From Hemileia vastatrix (taxonomy: Eukaryota; Basidiomycota; Pucciniomycetes; Pucciniales; Zaghouaniaceae), in NCBI GenBank assembly GCA_030280995.1, contig JASXTE010000012.1, forward strand, positions 11,544,501 to 11,608,500: 64,000 nucleotides of DNA, in the 5' to 3' direction. The notes under the pieces are model-generated. The model was not told the origin of the DNA, searched no databases, and worked only from the letters and a program-made list of their open reading frames with translations. The translations under genes were made by a program, and so were the position numbers. Shown here one piece after another: positions 1 to 64,000 of this stretch (position 1 is the first letter of the stretch; every line of letters begins with the position of its first letter).

Positions 1-1133
1 TTTAAGACTTGATGGACTAACAGATCCCACAGAATTCAAAAATCTTCATAATTTCTCAGTTTAAGGTCTTGAAGGAATAACAGATCTAAAGCGTAAATTC
101 AAATTCTTGAAAATTAGCCAGTTTAAAGTCTTGGAGGACTAATAGCATATCTTGAGATAGAATTCAATAGATATCACACTCCATTAGACCCTGTTCCCTG
201 TGAAAAATAGCAATAATAAATATAAAAGAAGTAAACCAAAATTATAAAGAAAATTTAAAGTTAAAAATCATTATAATTGTCATATTTATATTTTTTTTTA
301 TATTTATATTTATATTTTATTTTATTTTATTTTTTTTCAAAGTTGTCCTAAAATTTAAAAATTAAAATTAAATATATAAAGATGCCCCCCAGCCATTGGA
401 TGAGCCATACCCCTGACATAATACTCACATCCAAGTGAATCTTTATGTGAATTACACAAGAAAAGAAATTGAAAACAAACATAAATAATTTTTGTATAAG
501 TTGAAAACATAATAACAAAAAAATAGAAATGATCACTTGGTGGGCTCCCTCCAATTTGAAAAATATGATTGGATACCAATAGTGACCTTTATCTCTGAAC
601 CAATTAATTTTAATAATTTTAAAATAATAATAAAATAAAATTATAACATAAAAAAATTCAAAAATAAAATTTCATAAATCAAAAATAAAACATAAAAAAA
701 ATCCTTGAATCCAGCTTTGAATGAGTGTAATTATTTGACATTGTGTTAATCTATTTTATAGTCTTAGTGCACTTCCTATATAACAAAAACAAAGCCAGGA
801 TTCAACTAGAGACAGGGAAACTATGGTAACAAACATTTTGGGTTAGTTGTGTATAGAGCAGCCAGCCCATTAATCACCCCAAAACTTTCCAATATTTAAT
901 TTAGAAGGTTCCCCTGAGAACAATTCTTCAAAAAATAATTACATTCCAACACAATTCTTCACCATAAACTTTTTAAATTCAAATTTAATGATTGATAGTT
1001 TTAATGATAGTTTTAGTTTATTCTCTTTTTCAGAGTAGATCTTCTTTAAGAAATAGTAAAGTAGTCTATCCTCATTTTGGAGGAAATCTTCATAAATGAT
1101 GGTAGGTAGTTTATCCTCATTTCAGAGTTAGAC
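1..1133 (-). other. 3' non-coding tail of E1
   Basis: No open frame of interest is present. The segment holds degenerate copies of the family A hairpin (for example 119-140), an AT-rich low-complexity tract (about 190-370), and a block at 531-588 resembling 45654-45705 of E5 with a central TTGGAGGGA. Small open frames here start with non-ATG codons and have no recognisable content. Confidence 0.7.
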
Positions 1134-1751
1134 TTAGGCACACCTGATTCCCCTAGAGTAGAACCGCTTAACTTGATTGTATGCTAACCACTTCTTTAAA
1201 ACTACTCCATCCAACTCATCTAACACATATGAACCTCAAGATACCTGTTATCTAACTCTGTATGGTACATTCCACCTATCAGAAAACATTCTTCCCACTG
1301 ACTTTTAAAACTCCTATTATACACCAAGACCATATCTCCAATTTTCAAAGATTTATGTAAACTATGAGCCAACCTCTTATCCCAATATCTAACTGACTGA
1401 TTCTTAATATTCATCATCTTTGAATATGCCTTTTCTAGAGTTTCTTCTTTCTTTTCTAACTAAACCATTCTTGCACATAATAATTCCTCAGTAGTTTTTA
1501 CCAAGTCCCAATCTGCTCCAAGATATTATTCAACCTCTAAATCAACTGGTAAAACTTCTTTCTTTCCAAAAACTAGTTTTTGTGGTGAATATCCAGTTGT
1601 CCTTTTGGCAGTAATTCTTTCAGCAAATAAAACTAATGGTAAATAATGCCTCCACTTTTCAGCACTTTATTGACAAATTTTAACTAAAGCATCCTTCTAA
1701 CTTTATGCCCTCTTTCTACCATTCCTTCAGCTTCCAGATAATATGGGTTCT
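1134..1751 (-). pseudogene. integrase C-terminal part of E1
   Basis: Read on the minus strand, this is the end of a Ty3 integrase. It runs from the post-catalytic region through a stretch like NQSVRYWDKRLAHSLHK to the GPY/F-type module and a terminal sequence resembling NQVKRFYSRG. The same residues occur in E5 at about 44420-45040. Several in-frame stops and a damaged GPY/F region (residues resembling MFADRWNGPY in E5 are unrecognisable here) show it is dead. The catalytic core of the same gene is at 32212-32780, displaced by E2. The inferred stop is the complement of 1134-1136, just before a hairpin-like TCCTCATTTCAGAG. Confidence 0.8.
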
Positions 1752-2548
1752 TGTCACGGGCCAGGTGACACTTGAAGCAAAATTACCTCAATTATCCCAC
1801 TATTCAAGCTCTAACTCCACTAGAAATGCGCAAAAAGCAAACTTGGGGCAATTGCATTCTATTGTATTTTCAAATAAGCCATGCTATCCAAACCTTAAAA
1901 AACACACCAATGGTAAAGATGCTTATACTTTTCAATCATAGGAAATGTGCGCATAATCTAGCACTAAGATTGAGGCAATATTCGAACAGGGGTTAATTAT
2001 GGATATGAGGGTAAATTAAGAGGACTGTGAAGTAGGAACAGGGCAGAAGGGTTATAAGGTTAGATGGTTGGTAAATGGGAACTCCGGTGGATTAGATGGG
2101 TCTGTGGGTATATGGTAACCAGGTTATTAATGGGTCAGTGAGAGGAGGTATGGGATATTTAAAGGAGGGTAATTTGGTTCAAAATTCCTTAGTATTAAAT
2201 TATAAAATATATTTGTGATAGTAGTCAAACTCTTATTAGGCTATTGTTATAATTTTTCTTTTCTTTCTTAATAATAAGTTTCATTAAATCTTTAAAATAC
2301 TTCATCTTTTTGTTTTAATTATTGAGTTGCAACCCTTTGTGAGATTTACCACAATAGTTAGTGTCCTTACCATATACATTAATTATTCCTCAAAGATTAT
2401 ATTGAAACAGTATTAGTTACTTAGATCTATCTTCAAATCACTTCCAAAAAGTAGTCCTCTGTGCTGCAAATCTGTAACTGCCCTCTCATTTCTTATCTCA
2501 CTTAATTTGGGATCACCCTTGACCCTGTGTGTAGGTTGTCTGGTGACA
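1752..2548 (+). repeat. 5' LTR of E2
   Basis: It begins TGTCACGGGCC and ends TCTGGTGACA. It matches the E4 LTRs (14214-14986, 22228-23000) with scattered substitutions, many of them CG to TG or CA. Within it, 2192-2204 (GTATTAAATTATA) is complementary, with one mismatch, to 2550-2562 just after the LTR. That reproduces the self-priming pair seen perfectly in E4. Confidence 0.9.
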
Positions 2549-2615
2549 GTATAATTTAATTCTTTCTAGTTCTTATTCTTTGTACTACTACAACTTTCAG
2601 CTGTTAAGTCTAAAT

Positions 2616-3131
2616 ATGGCACCTGTTCAATGCACTCCTCCTCCCACAGGCGCTACTACTAGAGCTGGCGCTAGGGATAGGGCAACCTCATTATGTCTTG
2701 TTTCTTGCACTCACTCTCTTGAAATGCTTGAGTTAAGGGAATGAACATTCAATTCAATCTTTAGAGGATATTCCCCAGTATTTTGAGCACTTCAGTGAAG
2801 AAGATGAAGGAGAGGATACCATGCACAAGGCACCATCAGCCCTGGCTGCTGGACCCTCAGGCCAATCTTCAAATCCTGGCCAAACTTCTTCATTGGAGGA
2901 ATTTATGAAAATCCTGGTTAAAACTATTACTAATCCTACCCCATATGAAGGATCAAAATTTAAAACTCCTTCAATGAAATCTACAGGTAAATTTTATGGA
3001 GAACACCCTGACAGATTGTGTCCCTTCTTGAAAACATGCAAGCTACTTTTCCACAATGTCCCTAGAGCTTTTAGTATGGATTGTTCCAAGGTCATCTATG
3101 TATCTTCTTATATATAAAAAAAGGTGTCAAG
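2616..3131 (+). pseudogene. gag N-terminal part of E2
   Basis: The ATG at 2616 starts a protein like that of E4 (MAPVQ followed by TPP..GATTRA). The frame is broken after about 30 residues and an open stretch resumes at 2821-3117. That stretch carries the conserved capsid features PYEGSKFKTPSMKS, FYGEHPDRLCPFLKTCKLLF. It stops at the E3 insertion, where a TAT ATA TAA run has also degraded. The rest of gag is at 24912. The function would be the structural capsid/nucleocapsid protein of the retrotransposon particle. Stops and frameshifts make it a pseudogene. Confidence 0.85.
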
Positions 3132-4214
3132 GTGTAGACAATCCTATAATACTAGCTATAGGCCTTGACCAAGGAAGTTGGAGTAAAACTGGAGAGAAAA
3201 ACCCCTGTCCCTTTGAGAAATACCAGGTGAGATTTATTTTCTACAACAAATTAGAGACTGTTACTATACCCCTTCCAACACACTTCTTGAGTGCTTTACA
3301 AGTCAAGACAGTAGCCAATAGCAGACCACTGAGAACCAAAGAACCAGAAACCAGAAATGCAGAAAGATCCACACCAGAAAAACAAAAACTGTGCGCTTGT
3401 TGCACAGGAAGCAGCAGTAATACTTGATGCAGGTTGCAAAGCTACACCAGAGAAACCAGTTGCCAAATTTGAGTTAAATGAGGAACTAACCTTGCAACAA
3501 ACACATCCAATTGTGGCCAAAAAACAGTGAAAACTGAGTGAGAACAATGATATCACCTCCAGATGGTTGTATGATAATTATAGTTGCCCCAAAACTGTCT
3601 TATTCAGAATGTACAAACAGACCACCATCTAAAAAATCCATGCACAGCAACAAATTTGGCGCTTTTGGCAGCCAAATTGAATAAAAACCCTCTAGAAGCG
3701 CTTCCCAGCCTTCTATAACCAAGGCAGGAGGGCCTCCTAGAAGTGGCCAGACCTCCTTGAAGTCAGAAAACCACCAAAAACCTCCAAAAAAGCCCAAAAA
3801 ACTTAGAAAAATCCACCACAACTACTAAAACCCTTAAAACACAAAATTAAGCTATGACAACATTGTGACATAAAATATAAAGCCAAATTATCTCTACTTA
3901 ATGGAACTAAGCAATCAACCCTAAGACTTAAGGTTAGCCTGTAAAACACAAAAAACAAAATTAAACAGATATCTTTTAGAAATGAGAAATGAGGAAATGA
4001 CCCCTTAAAACTTAGAATATAAAAATTTTTATCAAGACATAAAATATAGAGAAACACCGGGTCTAACCAATGGTAGTATCCACATACCCATTATCCCAAT
4101 ATTCACTGAATAAAAGCATAAAAACACGCAATTATTCAACCAATGTCAATTAAGACATACCAAAACAGCACCAAACAGCCCAAAAAAGGCCTCTGCCAAT
4201 GTTGGAAGACCACA
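3132..4214 (-). repeat. 3' LTR of E3
   Basis: It is a direct repeat of 23830-24911, differing at scattered positions (for example the first 40 bases contain several changes). The outer 3' end in sense is at 3132. Next to its inner edge, at 4215 onward, the sense strand reads TTGGAGGGAGTA immediately before TGTGG, the same polypurine tract as in E5. On the plus strand near its inner end there are a CCAAT (about 4140) and an A-rich TATA-like run (4108-4126), which could serve the antisense gene that begins at 4263. Confidence 0.9.
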
Positions 4215-4228
4215 TACTCCCTCCAATT
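4215..4228 (-). promoter_or_regulatory. polypurine tract of E3
   Basis: In sense the sequence is AATTGGAGGGAGTA, directly abutting the start of the LTR (TGTGG). E5 has ATTGGAGGGAGGA in the same place (47805-47817). It is the expected primer for plus-strand DNA synthesis. Confidence 0.75.
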
Positions 4229-4262
4229 GAGAATTTCCACATTCTTCTTCATCAAAACCACC

Positions 4263-4887
4263 ATGTTCAGACATTTTTCCAAATCCATCTCTGAAATGGG
4301 TCCCTGTCAATACTGTATTGACCATAACCTCATCTGTACCATAAAACCCCCAATTCATCCATACAGATCTGCTTGTGATGCCTGCTATTCCAGAAAGAAA
4401 TCTTTCTCCAGACCTGGTCCATTATCATCTGCAACAGATTCATCTCCCTCTCAACCTGGTCCTTCTTCCAGAAAAACCAAAAGATCTAGACCTTCCATCT
4501 TGATACACAGATTAATCAACAAGTTACACCCTTCCAAAAAGAGTTCCAACACCACTAAAGTCACTAGCTCTACCATAACTGGTCTTTCTGATGGTAAAAC
4601 TAATGCTTCTCCATACTGAAATTTAAGCTGATGAGTTTCCAGTTCATTCCCATCCAGACAGTGATTATGACAATGTGGGAACCATTGAAACACCACCACC
4701 CAATCAATTTCCCACCATCAAGGGCAAATTCCAACAAAACTTTTCTCAACAAAAACATCTCATTCTAAACTACTTCCAATCCACTCCTGCCAAAGATCCA
4801 CAGGAAATTGAGAAAAGAAGACACCTTATCCACCACTTCAAGACTGATGCTGAACACTTTTTTTCATCTCTTTATTCTCTTCTGTAA
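4263..4887 (+). CDS. antisense spliced gene in E3 tail, Cys-cluster protein
   Basis: This gene lies on the strand opposite to E3, 48 bp from its 3' LTR. The ATG at 4263 sits in an ACCACCATG context. Exon 1 is 4263-4593, the intron is 4594-4642 (49 nt, GTAAAA..CCAG, with a CTGAT-type branch site), and exon 2 is 4643-4887 ending TAA. Splicing removes the stop in the unspliced frame and gives an uninterrupted 191-residue protein. C15, C18, C25, C38 and C41 have spacing C-X2-C-X6-C-X12-C-X2-C. The sixth expected cysteine (position 48) is Phe, followed by a Lys/Arg/Ser-rich stretch (SRKTKRSRP) and an acidic then helical C-terminus. The cysteine spacing equals that of the antisense gene of E4. DNA or RNA binding is an inference. 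The antisense position and intact frame in an otherwise broken element are odd. Confidence 0.6.
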
Positions 4888-4939
4888 TTGATTCTTACCT
4901 GAAATTCTTGATTTAGAAATTAAAAATAAATTTTTTTCT

Positions 4940-5375
4940 CATTTTAAGGTTTTGGGGGACTCATCCTCAGTTTTAAGTCTTGGGGGACTAACAGCCCTCA
5001 TTTTATAGTCTTGGGAGACTCAAAAACCCTCAGTTTATAGTCTTGGGTGACTTAAAACCTAAATCTTAAAGACAGAGCCAAAGATCAAACCATTAAAGAC
5101 CGAAGAAAATAAACTAACATTCTGGGGCAACTGTTCTTCAGAGCAGCCAGCTCATTAGTTACCCCCACACTTGCCTTAACAAAATTCAGAGACTCCCCCT
5201 TTGGATGCCCTCTGCCAAAATTACACCAACACCACATTATCAGTTTATAGTCCTGAAGAACTCAACCATCAAACCATCCTCATTTTATAGTCTTTGGGGA
5301 CTATACCATTTTTTAGTTTAAAGTCTTGATTGACTGACCACAGTGTTCAGTTTAAAGTCTTGACAGACTTTAAAA
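4940..5375 (-). repeat. array of family A hairpins in E3 tail
   Basis: Seven copies of the hairpin motif are read in sense (minus) at about 4968-4989, 5000-5021, 5031-5053, 5240-5262, 5283-5304, 5317-5338 and 5349-5371. Each has AGTC (or AGTT), a 6-nt loop usually ending CAA, GACT and NTAAAACTG/NTAAACTG. The loop sequence varies (CCCCAA, TCCCAA, ACCCAA, AATCAA, TGTCAA) while the stem is kept. The same motif is in E5 and E1. Confidence 0.75.
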
Positions 5376-5526
5376 CCACATTTTGCATAAAAGGACAGAG
5401 CCAATTCCATGCACAATACGCCACAGCCGCCCTACTGAACTTCCACTCTCTCTTAATCATCTACACATCACTAATAAAAATTTTTATCTTATCTCTTTTC
5501 TCTTCATTATTGTCCCATCACAGGAA

Positions 5527-7071
5527 ATGGCCAGATCCCCAAATTTTGACCCCTCAGACCTTCGTTGTTTCACTGCTCCCAAGGACTATGCTTGCAAAAA
5601 GTGTATCCACATGTGCAGACCTTGCACCTTCACTCTTTCAACTCCTGAGGCCAAACTTTAAAAAAGGGCCTGTGATTCTTGCAACTCCAAAAAGAAAAAA
5701 TGTGACATAGACCCCAATTATCTTATACCACCACTTTCACCGTCACACAAATACATCTCTAGATCTACTACTAGATCCCCAAAACTAGGTCCTGCTTCCT
5801 CTTCTCTATCTTCAGCTCCATCCAGAAGATCATGCCTCTCCGTCCCAAGAACTCTCTCAAAATGACCTGCTTTATCCTCCTAAGAAACAGCATTTTTATC
5901 AGAAATTTCAGCTAAAACAGCTTTAAAATCAGCTCCTAGACTGCTAGACCACGTCCAGGTGGCCACCCGCCTCACTAGGAAGCGGAAATCAGGCTCAAAA
6001 CCTCCAAATGCAGCCGGAAAACAGCCAAAATCCACTGGTAAACAACAACAACTCCACACAAAAACCTCCTAGTGCTGCCAGAGCCATGCGCACAAAAATT
6101 TCTTCATCAGAAAAGGCCAATAATACCAAAACTGCTAGAAGGCCTGCCAGAGGTCCTCAAGAAAACACCAAAGAACCAAAAATTGCTCCCAAACACAAAC
6201 CTACTTGTCAAACAAGAATTACCAACTACACCTCTCCTCTGGAAGCCAATTACTAATCTGATAGTTCCATTTCTTCCAGATCTTCATCTAGAAGATCTCA
6301 ATAAGCTTCCAGGTCACCTTCTTCTGGTCCTTCCTACAACCAACCTGGTACTCCTCCACCAGTATCCAACCCACCTGCACCAAGCAATAATATTAACAAC
6401 AACAGGAGCCCTGCTGCTCCAACCAGGCCACAGGAACTTCTTTCTTCTACTACATTTTATCAACACTATTTAGCGGATGATCATGAAAATCCATACCTCC
6501 ATCTGGTTGATCCTCCTTCAACATCCATTCAACATTCTTAAACAGTCCAGATTCCGGCCGCATACAAATTTGATGAGCTCCCAATCTATAAGTACTAAAT
6601 TTATAAATCCAATTTCATCAACAGAGACCATTACTGATCTAATTCTTCTGTTTAGTTGGAACCCTGCCTCCTGAAGCTGCAATTAGGATTGGCCAACCTC
6701 TAGAAACTACCTCAATGCTGGATTATGCCAACATGAAACACCACCTAAGCATGTTATGTTCAAAGATGCTTAAGGACTTTGCTCTTCATTGTCCATGGAA
6801 TGAATTTGAAAAGAATCTGAGGAAAAAGCTTCTTGACAACCACTGGAAGATGTCTAGAATAATAAAGCATACCTTCCATCACTCTATCCCCGCTTCTTCC
6901 ACTTCTTCCCAAAAATTACCTTCCAACACGGTTCCTGACCATTACAATCCATATACTCTTTTTAGCTGCCTAAACCACAAAGAACACAGTTCTTCCTCCA
7001 ATCATAACAAAAGGCAAAAATGCCAAAATAATACTGACCAACCGCCGGAGGCTTCTTCTTCCAGAAATTAA
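5527..7071 (+). pseudogene. second antisense Cys-cluster gene in E3 tail (decayed)
   Basis: From the ATG at 5527 the frame encodes C23-X2-C26-X6-C33, then 15 positions including one stop (TAA 5659-5661), then C49-X2-C52-X6-C59. The second half, ACDSCNSKKKKCD, looks very like half of a fungal Zn2Cys6 cluster. After a stop near 5864 coding character continues in other frames: a Ser/Asn/Pro-rich basic linker (6008-6540, two stops) and a C-terminal part (about 6664-7071) with ALHCPWNEFEKNLRKKLL and an Asn/Ser-rich end. A TATA-like GCATAAAAGG lies about 140 nt upstream of the ATG. I infer a DNA-binding-type accessory gene, now broken. Introns may account for some of the apparent frame changes. Confidence 0.5.
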
Positions 7072-8402
7072 AATAAAATAAGAAATTAATAGTTCACTAC
7101 CTAGAAAGACCAATAATAATTAGCAGATATATATATAAATTTTGTTTTATTTTTATTTTTATTCATTTTTTTTTATATTTATTATTATTATTTATTATTA
7201 TTATTTATTATTATTATTTTTTATATTTATATTTTTATTTAAACTACTAACATACTAAAAAAACTTGAAAATAATTAAACAAAATTATCCAAAAAATATA
7301 AGAGCTGAGAAATTAAAATGAAATAATTAATAATTACAAATGGTATCCCTTAGCCAATTTAGGAGCTGATCCCCTGATACCTTACCCACATCCAAGTGCA
7401 TCTTGATCTGGATACACCATTATAAATTTTTAAATGAATTGAGATAAAAATAAATTACAAAAAATAATACCATTAAAGATAAGATGAAATGAATATAAAT
7501 TAAAGTTAATAATAAAAAATGAGATAAGGATAAATGAGAAAATAGAATTGCCCAAACCATTGATGAGCCTTTCCCCACCAATTCTTGCCCACATCCAGGT
7601 GACCCTGATGTGGTGACACTGTATAATATTTCCCTTTTTATATCCCAATTACCCCCATGAAAAATTAAAAGAAAAAAAGAAAAAAATCTAAAACTTCTAT
7701 CTAAACAAAAAATACACAGAAAGAAAAAAGAAATAGTCTGGCTCCATAAAAAGTCCAATCCAAGGAAATAATCACTGTGTGGGATCCCTCCAATAAATAA
7801 AAATGATGGGAGACCACTAGTGATCCACCATCAATCCAAATAGACCAAAGAATCTTGTCCCAAGCCAGTAAGCTAGTTTAAAGTCATAGTGGACTTGAAA
7901 CATGAATAACAAAAACCAGAACTAGGATTCAACTAGGACAAACAAAAAATTGAAACAGACATTAAGGGGTAACTGTTCTAAAGAGAAGCCAGCTTATCAG
8001 TTACCCCCACACTTACCAAAATAAAATCTAGAAGCCCCCCCTGGGTACCTTCTAACAAAAACACAACATCCCACAAGGTGAACCAAAATCAATAAGCGTG
8101 AAGAGTCCAGCACTTGAAGACCAAAAGAAATTCCAGATCAAAGTGATAGAGGACTAAAACATGTGAAGAAAAACCAATACTAGGATTCAACCAAATTAAT
8201 CAAAGGGGTTGGAAACAGACAATCTGGGGTAAATGTTGATAGAGCATCAAGCCCATCATTTACCCCCACCCTTGCCAAAATAAATTTTAGAAGCCCCACC
8301 CATGGGTACCTTCTAACAAAAAAAGTTTCCAACAAAACAGATGCACAGCATCACCAAAATCCAAAATCAAAGAATGGTCCATAGTTTATCCTCATTGCAG
8401 AG
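7072..8402 (-). other. non-coding part of E3 tail next to integrase
   Basis: No credible gene is present. It contains AT-rich simple sequence (7125-7240), two or three copies of a block containing CCCACATCCA.GTG (about 7375-7405 and 7580-7605), and a PPT-like block (7771-7826) that in sense reads TCACTAGTGG .. ATTGGAGGGA .. CCACACAGTGA. Hairpin-like AGTC-CACTAT-GACT (about 7873-7895) and three near-identical stretches around TTACCCCCACACTTGCC (8000, 8260; compare 5160) are also present. Open frames at 7420-7758 start with non-ATG codons and are not supported. Confidence 0.6.
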
Positions 8403-9620
8403 TCAATATTCTTTACTTCTAGTGCCTATTGGGTAAAATCTCTTCACCTGATCAGCAGCCTCTCTCTTATTTAAGACTGCACCACTTAACTTCTCCAAAA
8501 AATAAGAACCTCCAGAAACCTGAGATCTGACTCTGTAAGGTCCACTCCATCTGTCAGCAAACATTTTTCCCCACTGACTCTCCAAACTTTTATTATATAC
8601 CAAAACCAAACAACCAGGTTTAAAGGGATTCCTGAGTCTATGAGCCAGCTTCTTTTTCCAGTATCTGACTGATTGATTTCTTATCTTCATCATTCTAGAG
8701 TATGCCTTCTCTTGACATTCCACTCTACATTCCAACTGTTGCATCCTGGCACAGAGCAAATCTTCTGTTGAGCACACATCATCCCAATCAATTCCAAGAT
8801 AAGATACTGCTTCCAAATCCACTTGTAGACCAGCTTTCTGACCAAACATTAGTTAATAAGGGGAATAGCCAGTTGTCCTTTTCACAGTGACCCTATCAGC
8901 AAATAACACCAAGGGTAAATAATGCCTTTATTTTTCAGCACTATCTCCACACATCTTCACCAAAGCATTCTTGATAACTTGATGGCCTCTTTCAACCATG
9001 CCTCCAGCTTCAGGATAATAAGGTGTAGCCACTCTGACTTTAGAACCAATACTTGCCACCGCTTCTTTAAATTCAGCTCCAAAATCTGGCCCACCATCAA
9101 CAGTCACCAACTTCATCAATTCACACCTAAACACCCATTACTTATTCAAAAATTCTGCCACATTTTTGACAGGCAAATTAATCAGAGGCACAGCCTAAAC
9201 CCAACCAGACAAATCATCCCTTTCAACAATCAAGTATTTATACCTGCCCTCTTTAATATGGACAGCATCCAGACTAGTTCTTCTAAACACAGTTGTTTCA
9301 CCATTAGCAAGGCCAACCTCTTTAGGTTTCAAGTGACTTTTTCTTTGACATTATTAACAAGATTGAATCCAACCCTTCAGATCCAACTTCATACCTAGCC
9401 ACCAAAATCTATCAGCTACTCTCCTATAAGTCTCCCCCAAGCCTCTATGACCAAGGTCTTCATGAAAAGACTTCAACACCAACTCTTGACCCTTCTTCTG
9501 AGTCACCACTACTTGAGTATTGGTATGCCTCCTCATCAAACTCCTTCCTGACACATAGAAGCCAGGACTCTTCTTCTTGATTGCCACCCAAGTATCATCA
9601 TCACAAATATCTGGCCTCTC
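8403..9620 (-). pseudogene. integrase of E3
   Basis: The minus strand encodes, in order, an HHCC zinc-binding domain (HEDLGHRGLGETYRRVADRF at about 9355-9480, with the second half damaged), a degenerate stretch (9135-9350) where the first catalytic Asp falls, VDGGPDFGAEF with the second Asp, and ATPYYPEAGGMVERGHQ with the catalytic Glu (8928-9134). The C-terminal domain is at 8403-8849 with ADRWSGPYRVRSQVSGGSY (GPY/F module), ending SKEY and TGA at 8403-8405. There is no chromodomain. Frameshifts near 9350, 9135 and 8900 make it inactive. It would insert element cDNA into chromosomes. Confidence 0.88.
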
Positions 9621-10515
9621 CAAGGTTAACAGATATTTGACCATAATAAAATAAAACCCAGTCTGACCCCAGGTCTCATCTTCAAAATCAAACAAAACAA
9701 CATCCAAGGGTACAACACTGTCATCAAGATCTCCAGTGTACACATGGGCCACACGACCAGCCCAACCAGGACACCAATCCCTAAATTTTGGTACATCCTT
9801 TTTCTTCCACTGAATCTTAAGAGAATCCAGTTCAACAATAAAAATGCCATTTTCCAATTTTGAGCCATCACAAGCAACAGCTCCATCTTCATCAACAAAG
9901 ACATCCTGATAAACAGAATCAAGATGAGAACCAGCCAGTTTAGCCTCTTGGGGGAGGAGAGAAAAATCATCCAGTTTAGCCTCATGGGGGAGGAGAGAAA
10001 AATCTTCAGCACCCGTTGTGCTGGCCCTAGCCACTGGGACATCTTCATCAAATTTATCAGTCTGAATCTTCATCCGTGGGTGGTCTCCTTGATAATCCAT
10101 CTGGAATTGTAAAGGTTTTCCCAGGTTTGTGTAACAGGTCAAAATAAAAATGCTGAAGAAATACCACCCACCTAGTCTTTGGAGTATTTGGAAGACTAGG
10201 TGTATTGATCATTTGAACCAGATACTTTGCATCCACCTGCAGCTTAAAACGCTTCCCCCACAAAACAGTTTGCAGTTTCTTCAAAATTTTTGCTACACCA
10301 CACAATTCCAACTTAGGTTGAGAATATCTAGGTTCAACCTCATTAAATACCACGGACTCATACCTTACTGACCTGACCCTCCAAGCTTTATCTTCCTGAG
10401 ACAACACAGCACCAGCAGTAATATAACTTGAGCCCACTTCCAGATAAATTTTTCCAGCTCCCACTCCATAATGCAACTTGTGAAGAATAATATATTCACC
10501 TTCCACCTTCTTCAA
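9621..10515 (-). pseudogene. RNase H and linker of E3 pol
   Basis: The RNase H domain (10057-10515) reads IYLEVGSSYITAGAVLSQ, where the usual catalytic Asp of VDSS is Gly, so the site is damaged. The Glu motif YSQPKLELCGVAKIL and Asp motif LQVDAKYLVQM are present. The linker to integrase (about 9640-10142) holds two adjacent LPHEAKL / LPQEAKL peptides, whose DNA (9935-9958, 9971-9993) forms the family A hairpin CCTC-CCCCAA/T-GAGG-CTAAACTGG. A conserved FDEDVP..RAS start and an ETWGQTGFYFIMVKYLLTLERP segment match E5. Confidence 0.88.
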
Positions 10516-11700
10516 CTTGTGAAAAGCCTCTTCACACTCTTCAGACCATTCCCATTCCCCATCTTTATGGTCAAACTCCTTAAAGTTGAAGCCAACAAAG
10601 AGAAATCTTTAAAAACAATTCTGACATACACACAAACCCCCTAAAATCCCCTGACTTCAGTATTATTTTTAGGCCTTGGCCATTACTGAATTTAATTAAC
10701 TTTTTTCTTTGCCATAATCCTTTCCTCCTTACATACAACATGACCCAGAACTTCTAGAGCAGGAACACAACAACAAAACCTTGACCCAGAAATTGTCAAA
10801 CCTGCCTCTTCAATCCTAAACAATACTTTCTCTTGATTAATTGCATATTCCCAAAAAAATCTCCTTAAACCTGGGTTCTCTCTCAGAACTGCATTTCCAT
10901 AATCAGTGGAAGGTTCTTTGATTCCAACATCATCAATAAAAATACAAGCATGAGTAGGAACCTCATCCTGTAAAATCCAAGGCATTTGTGCTTGATATAC
11001 CACTACTGAACTAGTTGCTCCTTGAGGCAACCTAGTGAGCTGAAATCTTCCCAGAGGAGTCTCAAACGTTGTGAGTAGCCATTAATTGGTGTTAAGTTCC
11101 ATTTCATCATAACCACCCATAATATCTCCCAACCACAACACACCCTTCCAGAAAAATCTTCCACAAAGTCCTCTGCACTTGGAGGCATCCCTGCATCCTT
11201 GATAGTGACTTTATTCAAGGCTCTATAATCATTCACCACCCTCAGTTTCCCATTCTTCTTTTTTACACAGAAATCCAGACTTGAATAACTAGATGTTGAT
11301 TGTTTGTATAAGCCAGTCCTGAATCTTTCCCTAACAACCTCCACAAAATCATCCCTAATAGCAGCTGGAATTAGAATAGGTTTGATTTGCCAAGGTTTGT
11401 GGAAAACCACAGGAATCAAGTTAGGTTCCCCAGAAGAGTTTTTCAACACGCCCCTTTCCTCTTCAACAAATGTCACCTCTTTTCCCTCAGCACAATAACG
11501 TGAAACAACAACTTCTTTTCCTCATTAGAAAACCACCCATCAGGACCAAAATTAACAACTTTCAACCTTTCCACAGTCACCCTAGAAGTTTCCACAAAAT
11601 CAGGAGGATTCTTTACCAGATGAGTACAGTACAGATCTCTTGACAAAGGAGTTCTCCTTAAAGGAGGATTTAAACCTACAGGCCTAATCTTCTGCACTTA
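10516..11700 (-). pseudogene. reverse transcriptase of E3
   Basis: It begins with the LNPPLRRTPLSRD and VNFGPDGWFSNEEKKLL region (11473-11697). The fingers/palm follow with KKNGKLRVVNDYRALNKVTIKDAG (11003-11476), then after a frameshift PQGATSSVVVYQAQMPWILQDE and the catalytic FIDD (10692-11030). The segment 10516-10690 is a degenerate thumb. The domain order and motifs match the pol of E5 (41600-42700). At least three frame changes kill it. The product would copy element RNA into DNA in cytoplasmic particles. Confidence 0.88.
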
Positions 11701-12535
11701 ATTCTTGTACTTTGCTGCTCCACCTTCAACTTGAGGGATCTTCAGGACATCTTCACCACCAGACCTGGAACAAAAACAAGGGTTTCCCAATTGCTCACAT
11801 ATGTGGCCAAAGTAATGTTTTTGAAATGTGTAGAAGAAACCCTAGCGGTGCACAATTGGTAAGACTTACTTTTAGACCCCAATACCACTACTCTAAAACT
11901 TTTCTGCAATTCCACATCTTCATCCTCAATTCCATCTTCTAAATCTTCAAATCTTGATTCATCTTCTGAATCATATATTCTAAAATTGTGAAGTTTATCC
12001 TCATGCTGGAGGCCCAAAAATTGACGTTGATGATCTTTACAAAAATGATTTTTTTCTTCTTTCTTGATTGTCTTCTGATTTTTTTCTTGATTTTCTTCAG
12101 TTATCTTGAAATTTTTATTTTATTTTCTTGAGTTTTCTTCTATCCTACCAAAAAAACCAGGGTTTCCCCAATGCTCACAGATGTGGCCAAGGTATTGTTT
12201 TTGAAATGTGTAGAAGAAACTCTAGCAGTGCACTATTGGGAGGACTTACTTTTAGACCTCAATCTCACCACTCCACAGCTTTTCTGCATATCTTTCACCA
12301 AAGATATATATCCAATCTTCTTTTTTGAACTTGAATTAAAAATAATTTAAAATTTTGAGAGAGAACAAATACTTGATAAAAATTTTGAAGAATACTTTTA
12401 GAGAAGAGAAACATTAAAAAAGAGAAAGTTAAAAATCCACTTGGTATATCTCCAAGGGAGCTGACCTACTACAACCTGGGATTTCCTCATCTTGGGGAGA
12501 GGTTGTAGCACTTGGGTGATCAGCCCTCATCACTC
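11701..12535 (-). pseudogene. pol N-terminal spacer of E3 with internal duplication
   Basis: This is the region between the frameshift site and the RT, poorly conserved in sequence. Its start in sense (SPQDEEIPGCSRSAPLEIYQVDF, about 12425-12520) matches E5 and E1. A direct duplication of about 140 bp is visible (11772-11910 and 12150-12290, both starting GGGTTTCCC and ending CTTTTCTGCA on the plus strand). One family A hairpin is at 11999-12012. A 9-bp perfect stem lies at 12469-12477 with 12500-12508, corresponding to the conserved stem downstream of the frameshift site in E5. Confidence 0.75.
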
Positions 12536-14213
12536 TAAAAAGACAGACCCTCACTAGAGCCCAAGCCACACTCCAATAAACCAGAGGTGGAACCCACTTC
12601 TCTTCCTCTCCTACAGCAATCCATGCACTGGCACATTGAAGACAAACCAGGCCTGGTCTCCCAACCATCCTCTCCAGGAGATTATAACCTCATGTGAAGT
12701 CTCTTTTATCTTCACCAGTCAACTCCAAACTGATTCCCACATCAAACTGATAACCAATTTTTGCTTGAAAATCCATCAAGAATGGTCCACCCAAAACAGC
12801 TTTTACAGTGCCTTTGGCAAGGTAAAAATGAACCTTCCCTGAGGCTCAACCAACATCCAGCTTCACAAACTGATCAGTTCCAATCAATTCAGTGACATGT
12901 CCACCAATGCCTCTTAAATTTCCACCAATTCCTGCCTTGATGGGGAGGCCCAAATGAGTAGCCTCTAACAAAGAAATAAGGTTAATCTGAGAACCTGAAT
13001 TCACCAATGCCCTAGCCTCCCTGCCATTCGGAGGGACATTGACATAACCCAGAGGTGCAGAAAAATGAGTTTTCAACCCCTCTCCAAATTTTTCAGAAGA
13101 ATCACAAATGTATTCTACCTCCCCAGAAGAAACCCTTCTCCTGGTCAACAACTTTTTCTGCCTATCAGCCAACCCAGGACTGATAGCATACAACTCCCCA
13201 TAATTAATGGAAACCTGACCCTGATTCATCCTTTCCAGGACAGAGTCCATAACATTAACTTTTCCAGAAACCATGGGAATCTCAAAGTGAGCTCTTTACT
13301 TTATTACCTTGGTCCTAGAAGATTCTTGAAGACCAGAACCACCAACAGATTTACCATCAACAGGAATCAAACCAGATTCCTCACCAGCAGCTCTAACTCC
13401 AGAAGTCTTTGGCAATGAAGCCAAAGGGACATCCTCCTCAGAGTCAGAATCAAAATCTATAGGGATTGGCTCACCATTAATTTCCAATGTTCCAAAACTA
13501 GGGGGGCCCATATCTGCAATACCCTTCTGCATTTTATAAAGCTCCTCTTTGCTGTACTTCTTCCTAGCTGCACTCAGCTTAGGATCCACCTTTGAAACCT
13601 TAGGCTTTGGTTGGGCCTGAGAACTGCTCTTAGGCCTTCCCACATTTCCTGCTTCTACATCATAAACACCAGCCAAGAACTCCCCATTTGACTTTCCACC
13701 ACAATAATACAACTCCAAACCACCAAAGGAAGATGTAAATGAGACTCTATTAGCCTCCTTTACTTTGCCCTTGCCATCATCTCCACCTTTACCAGAAGAA
13801 GAAGCCTCATTAGGCAACTCCTCAAATCTTGGCCTCCTTGAGTTTACATTATGTCTCCTCCTCACCAAGTCCACTGCAGCCTGACCATCATTAGGCTTCC
13901 CAAAAGAACCATCTGGGAACTTGAAAAATTTCTCATCAAATTATACATTACTTTCAGACACATCCCTATTCAGTACCCAACAATCATTGGACTTGTGGGC
14001 CTTCCTGCTGTAATAAGAGCAAACCCATGTATCACTCCTACCAAGCCTCCTATCAAAATCTCTAGGCTGAGAAGGAGTCTTATTGGCCTTCTGAGCCTCC
14101 TGAACAAAAATATGCAGCTGCCTGGTTAAATCAGCCAACTGCTCCACCACAGGGTCCACCTCCTTAGGATTCTCAGGAGCCTCTCCCTTTTTCACCACTT
14201 CCTTCTTTCTGGA
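12536..14213 (-). pseudogene. gag C-terminal part and protease of E3
   Basis: The minus strand continues gag after the E4 insertion. A zinc-knuckle remnant CSYYSRKAHKSNDC (second Cys changed to Tyr, about 13990-14030) is followed by the conserved linker KMQKGIADMGPPSFG and SDSEEDVPLASLPK (13296-13874). The retropepsin domain (12846-13274) reads ALVNSGSQINL, where the catalytic Asp of DSG is replaced by Asn, consistent with a G-to-A change. The C-terminal Cys-rich tail survives only as CLQC (about 12630). Restarts of the frame at 13275, 13880-13940 and 12690-12840 show decay. Confidence 0.85.
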
Positions 14214-14986
14214 TGTCACGCTCCACGTGACACTCGAGGCGAAAGCAGCTCATTAAATCAATAATATCGAGTCCTAAATCTATACTCGAAGCACAGAAAG
14301 CAATTCTCCATAGCAACTGCAATTTTCCTTTGTGTACTTACTATTTAACTGCGCTAGCCTAAACTCTAAATCTAAATTAGTCAATCGCCCAATAGGGTGC
14401 CTTAGTCTCCTTTTCAATAAGCGACGCACAGCGCTAGGTTCAACAAAATAGTACAGTAGTAGTTTTTCATTAAAGTTTTGTTAATTAATTAAAAAGGGGT
14501 AAATTGAGCATGGACGGATATTTAGCGAAGAGGGTCTAAGTGTATGTTAGTAATAGTTAATGGTATGGGAATGGTGCGATGGAAGGGAGGTCAATGCGAG
14601 GAGGAACAAAGGATATAAAAGGGTTGGGTATTTTGGTTCGATATTCCTTAGAATTAAATTATAAATCGTATTTACATTAATAGTGGTAAATCTTTAAAGT
14701 TAAAACATTGTTATTGTATCTTTCTTTCAAATTCTCAATATTCATTTCTAAATCCTAAATATTTGATTATTGAGTTTCCAACCCTTCGTGAGATCTTAAG
14801 AATTCCTATTACCTTTGAAACTATTTTATAATTCTTCTCGAACGAATCTTGAACCTGTAGTGCTTACTTTGAGTGACCTTCAAATCACTTCCTCAAATCA
14901 TTCCTCTGTGCCTCGAAGAAGTTTCTAAATCTCTCATCTTACTTTCAGGAACATCCTCGACCTTGTGCGTAGGTCGTCCGGTGACA
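14214..14986 (+). repeat. 5' LTR of E4
   Basis: Begins TGTCACGCTCC and ends CCGGTGACA. It contains a TATA box (14613-14620) and the presumed RNA start region (14651-14663). Confidence 0.95.
14613..14620 (+). promoter_or_regulatory. TATA box of family B LTR promoter
   Basis: ATATAAAA lies 38 bp before GAATTAAATTATA (14651), which I infer as the start of the R region because its complement follows the LTR. The same arrangement is in the 3' LTR (22627-22677). Confidence 0.55.
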
Positions 14987-14987
14987 G

Positions 14988-15000
14988 TATAATTTAATTC
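14988..15000 (+). promoter_or_regulatory. self-priming site (PBS) of E4
   Basis: TATAATTTAATTC starts 2 nt after the 5' LTR and is the exact 13-nt reverse complement of GAATTAAATTATA at 14651-14663. No tRNA-type TGG primer site is present. In Tf1 of fission yeast the mRNA 5' end folds back in this way to prime reverse transcription. The pair is kept in E2 (2192-2204 with 2550-2562, one mismatch). Confidence 0.65.
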
Positions 15001-15058
15001 TCCGTAGTTCTCATTCTTTGCACTACTACGTCCTTTTAGGTGTTTTTAAAATTTTAAA

Positions 15059-16246
15059 ATGGCACCTGTTCAACGCACTCCTCCTACGGGCGCTACTACT
15101 AGAGCTCGCGCTAGAGGCAGGCCAACAGCCGCAAGGTCTGTTCCCCGCACTCACTCTTTGGAACCACTTGACCTTAGGGAACGGCAACATTCAGTTCAAT
15201 CTGTAGAAGACATCCCACAAGATTTTGAGGATTCTAGTGATGAAGAAGAAGGAGAGGATACAATGCACGAGGCACCATCCGCCCCAGTCAATCACCCTTC
15301 TGGTCAATCCTCAGAACCTGGACCATCTAACTCTCTGGAAGATTTCATGAGACTTTTCATGAAAACCCTTTCAAATCCAACGTCTTCAGAGGGATCTAAA
15401 TTCAAAACTCCTTCTATGAAATCTCCTGACAAATTCGACAGAGATCACCCCAACAGATTGCGACCCTTCTTGCAAACCTGCAAGCTACTGTTCCATAATG
15501 ACCCTCGAACCTTTAATAGCGAACAATCAAAAGTCGTTTACACTTCTTCATTCCTAGCCGGGAAAGAAGCAAGATGGTTCGAACCTTATCTGCTCATGCT
15601 TTCTTCGACAGAAACCCACTTACTTATCAATAATTGGGAAAAGTTCGAAGACCAACTTTTTACGTTGTTTGGAGACCCTAATGAAACGGACAACGCAGAA
15701 ATTGAACTTGATTTCCTTCGCATGAGTGATAATGGTAAAGCCTCTGAATACATCTTGAACTTCAGAGCACTTCAGACTCGAGTAGGTTGGAATGATGCTG
15801 CCCTTAAGTATCATTTCAAGAAAGGACTTCCTTCGAGGATTCTGGATCAATTAAATCTTCACGGTCAGAAGATGACTACTTTAACAGATTTAATGGATCC
15901 AACCCTCGAACTTGAAGGCGTTTATCAAGGATGACTTCAACATTGTCAATATGCCAACAAATCTCAAGGCCTAAATTTTAAATTGGGATCTTCTTCACAC
16001 CCACAACCAAATCAATCCTCCTCGACTCAATCCAAACCCAATAAGGGAAAGGATAAACCTCAACCAAAAGGCTCGACCCCAAGCAATATCAGCAAAGTAC
16101 TGGATCCTAAAGGGGAACTTAAAGAAGCTGAGAGGAAAAGACAAGCAGATAATGGGTTATGTATGTATTGTGGGGGTAAGCACAAGTTGGAAGACTGTGT
16201 AAAGTTGAAAGAAAGAGAAGGTACTAGTTCGAAGTCAAAAAACTAG
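15059..16246 (+). pseudogene. gag of E4 (one nonsense codon)
   Basis: The ATG at 15059 opens a 395-codon frame broken only by TGA at 15932-15934. In E2 the codon there is CAA (GGACAACTTCAAC), so the ancestor was probably CGA. The N-terminus is basic and Pro/Arg-rich (ATTRARARGRP), followed by an acidic SSDEEEGED stretch. The capsid region (about residues 85-290) follows with FDRDHPNRLRPFLQTCKLLF, RWFEPYL and a retrotransposon gag-like NYFxxL-type core. After the stop come a Ser/Pro/Lys linker and a short zinc knuckle CMYCGGKHKLEDC (C-X2-C-X3-H-X4-C, one residue shorter than usual). It ends TAG at 16244-16246, inside the frameshift signal. Confidence 0.93.
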
Positions 16247-16280
16247 TAGATAGTTTACTTGTGTGCAAAGCAAACTATCT
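16237..16280 (+). promoter_or_regulatory. -1 ribosomal frameshift signal, gag to pol, E4
   Basis: In the gag frame the codons TCA AAA AAC TAG contain the slippery heptamer A AAA AAC (16237-16243). Four bases later AGATAGTTT (16248-16256) pairs perfectly with AAACTATCT (16272-16280), a 9-bp stem with a 15-nt loop. The -1 frame is open from here through pol. E2 keeps the heptamer (25577-25583) and most of the stem (25589-25596 with 25612-25619, one GU pair). Confidence 0.75.
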
Positions 16281-19200
16281 TATCTCTCCCAGTGCACAGA
16301 ACCTCCATGTCTTAAGGACTGGAGTTGCCTTAAACCGCTTGAGATTCATTCTTTTTAAGGAGGATATCCCCTTCAGTTGTCTTATAGACTCTGGAGCTTC
16401 AATTTCTTTTGTTAGTTTATCTTTTGCCGAGAAGCTTCAACTAACATTTACAGATATCGATCGAACTCCAATCTATTTGGTCGAATCAGAGGAACCCAAA
16501 TATTGGGTAAGTAAGAAAGTTTTATGGGTTTTCAACTTTCCGAACTTTCCCCCCTTCGAGTGGGAATTATCAGTCTTGGACGCCCCAAGGATGGACAATA
16601 CCATTCTTGGCCATGACTTTTTAACGCATTGGAATCCCGAAATTGATTGGACTAAGGGATTGATCACCCCATGCTCTAAGTATATTTCTGATTCTTCAAT
16701 GCAGGTCAATAGGGAGTTAAACAACCCGCCTGACAACGTCCTGCTAGAGGACAAGTCTCTGCCAGATGACTTGCAAGCATTTGATCCTTCTCTAAATGAG
16801 AAATTGGCTAACCCTTCTAGCTCGATGACTTCACTTGAAGAGGATTTAAATTGCCTCGAAGTAATCGAATTCTGCTCTCTCAATACAGGTATCCCCTCGA
16901 CAGATTCTCTTGAAGATGAAGAGGACAACCAAATCAACGTTGAAGCAATTAAATCAACTCTACCAGAAATCTACCACAATTTCCTTGATGTTTTCTCAAT
17001 CCGCAAGTCCGATAAGTTACCACCTCATCGACCCTACGACCATCAAATAGAGTTAATAGGCCCAGTACCTCCAGCAGGTCCTTTCTATTATTTATCGAAG
17101 GACGAATCTCAAGTTCTTCAAGACTACATTGCAGAGAATTTAGCCAAAGGTTTCATCAGAGCCAGTAAATCTCCAACCGGCTCCCCTTTCTTCTTTGTAA
17201 AAAATAAGGATGGTAGTCTTAGGTTGTGTGTTGACTATAGAAAGCTCAACACAGTCACGAAGAAGAACGCATATCCTGTTCCTCCTATGTCATTACTTCT
17301 TACCCTTCTCAATGGTGCTAATTTCTTTTCTAAAATTGATCTTAGAGGCGCTTACAATCTGATTCTCATTGCAGAAGGTCATGAACCACTGACTGCAATG
17401 CGCACTAGATTTGGTAGTTTTGAATATTTAGTTATGCCTTTTGGATTATGTAACGCACCTTCAACTTTTCAAACTTTTGTTAATGATATCTTTCAAGATG
17501 TTGTTGAACAATTTGTAGTCGTCTATTTAGATGATATTTTAATATTCTTGAAAACACTAGATGAACATATTCATCATGATCGACAGGTCCTAAATCGTCT
17601 TCGAGATCATGGTCTCTACGCCAAGCATAATAAATGCGAATTCCACCTCAAATCAATTGATTTTTTGGGTTTTACGTTGTCCACTGACGGTTTAGTCATG
17701 GATGATAAAAAAGTCCAGAAAATCCTGGAATGGCCTGAGCCCAAAAACATTAAATTGCTCCAAGGATTTCTGGGTTTTGCAAACTTCTATAGAAGATTTA
17801 TTAAAGATTACTCTAAAACTATTTCCAATCTTACTTCTCTTCTTAGAAAAGACATTCCTTTTGTTCTTACTTCTACAGCACGAAAGGAATTCGAAGCACT
17901 AAAAACGGCGTTCACCACAGCCCCAATTCTTTGAAATTTTGATCCTTCTGCCTCAACAATAGTTGAGACAGATGCGTGCAATTATGCTATTGCAGGGGTC
18001 ATCTCCCAATTAAATCCTGAAACAAATTTGTTTCATCCTGTTGCTTTTGAGTCACGCAAACTCATAGCCGCAGAATTAAATTATGAAATTCATGACAAAG
18101 AGCTTTTAGCTATTATCCATTGCCTTAAAAAATGGTGTTCTTTTCTTCTCAGCCTAGATAGTCCTTTTCAAATCTTAACAGATCATAATGCTTTGAAATA
18201 CTTCATGTCTTCTAAAGTGTTAACCAGACGTCAAGCCAGGTGGGCTGAATTTTTGTCTGAATTTTCTTTCTCTATTTCCTATCTCCCAGGAAAAAACTGC
18301 ATTGTCCCATATATCTTGTCACGTCGGGACGACATTTACCCACAGCGGGGGGACGCATTTGCTGACAAGAGCCCAGCAAATGTGCAATCAATCCTCAAAG
18401 AATCAATGTTAATGACTCATCAACTTAATTCAATGACAATTCAATCTTTTCAAAATCCACTATCCAACATCCTTGAAGCTCAGTCGAAGGACGAATATTG
18501 TTTAGGGTTAAAAGACAAAATACTCTCGAAGCAAGGGGCCAAAAGATTTAGTATTGAATCAGGCCTATTAGTCTTTTAAGGTAGAGTAGTCATACCCGAC
18601 AACAATGAGATAAAATTATGGATTTTCAACAGTCGACATGATTCTCCATTAGCTGGTCATTTTCGGGTTGATAAAACCTACCAGTTAATAGCGAGGGATT
18701 TCTTCTGGCCAGGTATGACCAGGGAAATCAAAGCCTATATAAAAGCTTGTTACGAATGTAATAGGAATAAGGCTCCCCGTCACCGGAAGCATGGGTTGCT
18801 TCAACCACTTCCTATTCCCTCTAAACCTTGGGAATCTTTATCGATGGATTTCATTTCTCAACTTCCTTTTTCTAATGATTTTGATGCTATATTAGTAATA
18901 GTAGATAGATTTTCAAAAATTTCTATTTTCATTAAAACCACTACTCACCACGCAATATGGGGGGCGGACTTGTTAGCAAGTCCGCAACCTTGGACTCAAG
19001 TTCACCACAGATTGAACACACATTGAGCTATTGACAAAGGAACCATACAATCAGGGATAAACACCACTCAGCAGAACAGTTTTAGGTGGGTCTTCAAGTA
19101 GAGTTCAATATGAGTTCAGTATGAGTTCAGTCTGAGTTCCATCTGAGTTGTGCCTGAGTTCAGGTTGGGGACTTGCTAGCAAGTCCACCCCCTATATTGC

Positions 19201-20156
19201 GTAGTGACTACTGCTACTGCAGAAGATTTGTCAAAATTGTTTCTAGAATATGTATTTTCTAAACACGGCTTACCAAATGATATTATTTCAGATAGAGGCT
19301 CATTGTTTGTATCCACATTCTGGACCCAACTGTGTCGACAACTCAATATCACGAGGAACCTCTCCACGGCCTATCACCCTGAAACCGATGGTCAAACAGA
19401 AAGAGTTAACCAAATCCTCAAACAATATCTTCGAATGTATGTCAGTTACCAAAAAGACGATTGGACCACATGGTTACCATTGGCCAAATTTGCTTATAAT
19501 AACTCGACTCATTCTTCAACATGACAATCTCCCTTAGAAACCATTTATGGACGACATCCTCGATTCAACTCAATCCATGTAGGAACTAATCATCCTGCGG
19601 AACATTATCTTGAACTATATCACGACTTCAAGAAGAACTTAAAACAAATTTGGAATCAGTGATTCGAAGATACAAGGAACAGGCCGACAAACATCGACAA
19701 TCTGCTTCTTCCTTTAAACCAGGCGACAAAGTATGGCTCAATGCACGAAACATTCGAACAACACAACCATCAAAGAAACTGGCTGAAAAGCTCTTGGGAC
19801 CATTCGAAATTGACTCTGAAGTCTCTAAAACTGCATTTCGACTCAAGTTACCTCCTAAATGGCAGGTGATTCACCCTGTTTTCCATGTATCTCTCCTGGA
19901 ACTGGCTCAAGAAATATACCCGGGCAAGAACCAACCCCCTCCAGAACCGGTCGAAGTAGAAGATCATCTAGAGTGGGAAGTAAGTCGTATCCTTGATTCA
20001 AGAATACACAAGGGGAAACTTCAATACCTCGTGGAATGGGAAGGCTTCCTCAATGACTCAGACAAAACATCCTGGGAACCAGCCATCAATGTTTCTAACT
20101 CCCCTGAACTCCTAAAATCTTTTCATTTGAAATATCCTTTAAAACCAAAACCTTAA
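16240..20156 (+). pseudogene. pol of E4: PR-RT-RH-IN-chromodomain
   Basis: Reached by -1 frameshift, since no nearby ATG exists. Protease: CLIDSGASISFVS (about 16380). RT: KDGSLRLCVDYRKLN, LVMPFGLCNAPSTFQ and YLDD (17521-17535). RNase H: VETDACNYAIAGV, then DHNALKYFMS. Integrase: H..H..C..C zinc domain (18640-18765), MDFIS with the first Asp, SDRGSLF with the second, [13 protein letters not shown] with the Glu. GPF module, then chromodomain EVEDHLEWEVSRILDSRIHK through FHLKYPLKP, ending TAA at 20154. Damage: TGA 17932, TAA at about 18577, MITE 18946-19206, TGA at about 19522 and a 2-bp insertion near 19612. Two or three of the stops look like CGA to TGA. Chromodomains are known to steer integration to heterochromatin. 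Confidence 0.94.
18946..19206. mobile_element. 261-bp MITE in the integrase of E4
   Basis: The left end CACCACGCAATATGGGGGG and right end (reverse complement CACTACGCAATATAGGGGG) form terminal inverted repeats of about 45 bp with few differences. Each includes the 18-bp palindrome GGACTTGCTAGCAAGTCC or a one-base variant. It is flanked by ACTACT on both sides (18940-18945, 19207-19212), although the flanking sequence is repetitive, so the target duplication length is uncertain. Between the ends are about six GAGTTC repeats. There is no coding capacity. It splits the integrase between its first and second Asp. E2 lacks it at the same place (28270). Confidence 0.85.
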
Positions 20157-21278
20157 AATTTCTTTTATTTTAAATTTTCTTTTTCTTTTTTTTTCTTCTT
20201 TCTTTCTTTTTCTCGTAAAAATACTAAAAACACCTCTTAAATTTCTTAGCCTTGTTTTCTCTTTTCTCTCTCTTCTTTTTCCTTCTTCTCCTTCTATATA
20301 ATTTTTCTCTAAAAACCAACTAAAAGTAAAATCAAAAGTAAAATAAAATAAAATAAAAATAAAATAAAATAAATACAATAAACATAAACAATAAAATAAA
20401 AATAAAATAAAATAAAATAAATAGAATAAACATAAATAATAAAATAAAATAAAAAACTCTTAAATCTCTCTAAATATTTTCTTTCTTTTCTTTTTCAATT
20501 CTCTAAAATATATTCTTTTCTTAAATTTAAAATTCTCTTTAAAATTTTCTTCTCTAAAAATTTATTCTCTCTTTAAAAATTTTCTTTTCTTCAAACCATC
20601 AAATCTTGTACGGCACAACCATTTCCTCAAACTTAACTTCAACCTCTAAATCTCCCTATAATAATTCTTTGAACAAATGATTCTTCTTTTCAAATTCTCT
20701 TTAAATTCTAAATTCTGTTTTTTTTCTTTTCTTTCTTCTTCCTCTCTTTTCAACTAAAATTTCCTAAAGAAAAATCAATCAACAACTTTTCACAAAAAAG
20801 AAAAAAAAAATTTCTTCTTTCATTAAATTCTCAATTCAACAAACTCATCTCAATCACCAACAGTTTCTTTTTCTCTCTTTTCTTACATAAATTTTTTTCT
20901 TTTAAAATTTAAAACTTCCTTTAATTAAAATAACTTCTTTCTTTCTTATTTAAATTTCTTCTTTCAAATTCTAAAGCAAAATTTTATTTAAAACTTCTTT
21001 TTTCTTCTCTCTCCCCTAAATCTTATAAAAAATAATAATATTCACCTACAATAAAAAAATAAAATAAAATAAAATAAAATAAAATAAAATAAAATAAAAT
21101 AAAATAAAATATAACTAAAATACAATTTTACTTTTCTACTTCTTTACATCTCTCTTTTTTTTATTTTAATTTTTTTTTTTAATTTTTCTCGAACCAATCT
21201 TTTCATGTTCTCCAAAACTACCCTTATCTCCTTCCTGCATTTCTCAAATACCTCCTCCTCTCCTACCGGAACCACCTC
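20157..21278 (+). other. low-complexity spacer of E4 between pol and antisense gene
   Basis: Pyrimidine-rich sequence (TTTCTTTC type) with (TAAAA)n tracts at about 20335-20455 and 21052-21112. No gene is seen on either strand. The homologous spacer in E2 has a far longer (TAAAA)n array (29425-29945). Confidence 0.8.
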
Positions 21279-22119
21279 TCAAATCTCCAAGAGTTCTTCT
21301 GCCATGTTGAAGGAAGCAGCGTTGATAATTGTGTCGACCTCCCCACACAACTCTTCCACGAACCTTACTCGTCGACCTTGACGAGGTTTCTTCGACCACA
21401 CCTGGTCCAGTGTGTCTTCAGGTTCTTTGACTACATCCGTGGCCGGAGGATTTGCCTCAGTTGGTAAAAGCGGCGCAGGCTCCACAATCGGGTCTTCAAG
21501 AGTATTCGATGTCTAAACAAAACTCATCAGTAACCTCATCCTTAAAAAAAAATAACAATTGAAAACTTACCTCGAAGATGGGGTCAGGCTCTAAGAATAA
21601 CCTTGGCGCCACCTCTACCTCTGCTTCTCGTTCCTCCTCGTTGTCTTCGATGACCACCCGTCGTTTCTTGGGTGCCCGCCCTGGAACAGGGACTTCATCT
21701 TCATCTTCCTCCACCAACTCGTCAACCTCTTCCTCGACACCTTGCTTCGAACTCGTGGCCTGGGTTACCCAGGTTGTGATCTCGTTATTTAGCTCCTTAT
21801 CATTCTCCCCCACCGATTGTTCATCTTCAATCAAGACATCCCAAATGTCTTCGACCACCTCTTTTGTTTTAGGGATTACCCAAAACTTGGTCTTGGTAAA
21901 CCATTGTTTGATCTCTGCGTTCTTCGTCAACGCATTGCACGCCACTTGTCGCCAATGGCAAAACTCACATTTCTGGCGAGGGCCTCGAGTCGCCGTACTT
22001 TCGACACAAAAGTATTCCATGCTTTCACAAGCTGTGCAAGTTTGTGAAAATTGTGGCGTAATCATTCCCCCATCTGCTTTAGGGTGTGGAGGCGTAGGTG
22101 TGGGAGTAGGGCAGCTCAT
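21279..22119 (-). CDS. antisense spliced gene of E4, Zn2Cys6-like protein
   Basis: It is encoded opposite to pol. Exon 1 is 22119-21571 (183 codons from ATG), the intron 21570-21513 (58 nt, GTAAGT..TTTAG, branch-like TTACTGAT), and exon 2 21512-21279 ending TGA. Both exons join in phase 0, giving an intact 260-residue protein in an element whose own genes are broken. C28-X2-C31-X6-C38-X12-C51-X2-C54-X6-C61 fits the published Zn2Cys6 binuclear cluster spacing, although the usual basic residues between Cys 2 and 3 are absent. A highly acidic stretch (129-142), a PKKRRV nuclear-localisation-type motif (150-155) and an acidic/Pro C-terminus follow. E2 has a decayed homologue with the intron at the same place. 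Function unknown. A nuclear nucleic-acid-binding or transcriptional role is an inference. Confidence 0.72.
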
Positions 22120-22210
22120 TATAAAAGGGGAAATTAATAAGTGAGGAGAAAGTTATAGAAGAAGGGAAACTAGTGTGGGAAGATGGCTCAAGCTCAACGG
22201 AGTTCGCGAT

Positions 22211-22220
22211 TCTTATACCC
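22211..22220 (-). promoter_or_regulatory. TATA-like box for antisense gene of E4
   Basis: On the minus strand GGGTATAAGA lies 8 bp from the 3' LTR and about 92 bp upstream of the antisense ATG. E2 has AGGTATAAAAC at the same place (31398-31407). Conservation between copies in an otherwise variable stretch suggests a promoter element. No adjacent purine-rich tract is visible where the plus-strand primer would normally be. Confidence 0.5.
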
Positions 22221-22227
22221 AGGCATC

Positions 22228-23000
22228 TGTCACGCGCCATGTGACACTCAAGGCGAAAGCAGCTCATTAAATCAATAATATGGAGTCCTAAATCTATACT
22301 CGAAGCGCAGAAAGCAATACTCCATAGCAATTGCAATTTTCCTTTGTGTACTTACTATTTAACTGCGCTAGCCTAAACTCTAAATCTAAATTAGTCAATC
22401 GCCCAATAGGGTGCCTTAGTCTCCTTTTCAATAAGCGACACACAGCTCTAGGTTCAACAAAATAGTACAGTAGTAGTTTTTCATTAAAGTTTTGTTAATT
22501 AATTAAAAAGGGGTAAATTGAGCATGGACGGATATTTAGCGAAGAGGGTCTAAGTGTATGTTAGTAATGGTCAATGGTATGGGAATGGTGCGATGGAAGG
22601 GAGGTCAATGCGAGGAGGAACAAAGGATATAAAAGGGTTGGGTATTTTGGTTCGATATTCCTTAGAATTAAATTATAAATCGTATTTACATTAATAGTGG
22701 TAAATCTTTAAAGTTAAAACATTGTTATTGTATCTTTCTTTCAAATTCTCAATATTCATTTCTAAATCCTAAATATTTGATTATTGAGTTTCCAACCCTT
22801 CGTGAGATCTTAAGAATTCCTATTACCTTTGAAACTATTTTATAATTCTTCTCAAACGAATCTCAAACCTGTAGTGCTTACTTCAAGTGACCTTCGAATC
22901 ACTTCCTCGAATCATTCCTCTGTGCCTCAAAGAAGTTTCTAAATCTCTCATCTTACTTTCAGGAACATCCTCGACCTTGTGCGTAGGTCGTCCGGTGACA
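22228..23000 (+). repeat. 3' LTR of E4
   Basis: Direct repeat of 14214-14986, same length, about 19 differences. The right flank begins with the target duplication CTGGA. Confidence 0.95.
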
Positions 23001-23722
23001 CTGGACTCCTCCACATCCTCAGCCAATGCTTCACTGACCTTGCTAACATATTTAGTGCTAGCTTACTGGAAATAATCCACTGCAAAAAGTTTCAGATGAC
23101 CCTCTACAAACTCCTTTACCACAGAAAGAGCAGCCGATTTCTTATTGCCATTAGGAAGAACCTTAATCTTGTCCTTCCTAGCCAACTCCTTCACAACATA
23201 AATCCTGACATTCCTGGCCAGAGAAAACCAGAAAATATCCCTTGCAGTGTCAGTACTCTCCAACTCCTGCATGTCCACCAAATATTCCAGCACTGGCTCC
23301 AACTGAGCCAGAAACTTTCTATAAGTGTGGAGATTATACACACCTCCATAAGATTGCCATTCACTTGCAATCATATTGAGATCCACCATGAAGTATCTGG
23401 ATCCCCACCTGTCTGTCATCTGCAGACACAACTTCTTCCAATCCTTCTTTCTGTAGCCCTCCATTGCAGAAACTTCCTTCACCAAAGCCCTGTCACCAAT
23501 GTAAATGTTGACTTGCTTCACCATGTCCAAGTGAGAAGCCCCATCTACATTCCCAGCAGCCTTGAAAAGCTCCAGAAACAACTTCACATCCTCCCCCATA
23601 AACATAGGCCCCTTCGAGGACTTGATCCTGACAGAAGGCCTAACAGAAACAGAAGGATTACTATCCTCAGCAACACCAACAGTGCCACTACCACTACTAG
23701 AGAAAGAGGGTCCAGAAGCCAT
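23001..23722 (-). pseudogene. gag N-terminal part of E3
   Basis: The ATG is the complement of 23720-23722, starting MASGPSFSSSGSG. The 5' 240 codons are open and homologous to E5 Gag. Matching features include GPMFMGEDVKLFLELFKAAG, NVDGASHLDMVKQVNIYIGD, DRWGSRYFMVDLNMIASEWQ, RDIFWFSLARNVRIYVVKEL and SVVKEFVEGHLKLFAVDYF. This is the capsid-like domain. The frame is cut by E4 at 23001 and resumes at 14213. The element's zinc knuckle and protease are in that later part. Confidence 0.9.
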
Positions 23723-23807
23723 GGTCCAATAAATTTTAGAAAACCAATTTTCAACCACAGAAGAGAGTCCAAAAATAACAGAAAATTCAAAAGCTAACAA
23801 ATCCTCA

Positions 23808-23825
23808 CCCCCACGTTAGGCTCCA
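23808..23825 (-). promoter_or_regulatory. primer-binding site of E3
   Basis: In sense TGGAGCCTAACGTGGGGG starts 4 nt after the 5' LTR. It differs at a few positions from the TGGCGCCCAACGTGGGG of E5, a tRNA-Lys-type site, so it is probably the decayed same site. Confidence 0.6.
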
Positions 23826-23829
23826 GAAA

Positions 23830-24911
23830 TGTAGACAATTCTTTAGTACTAGCTATAGGCCTTGACCAAAGGAGTTGGAGTAAAACTAGAGAGAAAAACC
23901 TCTATCCCTTTGAGAAATACCAGTTGAGATTTATTTGCTACAGAAAATTAGAGACTGTTACTATACCCCTTTCAACACACTTCTTAAGTACTTTACAAGT
24001 CAAGACAGTAGCCAATAGCAGACCACTGAGAACCAAAGAACCAGAAACCTGAAACGCAGAAAGATCCACACCAGAAAAACAAACACTGTGCACTTGTTGC
24101 ACAGGAAACAGCAGTAATACTTGATTCAGGTTGCAAAGCTACACCAGAGAAACCAGTTGCCAAAGTTGAGTTAAATGAAAAACTAACCTTGCAAAAAACA
24201 CAGCTGATTGTGGCCAAAAAACAGTGAAAACTGAGTGAGAACAATGATATCACCTCCAGATGGTTGTATGATAATTAAATTTTCCCCAAGACTGTCTTAT
24301 TCAGTATGTACACACAGACCACCATCTAAAAAATCTATGCACAGAAACAAATTTGGCACTTTTGGCAGCCAAATTGAATAAAAAGCCTCTAGAAGCGCTC
24401 CCCAGCCTTCTATAACCAAGGCGGGCGGCCCACCTAGAGGCAGCCAGACCTCCCTGATGTCAGAAAACCACCAAAAACCTCCAAAAAAGCCCAAAGTACT
24501 TAGAAAAATCCAGCACAACTACTAAAACCCTTAAAACACAAAATTAAGCTATGACAACGTTGAGACATAAAATATAGAGCCAAACTAGCTCTACATAATG
24601 GTACTATGAACTTAACCCTAAGACTTAAGGTTAGCCCTTAAAACTCAAAAAACAAAATTAAAAAGCTATCTTTTAGAAATGAAAAATGAGCAAATGACCC
24701 CTTTAAACTTAGAATATGAAAGATTTCAACAAGACATAATATATAGAGAAAAATCTGGGCTATCCAATAGTAGTACCCACATACCCATAGTCCTAATATT
24801 CACTGGATAAAACCTTAAAAACACACAATTATTCAACCAATGTCAATTAAGACATATCAAAACAGCGCCAAACAGCCCAACAAAGGCCTCTGCCAATGTT
24901 GGAAGACCACA
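23830..24911 (-). repeat. 5' LTR of E3
   Basis: Direct repeat of 3132-4214. The outer end (24911) adjoins ACGG and then the resumed gag of E2. Confidence 0.9.
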
Positions 24912-25590
24912 ACGGTGGTTCAAACCTTATTTTATCATGCTTTCCTCAAATGAATCTCATTTTCTTATTAATAATTGGGAGAAATTTGAAGACCAATGTT
25001 TTATGTTGTTTGGTGACCCTAATGATATTGACAACACAGAAATCAAACTTTATTTCCTTCGCATGAACAATAATGGAAAATCTTTTGAGTATATCTCAAA
25101 TTTCAGGGCTTTACAGACTTGAGCTATTTGGAATGATTCTTCTCTTAAATATCATTTCAAAAAGGGACTTCCTTAAAGGATTCTGGATCAACTGAATCTT
25201 CATGGACATAAAATGGTGAGTTTCACAGACTTAATGGATAGGACCCTTGGACTTGATGGCGTGCATCAAGGACAACTTCAACAAATTCATCACACACAAA
25301 AATCTCATGGCTCCGATTCCAAATCTGGGCTTCCTTCAAACAATCACTCCTAGCCAGCCCAATTGACCCAATCCAAACCCAGTCAAAAGGGAAAGGATAC
25401 TTCTTAACCCAAGAGTTTGACTTCTGGAGATATCAGAAAGGTATTGGATCCAAAAGGGGAATTAAAAGAAGCTGAAAGGAAAAGACAGGCAGATAATGTT
25501 TTATGTATGTATTTTTGGTGTAAACACTAGAAGATTGTGCAAAATTTAAGGAAAGGGAAGGTAAGAGCTCTAAGTCAAAAAACTAGAGGA
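24912..25590 (+). pseudogene. gag C-terminal part of E2
   Basis: It resumes the gag cut at 3131: RWFKPYF-like sequence, LINNWEKFEDQCFMLFGDPNDIDNTEI, then degraded capsid. The zinc knuckle is broken (CMY followed by Phe/Trp instead of Cys, about 25500). Stops occur at about 25121 and later. The slippery heptamer is at 25577-25583, directly before TAG, as in E4. Confidence 0.85.
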
Positions 25591-28500
25591 TAGTTTACTT
25601 GTGTTTAAAGCAAACTATTTTATTTCTCCCAGTGCACAGAACCTCCATGTCTTAAGGACTGCAGTTGTCATTAACCAGTTGATATTTATTCTTTTTAAAG
25701 AAGATATACCCTTCAGTTTTCTCATTGACTCTGGAGCTTCAATTTCATTTATCAGTTTATCTTTTGCCAAAAACCCTAGACTGAAATTTGTAGATATTTA
25801 TTGAATTCCAATTTATTTGGTCAAGTCAGAGGAACCCAAGTATTGGGTCAGTAAGAAATTTTTATGGGTTTTCAACTTTCCAAATTTTCCCTCCTTCAAG
25901 TGGGAAGTAACAGTCTTGGATGCCCCAAGGATGGACAATACCATTCTTGCTCATGACTTTTTAACGCATTGGAATCTGGAAATTGATTGGTCACAGGGAT
26001 TGATCACCCCTTGTTTTAATTATATTTCTGATTCTTCAATGCAGTTCAATAGGGAGTTAAAAAACTGGTCTGACCAATCCCTACTAGAGAACATCTCTCT
26101 TCCAGTTGATTTTCAACAATCTGATTTTTCTCTAAATGAGAGTTTGGCTAACCTTTCTATCTCAGTTACTTCACTCAAAAAAGTTTCAACAGCCTCAAAG
26201 TAAGCAATTCTTACTCTCTAAATTCAGGTCTACCCTTGACAGACTTCTTTGACAATGAAGAGGACAACCAAATAAATATTGAAGCCGTTAAAACAACTCT
26301 ACCAGAAGTTTATCATGACTTCTTCGATGTCTTTTCAGTTTGTAAGGCTGATAAGCTACCACCACATCAACCCTATGATTATCAAATAGAGTTAGTAGGT
26401 AAAGTACCTGTGGAAGGTTCTGTCTAGTCCCTATCAAAGGATGAATCCAAAATTCTTTGAGACTAAATTTCAGAGAATGTGGCAAAATGTTTCATTTGAG
26501 CCAGTAAATCCCCAACTGGCTCTCCAGTTCTATTGGTTAAGAAAAAAGATGGAAGTCTTAGGTTGTGCATTGATTATAGAAAGCTCAATTCAGTGACTAA
26601 GAAGAACACATATCCAGCTCCTCCTATGTCCTTACTTCTTACCTTGCTTAGTGGTTCTAATTTCTTCTCTAAAATTTATTTAAGAGGCGCTTACAACCTT
26701 ATACGTATTGCTGAAGGCCATGAACCTTTAAAGGCAATGCACACTAAGTTTGGTAGTTCTGAATATTTAGTTATGCCTTTTGAGTTATGTAATGCAACCT
26801 CAACTTTTCAAACTTTTTTCAATGATATCTTTCATGATGTTCTCAAACCATTTGTTGTTGTCTATTTAGATGATATTTCAATTTCTTTGAAGACCTTTGA
26901 GGAACATATTAAACATGTCAAACAGGTTCTCAATTGTCTTTGAGAACATGATCTCTACACCATGCACACTAAGTGCAAATTCCACCTAAATTCTATTGAC
27001 TTTCTAGGTTTTAAATTATCCACTGATGGCCTTGTCATGGATGAAAAAAAGTTAAAAAAATATTGGAATGGCTTGAGCCAAAATCCATAAAATGCTTACA
27101 AGGGTTTTTAGGCTTTGCTAAGTTCTATAGGAGATTTATTAAAGATTACTCTAAAACTATTACAAATCTCACTTCTCTTCTTAGAAAAGATACTCCCTTT
27201 CTTTTCACCAATACAGCTTAAAAGGAATTCAAAGCATTGAAGTCTGCATTCACCACAGCTCCAATTCTTTGAAATTTTGATGCCTCTGCTTTGACAATCA
27301 TCAAGACAGATTCTAGTGATTATGCTATTGCAGGGGTTATATCCCAATTAAATCCTGAAACAAAATTGTTTCATCCTGTTGCGTTCAAATCATGCAAATT
27401 GGTCAAAGCAGAGTTAAATTACAAAATTGATGATAAAGAGTTAATACCTATTATTCATTGTCTAAAAAAATGGTTTTCTTTTATTCTCAGCCTTCATAGT
27501 TCTTTTCAAATTTTAACAGATCATAATGCTTTAAAATAATTTATGTCTTCCAAAGTCTAGAAGCAACTTCAAGACAAATGGGCTGAGTTATTATCTTAAT
27601 TTACTTTCACTATTACCTATTGCCCTGCAAAAAATTGTGTATTTCCAGACATATTATTACGTCAGGAATACATTTACCCAAAGCGGGGGGAGGCATTGGC
27701 TAACAAGAACTTAGCAAATGTCAAATCAATTTTCAAAAAATCAATGTTAACAACCCATTACCTCAATATAATTACAACTCAAACAATTCAAAATCCACTA
27801 TCCAAAATTCAAAAATCTCAATCAAAAAATGATTATTGTGTGGGGGTAAAATACAAAATACTCTTGATGCAGGGGGACAAAAGATTCAGTATTGAATCAG
27901 GTCTACTAGTCTTTGAAGGTAGAGTAGTAATACCCAAGGATAAGGATAAAAGATTATGGATTTTCAATAGCAAACACAATTCTCCATTAGCTGGTCATTT
28001 TGGGGTTGATAATATCTACCAGTTAATTGCAAGAGATTTCTTCTGGAAAGAAATGACTAGAGCAATCAAGGCCTACATCAAAGTCTGTTATGAATGTAAT
28101 AGGAACAAGGTACCTCTTCATATGAAGTATGGGCTGCTTCAACCACTTCCATCTCCCTCTAAACCTTGGGAATCAATTTCTATGGATTTCATATCTCAAT
28201 TACCTCCCTCAGATAATTTTGATAGAATAATATTGTAGTTAATAGATTTTCTAAAATGTCTATTTTCATTAAAACTGTGACTACTGTAACAGAAGAGGAT
28301 TTGGAAAAATTATTTCTAGAGAACATATTCTCTAAACATATTTTACCTAATGATATTATTTTAGATAAAGGCTCTTTGTTTGTTTCCACTTTCTGGACTC
28401 AATTATTTCAACAATCAAATATTACAAGGAATCTTTCTACTGCTTATCATCCTGAAAACTATGGTAAAACCAAAAGAGTTAATTGAATCCTCAAACAATA

Positions 28501-29213
28501 TCTTCAAATGTATGTTCATTATAAACAAGACAATTAGACCACATGGTTACCATTGGCTGAATTTTATTAAAAAAACTTGACACATTCTTTGAAAAAATAA
28601 TCTCTGTTTGAAAATATTTAAGGATGACCTCTTTTATTCCATCTGACTTATGTAGGAATAAATCAACCTGCTGAAAATTATCTTTGAACAATTTCACAAC
28701 TTCAAGGCAAAATTCAATCTAACCTAGAAGCAGCAAATTGAAGGTATAAGGAACAGGCCAATAAACATCAACAATCTGATCCACTCTTTAAACCAGGTGA
28801 TAAAGTATTCCTCAAAGCAAAAAATACTTGAACAACTCAACCATCTGGGAAACTATCTGAAAAAGGCTTGGGTCCATTTGAAATTGATGCTGAAATCTCT
28901 AAAAATGCATTTTGATTCAAGCTACCTCCAAAGTGGCAATCTATTCATCTCTCTTGGAAATAGCTTGATAAATATACCTGGGAAATAAACATCCTCCTCC
29001 GGAACCGGTCCAAGTAGAAGATCATCTAGAGTGGGAAGTAAGCAGGATTCTTGATTCAAGAGGGTGCAAAGGGAAACTTCAATACCTTGTGGAATGGGAA
29101 GGATGCCTTAATGACACTAACAAAACATCATGGGAACCAGCTTCTAATGTTTCTGATGCTCCTGAACTTATCAAATCTTTTCATTTAAAATATCCTTCAA
29201 AACCTAAACCTTG
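25584..29213 (+). pseudogene. pol of E2: PR-RT-RH-IN-chromodomain
   Basis: Homologous along its length to 16240-20156. The protease FLIDSGASISFIS and RT motif YLDD (about 26860) survive, and the RNase H TDSSDYAIAGVISQ and integrase HHCC region HNSPLAGHFGVDNIYQLIARDFF are readable. The second Asp motif is now LDKGSLF and the Glu region HPENYGKTKRVN has lost its Glu. The chromodomain (about 28985-29213) is well kept, QVEDHLEWEVSRILDSRGCK, ending TGA 29211-29213. Many TGA/TAA/TAG codons and frameshifts are present. The stop at the position equivalent to 17932 of E4 is shared (27269). Confidence 0.92.
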
Positions 29214-29424
29214 AAATTCTTTCTTTCTTTTTCTCTTTTTTTCTCTGTTTTCTTTTCTTTTATCAAACTTAAAATCTTAAATCCTTAATGTTTATTTCAA
29301 TTTTTTTTTAAAAAAAAACTAAAACTTCATAATCATTTAAATCTTAATAATTCTTTTAACTATTTTTCAATTTTTTCTTAATTTCTGTATATTTCTTTAA
29401 AACCCAAAATTAAAACTTTATCAT

Positions 29425-29945
29425 AATAAAATAAAATAAAATAAAAATAAAATATAACAAAATAAAATAAACTAAACTAAAATAAGAAATAAAATAAAAT
29501 AAAATAAAATAAAATAAAATAAAATAAAATAAAATAAAATAAAATAAAATAAAATAAAATAAAATAAAATAAAATAAAATAAAATATAATATAATATGAT
29601 AAAATATAATATAATAAAATAAAATAAAATAAAATAAAATAAAATAAAATAAAATAAAATAAAATAAAATAAAATAAAATAAAATAAAATAAAATAAAAT
29701 AAAATAAAATAAAATAAAATAAAATAAAATAAAATAAAATAAAATAAAATAAAATAAAATAAAATAAAATAAAATAAAATAAAATAAAATAAAATAAAAT
29801 AAAATAAAATAAAATAAAATAAAATAAAATAAAATAAAATAAAATAAAATAAAATAAAAGTAAAATAAACATAAAATAAAATAAAATAAAATAAGCAAAA
29901 ATAAGAATTAAATTAAAATAAACAAAAAATAAAATAAAGAAAATA
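29425..29945. repeat. (TAAAA)n microsatellite
   Basis: About 100 near-perfect copies of a 5-bp unit with a few interruptions (about 29585-29615, 29860-29945). It lies in the pol-to-antisense-gene spacer of E2, where E4 has only short tracts. The open frames through it on the minus strand (repeating FYFIL) are artefacts. Confidence 0.95.
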
Positions 29946-30404
29946 AAAAACATTACAAATTGATTAAAACATTTTTTTCTTTTTTTCTATAATTATTTTC
30001 ATATTACATTATTATGTTCTTTCTCTAAAAATCTTTTTTTCTTTTCAACCTTCAAACTCTTTCCATTTTCATTTCTTTTCTGTTTCCTCAAAATTTAAAC
30101 TATCAAAACACTCAAATAGTCAAGACAACCTTCTCCAACAATCAACTTTAAATCAAACCTCTTTTCAAATTATAAATTTCTTTTTTTTCTCCCTTTCTTT
30201 TCTTCTCTTTACACAATAAATAAAAAAACAAATAACAAAATAAAATGATATTCAAGACAAAACTATATACAAAATAATTTTCTTTTCTTTTCTTCTTTAA
30301 TTTTGTTCTCTAAACTATTTTTTCTTCTACTTTATTTCAAATCAAATCCTTCATCTTCTCCATTATTAGATGAATTCCTTTTTAACTCTTCTCAAACACC
30401 TCAT

Positions 30405-31305
30405 AACCTTCAGCAAAGACCACCTCTCCAACATCTAACAATTCCTTGGCTATGTCATACAAAGCCAAATCAACAATATTTCCAAGCTCTTCACATAAAT
30501 TCTCAAATAAGGTCATTTGATGAGTTTGAAGGGGTTGCTTGGACCATAATTAATCCAAGACTTGGACTGCTAAATTGGTGTCCTCAATGTTTGACAGACC
30601 ACACTCAATCAGTCTTTTGGCTTCTGTGAAAAACTAAGGGAGGCCCACTGGTCAATGCTACAGAAACCTTTTCCATGATCTCCATTATCTAAAAACAAAA
30701 AACAGTTACCCGTTGAAGTAATAAAATGTTAAATTAATTCACTTACTCCAAAACCAGAGTCTACTTTGAGGAATAAGGGTTTCTTCTCTACCACCTCTAT
30801 TTCATCTTCATTTTCATCCTTGATGATCAGTCGTCTTTTTTTAGAAGTGGTGGCTTCATCCCCTTCTTACTCCAAAGTATCCTTGAAAACCTTGTCTACC
30901 TCTTCATCCACCATCCTTTGTCTTCTTGAAGCTACCTCTGTAGCCCAAAAGGAGATTTCCAACCTCTCCTCTTGACTCAAACCTTCCAATTCATCTATGG
31001 CTTAATCACTGTTTGTAGGCACATCCCAGATATCTTTGAAAAAAGGCTTTTGGGTCAGAGATTGAAAAAAATTCAGTTGTGGTAAAGGGATCTGTATTAT
31101 TATTACAAGCCAATGTGTTACAAGCTACTTGATGCCATCAGAAAAACTTACACTTCTTGCCAGGACCTCCTGATGAGGTACTTTCCATGCAAAATAGATC
31201 CATGGCCACAAAGTCCATGCATGGAGTCTTGAATTGGCAAGTGGGGAGTCCCCCATGAGCTCAAGGGTGAAGAGGAGTAGGGGTAGAGTTGGTGTTTTCA
31301 GGCAT
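30405..31305 (-). pseudogene. antisense Cys-cluster gene of E2 (decayed)
   Basis: Homologue of the E4 antisense gene. ATG at 31305 (MPENTNSTPTPLHP). The cysteine region now reads CMDFVAMDLFCMESTSS followed by CKFF and HQVACN, with the second and fifth cysteines changed to Phe and two stops. PKKRRV-type sequence survives as SKKRRLIIK. A GTAAGT donor (30746) and TTTTTTAG acceptor (30699) bound a 48-nt intron at the same position as in E4. Exon 2 (..LFENLCEELGNIVDLALYDIAKELLD) aligns with E4 residues near VRFVEELCGEVDTIIN. This shows the gene and its intron predate the split of the two copies. Confidence 0.7.
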
Positions 31306-31415
31306 TAAATTTAAAATAAGTAAAGTTAAATCAAAAAAGTATAAGAAAGAATGGTAAAGCTTGGAAATGAAGTATTCTCATGCTCAACAGAGCTCATGTT
31401 TTATACCTGGGAATC

Positions 31416-32211
31416 TGTCACGTGCCACATGTCACTCAAAGTAAAAGTACCTCAATTACCCTGCTATTCAAGCTCTAACTCCACAAGCAATGTGCAAAAA
31501 GCAACCTTGGGGAAATTTCATTTTATTATATTCTCAAATCAGCCGTGCTATCCAAACCTTAAAAAACACACTAATGGTAAAGATGCTTATACTTTTTAAT
31601 AATAAGCAATTTGCGCATAATCTAACGCTAAGATCAAGGCAATATTTGAACAGAGGTTAATTGTGGATCTGAGGATAAATTAAGAGGCCTGTGAAGTAAG
31701 AGCAGGGAAGAAGGGTTATAAAGCTAGATGGTTGGTAAATGGGAAATCTGATGGATTAGATGGGTCTACGGGTATATGGTGGCTGGGTGATTAATGGGTC
31801 AGTGCGAGGAGGAATGGGATATTTAAAGGGGATAATTTAGTTTGACATTCATAAGAATTAAATTATTAAATATATTTGTGATAGTAGTCAAAGTATTATT
31901 AGGCTATTGTTATAATTGTCCTTTTCTTTCTTAATAATCAATTTCATTAAATACTTAAAATACTTAACCTTTCCCTTTTGATTATTGAGTTACAACCCGT
32001 TATGAGATTTACCACAATAGTTAGTGTCCTTACCATATACATGAATTATTCCACAAAGATTATCCTGAACCAGTATTAGTTACTTAGATCTATCTTTGAA
32101 TCACTTCCTCAAAGTAGTCCTCTGTGCTTCAAAGTTGTAAATGCCCTCTCCTTTCTTATCTCAATTAATTTGGGATCACCCTCAACCCTGTGCATAAGTT
32201 TTCTGGTGACA
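31416..32211 (+). repeat. 3' LTR of E2
   Basis: Pairs with 1752-2548, begins TGTCACGTGCC and ends TCTGGTGACA. The self-priming complement inside is GAATTAAATTATT (about 31857). The flank GGTCT continues into the E1 integrase. Confidence 0.9.
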
Positions 32212-32790
32212 GGTCTCTATCCTAACCTTTCATCCAAATTTCGATATAGCCTCTCTAAACTCTGTCTCAAGTTCAGGACCTCCATCAACTATTATCAACT
32301 TCATCACTCCATACCCATATACCCAATTTTTCATCAAAAAATCTACCACATTCCTGGCATTCAAATTAATAAGAGGCGCTTTCTCTACCCAACTAGATAA
32401 ATAATCTCTGGCTTCAATCAATTATTTATATTTCACCTCCTTAATATGAACAGCATCCAAACTAACCCTACCAAATAGAGTATTTTCACCAGTTTAATGT
32501 CCAGGTTCCTTTGGCTTTAAATAACTTTTCTTTTGAGATTATTCACATGACCAAACCCATTTTTTAACAGTAAACTTCATACCAAGCCACCAAAATCTAT
32601 CAGTGATTTGTCTATAAGTTTCACCAGCTCCTATATGCCCAAGATCTTCATGCAGTGATTTCATAACCAATTCTTGCCCTTTCTCTTGAGTAATAACTAC
32701 TTAAGGATCTGGATACCTCCTCTTCATTAATCTTCTTCCAGAGAGATAAAATTCCAGTGACTTCCTTTTGATAGCCACCCATTCATCATA
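32212..32790 (-). pseudogene. integrase N-terminal and core part of E1
   Basis: In sense: KGQELVMKSLHEDLGHIGAG, DRFWWLGMKF and CE*SQ (HHCC with damage), FGRVSLDAVHIKE (first Asp), LIEARDYLSSWVEKAPLINL, VMKLIIVDGGPELETEF (second Asp). The gene continues at 1751 after E2 is removed. Stops at several CGA, CAA or TGG positions show decay. The sequence is close to 43883-44400 of E5. Confidence 0.87.
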
Positions 32791-33900
32791 ATCACATTTA
32801 TTAAACCTTTCTAAACTTAATAAATATTTTACCATTTTATAATAAAACCCTTTCTGTCCTCAGACATCATCTTGAAAATCTATTAATATAATATAAACAG
32901 GCACTTCCCTATCTCCTAGATCACCTGCAAATGAATGAGCCAATAACTTTAAATCTTGAACTCTCCATTTATCATAAAATATTTTTGAAATTTCCATCTT
33001 TGAACCTTCCAAAATTTTAGAAACCACAATTTATTCTTTCCCTTTTTCACCCTTTTCATCATCATCATCATCATCTTCATCTTTGTCCAACCTCCCTTTA
33101 ACCAAATTTTTATTAATACCCAACCTCTCTTTAACTGAATTTTCTAAAACTCCAACATATGCACCATTCACCAAATATTTACTATTCCACACTATTTCTC
33201 CATCTTCATACAGATACACAACATCTCCAACCTCTTTTTTACCAAATTTATCTTCACCATCATCAAAATTCCCAAGCACATAATTTAACATTTTATTATT
33301 ATTTTCCACTGTATTCTCATGGTAGAGGTATTCATCATCTCTATCCACAGATATTAATCCTGCTATTTTATCCTCATGGGGGATGTAAGGAAAGTCTTCA
33401 GAACCTATTTTACTGGCTTTAATCATAGGTATTTCTTCATTGAATTCCTCTGAGTCAGAATCCTCTTCAGGAGGTGGTCTTCTTAATAGTCCATCTGGAA
33501 TAGTGAATTTCTTTCTAGGCATGTGAACTAAATCAAAAGAAAAATTCTGAATAAAATCTACCCTTCTATTAATAGGCACATTTGGTAAACTAGGGGAATT
33601 GATCATTTAAAGAAATGATTTGGAATAAACTTGCAATTTGAAGTGTTTTCCCTATAAAACATTTTGAAGTTTCTTTAAGATTTTTTCCACACCACAATGT
33701 TCTGATTTTGGTTGAGAATATCTTGATTCCAACTCAGTAAAACCACAGATTCATACCCAACTGGTCTAAAATAACCAGATCTATTCATTTGAGACAGAAC
33801 TGCCCCAGCAACAATCTGACTTGAATCCACTTCTAAATAAATCTGGCCTTAATTTTTCCCATAATCTAAAATGTGCAGTATATTATCTTCCCCAACCACT
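32791..33900 (-). pseudogene. RNase H and linker of E1 pol
   Basis: RNase H is heavily broken (33610-33900, the Asp motif near LYLEVDSSQIVAGAVLSQ is readable only by comparison with E5). After it MINSPSLPNVPINRRVDFIQNFSFDLVHMPRKKFTIPDG is open to a long acidic linker (33031-33606) ending in an Asp run (DEDDDDDDEKGEKG). The LPHEVKLAG hairpin peptide of E5 is IPHEDKIAG here, with its DNA hairpin still visible at about 33368-33390. Confidence 0.8.
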
Positions 33901-34960
33901 TTTTTTAACCTAATAAATGCCTCTTCACAGTCTTCATCCCACTCCAAGTCAGAATCCTTCCTAGTCAACTGTCTCAAAGGAGCAGTGAATGAAGATAAGT
34001 CCTTGATAAACATTCTAACATAAACACACATGCATAAAAACCCTTTGACTTTGGCTATATTCTTCAACCTTGGCCAGGACAGAATTTTATTTACTTTTTT
34101 TGTTGACATAATACTACCCTCTCTACATACCATATGACGTAAGATTTCCAAAGCTGGCACAAAACAAGAAAAATTGGAACCTGAAATTGTTAAACCCGCC
34201 TCTTCTATCCTAAACAAAATCCTCTCTAATATAAAAGTGTATTCCCAGATAAATTTTTGTATCCCTGTATTCTCCTTCAGTACTTCATTAACATAATCTG
34301 TTTAAGGTCCTTTTATTCCACCATCATCAATAAATTACCAGCGTATTGTGGAATTTAATCTTGTAGAATCCAAGCTATCTGAGCTTGATAAACAGAAACT
34401 GACTTTTTTGCTCTTTTAGGTAATCTTGTTAGCTGTAATTGTCCAAGTGGCATATCTAAAGTTGTAAGAGGTCTAGATTCTAGATGAAACTCTCTTTCAT
34501 CATATCCCCCATTATATCTCATAAAACATAACACACTCTCTATGAAAACATCTCTACAAACTCCTCTGTGCTAGGTGGTATTCCTGCACCTTTTATCATA
34601 ACTGTATTTAGTTCTCTTAAATCATGAACTACCCTAAGCTTGCCATTAGGATTTTTAATACAGAATACTGGAATTGAATAACTTTATGGTTATTGTTTGT
34701 AAAATCCAGTTCAATTACTTTCTCTAATGACTTTGATATAATCCTCTTTCAAAGAAGCAGGTATTGGAATTAGTTTCTATTTCCATGGTTCATGACAAAC
34801 AACTGGAATCTTTTAGGGCTCCCCAAAATAATGATTTAAAACACCTCTCTCCTCTTCTAAAAATGCAATGTGCATCTCCCTCTTAACCATTAAATCAAAT
34901 AACAACCTTTTTTCTTCACCTTAAAGTCACCTTTCATTTTTTAAATTAACAACCTCTAAT
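33849..34960 (-). pseudogene. reverse transcriptase of E1
   Basis: Readable blocks in sense are FRIEEAGLTISGSNFSCFVPALEILRHMVCREGSIMSTKKVNKILSWPRLKNIAKVKGFLCMCVYVRMFIKDLSSF (33849-34217) and, upstream, degraded palm and fingers (34218-34960), where the catalytic Asp-Asp region reads IDDGGIK with flanking stops. Alignment with E5 41750-42800 is colinear. It is inactive. Confidence 0.83.
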
Positions 34961-35830
34961 CTCTTGAAAGTGATCCTAGAAGTTTCAGAAAATTTGGGCA
35001 TTTTAGTGAATAAAGAAAAGTCATATGGATCTCTTGATAGATTTGTTCTTCTCAAAGGTTGATTTAATTCAGCTAAAAAAGGTTTGTTTATTGGTCTAAT
35101 TTTATTTTCTACCCTTATATATTTTTCCATGCCAACTTTCAATTTTACTTGAGATCCTTGATCCATTATAGTTTTTTCATTATATAATTTGTCATAATAA
35201 TTTTCTTCAGCTTCAGATCCAGTATCAGAAATAGAGTAAAATGAAAAATAGTTTTTATTTTCAATATTTTCATTTTTATCACTACTATCCCCTTTTCTTT
35301 GTCTAATTTATCATATAATTTTCCAACACCTTCTTACCTTTCATCTTTCATCACAAAATCACCAGTAAATAAAGTTGGCAGTTTAACCTCCTTCTGGAGG
35401 AAAGAAATAGAATCATTACAAATATTATTTTTTTGTTGATTATGATGTGATAATTACATTTTATCCTCATGTTGGAGGCAATAAAATATGCCACCACTAA
35501 TATCACCATAATTAACTAAATTCCCTTTCCAATTTCTATCCAACATAATATATCCCATCTTTCCCTTTGAACAATTTTTAAATTTTATAGAATAGATTGA
35601 TAAAGATAATAAACATATAGAAAAATCCAACACATAATGACATTCCAATGAAATATCTACAAAAAATAATTAAGAATCCACTTGAATTATCTCCAAGTGA
35701 GCTGACCTATTGCAATCTAGGATCTCTTCTTGAGGAGAGATTGCAACATTAGAGCAATAAGCCCTTACTACTACAAAAAATGAGGGTAATCATACTTATC
35801 TTTAATAATTTCACCCGGAGCTGACCTTTT
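34961..35830 (-). pseudogene. pol N-terminal spacer of E1
   Basis: Contains the FLAELNQPLRRTNLSRDPY block (about 35040) and, further upstream in sense, dispersed hairpins at about 35377-35400 and 35457-35482. At its start the gag frame reads CAT TTT TTG TAG, keeping the heptamer T TTT TTG (plus 35774-35780). A perfect 9-bp stem follows (35710-35718 with 35738-35746). Confidence 0.75.
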
Positions 35831-36895
35831 AATTTGCCTCTTCTTGGTGCACATATAACACTGGCACATTGTGGTTAGGCCAGGCCTTGTCTCCGAGCCA
35901 TTATCTCCTGGAGGTTCTAATCATAAATGAAGCCTTTTCATATCATCACCAGTAATCTCTAAACTAATTCCCATACCACTGTGATAACCTATCCTAGCCA
36001 CAAATTTTATAAAAATGGGCCCAGAAAGAACCATTTCTACTAATCCTCTGGCCACATAAAAGTGCACTTTTCCAACAGATCCATTAATACATAACTTGAC
36101 ATGCTCTGCTGTACCCATAAGCTCAGTAGCACTCCCACCCATGCCTCTTAAATTACCACCAGTACCAGTTTTAATTTGAAAGCCTATTTTAGTTTCTTGC
36201 TCTAAAGAAATTAAATTAATTTGTGACCCAGAATCCACCAGGGCCTTCACCTTTTTCCCATTAAACATCACCATTAAATACTCTAGAGGAGAAAAAAAAT
36301 GAGTTTTCACCTCCTCTCCAAATTTTTCAGCATTTTCACATATATAATACACCTCTCCAACAGTTGCCGTTCTCCTTTTCAGATGCTTCTTTTTCTTCTC
36401 TGCAAGGGCTGGACTAATCATAAATAATTCACCTAAATATAAAGGAATCTGGAGTTTATTCACTCTACTTAAAACCATCTCCATAGCATTTTATTGACCA
36501 GATGCTACTGGCCTTTCATATTGAACTTTATTTTTTCCTCACTTGGCCCTGGAAAACTCTTGGGGACCCACATTGCCATCTTTACCCCCCATAATAGCAT
36601 CTTCATCTACCATATCCCTAGCTCCATCACCAGCCTATTTCACCAATCCAGATCTATCACTGATTCTCCTTACCCCTTCCATATTAGTAGGACCAGAAAA
36701 AATTGGTCTATGAAGAGAAGCTATTGGTACATCATCCTAAGAGTCAGATTCTTCATTCACAGGCATTGGCTCACTGTTTAAATCAAATTTACCACAACTG
36801 GGAGGCCCCATATCCATCATTCTCTTCTGCATATAATAATTTTTGCCCTTAGTGTAAGGTTTCTTTTCAATCTTTTTAATTTCAGCCTTTCCCGG
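35831..36895 (-). pseudogene. protease and gag C-terminal part of E1
   Basis: Retropepsin block KVKALVDSGSQINLISLEQETKIG with an intact DSG (about 36215-36260), GGNLRGMGGSATELMGTAEHVKL, then ISLEITGDDMKRLHL (35921). The C-terminal tail keeps CQCYMCTKKRQIKR (about 35825-35870), matching CQCCVCTKKRHIKR of E5. Upstream are MQ/MGPPS..G-type linkers, broken. Gag continues at 48941. Confidence 0.83.
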
Positions 36896-38007
36896 TGTGG
36901 TAGCCTAAAGTTTAGTACGGCACCTAAATATGTAAATGGAGTTATCATGGCATGCAAGATTGGTGTTATTATTTTTTATAAAAGGGTTTTATTTAATTTA
37001 TTGGAGTTTAAAATATGAAGAAATTGGTCACGAGCGAATGCCTACACAAATACAATTTATTTCACGGAGAAAACTTATTTTTACGGTCTGAAAATTTATA
37101 AGTATTAAGTCGAGTCACTCAAGAACCTTGGGAAATTTTCCCAGAATTTTTACTATTTTTCTTAAATTTTTAAATGAATTTTAAAGTTTTATAGAAATAT
37201 TTACGTTTTCAAAAATTACTTAAATTTGATGAATTTTCACGGGGTAATTAGAGCTGCGCAGACTACGAAAATTAGTTTGGTATGTAAAGGGGAAGTAGCT
37301 CTATTATGTGTAATTTTTCTAGATTTTTTATTATGGTTTTAAGGTTCTAAATTGAGTCCGGAAGTCCGGACGGACTCCGTTTCGACTCCGTACGGACTCC
37401 GTACGGGCTCCGGATTGACTCTGGAAGAGCTCTGGAGGGGAAAACTTAGGCACGTGACTAGGAATACTTAAGCGCTTCTCAAACTCGAAATTGAGGGGGG
37501 GGACACATCATACAGCTTAATCTTTAACCACCACAGTCTCATTTTTTATTACTCAACAAATTAAAATAACTTGTAATACCCTTATAACATTATTATTTTT
37601 TTTACATAACATTTTAGAAATACAATTCAACAGTTTAAATAACACTTCATACAGGGTATCTTTAGAAAGGTCTTCGTCGCTGGGACTTGATTATTGCTGT
37701 CTCATAAAAATTCAAATTATTATAAAAACATAAAAGTCAATCTTTTCAGATCTTTCACTGGTACACCTTAATTGTTGTTATCAGTATTTCTTTCCTCAAC
37801 AGCCACAATCATTTAATCTCAATAAGCGTTAATTATTTTAGAGTTTCATTATTTTTATCAATCAGATCTAAGTAGATTGGTTAGCTTAGTGATTTAGAAC
37901 ACCTACTTTGTTATTTTTATTGGAAGGACGGGGTTTTCAGCTAAATCCACATATCTCCTCCGGATTCTGCTTACAGCAAGGCGACTGTAAGAGTTTACCT
38001 TACCATA
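36896..38007 (+). repeat. 5' LTR of E5
   Basis: 1112 bp. Contains a CTCCG/TACGG-rich palindromic tract (about 37356-37440) with tandem 11-bp GTACGGACTCC units. The 3' LTR has one unit more. Confidence 0.95.
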
Positions 38008-38009
38008 GT

Positions 38010-38027
38010 TGGCGCCCAACGTGGGGT
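38010..38027 (+). promoter_or_regulatory. primer-binding site of E5 (tRNA-Lys type)
   Basis: TGGCGCCCAACGTGGGG begins 2 nt after the LTR. This is the sequence known as complementary to the 3' end of tRNA-Lys(1,2)-type tRNAs. Decayed versions are at the same place in E1 (about 50497-50514) and E3. Confidence 0.8.
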
Positions 38028-38183
38028 TCGATTTCTCTAGCTTTCTTTAAAGACTTACTTGGATCAAGAAAGTTCTTAGCCTGCAAGAGGCTTATTCTCT
38101 GAAACTCTAATCGGATTTTTGTTATTTGCCTGCAAGAGGCTTGTTATTTTATCGATTGTTAACGCTTTTCATTACTTATTGGG

Positions 38184-40793
38184 ATGTCTTCTTCTGCTGT
38201 TGCTTCTGGATCTTCTAACCCTCTTACTCCCTCAGTTAGAATTGTTTCTTGGGATGGCCCAAAGTTTGATGGGGAGGAGGTTAAATGGTTCATTAGCAGG
38301 TATGAAGCTGCTGCTGCTGTTGATGGTGCTTCCCATGTGGATATGGTGAAGCAAGTTAGATTTTTTATTGCCGATAGGGAGGTGGAAAAAGAGGTTATTG
38401 CTATGCAGGCATTCAAGGACAAGGATTGGGTTAAGCTTTCTAAAGCTATGGTTGATAGATGGGGTGTTAGGTTTACTATGATGGACCTCAATAAAATTGT
38501 TGGAGACTGGCAAGCAAAAGGTGGAGTTTCTTCTATGGCTGACTTCAAAAAGCTCTGTGTTCAGTTTGATGAAGTGGTGGAATATCTCATACTGGTGGAC
38601 GAGTTAGTGCATGAGAACCAAGCAAAAGATTTGTTTTGGTCAGCATGCAGCAGGGATATTCGAATGGACGTCTTGAAGGATCTTTCAAGAAAAGATTTGA
38701 TGAAGGAACTGCCTAATGGTGAGCAGAAACTGCCGGCTCTGGAGGTTATCAAGGACAACATTCAAGCCCATCTAAAGTTATTGGCGTTGGACAAATATCA
38801 AGAGTCTTGCACTCAATATGTTAGCAAGGTTAGCGAAGTTTTGGCCGAAAACAACGATATTATGGTCAAAGCCCAGGAGGCCAAGAAGGCTCAAATGGGA
38901 TTACCGGCTGCTAAAGTTGAGGGCAATGTAGACAATAAGATGGTCAATCACTTGGCCGATTTAACGAAACAATTAAAAATATTTGTTCAAGAAACCCAGA
39001 AGGCCAATAAGGCCCCAATCGCTTCTTCGTCGACGTCGACTTCTTATCAGTCTAGAGGTTATGAACGTCGAAATTATAATGGCAATAACAACGGTAACCG
39101 CTTCCCAGGCAATGGGAGAAATGGTGGGAATGGTGGTAGTAATTATAGAGGTGGCTATGATGAGCCAAAGGTGTGCTCCTATTGTAATAGGAGGGGTCAC
39201 AGAGCAACAGTTTGTTTTGCTCTTGATAAGGATATGGATGCTGGGCGAGTTTTATTTGACGGTAAAGTTTATAAATTTCCTGATGGTTCGTTCATCAAGC
39301 CCAGTGATGGACAGTCTCCTTCTGATTTGGTCAGAAGAAGTTTAACGGCTGAAAGGAGAGCCAGATTTGAAGAGGTGACGGATGAAGATGTTAATGCCAA
39401 GAGTGGCAAAAATGGTAATGGTAATGGTGGAAAAGCTGACAAGGGCAAGGAGAAAGAGGTCAGTAAAGCCACATTTTCTACTTCTTTTGGTGGTTTAGAG
39501 CTGGCGACGGTTTCCCAGGTGGAGGGTAGCTGTATGGCTGGCGAATACGATGTTAATGCTGCTAGAAGAGCAGCTGCTACTAAGGCGAAAAGTAGCATTC
39601 AGAGCCAATTGAGGGCTAATCCTGGCAAGGCCAATAACAAAGTGAACCCTTACTCTAAGGACAAGATTTCTAGTGCTCAAACTGCCGCCAACAAATTGAA
39701 CCCTTACTCTAAGGACGAATTATATAAAATGCAGAAGGGGATTGCTGATATGGGGCCCCCTAGTTATGGCAAGTTTGATTTAAATGGTGAGCCTATGCCA
39801 GAGGATGATTCGGATTCTGAGGAGGACGTACCGTTGGCGTCTCTACCCAGACCAAGTTTTAGCGGTCCCATCCCAATGGAGGGTGTAAGAAGGACTAGCG
39901 ATGGATCAGGATTAGTGCAAGAAGCTGGTGATGGAGTTAGGGTTATAGAAAGTGAAGATGTTATAATGGGGGGTGAAGATGGCTCGGTTGGACCTCAAGA
40001 GGTACCCAGGGCCAAGGTTGTTAAATCAAAGGTCCAGTATGAGCGGCCAGTAGTTTCTGGTCAAGCTAATGCGATGGACGCAGTTTTGAATAGGGTGAAT
40101 CAACTTCAGATTCCCTTATCTTTGGGGGAGTTATTTACGATTAGTCCGGCGCTTGCTGAAAAGCAAAAGAAGCATTTGACGAGGCGTCGGGTTTCCACTG
40201 GAGAGGTGGAATATATTTGTGAAAATGTTGAAAAGTTTGGGGAAGATGTAGATACACATTTTTCCGCTCCCCTGGGTTACCTGGTGGTAACTCTTAATGG
40301 TAAAGAAGTAAAGGCCTTGGTCGATTCAGGGTCTCAAATTAATTTAATTTCATTGGAGCAAGCGACGAGTATAGGCTTGCCAATTAAAAGTGGAACTGGG
40401 GGAAACCTCAGAGGTATTGGTGGGCATGCAACAGAGCTGATGGGTACAGCTGAGCATGTCAGGTTAGGCATTGGTGGATCTGTTGGTAAGGTTCACTTTT
40501 ATGTGGCCAGAGGAGCAGTCAAAACTGTTCTTGGTGGTCCTTTTTTGATGGATTTTGAGGCCAGGATAGGGTATCAAGCTGGCATGGGGATTAGTTTGGA
40601 GATCACTGGTGAAGATATGCGGAGGTTACATATGCGGTTAGCACCTCCTGGAGATGAAGGTTGGGAAACACGGCCAGGGATTACTACTTTGTGCCAGTGT
40701 TGTGTTTGCACCAAGAAGCGGCATATTAAACGGACGGCTTCTGGTGAATTATGTTTGTTGGAAAGGGATGAATGCCCTCATTTTTTGGGGTAG
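38184..40793 (+). CDS. Gag-protease polyprotein of E5
   Basis: ATG at 38184, 869 residues, TAG at 40791. Residues 1-220 form an Ala/Asp-rich capsid-like helical domain (KFDGEEVKWFISRYEAAAA, DRWGVRFTMMDLNKIVGDWQ). A Gly/Asn-rich basic region precedes the zinc knuckle CSYCNRRGHRATVC (from C331, C-X2-C-X4-H-X4-C). A long low-complexity linker follows with two NKxNPYSKD repeats and SDSEEDVPLASLPRP. Retropepsin is at about 690-800 with D714 in VDSGSQINLIS. A final Cys-rich tail CQCCVCTKKRHIKR is conserved in E1. The heptamer for -1 frameshifting lies in the last codons. Fusing protease to Gag rather than Pol is notable. The product builds the particle and matures the polyproteins. Confidence 0.95.
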   Translation: MSSSAVASGSSNPLTPSVRIVSWDGPKFDGEEVKWFISRYEAAAAVDGASHVDMVKQVRFFIADREVEKEVIAMQAFKDKDWVKLSKAMVDRWGVRFTMMDLNKIVGDWQAKGGVSSMADFKKLCVQFDEVVEYLILVDELVHENQAKDLFWSACSRDIRMDVLKDLSRKDLMKELPNGEQKLPALEVIKDNIQAHLKLLALDKYQESCTQYVSKVSEVLAENNDIMVKAQEAKKAQMGLPAAKVEGNVDNKMVNHLADLTKQLKIFVQETQKANKAPIASSSTSTSYQSRGYERRNYNGNNNGNRFPGNGRNGGNGGSNYRGGYDEPKVCSYCNRRGHRATVCFALDKDMDAGRVLFDGKVYKFPDGSFIKPSDGQSPSDLVRRSLTAERRARFEEVTDEDVNAKSGKNGNGNGGKADKGKEKEVSKATFSTSFGGLELATVSQVEGSCMAGEYDVNAARRAAATKAKSSIQSQLRANPGKANNKVNPYSKDKISSAQTAANKLNPYSKDELYKMQKGIADMGPPSYGKFDLNGEPMPEDDSDSEEDVPLASLPRPSFSGPIPMEGVRRTSDGSGLVQEAGDGVRVIESEDVIMGGEDGSVGPQEVPRAKVVKSKVQYERPVVSGQANAMDAVLNRVNQLQIPLSLGELFTISPALAEKQKKHLTRRRVSTGEVEYICENVEKFGEDVDTHFSAPLGYLVVTLNGKEVKALVDSGSQINLISLEQATSIGLPIKSGTGGNLRGIGGHATELMGTAEHVRLGIGGSVGKVHFYVARGAVKTVLGGPFLMDFEARIGYQAGMGISLEITGEDMRRLHMRLAPPGDEGWETRPGITTLCQCCVCTKKRHIKRTASGELCLLERDECPHFLG

Positions 40794-40853
40794 CAGGGGC
40801 TGATCGCTCAAATGTTGTAATCTCTCCTCAGGATGAGATCCCGGATTGCAATA
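40781..40853 (+). promoter_or_regulatory. -1 frameshift signal of family A with conserved stem
   Basis: In the gag frame CAT TTT TTG GGG TAG holds T TTT TTG (40781-40787). The -1 frame reads on into pol. About 25 nt downstream 40813-40823 pairs with 40843-40853 (11 bp including three wobbles). The stem is perfect over 9 bp in E1 (35710-35718/35738-35746) and E3 (12469-12477/12500-12508), and E1 against E3 shows three compensated pair changes. Confidence 0.75.
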
Positions 40854-43800
40854 GGTCAGCTCACTTGGAGATAATTCAAGTGGATTCTCAATTATTTTCT
40901 GTTAATATTACTTTGGAGTGCAAATACGTTTTGGACTTTTCTATATGTTTATTGGATTTACCCTGTTTTTCTATTAAATTTAAAAATGGTAAAAAAGGCA
41001 AAATGGGCCAAATTAGGTTGGATAAAAATTGGAAGGGTATGTTTTATGACCTCCAGCAAGAGGGTAAACTGCAATTAACTCGTCAAAACTCAATAAAAAA
41101 TCTCAGTATAAGTAAAACACAAAAAAATAATTTTTGTGAAAATTCATTTCCGGACCTCCAGCAAGAGGTTAAACTGCAATTATCTCCTTCTATTTTGGAC
41201 CTCCAGCAAGAGGGTAAACTGCAAAAATTACATCAAAATCCGATTAAAAATCTTGGTATAATTAAAACACAACAAAATAATTTTTGTGAAAATTCAATTC
41301 CGGTCCTCCAGCAAGAGGTTAAACTTCCGACTTTCTTTACAGGTGATTTACTGTTGGATAAGGGAAGAAAAGGTGTTGGAAAATCTGTTTATAAATTAGA
41401 CGAGGGAAAGGAGAAAAGGGTAAAATTTAAAAATGAAATAAAATATTTTTCTAATTTTTCTTATTCTGATTCTGGCGATGAAGAAGATTCATTTGATGAA
41501 AGTTTTAATGGCGATACAAAAGAAAATGTTTTACCTCAAGTTAATTTAGATGTGGACGCAGCCAAATATAAGAAAGTAGCAAATAAAGTTCGACCTATTA
41601 ATGAACCGCTACCTGCTGAATTAAATCCACCTTTGAGAAGACCAAGGTTATCAAGAGATCCTTATGAAAGTCCCTTGGTAAAGAATCCGCCTGAATTTTC
41701 TGAGACGTCAAGAATCACTTTTGAGAGACTGGGTGTTGTTAATTTTGGACCTGATGGTTGGTTGTCTGGAGAAGAGAAGAAGTTGTTGTTGGATGTGATG
41801 GTCAAGCGAGAGAAGGCCATTGCTTTTGTAGAAGAGGAGAGGGGTGTGTTGAAGCATTCCTATGGGGAGCCTTACAAGATTCCTGTGGTATGTCATGAAC
41901 CGTGGCAGCAGAAACCAATTCCTATTCCGGCTGCATTGAAAGAAGCTTATATCGAAGTTGTCAGAGAAAGGATACGCACTGGACTGTATGAGCAATCAAC
42001 GTCAAGTTATTCTAGTCCTGTATTTTGTATCAAGAAACCAAATGGCAAGCTTAGAGTTGTTCATGATCTTAGGGAATTAAATAGGGTTACAATAAAGGAT
42101 GCTGGGATACCACCTAGTGCTGAGGAGTTTGTTGAAGCATTTGCAGGGAGAGTGTGTTATGGATTGGGAGATATTATGGGTGGATATGATGAGAGAGAGT
42201 TACATCCGGACTCAAGGCCTCTCACTACATTCGATACACCACTTGGACGTTTACAGTTAACAAGATTACCTCAAGGAGCAACAAATTCGGTTGCAGTTTA
42301 TCAAGCTCAGATGGCTTGGATCCTTCAAGATGAAATTCCACAATATGCTGGAATCTTTATAGATGATGGAGGAATTAAGGGACCAACAACCGACTATGAT
42401 AACCAGGTGTTGGAAGAGAATCCCGGGATACGCAAATTCATTTGGGAGTTTGCAATTACTTTAGAAAGAATCTTGTTTCGAATTGAAGAGGCTGGATTAA
42501 CTATTTCAGGTTCAAAATTTTCATGTTGTGTGCCAGCCTTAGAAACATTAGGCCATGTGGTATGTAGAGAGGGTAGGATTATGTCTAAGAAGAAAGTTAA
42601 CAAAATTCAGTCCTGGCCAAGACCCAAGAATACGACCGAAGTTAGAGGGTTTTTAGGCGTTTGTGTATATGTTAGAATGTTTATCAAGGACTTTTCTTCA
42701 TTGGCAGCTCCATTGAGACGGTTAACGAGAAAGGATGCAGACTGGGAGTGGGATGAAGAGTGTGAGAAGGCGTTTGTGAAGTTGAAGGAGGTTGTGGGGA
42801 AGGATTTAGTCCTGCACAAGTTAGATTATGGAAAAGATGCTGGTAGAATTTATTTAGCAGTTGATTCAAGTCAGGTTGCAGCTGGGGCGGTTTTGTCTCA
42901 GATGGATAAAGCTGGTTACATCAGGCCAGTTAGGTATGAATCTGTAGTATTTACTGAGGTCGAATCAAGATATTCTCAACCGAAATTGGAATTATGTGGT
43001 GTGGCGAAAATACTGAAGAAACTTCAGCATATTTTGTGAAGGCAACATTTTGAGTTGCAAGTGGATGCGAAATCGTTAATCCAGATGATTAATTCCCCAA
43101 GTTTACAGAATGCACCCATGATGAGATGGGTAGCTTTTATTCAACATTTTTCATTTGATTTAGTTCATAAGCCTGGCAAGACTTTTACTATGCCAGATGG
43201 TTTATCAAGGAGACCACCCACTGAAGAAGATTCAGACTCAGAAGAGTTCGATGAAGATATACCTATTATCAAAGCCAGCACTAAAGGAGCTGAAGACTTT
43301 CCATACCTCCCCCATGAGGTTAAACTGGCAGGACTAATGTGTTTAGATTATGGTGTTGATGACCTCCACCAAGAGGATAAACTGGAAAATAGTTTTTATG
43401 TTAAAAAAGGTGTTGAAAAATGTGTAGATAAATTCGGCAGAGAGGAGGTAGGAGAAGATGTGGTGTATGTAGAGGAAGATGGATTGGTAGTGTGGGATAG
43501 TAGTAAATTAAGGAATGGTGTATATGTTGGAGAATTAGAGAACTTAAATAAAAAGGTGGATAAAGAGAAAGAGGTATTTTCAAATACGGTTTTCGAAGGA
43601 TCCAAAGGTTCAGAAGAAAAACGTCGACATAGCTCGATTAAAGATTTATTTAGGGGTCAACGATTATTGGCTCATTCATGTGCAGGTGATATTGGTGATA
43701 GAGAAGTCCCTATTGATGTTATATTAATCGATTTTCAAGATGAAGTCTGGGGTCAGACTGGTTTTTATTTTTTGTTAGTCAAATATTTGTTGACTTTAGA

Positions 43801-45043
43801 GAGGCCAGAAGATTGTGAAGACGATGAATGGGTGGCTATCAAGAGGAAGTCATCTACGTTTTACCTATCTGGTTGACGTTTAATGAGGAGGAGGTATCCA
43901 AATCCTCAAGTAGTTATAACTCAACAGAAGGGGCAAGAATTAGTTTTGAAATCACTGCATGAAGATCTCGGGCATAGAGGCGTTGGAGAAACATTTAGAA
44001 GAATTTCTGATCGATTTTGGTGGCCTGGCATGAAGATGGCTGTTAAACAGTGGGTTCAGTCATGCGAAGAATGTCAAAGACGAAGTTATTTAAGGCCAAA
44101 AGAACCTGGACGCGCGACCGGTGAATATACGCTCTTTGGGAGAGTTAGTTTAGATGCCGTTCATATAAAAGAGGGACGGTATAAATATTTAATTGTGGCC
44201 AGAGATGATTTATCTGGTTGGGTAGAGGCAGCGCCTCTTATTAATTTAACTGCCAAAAATGTGGCAGAATTTTTTTTGAATAATTGGGTATATAGGTATG
44301 GGGTGATGAAGTTGGTAACGGTAGATGGAGGTCCTGAATTTGGGACAGAGTTTAAAGAGGCCGTATTGAAAGTTGGATCAAAGGTTAGGGTAGCAACCCC
44401 ATATTATCCTGAAGCTGAAGGCATGGTTGAAAGAGGGCATCAAGTTATCAAGGATGCTTTAGTTAAAATGTGTGGGACAAGTGCCGAAAAATGGAGGCAC
44501 TATTTACCTTTAGTTTTATTTGCTGATCGAATCACTGCCAAAAGGACGACCGGATTTTCACCTTATGAACTTGTTTTTGGACAGAAAGAAGTTTTACCGG
44601 TTGATTTAGAAGCTGAATCATATCTTGGAGTTGACTGGGACACGGTCAAAACTACTGAAGAATTATTGTGTGCAAGAATGATGCAGCTAGAAAAGAAAGA
44701 AGAATATTTAGAAAAGGCATATTCGCGGATGATGAAGATCCGAAATCAATCAGTCAAATATTGGGATGAGCGGTTGGCACATCGATTAAGGAAACCTTTG
44801 AACCCAGGTGATATGGTCCTGGTGTATAATAGGAGTTTGGAAAGTCAGTGGGGAAAAATGTTTGCAGATAGGTGGAATGGACCGTATAAAATCAAGGAGC
44901 AAGTTTCCGGCGGTTCATATGTGTTAGAAGAGTTGGATGGAGTAGTATTGAAGAAGAGGGTAGCTGCCGATCAAGTGAAACGGTTCTATCCTAGAGGCAC
45001 CAGGAGTGCCAAAGTCTTCCTCCGCAATGAGGATAAACTATGA
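40788..45043 (+). pseudogene. pol of E5: RT-RNase H-integrase, two stops
   Basis: One frame from the frameshift site to TGA 45041, interrupted only by TGA at 43037-43039 (Trp in E3) and TGA at 43874-43876 (probably CGA). Spacer with a 50-residue tandem duplication (41048-41347). RT: NGKLRVVHDLRELN, LPQGATNSVAVYQAQ, FIDDGG (42355-42372). RNase H: VDSSQVAAGAVLSQ, YSQPKLELCGVAKIL, LQVDAKSLIQM. Integrase: HEDLGHRGVG..CEECQ zinc domain, SLDAVHI, VDGGPEFGTEF and EAEGMVERGHQ (D, D, E), then ADRWNGPYKI (GPY/F). No chromodomain. It ends in LRNEDKL, encoded by a hairpin copy. If the stops are read through or absent in other copies, the family is potentially active. Confidence 0.93.
41048..41347 (+). 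repeat. 150-bp in-frame tandem duplication with four hairpins
   Basis: Two units (41048-41197, 41198-41347) each encode DLQQEGKLQ..NFCENS..LQQEVKL and each carry two CCTC-CAGCAA-GAGG-NTAAACT hairpins (starting 41050, 41155, 41200, 41305). Confidence 0.85.
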
Positions 45044-45180
45044 AACTTCTTAAATTTTACGGATTCCTCCGCAATGAGGATAAACTATGATATCTACGAA
45101 ATTTTATGGATCCTCCGCAATGAGGATAAACTATGAAACTTCTTAAATTTTATGGATCCTCCGCAACGAGGATAAACTAT
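45016..45180 (+). repeat. four tandem hairpin repeats after integrase
   Basis: Period 46-47 bp. Each unit has CCTC-CGCAAT(C)-GAGG-ATAAACTAT (stems from 45019, 45066, 45112, 45158). The first overlaps the pol stop region. Confidence 0.9.
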
Positions 45181-46116
45181 CTTCTTATTTTTATCAAAAA
45201 TACTTTACTATCGTTACACTGAATATGGGCGAAGAAACTATGATGAAACTTAACGAAATTCAAGAAGACCTTCTATGAAATTTTCAAAAACTTAAAATAC
45301 TTAAAATATGGGTGAAGATAGTGTTGGAAAAATTTTAAAATTTATTGGAAGAAGTGTTCACAGGGGAACCTTCTTAATTTAATATTGGCAAGTGTGGGGG
45401 TAATTGATGGGCTGGCTGCTCTATACACAATTACCCCATAATGTTCGTTTCCAAAATTTTCCCTGTTTCTAGTTGAATCCTGGCTTTGTCTTTTAATTAT
45501 AGGAAGTCCACTAAGACTATAAACTGGAACGAATCAAGAGACACCGCTCTCAACGCCGGATTCAAGATTTTCTTATTTTGTTTTTGATTTTTTTATGTTA
45601 GATTGTGATTTCTTTTCTTTAATATATATTATGAATTATTGTAAAGGTGATGCTCACTGGTGGTCTCTAATCATTTTTATAAATTGGAGGGAGCCCACCC
45701 AGTGATCATCATTATAAAAATTATCTTCTAAAAACTTTCATTTATTTTCTTTTCTTTTCAATTTCTTAAAATTGTGTAACCACATCAAGTTGCACTTGGA
45801 TGTGGGTATGATGTCGAGGGTACGGCTCATCAAATGGCCGGGGGGCATCTTTTAAAATTTTATTTTAAAATTTTTTTTTTTAGTACTTTTTTTAATCTTT
45901 TTTTCACATTCATTTATCTTTCTTTAAAATTAAATTTTAACTTTTATTTCAAAACTATCTTTTCTAAAATCTTTTATTTTAAATTTAAAAAAAAAAATAA
46001 ATAAATAAAATAAAATAAAATAAAATTAAATTAAAAAAAAAAAATTAAATAAAATAAAAAAAAAAATAAATAAATAAATAAAAATAAAATAAAAATAAAA
46101 TAAATAAATAAAAAAA

Positions 46117-46149
<33 letters not shown>

Positions 46150-46312
46150 AAAATTAAAATTAAAATTAAAATTTATTAATTAAATCAAAATCATTATTAT
46201 ATTTCTTAGTTTTATTTTTTTTTTAGTTTTCATTCTTTTTAGTGTTATTCATTTAGTTTAGACAGGAAACAGGGTCTAGGAGAACTCAATACCAATGGGA
46301 TTTTACTTCAAG
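45181..46312 (+). other. first part of the 3' tail of E5
   Basis: No gene. It contains a hairpin AGTC-CACTAA-GACT-ATAAACTGG (45505-45527), a stem TCACTGGTGG..CCACCCAGTGA (45654-45705) enclosing ATTGGAGGGAG, a block CTTGGATGTGGG (about 45796), and an A/T-only low-complexity tract (45985-46190). Confidence 0.7.
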
Positions 46313-47150
46313 ACATCTGTTAGTCCTCCAAGACTTTAAACTGGCTACTGTTCAACACGATCTTTAAGGTTTTATACGAATTTTGGAGCTGTTAGTCCTC
46401 CAAGACTTTAAACTGGCTACTTTTCAAGACTTTCCTTAAGGTTTTATACAAATTTTGGATCTGTTAGTCCTCCAAGACTTTAAACTGGCTACTTTTCAAG
46501 ACTTTCCTTAAGGTTTTATACGTATTTTGGATCTGTTAGTCCTCCAAGACTTTAAACTGGCTACTGTTCAAAACTTTCCTTAAGGTTTATACAAATTTTG
46601 GAGCTGTTAGTCCTCCAAGACTTTAAACTGGCTAATTTTCGAGACTATCGTTAAAATTTTTTATTGGATTTGTTAGGTCCACCAAGACCTTAAACTGGAC
46701 TATTATCAAGTGTTGGGTCCACCATGACCTTAAACTGGATTTCTTATCGATTAAATGTTTGGTCCACCATGACTTTAAACTGGTAGTTCATTCATTGTTT
46801 AGTCCACTATGACTTTAAACTGGAAAATTAATATCTGCAGGATAATTCAACATTCATTGGACCACTATGGCCTTATACTGGATTACTTGTCGATCAAATG
46901 TTTGGTCCACTATGACATTAAACTGGATTATCAAATTTATTCAATCTTTGGTCAAGCCTAGGCCTTACTTAGGAATATATTAAGATATTTATGCACTTAA
47001 ACGATCTTTGGTCCACCAAGACCATAAACTGGCAATCGATTATATGTTTGGTCCACCAAGACTTTAAACTGGAATGTCAATCTTGTTTGGATAACTCAAT
47101 TCAATCTTTTAATATATCACTGTCCACTATGACTCTAAACTGGTTATTCA
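46313..47150 (+). repeat. main hairpin array in the 3' tail of E5
   Basis: Five 71-72-bp tandem units (stems from 46322, 46394, 46466, 46538, 46609) with AGTC-CTCCAA-GACT-TTAAACTGG. About nine shorter-spaced variants follow with GGTC-CACCAA-GACC, GGTC-CACCAT-GACC or AGTC-CACTAT-GACT, each followed by NTAAACTGG. The stem changes in a compensated way. Confidence 0.88.
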
Positions 47151-47804
47151 GTTATTTCTGGAATTGGGTGCTGATAAGCTTTAGGAGGTTAAAATTTTAG
47201 GTGGTGATGATGCTATGGAAAGCATAATGGTTAATTAGGTGAAATTTGTGGCGCTTTAACATGGTCTAAAGTTAATATTATTATTGGAAGCCTGGCAAAA
47301 GTATTTTATGGGTTTGCTGTATAGCAAAGTTTGAAAATTGTGATGAAGGAATCAGAAGTTAGGATGGTAGTTGGATTTTAGGGAATGATTTTTTTTTTTT
47401 AGTGCCTCATAGTTAGGCCATTTTTTTTTGGTGTGAAGCTTGGAGGACCTTATGGCGAGATTGGAATCATAGAATTCAGCTCAGTGGGGGGCCCTATGAG
47501 GTTGGAATCAGGGGTATTCGGCTCATAGGAAGATCCACTCTCTCAATGCTGTGACAAGAAGGAAGACTGGTTAATGGGAGTCTGAAGGGATTCAAACCTT
47601 GCTCTCGTAGTGGAATCATCACAAGATTTATATTATTTTATTTTATGTTATATCAAGCCAGAGAAGAAGAAAGAACGTTTTTATTATAAAGATTTATAAG
47701 AAGACCTGCTAAAACAAATTTATCAAATTATTTTATTAGACAAGATAATTCTTTTGGAATTTCTCAACCACTTATGCAAAGTTATAAGAATGGGGACATT
47801 CTCG
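47151..47804 (+). other. last part of the 3' tail of E5
   Basis: No gene seen. Contains two similar stretches with GATTGGAATCATAGAATTCAGCTCA-like and GTTGGAATCAGGGGTATTCGGCTCA-like sequence (about 47458-47540). Otherwise unremarkable. Confidence 0.6.
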
Positions 47805-47817
47805 ATTGGAGGGAGGA
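47805..47817 (+). promoter_or_regulatory. polypurine tract of E5
   Basis: ATTGGAGGGAGGA immediately before the 3' LTR. The same core recurs internally at 45683-45693. Confidence 0.8.
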
Positions 47818-48940
47818 TGTGGTAGCCTAAAGTTTAGTACGGCACCTAAATATGTAAATGGAGTTATCATGGCATGCAAGATTGGTGTTATTATTTTTTA
47901 TAAAAGGGTTTTATTTAATTTATTGGAGTTTAAAATATGAAGAAATTGGTCACGAGCGAATGCCTACACAAATACAATTTATTTCACGGAGAAAACTTAT
48001 TTTTACGGTCTGAAAATTTATAAGTATTAAGTCGAGTCACTCAAGAACCTTGGGAAATTTTCCCAGAATTTTTACTATTTTTCTTAAATTTTTAAATGAA
48101 TTTTAAAGTTTTATAGAAATATTTACGTTTTCAAAAATTACTTAACTTTGATGAATTTTCACGGGGTAATTAGAGCTGCGCAGACTACGAAAATTAGTTT
48201 GGTATGTAAAGGGGAAGTAGCTCTATTATGTGTAATTTTTCTAGATTTTTTATTATGGTTTTAAGGTTCTAAATTGAGTCCGGAAGTCCGGACGGACTCC
48301 GTTTCGACTCCGTACGGACTCCGTACGGACTCCGTACGGGCTCCGGATTGACTCTGGAAGAGCTCTGGAGGGGAAAACTTAGGCACGTGACTAGGAATAC
48401 TTAAGCGCTTCTCAAACTCGAAATTGAGGGGGGGGACACATCATACAGCTTAATCTTTAACCACCACAGTCTCATTTTTTATTACTCAACAAATTAAAAT
48501 AACTTGTAATACCCTTATAACATTATTATTTTTTTTACATAACATTTTAGAAATACAATTCAACAGTTTAAATAACACTTCATACAGGGTATCTTTAGAA
48601 AGGTCTTCGTTGCTGGGACTTGATTATTGCTGTCTCATAAAAATTCAAATTATTATAAAAACATAAAAGTCAATCTTTTCAGATCTTTCACTGGTACACC
48701 TTAATTTTTGTTATCAGTATTTCTTTCCTCAACAGCCACAATCATTTAATCTCAATAAGCGTTAATTATTTTAGAGTTTCATTATTTTTATCAATCAGAT
48801 CTAAGTAGATTGGTTAGCTTAGTGATTTAGAACACCTACTTTGTTATTTTTATTGGAAGGACGGGGTTTTCAGCTAAATCCACATATCTCCTCCGGATTC
48901 TGCTTACAGCAAGGCGACTGTAAGAGTTTACCTTACCATA
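47818..48940 (+). repeat. 3' LTR of E5
   Basis: 1123 bp, 11 bp longer than the 5' LTR because of one extra GTACGGACTCC unit (about 48309-48345). About three substitutions besides. Confidence 0.95.
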
Positions 48941-50378
48941 CCGGCTTAGCCCTAAGTGGGCTCTATATGCTAATTGTAGCTTTAGAAGCAGCTGCTCTTC
49001 TAGCAGCATCAACATCATATTCCCCAATAATGCAGTTGCAATCTACCCTAGAAAACTTTCACAACTCTAATCCATCATATGAAGTTGTAAAAGTGGCCTT
49101 ACTGATCTACTTTTCTTTAATCCTTATCTAATTTTCCATCATCAGTACCATCATTCATTTTTCCACCTTTAATATTTTTGTCATCATCACCAGCTAATTC
49201 TTCAAATCTGGCTCTCCTGTCAGCCATTAAATTCCCCCTAACTAAATTACAGGGTGGCTGCCTATCACTGGGTTTGATGAAAGATCCATCAGGGAATTTG
49301 TAAACCCTTCCATCAAATTGTATTCTACCAGCCTGCAAGTCCCTATCTAAAAAATATAAATATTCTCCTTTTTGTCCCATCATATTACAATAGGAGCACA
49401 CCCTAGGTTTTCCATAACCACCTCTATAACCATCTTCACCATTACCACTTCCATGCCCATTAAAATAGCTTTAATTTCCATTATTACCATAAGTCCTCCT
49501 CTCATAGCCTCTTGACTGATAAGAAGAAGAAGTTGCAGATGAAGCCACAGGCACTCTGTTGGCCTTTTGAGTCTTTTGAATAAATATTTTGAGCTGCTTT
49601 TTTAATTCAGCTAAATGATTAACCATTTTATTATCAACATCCCCCTTAACCTTAGAAACAGGCTGACCCAACTGAGCCTTCTTTTCCTCTTGAGCTTGAC
49701 CATCATGTCATTTTTTTTGGCTAAAACTTCACTAACCTTGCTATAATATTAAGTACAGTATTCTTGATACTTATCCAAAGTCATAAGTTTTAAGTACGCC
49801 TGAATATGCTCTTTGATGACCTGTAAAGCAGATAATTTCTGTTCCCCATTCAGCCTGTCCTTCATCTTGTGGTTCCTAGGCAGTTCCTTCAAAACATCCA
49901 TCCTGATCTCCCTACTAAATTCTGACCAAAACAAATCCTTTGCCTGGTTTTCATGTCCAATCTCCTTCATCAGAATTAGATAATCCACCACTTCAGTAAA
50001 CTGACTACATAACTTTTTAAAGTCCACCATATTCAAAACATCATATTTAGCTTTCCATTTTCTGACAATTTTGTTAAGTTCTACCATAGTCTACCTAAAA
50101 CCCTATCTATCAACCATCTCCTTTGACAATTTAAACCAGTCCCACTTCTTATAAACTTCCATTTCAATAACCTCCGATTCAACCTCTCTATCAACAATAA
50201 AGAACCTAACCTGCTTCACCATGCACAAATGTGAAGCCCCATTTAAAAGCAGCAGCAGCTTCATAAAAATTTAGAGACCATTTAACTTCTTCCCCATTAT
50301 CTTGGGCCCATCCCAAGAAACAATCCTGACAGAAGCATTGACAGGAAGCAAAAAACCAGATCCAGAAGAAGAACACAT
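48941..50378 (-). pseudogene. gag N-terminal and central part of E1
   Basis: ATG complement at 50376-50378 (MCSSSGSG). Capsid blocks follow: VRIVSWDGPK, VELNKIVRKWKAKYDVLNMVDFKKLC, YLILMKEIGHENQAKDLFWSEFSREIRMDVLKEL. The zinc-knuckle remnant CSYCNMMGQKGEYLYF has lost its His and last Cys (49370-49401). Then GRVYKFPDGSFIKPSDRQ. Frameshifts at about 50090-50260 and 49672-49745. Gag continues at 36895 once E5 is removed. Confidence 0.87.
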
Positions 50379-50515
50379 TTCAAATGTATAAGATTAAACA
50401 GTTAAAATAAGATAAGTGTTTGATAAATAAGCCTCTTGCAGGCTAAGATAGTCCAGATACTAAGTATGATCAACTTTAAACCAGAAAATTTGAACACCAT
50501 GTTGGGATCCACCAA

Positions 50516-51650
50516 TGTAGAAAGACTCTTACAGTTGCCTAGCTGTAAGCAGAATCCAAGTGAGTTGGGTAAGCCAAAGAAGACCCTGTCCCTTTAAGTA
50601 TATAGAAAGTTCACAATTAAGTAAGCTATAATCTCTACTTGATAAGAAATAACCAATAAACTATTTTTTATTAACAGTGTTGAGATGTAGAAGCAGTGTT
50701 TTTAATAATGAGGTTGAAAAACACAACAGACAAGCTGTATTTAGAGAAGTTATTTAAATGATTGAAAAATATGTTTTTATGAAGCTTTTATTTTTATAGG
50801 ATATAGTTGTTAAATTAAAGTCCCTGATGATGAGACCTTTATAATGGTACCCTATAGGTTATTATTTATGATGATGAGTGAAATTAATCAATTGTTATGT
50901 AAAAGTGTTATATTTATAAGGGTATTACAATTTTATAATTTGTTATGAAAATACTAAATGATTATTTTAATATGTTTTTTTGTGATTGGCTCTCAGATAC
51001 TATGACTGTCTATCTTTTTTTATATAATTTCAAGTCTAAATACTTTATATGCATAGTATGTCATGTGCCCTACTTTTTCTAACCAGAGAATTCTGGAGCT
51101 TTTCCAGATCTTGTCCAGAGATCACTGGAGTTTGTATGGAGCTTGTTTGGAGCATTCAGGAGCCCATAAGGACTTCTGGACTCAATTAAAACCTTTAAAA
51201 TATCAATGAAAAGTCTAAAAAAATTAAAGATGATAGAGCTACTTCTCCTTTCTAATTCATTTTAATTTTTGTAAACTGCGCAGCCCAATTCACCTAGTAA
51301 AAAATTTTCAAATTTAAGTAAATTATGAAAAATCAAATATAACCAAAAATTTGTTATTAAATTATTAAAAATTGTAGGAAAACATTAAAAATTTTAAAAA
51401 AATTTCAAAAGATTCTTGAGATTCCTGACTTTAACTTCCATGTACTTTTAAACCTATTATTGCATTTCCTGTGCAGTAATTATTTGTTAAATCTTGACCT
51501 GCAAAATTTACCCTTTTTAACCACTTTCATTATTCAACTTTTTTAATATAACCATTTAAAAATTAGATTGGACTTTCTAATCTCAGTAATAGACCCCCAG
51601 AAATCTTTTACAATAAACTTAAGTGCCCTAATAAACTTTAGAATACCACA
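50516..51650 (-). repeat. 5' LTR of E1
   Basis: About 1135 bp, diverged copy of the E5 LTR. In sense it begins TGTGGTATTC (complement ending 51650) and ends CTACAT at 50516, followed by a decayed primer site (GTGGATCCCAACATGG). Recognisable blocks include the conserved CTGCGCAG (about 51277-51284) and the TATTACAAG-type stretch. Its right flank is Harbinger transposase coding sequence. Confidence 0.88.
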
Positions 51651-51842
51651 CCATGACAACAGCATTACCCTGCCTTTTAACTTGCTGTTGCACTGTGTTA
51701 CTTTGCTTCAAATGGAAATGTTGCTTCTGTAAGTCTTTTGGATAATCTCTTTACCATAGGATATGGTACCGTCATATTATACACCAAGACCTGTATGATT
51801 TCTATCCTTTCTTTCAAGTCTAAAACACTTGCTTGGCCAACC
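51651..51842 (+). pseudogene. Harbinger transposase, N-terminal fragment
   Basis: Translates, with two stops, to a helix-turn-helix-like region: LAVALCYFASNGNVASV, IGYGTVILYTKTCMISIL, KTLAWP. In intact Harbinger proteins the segment LAVxL..LGSNGNxAS..xxFGxGxGTVxLYT..V..AL leads into WP and then the catalytic domain. The reading frame continues at 56961 after the copia insertion. The upstream part was removed by E1. Confidence 0.8.
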
Positions 51843-52393
51843 TGTGAGAATATGTAGTACTTCTCTCATGTTTGTTCCTCTTCTAATTTACTGTTCTCCT
51901 GTCCAATATGTCATGTAAAATTTATTTGATACTCTACATTATCACGTTATTTTTTTTCTAGTTTTCTTCATGTGTGTGTGCTATTCAATCTTAAACCCAT
52001 ACTGTCATTGAGGAAATCTACTTATTTAGAGCTGATGATGTGTCTCATTTTTCCCATCTCTGTTATTTTTTCTAAAAGATATTTAATACTTTTATAGGTT
52101 AGCATTATTTGTAGCTTCTTTTATTCTCTATCTATTTTGTTTTACTCATATTTGTGATACTAGGTATATTGTAGAGATCACTACTTGGGAGAGTTTTTAA
52201 GCGACATTCACTAATAGGGCAATTATTTAATTTGTAAAAGGTTCTTTTATTATTACTTGTAATTCATCTCTGATTTTTTTGCTCAAAGAAATTTTATTAC
52301 CTTTATAGGTATATTTAAGATATCACTACTTGGGAGAGTTGTTGGGCACTGTTCACTAATAGGGAAGTTATTTTATTTGTAAAAGGTTTTTCA
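51843..52393 (+). repeat. 5' LTR of copia element
   Basis: Holds two tandem copies of a module of about 130 bp (GATCACTACTTGGGAGAG..GGGAAGTTATTT..GTAAAAGG, near 52176-52252 and 52320-52388). The same duplication is in the 3' LTR. Confidence 0.9.
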
Positions 52394-52410
52394 GGTTATG
52401 GGCCCAGTCC
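52394..52410 (+). promoter_or_regulatory. half-tRNA(iMet) primer-binding site
   Basis: GGTTATGGGCCCAGTCC directly follows the LTR. It is complementary to the anticodon-stem region of initiator tRNA-Met, as in Drosophila copia, which is primed by a tRNA half cut in the anticodon loop. Confidence 0.8.
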
Positions 52411-52418
52411 AACATTGA

Positions 52419-53343
52419 ATGTCATCTGAAGATAAATTTGATCTTCCTTCACTAATTCCCACTGACAATCAATCTAAACTTTCCACTGAGACCATTTGCC
52501 CTTTATCACCCAACATTAAGCAATCTTCAGACAATTCTTCCAATGACTCCTCCCAAAATATACCAATTCTTTCTTCTGATAATTTCCATGAGTGGAGAAT
52601 CAGGATGCTTTCCCACCTGAATCAACACAAATTAAATTCCCTTGTTCTAGGCAAAGAACTTTTCCCAGATGAGAATGCCTCTCAAGTCTTAAAAGATGAA
52701 TTTCAACCCAAAGTTGACAAAGCCACCAACATCTTTATTTTTAAGATAGATGCTAGATATTTAGCAGATTTTTTTACTGAAAAAGATATCAAGAATCCAT
52801 AGTTAATTTGGTCAAAACTATCAAAGCAATATGTGGCAGATGACACTTCTAACAGGGCTTCTATATTCTCTCAATATCATGATGTGAAATGTCAGAAAAA
52901 AGGGTGTTAAAGTTTCTGTCAATGAAATACATACAAGAATTAATAAATGAGGAGCCGTTAGAGTTTCTGTTGAAGGAGAAATCAAATCTCATTGTATCTT
53001 ACAACTGTAACCCAACTCTTATCAGAATCATAAAGCATTAGTTCTGCATTCAATCAAAGTCTCTCATCAGAACCTTACAGTACATAATTTACTGTCTTGT
53101 TTGGCACAATTAGAAATTGAAGTCAAACACAATGTTGATGAAAATTCAGCTCTTGTTTACACAGTCAAAAACTCTGAAAAACTGAAATGGCCAGTTTGTT
53201 GTAATGGGAAACATAACCCTAAAACAAAACACAGTGAAGAAAATTGTTTTGAGCCTCACCCAGAAAAAATAGGAGTTGCTCCATTTCACAGAATGTCTCA
53301 GCTACCAATCCAGAAACTCATGCTAATATCAGTTATGGACTGA
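52419..53343 (+). pseudogene. gag of copia element
   Basis: MSSEDKFDLPSLIPTDN at 52420, then ILSSDNFHEWRIRMLSHLNQHKL, the usual copia-type gag opening. Frame lost 52800-53100. A variant zinc knuckle with Cys/His ligands (CCNGKHNP..HSEENCF) follows at about 53192-53260. Three or more frame changes. Confidence 0.85.
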
Positions 53344-54760
53344 CCAACATCTTCAAAGCGAGCTTGTCTTCTTCAGCTGGTAATCTTTTTATCTTCAATA
53401 GCAGTGCAACCATTCATATGTTTTGACACTGTAAACACTTCAAGGACTACCAGCTCAGTTGAAAGCCCATAAATCCTGATAATGGTTCTGTAATCTACAG
53501 CCAAGGCATAGGCTCTATTGATCTCATGACAATACGTAAATCCATTACATTGAGTAGGCGTCTTCATGTTCCTGTGAAAAATTAAAATATTGTAGGAATC
53601 GGCCCCTTTATTTCTCAAGGCTGTAATCAAGTCACCAAACACAATGTAAAATTCTTAATTCTCAAAAATGATGACATTATTCTTGACGGAAGTTGGTATC
53701 CATGTGAAGGACTTATAGCTCTTAATGCTAAGTTTGGTAAGTCTTTTAGTGTTTCTTTTAAATATTTCTTATCTTCTAACTCAAAATCTTTATGGAATAA
53801 CAAGTTAGGCCACACAAACAAAGCATATTTGAATAAGCTCAAAAATATTCTTGGTTTCACTTTCAACAATGACTTTAGCCTTTGTGAGCCTTTTGTTGAT
53901 GCAAAGAATCATAACTTCCCTTTCTCTGGTGCAATCCCAAGAGGTTCTTGCTTCCTTGAATATCTACACTGTGATTTAAGTGGAAAAATAACTCCACCCT
54001 CTTTAGGAGGTTCATTTTACAAATTTAAGATTACCAATTCTTTTACCTCCTACTTATTTGTTTTTATCATAGAAAGAAAATCTGATACCTTTAATAATTT
54101 CTTGAAATTTCTAAATCAGATTGAAAATGCATCCTCTCTAAAAGTTGCCAATTTTGTTTACAAAAATGGAACAGAACTTTTTAATAAGTGTTTTCATGAC
54201 TTAAGTGCTAAAAACAGTTTTAGAATAATAACCACCTCACCTTATACCCCACAAAAAAATCCTATTTCAGAGAGGGAGAATTGAATTACTACAGAAATGG
54301 CAAAGGCACTACTAGTCCATGCAAGAATGCCTGTTGAGTTCTGGGGGGAAGCATTCAACACTTATGTCTACATAGAGAACTACTTAACATTTTCTTCAAT
54401 AAAATTTCTTAAACCATAAAAGAAACGTTTCAATAAAGCTTCAAAACTTATACATATGAGAAATTTTGGTTGTGCTGCAAACACACTTATTAATAAAAAA
54501 TTAAGAAGAGGAAATTTTCACCAAATTCTATCAAATTTTTTTTCTTGGTTATTCAGAAGATTCCAGTTCCTATCATTTATTAAGACTTGAAAATAAACAA
54601 ATCATATATTTTCATAGTGTTATTTTTGATGAATTCAATTTTCCTTTATCTAAAAAAGATGATAAAGAGATCCAGATGACAGATCTTTTTACAAAATTCA
54701 TTGATTTTGATGTTACCTTGGATTCCTCTCCTAACCCCCCTTCTGACTCATAAACTAGTG
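53344..54760 (+). pseudogene. protease and integrase of copia element
   Basis: The protease active site is altered (FNSSATIHMF where DSGATxHM is usual, about 53388). The GAG-pre-integrase LWNNKLGHTNKAYLNKL (about 53790), CDLSGKITPPS with the first Asp (53965), YKNGTELFN where the second Asp is expected, and SPYTPQKNPISEREN with the Glu (54237-54283). At least the protease Asp and the second integrase Asp are lost. Stops at about 54283 and later. Confidence 0.87.
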
Positions 54761-56426
54761 TTGTCAATGACTCACCAGGAGCTTCAAAAATATTGAAGAC
54801 CTAAATGTTTACTATGACCAAACATTGCACAATAGTAAATTTTGGGAATATAAGCTCACATCTAACAGGGCCCCCAAAGACATAAGCTCCAATATAGACA
54901 CTAAGGATATCATTGAGAACCCAAGGACACAAAAAAGATGTAATCTAAATTCAGCTTCATTAATCAATGAGTACCTCTGTTTCATGACCTCACTCTCATC
55001 ACCTTCCCAACAGGACTTTACATAAAATTCTATGTTTTCTGATCCACTCATGGGTATAAATTATTTTTAAAAATTCTCTCCTACCAGAAGATTAACTACG
55101 CTATGTTTTTTTATAAGTATTTCCAACAGTAAAAATTGGAATTTCATCCATATATATGTAAAAGGTGCTTTTCTTCATGGGAAGCCTGACAAAGAGGTTT
55201 TCATAAACTTCCCTCTTGGAATGAGGAAACTGGGAAATTTTATCAACCCTGTGCTCTTATTAAAACACTCTACCTATGGATTGAAGCAAGCCTCATTTTG
55301 TTAATATAATGAACTATTGCAATTTTTCTACACAGTTATCTTCTATCCATCATCTTCCAATCCTTGTTTATTCATACATGAAATTTTTTCCAAACCATGT
55401 TTTGTTCATTTTCATGTTGAAAATTTGTCAATTTCTGGTAAAGATGTTTCTTGGTTCAATGATGCAATATCATTGCATTTTGAAATGAAGGATTTGGGAA
55501 AAGTAAATTTTATTCTTGGAAAGTGTGTCACAAGATATTGTCAATCCGAAACTCTTTCCCTTTTCCAGGATCAAGAAATTAGGGATTTATTAAATTCCTA
55601 TGTAATGCAAGACTGTAAACCAATTTCAACTCCAATTATTATGAACACACAACTTTAAGAAGCTACTGAGGAGGAAATTGAATACTTCAACAGACTAAAA
55701 ATAAATTACCAACAAGCAGTGGGTTGCCTCAGTTATATCTCATAAGTTACACCTCCAGATATTGCTTTTGCAAACAGTCAACTAGCGCAACATTTCAATT
55801 CCCCAGGTATCAAACACTGGATTGCATTTAAAAGAGTTCTGAAATATTTGAGAGGCACTATTAATATTTCACTTAAATTCAAAGCTTTTAATAATTTCTC
55901 TAATTAAGGGAGCCTCAGTTACTCAATGCCCAAAGATTTTGTCAATGCTGATTGGGCAGGATGTTGGGACACTTGTAGATCATCCACTGGCTATTTCTTC
56001 ACAATTAAAATCACAGAAGTCAGTTGGAACTGTAAAAATCAACCCACTGTTGCTCTAAGAACTTCATAATCCAAGAGAAAAGCTACTGTAGATGCTAGTC
56101 AAGAAGCCATTTGGATGAAACATCTGCTGATTGACTTGGGGTATAACTGTAAATCTTCATCTACACTTTTCTCAGATAATCAAGGGAGCATTGCATTGTG
56201 CAGAATCCGTGTTTTTCATTCAAGGACAAAGTATATCAAAATTATATTCCATTGGATCAGAGAAAAAATCATGAATGGTAAAATTGATCTCCAATATATT
56301 CCTACAACTGACATGGTTGCAGATATATTTACAAAAGTTCTCAGCAAGGAAATATTTGTTAAATTCACTAAAAAAATTGGATTAATGGATAATATTGATA
56401 GCAAGGAGGGATGTGAGAATATGTAG
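54761..56426 (+). pseudogene. RT and RNase H of copia element
   Basis: RT: YVKGAFLHGKPDKEVFI (about 55150), STYGLKQASF, then FHVENLSISG where YVDD is normal, so the catalytic Asp pair is gone, and MKDLGKVNFILG. RNase H: VNADWAGCWDTCRSSTGYF (about 55940), KATVDASQEAIWMKHLL, DNQGSIALC, IPTTDMVADIFTKVLS, ending TAG at 56424. Frame changes at about 55300, 55660, 55750, 55910 and 56070. Confidence 0.9.
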
Positions 56427-56960
56427 TACTTCTCTCATTTTTTTTCCTCTTCTAATTTAGTGTCCTCATTTCCAATATGTCATGTAAAAGCTATTTGATA
56501 CTCTACATTATTACATTATTTTTTTCTAGTTATCTTCATGTGTGTGTGCTATTCAATCTTAAACCCATACTGTCATTGAGTAAATCTACTTATATAGAGT
56601 TTATTGTGTGTCTCATTTTTCCCATCTATGTTATTTTCACTCAAAGACATTTTATTACCTTTATAGGTTAGCATTATTTGGAGTTTTTTTTTTCTCTATC
56701 TATTTTGTTTTACTCATATTTGTGATCCTAGGTATATTGCAGAGATCACTACTTGGGAGAGTTTTTGGGTGCCATTCACTAATAGGGTGGTTATTTTATA
56801 TGTAAAATGCTCTTTTATTATTACTTGCAATTCATATCTGTTATTTTAACTCAAAGACATTTTATTACCTTTATGCGTATATTGCAGAGATCACTACTTG
56901 GGAGCGTTTTTGGGCACCATTCATCATAGGGCAGTTATTTTTTTTGTAAAATGTTTTTTA
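56412..56960 (+). repeat. 3' LTR of copia element
   Basis: Begins directly after GCAAGGAGGGA (polypurine tract, 56401-56411). Same internal duplication as the 5' LTR. Confidence 0.9.
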
Positions 56961-57732
56961 AAACTCCACAACATCAACTTGAATACTCTCAAGTAATGAA
57001 AGCTGAAGGTTTCCCTGGATCTGTAGGTTTTTTTGATGTTGAAGCTATACCATTGAGCCAAAAGCCTGATCATGATTGCAACCATTATTTTGATGACAAA
57101 AAAAGTTTTCTTTAAAATTCTCTCAAATTTCTCTTCATTCATGTACTAAATTTTTATCTTCTTTCTAGATACTCTATTTATCTTCAACTTGTATATGATG
57201 TCAATAAAAATTTTATTGCTTTTCATAGTGGCTGCCCTGGCTCATGCCTTGAATCTTCTGTCTTCCAAAAAATGAGGATTTCTCAAAATTTTGACTCATA
57301 CTTTGATGAATTTCAGTACCTCCTTGAAGACTAAGCATATGTAAGAGGAAAGTATAATATACCTGCTTTCCAAGGTGAAACTTTAGAATATGACCCAAAA
57401 ACAACTTTTAATTATAATCTTGCACTATCAAGAGTAAAAATTGAACATGCTATTGGTATTTTAAAGGAAGATTTTCTAGTCTCCATGAACTCAGAATCTA
57501 ATTGCATAAAAAATTTGGAAATCAAAACTGCAAATCATTGGATAATGACTTGAAATATACTCCACAATATCCTAGTTGATTCAAAAGATGAGTGGAATGA
57601 TATTTATGAAGAAGAGGATCCCAAAAATTTACCATTTCTCCCCTCCCTTGAATTGAAAAACACTTTTTCCACTGGCATATGTTCTTTCATTATGCCCACC
57701 ACCCTCCAACATTTTGAAACACAACCCTTTTA
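56961..57732 (+). pseudogene. Harbinger transposase, catalytic part
   Basis: Reads TPQHQLEYSQVMKAEGFPGSVGFFD, where GFPGCVGFIDGT is the family form with the first Asp, then HYFDDKK and, across a 64-nt intron (57105-57168, GTTTTC..TTTCTAG, branch TACTAA), RYSIYLQLVYDVNKNF. The join AAA AAA A|GA TAC restores KKRYSI. Then GCPGSCLESSVFQ, YLLED (second Asp), LSRVKIEHAIGILK (Glu) and NILHNILVD. Internal TAA/TGA stops and the Thr-to-Val change in FDVEA show it is dead. It would catalyse excision and insertion of the element. Confidence 0.82.
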
Positions 57733-59421
57733 ATTTTTTTTCATAATCTCAAAATGTTAAACTTGTCTGCTTTATTCACTTGGGTTAGTTTTTTTTTTGC
57801 ATATTCATTTTTATTTTGAATTTACAGTAAATGTCTCTTTTTTGAATGTCTCATTTGTTTTCATTCACCAGCTCAACATGGAAGTGCATATTTTCTGCAA
57901 CCACATAATTTTTCAATGTTTCTTTTTTTTATTTATCCCTCATATCCATTTTCTCCTCTCCTCAAGTATCCCTCAAACAATTTGATTTCACTTATTTTCT
58001 CATCTAATCTCCATGTAAGTCATTTTATTGATTTTTTGTTTACTACTTTTCATTTCCCACAAATGGGTTTGAATTTGGTTCAGTGATTGCTAAGATTTTG
58101 ACCTTTAAAGTTGAGACTTTTTTTCCAAATTTCACTTAATTTATGTTATGTTTTTATACTGCATAATTAGAGAATAAGGCTTCTGAAACTCTTATCTGAT
58201 ATTTATCTAGGCTTTTATCTTCATCTTGTTTGAATTTTCATCATCAATTTTCAGGTTTTTGTGAGATTTTGAAAAGCAGAGTCAGAATTAGGGTTAGGTT
58301 TATTCAAATATTATGTTCTTTTAGCTAAATATTTTTATGAAGCCTATATTTCATTTCCCTTTAATGGATATGAATTTGGCTCAGTGGCTTCTGAGAAATC
58401 AACCTTTAAACTTGAGCCTTTTTTCCAAATTTTACTTAATTTATTTCATGTTTTTATATTGCATAATTAGAGAATAAGGCGTCTGAAACACTAATCATAT
58501 GATAATCTAGGTTTTTATCTCCTAAAGCTTATGATTACTGAATTATTTTCAGGCCAATTGCTTTAAAAAATTTTATATTTGTGGATTTAGATCTAATCAT
58601 AATCCAGCCAAGAAATCTGGACTTCCCAATTGGATAGATATGTAATGGGTTGAACTAAGTAATTATTATGTATTTTATTGTAATTTTATCATCAACTATG
58701 GAGGATTTAGTAGCCATAGCCATGTTTACAAAACCAATCATAATATGCTTAATTTTTGGCTTCTCTGCTATATCAATCCTATTACTGGAAGACTGATCCA
58801 TTCACCTGCTAAAATCAAAGGCCATGGACTATACTTTTCAGATCATAAATGTATCATGAAATTTAGATTAGGAAACAGGATTATGGAAGTAATTTGGAAT
58901 TCTTAAAGAGATTATAATCAAACTACTAAAGCACCTCCTGGATTGGAATCTTGCAAAACTTTTACTCATTTTGGATGTTCTTTTCAGATCAATCAAATTT
59001 TGATAAAATGGGTAAGTAAGATAAAGAATGAAGAGTAAATGGATACTAAAAACTTAGGTGGTATCAAAGTTGACAAATCTGCAATTAAATTAATTGCAGA
59101 TAAAAATACTTATACTCAAATTATCTTCTGCAATTATTTTTGATAATAATTGGGTTATTAGACATTTTACATGTCAAATTTTACCACTTATCCAAAAATT
59201 TTCTACACAATTTTTCATAACCACATATTGGACATCTTTCTGTCATAACCACATCTTGGACTACTTTCATTCATAAAAACATCTTTGACTATTCTCTGGA
59301 TATGCCTTCTACCTTTCTGTGCACTCCCATTCTCATCTCATACTGTCTATTCTCTCTATTCAGAACACCTCTCAATCTCATCCGTTTGTTTCTTCTCCTT
59401 TTCATCTTCAAATATCTTAAC
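57733..59421 (+). other. non-coding interval between the two Harbinger genes
   Basis: Direct duplication: 58051-58222 and 58352-58521 share TTGCATAATTAGAGAATAAGGC-like sequence and flanks, offset about 300 bp. Near 58700-59120 faint coding character (INYGGFSSHSHVYK, PITGRLIHSPAKIKG) with stops, not recognised. Three short repeats containing CATAACCACAT(A/C)TTGGAC lie at about 59216-59290. No intact gene. Confidence 0.55.
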
Positions 59422-60810
59422 ATGCCTTGTTGTAATAGATCTTCTCAAAGGCAGCCTTCCCCAAGTTGTTCTTCAAATTGCACTACTCCCTCTTTCCCCC
59501 ACTTAGCTGAGAAATCAAAGACCGTTCAACTTAAACAAGATTATCATCTCATTCTTATCAACTGGCTGAAAACTAAATTTAACTATGATTCTTATTTTGG
59601 TTCTGAAAACTCAACTAAAGTATGAAAGCCCCCCCATCAAATTTTAATGGTTATCTACTAATGGCCAATGAATTATGAAATAAGACCAAGGGAAGGATAG
59701 ATCATTTAACTAAATAGATGTCTGAACGTTTTGAGAATTAAAGAGTCAAATACAAGAAGTAAAATATTCTTTCATCTTCCACTGGTTTTGGTATTACCAA
59801 CATCGATATTAGTAAGGGCATACAATCCATAGATGATAAACTTGTATATTTATGTCCTTACTTTAAAGAGATGGATTTTTTTTTGGAGAGTGAGCTAATG
59901 TTAATCCTGCAAACATGTTGGATGGTGAAGATGCTATCTCCAAACATGATGTCAAAAGAAATCCTTTTCCTTCTTCTTCTACTCAAGCCTCCCCTCATTT
60001 AACTTCAACAAATCAAGATATCTTTTCAATACATCCTTATGGTGATATAAACCAACCTGATCTAACTCAAGTATGTTTTTCCGTTTATCTTACCGATCCT
60101 TTTTTTTATTTACATTTTTGTATTTTTAAAAAGGCTGAAGAACAAAAGCAGGAGCCACAATCAACTGAGTCAGAAGCCAGCAACAACAATGAGGAGTAAA
60201 ATTTGACCTCAAAAAAAAAGTAAAGGGCTTCAAGTAGTCAAAATCTCCACTCTCAAAGAAGAAGAAAAAGTGATACTTCATCTCAAACCCCTTTTTCTTT
60301 TATCAAAGAATTTTTGGAGAAACTTGATGCTGGTAAGTAATACCATACCTCTAAATACTTTACTCTGCTTTTCTCCTACTTTTTGTTAATATTTATTATC
60401 ACTCTAGAACAAGTGGAAGTTACTAAAGAGACTCTAAAGTTTGAAAAGCAAAAAATATGAGCTCTCTTTAAGGAGGGATGATAGGGCACAAGACTTGGAG
60501 GAGAGGAAGTACCAGCTCTCTTTATGGAAGTATGACAGGGCACAAGACTTGGAGGAGAGGAAGTATGAGCTCTCTTTACAGAAGGATGATAGAGCACAAA
60601 ACTTGGAGGAGAAGAAATTTGAGCTAACTCTTAGTATAGAAAAAAAAAGAAAGAGGAGAAAACACTAGAGCATCAAAACTTAATAGAAAAGATGAAATTT
60701 AAGCATGATATTGAAGAAAATTCAAAGAAGATGTTTTTTTAGTGGAATGTGTTAAATCCAATAAATCTTATGAGGAAATAGAATGTCTAGTGAAATTTGT
60801 TAATGACTAG
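59422..60810 (+). pseudogene. Harbinger second ORF, Myb-like/coiled-coil protein
   Basis: Starts MPCCNRSSQRQPSPSCSS, then LAEKSKTVQLKQDYHLILINWLKTKFNYDSYFGS and SERFENxRVKYKK, SSTGFGITNIDISKGIQSIDDKLVYLCPYFKEMD, a SANT/Myb-like trihelix style region seen in Harbinger partner proteins. A probable intron (GTATGT at about 60072, AAAAAG at about 60133) and a second (GTAAGT 60333 to CACTCTAG 60409) interrupt it. The C-terminus has three 18-residue charged repeats (about 60460-60621) of the form ELSLxxDDRAQDLEERKY, a coiled coil, ending TAG at about 60808. Several stops and a poly-T frameshift (59880-59890). Partner proteins of this kind aid DNA binding and nuclear entry of the transposase. Confidence 0.68.
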
Positions 60811-61030
60811 TTTATTTTATTTCTTTCATACTTCAACTATTCATAATTATTTTTACATAAAATTTTACAATAATTTCCTGTATTTTATTACTTTATCCAT
60901 CATTAGTTGGATTAATGTAATTTAATTATAAAAATTCTTTTTTAAATAAAATTTTCAAGTCTCATTTGAAAATTTGCTGATCCCCCCCCCCTGCATTTTT
61001 TTGGAGTAAGGGGTGGGTATCTGTCAGCCT
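60811..61030 (+). other. probable 3' end of Harbinger element
   Basis: AT-rich, then a run of ten C (about 60985-60994) and TTTTTTTGGAGTAAGGGGTGGGTATC. No gene. The exact terminus is not identified. Confidence 0.4.
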
Positions 61031-62666
61031 AGGTATCTCCAGTACTGGGTAATTCTTATGTTTAAAATAAGATAACCTTAATTACATTAAGATTATAACT
61101 TAAAATAAGGTTAAAATACTTATATATATGGTTATAATACATATATATATAATTATTACACTATTATATGACTTATAGTAGTTTAAATAGATTATCCATA
61201 GCCTAATAATACTTATTAAGGTTTTAATGGAGTCATAATATACTTATCTTGAGTGATATTAAGTAATTATAGACATACATAAGCTTATATGTAGTTATAT
61301 TATGTATATTTAGGTCTATATGTGGGTTTTAACCTCTTAATAGCCTATAACCTTTATTTTTCTGCTTTTTTAGGTCATATGGAAGTATTAAGTGGACTCA
61401 CAATTGCTACACAAGCATATACACCTTTTTCAGGCGCATATATCCTGTTTGGACAACTTAATCTGCTTTGATGGATTTTCACAGATTTATGGGTTGGGAT
61501 ATCATTACTGGGTTAATATGGATGCTTGGGGATGTTATTGGGAGATTTTAAAGTTAATTTGTTTCTTTATGTGTTTTGGGTCTCATTATATACTCTTTGG
61601 ATGAGTTATTTTACCTGTTTCTTTATGGTATCAGCTTTTATCTGTTTATTCTATGTATGGTATGGGTCGGTGGTATCATTAATTGTGATGTAGGGTCCTT
61701 ACTGGAGGTCTGAGTGTTTAAACTGCTTGAATTGGACGCCATGGGGAGGTTGTGGGCCCTCAAAGTGCTTTAATTTCTGAGGATAGCATTGACATCATCT
61801 GGATTGAAGGTCTGTGCACTCCAGTGAATTTTAGTATAAGTAAGGGAGGATTTGATGGGTTATTGGACATCACTTACTTACTACACTTCAAATAAATATT
61901 ATAAAACATTTATTATCATATATAACATATTTTAAAGCATTTATAAATTGATATTATCTTTAAATGAGCTATAACTATATTTTATTGATCTATTTTTCAC
62001 CACTAGCATGCATATAAATCCAGGTAATGTGAGTTTTATTGGGAATAACTATTTTATTAGTTTTCTCCTGAGGTTTAATCACTAAATAATTTAACAATAA
62101 GTAGTAGGATCATTAATATATACTATTAAATCATACTTAAATACTAGCACACACTGAAAATTGGGGATCTTTCCTTAGTTATTACTTATTATTTAGTATA
62201 AGCCTTAGGACATAATTTTTACTCTAGTATATCTCAAACAAACCAAATATTTGGGTCTTCAGCACATTAGTGGGTCATCATAACTCATTTATTGCGGAAA
62301 AGAATCCTTATAATAATTTTACTAATTTTTTATAATAAAAATTAGGTATTTACAGTAGTAACTGTACCCAACATAAACCCAATTTCATGTGGTATTTGGT
62401 CACCAATATAACACCCAATTAAATTGGTATTTGGTTAAAGCTTGGTAAGTTAATTATTCACCCTTATAAAGGTCTAGTTAAACTTATTATTTTATTTTTA
62501 ACATATTTTTTCAAATTTTTCTTATATTTTATTTAAATAAATAAAGATATAAATTCAGGGTAAGCTCCAGTGCTTTTATTGGTAATTGTATTGCTACTAT
62601 TTTTTGTCTACCAATTACCATAAAGGTTTTCCCTTTTGTAGATGTGAAAATTTTTTATTTAAGACA
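61031..62666 (+). other. possible LTR and leader of another retroelement
   Basis: TGTCAGCC at 61031 has an LTR-like start. The region is AT-rich and non-coding with two copies of an ATTTGGT-containing block (62380-62445) and no recognisable primer site. A second LTR is not in the window, so this stays tentative. Confidence 0.3.
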
Positions 62667-63165
62667 CAATGAGTGCTCCATAGGAAATTGTAAGTGAAAA
62701 ACTTGCTTATAACACCAGGTCTAAAGCTAAAAACATTGCTCCAGGACATAACCATGGAGGGTCAATCCTACTCACAACCAGAGTCTATGAGTATAGGGGA
62801 AAAGGAAGCCCTTATAAAAAATATAACAATAAAAAAGACTTCACCTCCTCTGCAGGATCAACTTTCCCATCTGGCCAGGCAGGTTCTGAAACTAGAGTAA
62901 TCAAATTCTACCATGCTAAAGGAGGTAAAGAAGTTGCAAAACAACTGCAAGGTGGGGTTCCAACAAATGAATCAAACATTGGAAGATTTAAATGTAGGGA
63001 AGCCATTCCAACAACCCCCTACCCAGGGAGGGTCACATCATTCCCAGAAAAAAATCTTGGTAGAGAAATGGAAGTGGGATTAGTTCCATCAGCAGTGGTC
63101 CAGCCACAATTGCAACAGGGATCATCCAATCATAATATCACCCAAAAAATTTGTATTCCTTATTG
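62667..63165 (+). pseudogene. gag-like trace
   Basis: ATG at 62667 (MSAP then a stop, EIVSEKLAYNTRSKAK). After an indel the frame ESMSIGEKEALIKNITIKKTSPPLQDQLSHLARQVLKLE (62768-62900) ends in TAA but continues in coding style (KEVKKLQNNCKVGFQQMNQTLEDLNVGKPFQQPP). Its start and charged coiled-coil character resemble N-termini of LTR-retroelement Gag proteins. I do not recognise the family, and no zinc knuckle is seen. Confidence 0.3.
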
Positions 63166-64000
63166 GTAAGAAAACCAAAGCCATTTTATATAGTTTTATT
63201 ATGAGATCGGATAGTTAATTAAAGTTTTCATCTTTTGAACCATTAAAAGAATAATTTTCATAAATAAATTGAGGTTTAAAAGAATTACTGATAACTGCTT
63301 TAATTTCATTGTCTCCTGATTCAGTTAAATATTTCAAATCTTCAGATAACTCATTTTGATAAGAATTTTTTTGATCCACTTTATTTTTATAATACTTGAT
63401 ATTTGATATATGGCCAAATAAAAAATCCAAATGAATTTAATTTTTTAAATTTCTTTTATTCTGCTGAGTTTGATCATCATTATTTTTTTGATATTTTGGA
63501 TGATGATTGAAATGAAGTTGAATTTGAAAAAGATGATAAAGATGATAAAGAGGATGATGATAGAGAAGTAAGAGGTGATTTTGACAAAATCAATTTTTTT
63601 TTCTGAGCAAAAATAAATGGCAAAAAAATAAAACTCACAAAATCTAGTTTTTTTATTCAACCTTAAGAACTTTATTGATAAAAATTAATCCAAATAATTG
63701 TTTTTTGAAAAGAAATCAATTAATAAAACTGTCCTTGAAAAATAAATTGAATTAAAATAAAATCAAAACAAACATCAGTAAAATTATTTGCCAAAAAATG
63801 AATTTTACAGTTATTTGATGTTAGATATACCACCAAAAATCCTTGAAAAAAATGATTAAAAAAATTATAATCAAAAAATTAAGCCAAAAAAAAAATTTGT
63901 ATCAGAAAAGTATTTTCCAAAAATAAAAATCAAAATTATAAACACATTAAATTTATTTTTTGTTTCAGCTTGAACTGTAAAAAAAATTTTTTTTTTATAA
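63166..64000. other. AT-rich stretch without recognised gene
   Basis: An acidic low-complexity run on the plus strand (GAT GAT AAA repeats, 63520-63580) and AT-rich sequence to the end. Short open frames on the minus strand (63215-63430, 63445-63660) have no recognisable content. Confidence 0.5.

Follow-up and report, generated by a model that had tools for sequence, protein, structure and literature searches.

A repeated 23-nt unit of a Ty3/gypsy retrotransposon of Hemileia vastatrix, predicted to fold as a compact H-type pseudoknot in sense RNA

Rickettsia palindromic elements are small palindromes spread through coding and non-coding DNA, and the frameshift pseudoknots of poleroviruses have a short loop 1, a 3-bp stem 2 and an A-rich last loop, all of which match the 23-nt unit described here. 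In the cited passages, these pseudoknots (of beet western yellows, potato leafroll and sugarcane yellow leaf viruses) are likewise very small and H-type (PMC5009743). The upstream pseudoknot domain of tobamoviruses consists of several consecutive pseudoknots in the 3' untranslated region, three of them preceding the tRNA-like structure in TMV, according to the part of the source considered (PMC4683447). Dispersed packaging signals of single-stranded RNA viruses are described, in the excerpts cited, as one small site present in many copies across the genomic RNA, whose binding by the coat protein is established (PMC6281560; PMC5431903; PMC7793301). With regard to LTR retrotransposons, the genomic RNA of Ty1 has a 5' pseudoknot and that of Ty3 has predicted GAG and POL pseudoknots; the cited passages give one or two per genome and describe no repetition, place a major Gag binding site within a Ty1 pseudoknot, and state that the sequences needed for choice of the Ty1 and Ty3 genomic RNA are not precisely defined (PMC4974528; PMC11381356).

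Here we analysed a window (the whole stretch of 64,000 nucleotides) from Hemileia vastatrix, whose genome size is 747.6 Mb and whose best named protein matches are from rust fungi, in which an earlier note had proposed a covarying small hairpin repeated about 25 times through one retrotransposon. This carrier, E5 (36896-48940, plus strand), is a Ty3/gypsy LTR element by its PR-RT-RNaseH-IN order in Pfam and its flanking LTRs, the 5' one (36896..38007) being 98.75% identical to the 3' one found by LTR comparison (47818..48940). All of the following features lie on the plus strand as well. A putative primer binding site region (38009..38028), which we take to be the tRNA primer site, adjoins the 5' LTR and is followed by the gag-protease ORF (38184..40793; Pfam aspartyl protease), whose Gag sequence has by eye the CCHC pattern C-x2-C-x4-H-x4-C and gave no zinc-knuckle match in Pfam. 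The PR-RT linker, reverse transcriptase and RNase H start (40772..43039; Pfam RVT_1 and RT_RNaseH) are read in frame -1 with respect to gag, as a frame comparison shows, and the integrase ORF (43883..45043) matched Integrase_H2C2 and, slightly below the cut-off (31.8 vs 32.6 bits), rve. Unit scans found zero copies in the 5' region, in the gag-protease ORF and inside the 3' LTR.

The unit consists of a 4-nt strand of stem S1, a 6-nt loop, the other 4-nt S1 strand, N, TAAAC and three further nucleotides, and conservation falls off at either end of these 23 nt in the sequence comparison. S1 pairs bases 1-4 with 11-14, and S2 pairs bases 7-9 (loop bases 3-5) with bases 21-23, leaving L1 of 2 nt (with C almost invariably in first place), J of 1 nt and L3 as N-TAAAC. 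S2 pairings across all elements were CCA/TGG, TCA/TGA, GCA/TGC, ACA/TGT and CTA/TGG. S1 alone gave only -1.9 to -4.7 kcal/mol on folding of three 23-nt examples. The loop pairs with the 3' flank, and compensatory changes occur in both stems except at the sites near the integrase end; a compact H-type pseudoknot of the sense RNA is therefore a well supported prediction from the sequence comparison. The changes that preserve pairing, as the earlier note had described them, are real, but its hairpin (S1) is half of the structure: at most sites the unit is a pseudoknot and no plain hairpin, because the 3' flank is the second S2 strand. That flank had been called nearly constant, which is true of TAAAC and overlooked that loop bases 3-5 pair with its three final bases in 20 of the 25 copies. 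Searching 38000-47820 against Rfam, whose models are not known to hold pseudoknots, gave four matches with E-values up to 5, each far under its gathering score.

The expected number of copies, in coding and non-coding parts, was borne out by a count of 25 in E5, and every motif given as an example was located, with the first stem base as reference, at most 0-4 bases from its reported place (46676 for 46675, 46801 for 46800 and 47010 for about 47006). Four units lie in the PR-RT linker (41050, 41155, 41200 and 41305; span 41050..41327) with CCTC/GAGG stems and the peptide LQQExKL, S2 being GCA/TGC in three and broken (GCA/TTC) at 41305. Two in the RNase H-integrase linker (43306 and 43363; span 43306..43385) have CCTC/GAGG stems, S2 CCA/TGG and the peptides LPHEVKL and LHQEDKL. 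At the integrase end and just beyond it, four units (45019, 45066, 45112 and 45158; span 45019..45180) have S1 paired and S2 unpaired (CAA/TAT). The region from integrase to the 3' LTR holds the remaining 15, at 45505-47143: one AGTC/GACT unit (45505..45527) with S2 CTA/TGG including a U.G wobble, five in 72/71-nt tandem repeats (46322, 46394, 46466, 46538 and 46609; span 46322..46631) with S2 CCA/TGG, and nine further units (46676, 46716, 46761, 46801, 46859, 46904, 47010, 47050 and 47121; span 46676..47143), all nine with S2 paired. In L018, one unit of its array has S2 TCA/TGA. S1 is fully Watson-Crick in 20/25 copies and paired in 22/25 when G.U is counted (as at 46761 and 47050). The three stem types CCTC/GAGG, AGTC/GACT and GGTC/GACC stand as first reported; one S1 pair is broken in each of the copies at 46859, 46904 and 47121.

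Other elements of the window carry the unit on the minus strand, which is the direction of E1 and E3; the places first named in these two are real. They are, by the strict pattern, 56, 118 and 1106 in E1 (span 56..1128) and 5030, 5313, 5347, 7873, 8381, 9935, 9971 and 11990 in E3-type elements (span 5030..12012), and the unit scan added two in E4 (35378..35478). All 36 strict-pattern copies in the window are sense to their own element, and the proposed antisense test thus gave none, in agreement with a sense-strand RNA element. The comparison with unrelated sequence came out likewise: in the sample the unit occurred in one element family only, and the window's other gypsy family has none by the strict pattern. 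One anchored pattern had 24,076 exact matches genome-wide vs 0 when read backwards, and an 11-anchor definition allowing up to one mismatch had 387 matches in the sample, counting overlapping loci more than once (228 distinct contexts), vs 7 in reversed sequence. Adding up exact patterns that exclude one another, matched as well as mismatched, gives at least 67,779 copies genome-wide; in 257 Gb of prokaryote contigs, one pattern gave just 12 single matches. The unit is unlike Rickettsia palindromic elements in being seen in one retrotransposon family only, always sense and pseudoknotted.

The covariation of S1 and S2 was judged by shuffles, slid structures and genome-wide contingency counts, in which shared descent is corrected only in part. 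Among 39 flank-cluster representatives, mutual information was highest at the 0-based positions (6,22), followed by (12,13), (1,12) and (7,21), and S2 was fully paired in 24, compared with 12.3 expected under permutation and 16.1 when permuting within stem class; 0 of 20,000 permutations reached 24. In 31 distinct representatives, pairing was 85.7% vs 68.9% when shuffled and at most 35.5% in slid versions, and the outer S2 pair was CG in 11, UA in 6, GC in 4, AU in 1 and other in 9. The numbers of pairs altered in both strands and of further pair types did not exceed shuffles of these 31 (499/500 and 359/500 reached the value, respectively); as the unit sites are paralogues, independent double changes are few. 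One double change is seen in E4, where the unit at 35456-35478 has ACA/TGT vs GCA/TGC at the homologous site of E5; the PR-RT-linker homologue L060 has an unpaired ACA/TGC at 52. Genome-wide, matched S2 sequences numbered at least 25,942 (CCA/TGG), 10,819 (TCA/TGA) and 18,537 (GCA/TGC), and mismatched ones at least 281 (TCA/TGG), 79 (GCA/TGG) and 57 (CCA/TGC). The mismatched CCA/TGA reached at least 12,064 because of a C-rich-loop family, and at least 580 when the second loop base is other than C; from its sequence, the S2 of this family may be shifted or extended. As a post hoc observation, 13/15 rows of the family have GG in the next two bases, which would extend S2. S2 is formed in just 23/57 CTC-stem rows. 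As changes on one side of the knot mostly go with changes on the other, selection appears to maintain the knot itself.

It is quite improbable that the S1 hairpin alone matters, with a protein recognising the flank as a sequence motif: S1 does occur without S2 at the integrase-end sites and TAAAC is near-invariant, also with one mismatch allowed, as such a motif would be, but the last three flank bases track loop bases 3-5, genome-wide too, and all four Watson-Crick types occur at the outer S2 pair. For S1, the outer pair is broken at fixed sites and is G.U in 4,993 places genome-wide vs A.C in 164; nearly all of the first 100 G.U places are two sequence types, so this excess may mirror two fixed element sites. 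Clusters of sites inside a retrotransposon also bring to mind the Su(Hw) array of Drosophila gypsy, a precedent for a DNA-level cluster of binding sites. That the units are sites for a host DNA-binding protein is nevertheless very unlikely, since complementary double changes and the asymmetry of G.U over A.C would be unexpected, and all 283 neighbouring unit pairs (overlapping loci counted more than once) lie on one strand, 0/283 being opposite.

All seven coding units of E5 share one frame and give the L-x-x-E-x-K-L peptide that had been placed in pol linkers; six are indeed there, and one is at the integrase C-terminus. Selection on this peptide (e.g. as protease sites), with the 3' copies as relics, would account for the single frame, yet 18/25 copies start beyond the integrase stop at 45043 with spacings (71-72 and 40-45 nt) that hold no frame. 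Moreover, at the one pol site compared, synonymous codons were kept in 67/71 cases in the motif vs 269/417 in the flanks (cases not independent), beyond what the amino acids require, and we regard the peptide reading as highly unlikely. A role of each unit as a -1 frameshift stimulator is suggested by the fold class and by an AAATTTT heptamer 6-9 nt upstream of 5/25 units, against 10% of random positions in 45100-47800. However, no slippery heptamer X_XXY_YYZ lies 5-9 nt upstream of any of the seven coding units, and the five units with AAATTTT all lie among the 18 past the integrase stop, have flanks that are tandem duplicates and in three cases lack S2, which makes frameshifting extremely unlikely. 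The E5 units differ from polerovirus pseudoknots in this lack of a heptamer in coding copies and in being many per RNA and mostly non-coding.

Tandem duplications occur locally and vary widely in length (72, 45, 105, 46 and 36 nt). They would fit a functionless micro-repeat made by hairpin-promoted template switching in reverse transcription, with young copies looking conserved. This is improbable, as the flanks are more diverged than the 23-nt unit, S2 shows compensation, and synonymous conservation holds across diverged elements. By its sequence, the unit has been multiplied along the element, at least partly via short local duplications, with pairing kept at most sites. The 20-25 knots of a genomic RNA would form a multivalent handle by which a single RNA-binding partner, in all likelihood the Gag of the element itself, holds the RNA. 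The knots would then be dispersed signals for packaging and assembly, marking full-length RNA for virus-like particles, a role that we propose tentatively, at somewhat less than an even chance. Coding units would persist just where inserted peptides are tolerated, in the linkers between pol domains, and units may accumulate in the untranslated 3' region because ribosomes leave them folded there. More specifically, the prediction that Gag reads the multiplied set in pol linkers and 3' region and thereby selects and assembles full-length RNA is possible but doubtful.

E5 resembles the packaging signals of single-stranded RNA viruses in that one fold recurs many times along the sense genomic RNA; as far as the excerpts go, it differs in that Gag binding is a prediction and that the units are near-identical and multiplied by duplication (PMC6281560; PMC5431903; PMC7793301). 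Its 25 units also contrast with the one or two pseudoknots of Ty1 and Ty3. In the passages cited, Ty3 RNA localisation and packaging need UTR or POL sequences (PMC4974528; PMC11381356), a role for an RNA pseudoknot in Ty1 encapsidation could not be shown (PMC4974528), and the 5' region is given as the location of packaging functions in Ty1, Ty3 and HIV-1 (PMC11381356); the lack of units in the 5' region of E5 counts against packaging.

On the other hand, the knots might act in translation or RNA stability in a tobamovirus-like manner, with the pol copies as by-products or pause sites. The three consecutive pseudoknots of the TMV domain interact with eEF1A, according to the part of the source cited (PMC4683447), and E5 has 15 units between integrase and LTR besides its pol copies. 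This analysis-based alternative is rather unlikely in view of the six units within pol linkers and the synonymous conservation at the one such site tested. A nuclear export or retention element, i.e. repeated sites for a candidate host protein that let unspliced RNA exit the nucleus, would suit multivalent sense-only sites placed mostly between integrase and the 3' LTR, and also a second conserved hairpin lying roughly 100 nt 5' of the 45505 unit (45397..45437, plus strand), which has a 10-bp stem GGGGTAATTG/CAATTACCCC plus an inner stem, covaries across 20 copies and folds with -19.6 kcal/mol (z -1.9); we consider this unlikely.

The earlier note knew of no described equivalent, and none was found in the literature among the matches listed, although compact pseudoknots, tandem 3'-UTR pseudoknots and dispersed packaging signals are each already known singly. 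The unit is a minimal module of which nature offers numerous variants, pairing swaps included. If Gag reads it, the packaging question would become testable with a 23-nt oligonucleotide, and an LTR retrotransposon would have dispersed packaging signals, built of pseudoknots and numbering tens of thousands in the genome. Should a host protein be the reader instead, it would be a control point for a genome rich in transposable elements.

The 23-nt unit is carried by E5, a Ty3/gypsy LTR element nested inside a minus-strand relative, in an assembly of 747.6 Mb and 791 contigs. The E5 LTRs (window 36896-38007 and 47818-48940; 98.75% identity) enclose gag-protease (38184-40793), RT with the start of RNase H (40772-43039), a linker ORF (43055-43876) and integrase (43883-45043), which is followed by a gap of about 2.8 kb to the 3' LTR. 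Named eukaryotic matches of the integrase are rust-fungus proteins (Austropuccinia psidii, Puccinia, Cronartium), and many metagenome proteins without names match as well. The E5 integrase has 99% identity to a record labelled Xanthomonas sp. A2111 (P0001), and we infer that this record is probably contamination with DNA from this fungus. Two in-frame stops break the pol frame, one at 43037-43039 that separates RT/RNase H from the linker and one at 43874-43876 that separates the linker from integrase. At 40779-40793 pol overlaps gag in the -1 frame, and the gag frame there reads CAT TTT TTG GGG TAG with a U_UUU_UUG-like slippery stretch immediately 5' of the gag stop; the fold downstream of this stretch was no better than shuffles. 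Tandem 11-bp repeats resembling TCCGTACGGAC lie in the LTR at 48287-48363. In addition, CCTGCAAGAGG, a 4-5-bp hairpin that looks like a shortened unit, occurs twice in the 5' leader past the primer binding site (38080-38090 and 38129-38139) and at 959 and 1009 of L018, a stretch sampled elsewhere in the genome.

The earlier note had described about 25 small hairpins in E5; every example that it named is present in the sequence, and our count is 25. The PR-RT linker has four of these and the RNase H-integrase linker two; another four stand at the integrase end, three of them starting past the integrase stop, and the remaining 15 lie beyond. Unit scans of gag, the LTRs and the 5' region found none. 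The copies reported in E1 and E3 also exist and, with those of E4, lie on the minus strand as their elements do. Strand specificity, proposed earlier as a check, held for the strict pattern in 36 of 36 window copies, each in the sense direction of the element that carries it; the same pattern found no unit in the E2-type gypsy family of the window. It found units in 6 of 20 sampled stretches of 10 kb each, five of them with E5-like coding sequence on the same strand and the sixth (L010) matching an E3-type element in its 3' part. All 283 pairs of neighbouring copies no more than 600 bases apart lay on one strand, overlapping loci included. Outside this genome, 12 single matches in genome_contigs and four in viral_contigs were taken as chance, and Rfam gave no match for the unit region. 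Since E3 has a separate 36-nt duplication of its own at the RNase H-integrase linker site, multiplication of the unit is recurrent.

An RNA pseudoknot is very probably under selection at most of these sites. Loop bases 3-5 are complementary to the three bases after NTAAAC, a pairing (S2) that was noticed in the list of window copies, and the tests then took in sequence beyond the window too. The earlier note saw a plain hairpin with a nearly constant 3' flank; at most sites the flank instead covaries with the loop, and the plain hairpin is rejected there on this ground. Conservation falls at both edges of the 23 nt, and no single flank position outside exceeds 1.24 bits in the CTC-stem class or 0.96 bits in the GTC-stem class, a residue to be expected from related flanks. 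Within the unit (1-based), the free bases 5, 9 and 21, and 7 in the GTC class, are strongly conserved and the unpaired bases 6, 10 and 15 are more variable; the TC, GA and TAAAC anchors are invariant in this profile by construction of the search.

Grouping the copies by their flanks, misses included, gave 39 groups, in which the top dependencies between variable positions (0-based) were loop-flank (6,22), neighbours (12,13), stem (1,12) and loop-flank (7,21). Of the 39 groups, 24 had a complete S2, where 12.3 were expected (16.1 if shuffling stayed within the stem class), and none of 20,000 shuffles matched this number. In A5, an alignment of the 31 distinct group representatives that includes two apparent chance matches (TGTC... 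in L018, ACTC... in L020), 85.7% of cells were paired, compared with 68.9% after shuffling and at most 35.5% for a slid structure. Its outer S2 pair was CG in 11 sequences, UA in six, GC in four and AU in one, with nine unpaired, and two of the five measures in its covariation test were not above shuffles. The clearest single events are the PR-RT-linker site (loop triplet/flank triplet), GCA/TGC in E5 and ACA/TGT at the homologous E4 site, and a TCA/TGA unit within an L018 array whose remaining members are CCA/TGG; across distinct contexts of this array flank cluster, TCA/TGA occurred 7 times and CCA/TGG 28 times. As a counter-case, the unit of sampled stretch L060 at 52 is ACA/TGC, unpaired, while the adjacent unit at 118 is GCA/TGC. 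Among the literature matches listed, where thin coverage of subscription papers means that absence proves little, no repeated pseudoknot was described in an LTR retrotransposon or a rust fungus.

Genome-wide counts of exact patterns, which are lower bounds, cover four triplet combinations with the GTC stem and three with the CTC stem, and their backwards control was 0 every time. With the GTC stem, CCA/TGG occurs at least 25,942 times and TCA/TGA at least 10,819 times, the mixed TCA/TGG at least 281 times and CCA/TGA at least 12,064 times, of which 580 have a non-C second loop base and 11,484 are C-rich-loop copies. With the CTC stem, GCA/TGC occurs at least 18,537 times, GCA/TGG at least 79 and CCA/TGC at least 57. 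These numbers are not independent events because the copies share descent.

The pseudoknot has exceptions. S2 is absent from the integrase-end family (CAA/TAT, AAA/TAC, GAA/TAC), some members of which (ACTC...GAGG) also miss the outer S1 pair, a pair that is broken at several fixed sites. S2 is paired in 23 of 57 distinct CTC-stem rows and in 139 of 145 distinct GTC-stem rows with a non-C second loop base; 12 of the 229 rows fall in neither class, and six of those pair S2. Of the 15 distinct C-rich-loop rows, 13 carry GG immediately 3' of the usual S2' triplet, and 12 could pair it with both outer loop bases; this extended S2, a post hoc observation, has no counterpart in the other GTC-stem rows (0 of 145).

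A protein repeat as the source of the conservation is rejected on the ground of synonymous conservation: at the RNase H-integrase linker site of six elements, identical codons encode the same amino acid in 67 of 71 cases in the motif versus 269 of 417 upstream, a comparison of one site in which the pairwise cases lack independence. Apart from E5 itself, the site is present in each of the seven RNase-H-linker homologues located by protein similarity in the window and the sampled stretches, two of them decayed. The peptide LxxExKL was found among 160 fetched proteins only in P0001 and three others (P0140, P0150, P0159). A DNA binding site is disfavoured by strand constancy and by the asymmetry of the outer S1 pair, which, in exact-pattern counts that again had a backwards control of 0, is A-U at least 24,076 times, G.U at least 4,993 and A.C at least 164. 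Almost all of the first 100 G.U places belong to two sequence types, so that two fixed element sites could supply most G.U copies, and this evidence is weaker than the ratio suggests.

E5 has a second covarying hairpin at 45397-45437, roughly 100 nt 5' of the 45505 unit, with a 10-bp stem and an inner stem. In 20 distinct copies, one pair was T-A in 10, C-G in eight, A-T in one and mismatched in one, and another was G-C in 14, T-A in one and mismatched in five; three of the 23 distinct hairpin-core matches (L013, L024 and L060 at 2384), which lack the GGGG stem, were excluded as non-homologous. The E5 hairpin folds at -19.6 kcal/mol (z -1.9), equalled by 7 of 200 shuffles. When GGGG was demanded, 19 sites remained. 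Searched for with the hairpin as the sole starting point, the best unit-like sequence lay 98-105 nt from the hairpin core at 18 of the 19; it matched 12 or more of the 14 anchor bases at 16 sites and had S2 paired at 14. These results argue for a structured region of the RNA without relying on the unit search. The hairpin also lies on the minus strand near 871, 5156, 7998 and 8257 of the window, and near 3904, 4164 and 7038 of L060, and E3-type elements contain as many as three hairpin-unit modules. The 3' region of the E3-type element in L060 also has antisense ORFs of 163-234 aa on the minus strand (5432-6136, 6220-6711, 7507-8043).

As to the role, units acting as frameshift stimulators would need a slippery heptamer, and AAATTTT does stand 6-9 nt 5' of the units at 45066, 45112, 45158, 46466 and 46609. 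All five are past the integrase stop, where 5 of 18 units have a heptamer versus 10% at random positions, and none of the seven coding copies has one 5-9 nt upstream; frameshifting is therefore not the common role, and we consider it extremely improbable. The main rivals to packaging are a role like that of the tobamovirus 3' pseudoknots (PMC4683447) and a nuclear export element. On the side of packaging, the unit resembles dispersed packaging signals (PMC6281560, PMC5431903) in being sense-only, multivalent and both coding and non-coding, and Ty3 packaging relies on UTR or POL sequences (PMC4974528). Gag may read the unit, a tentative proposal that we consider possible and somewhat short of probable.
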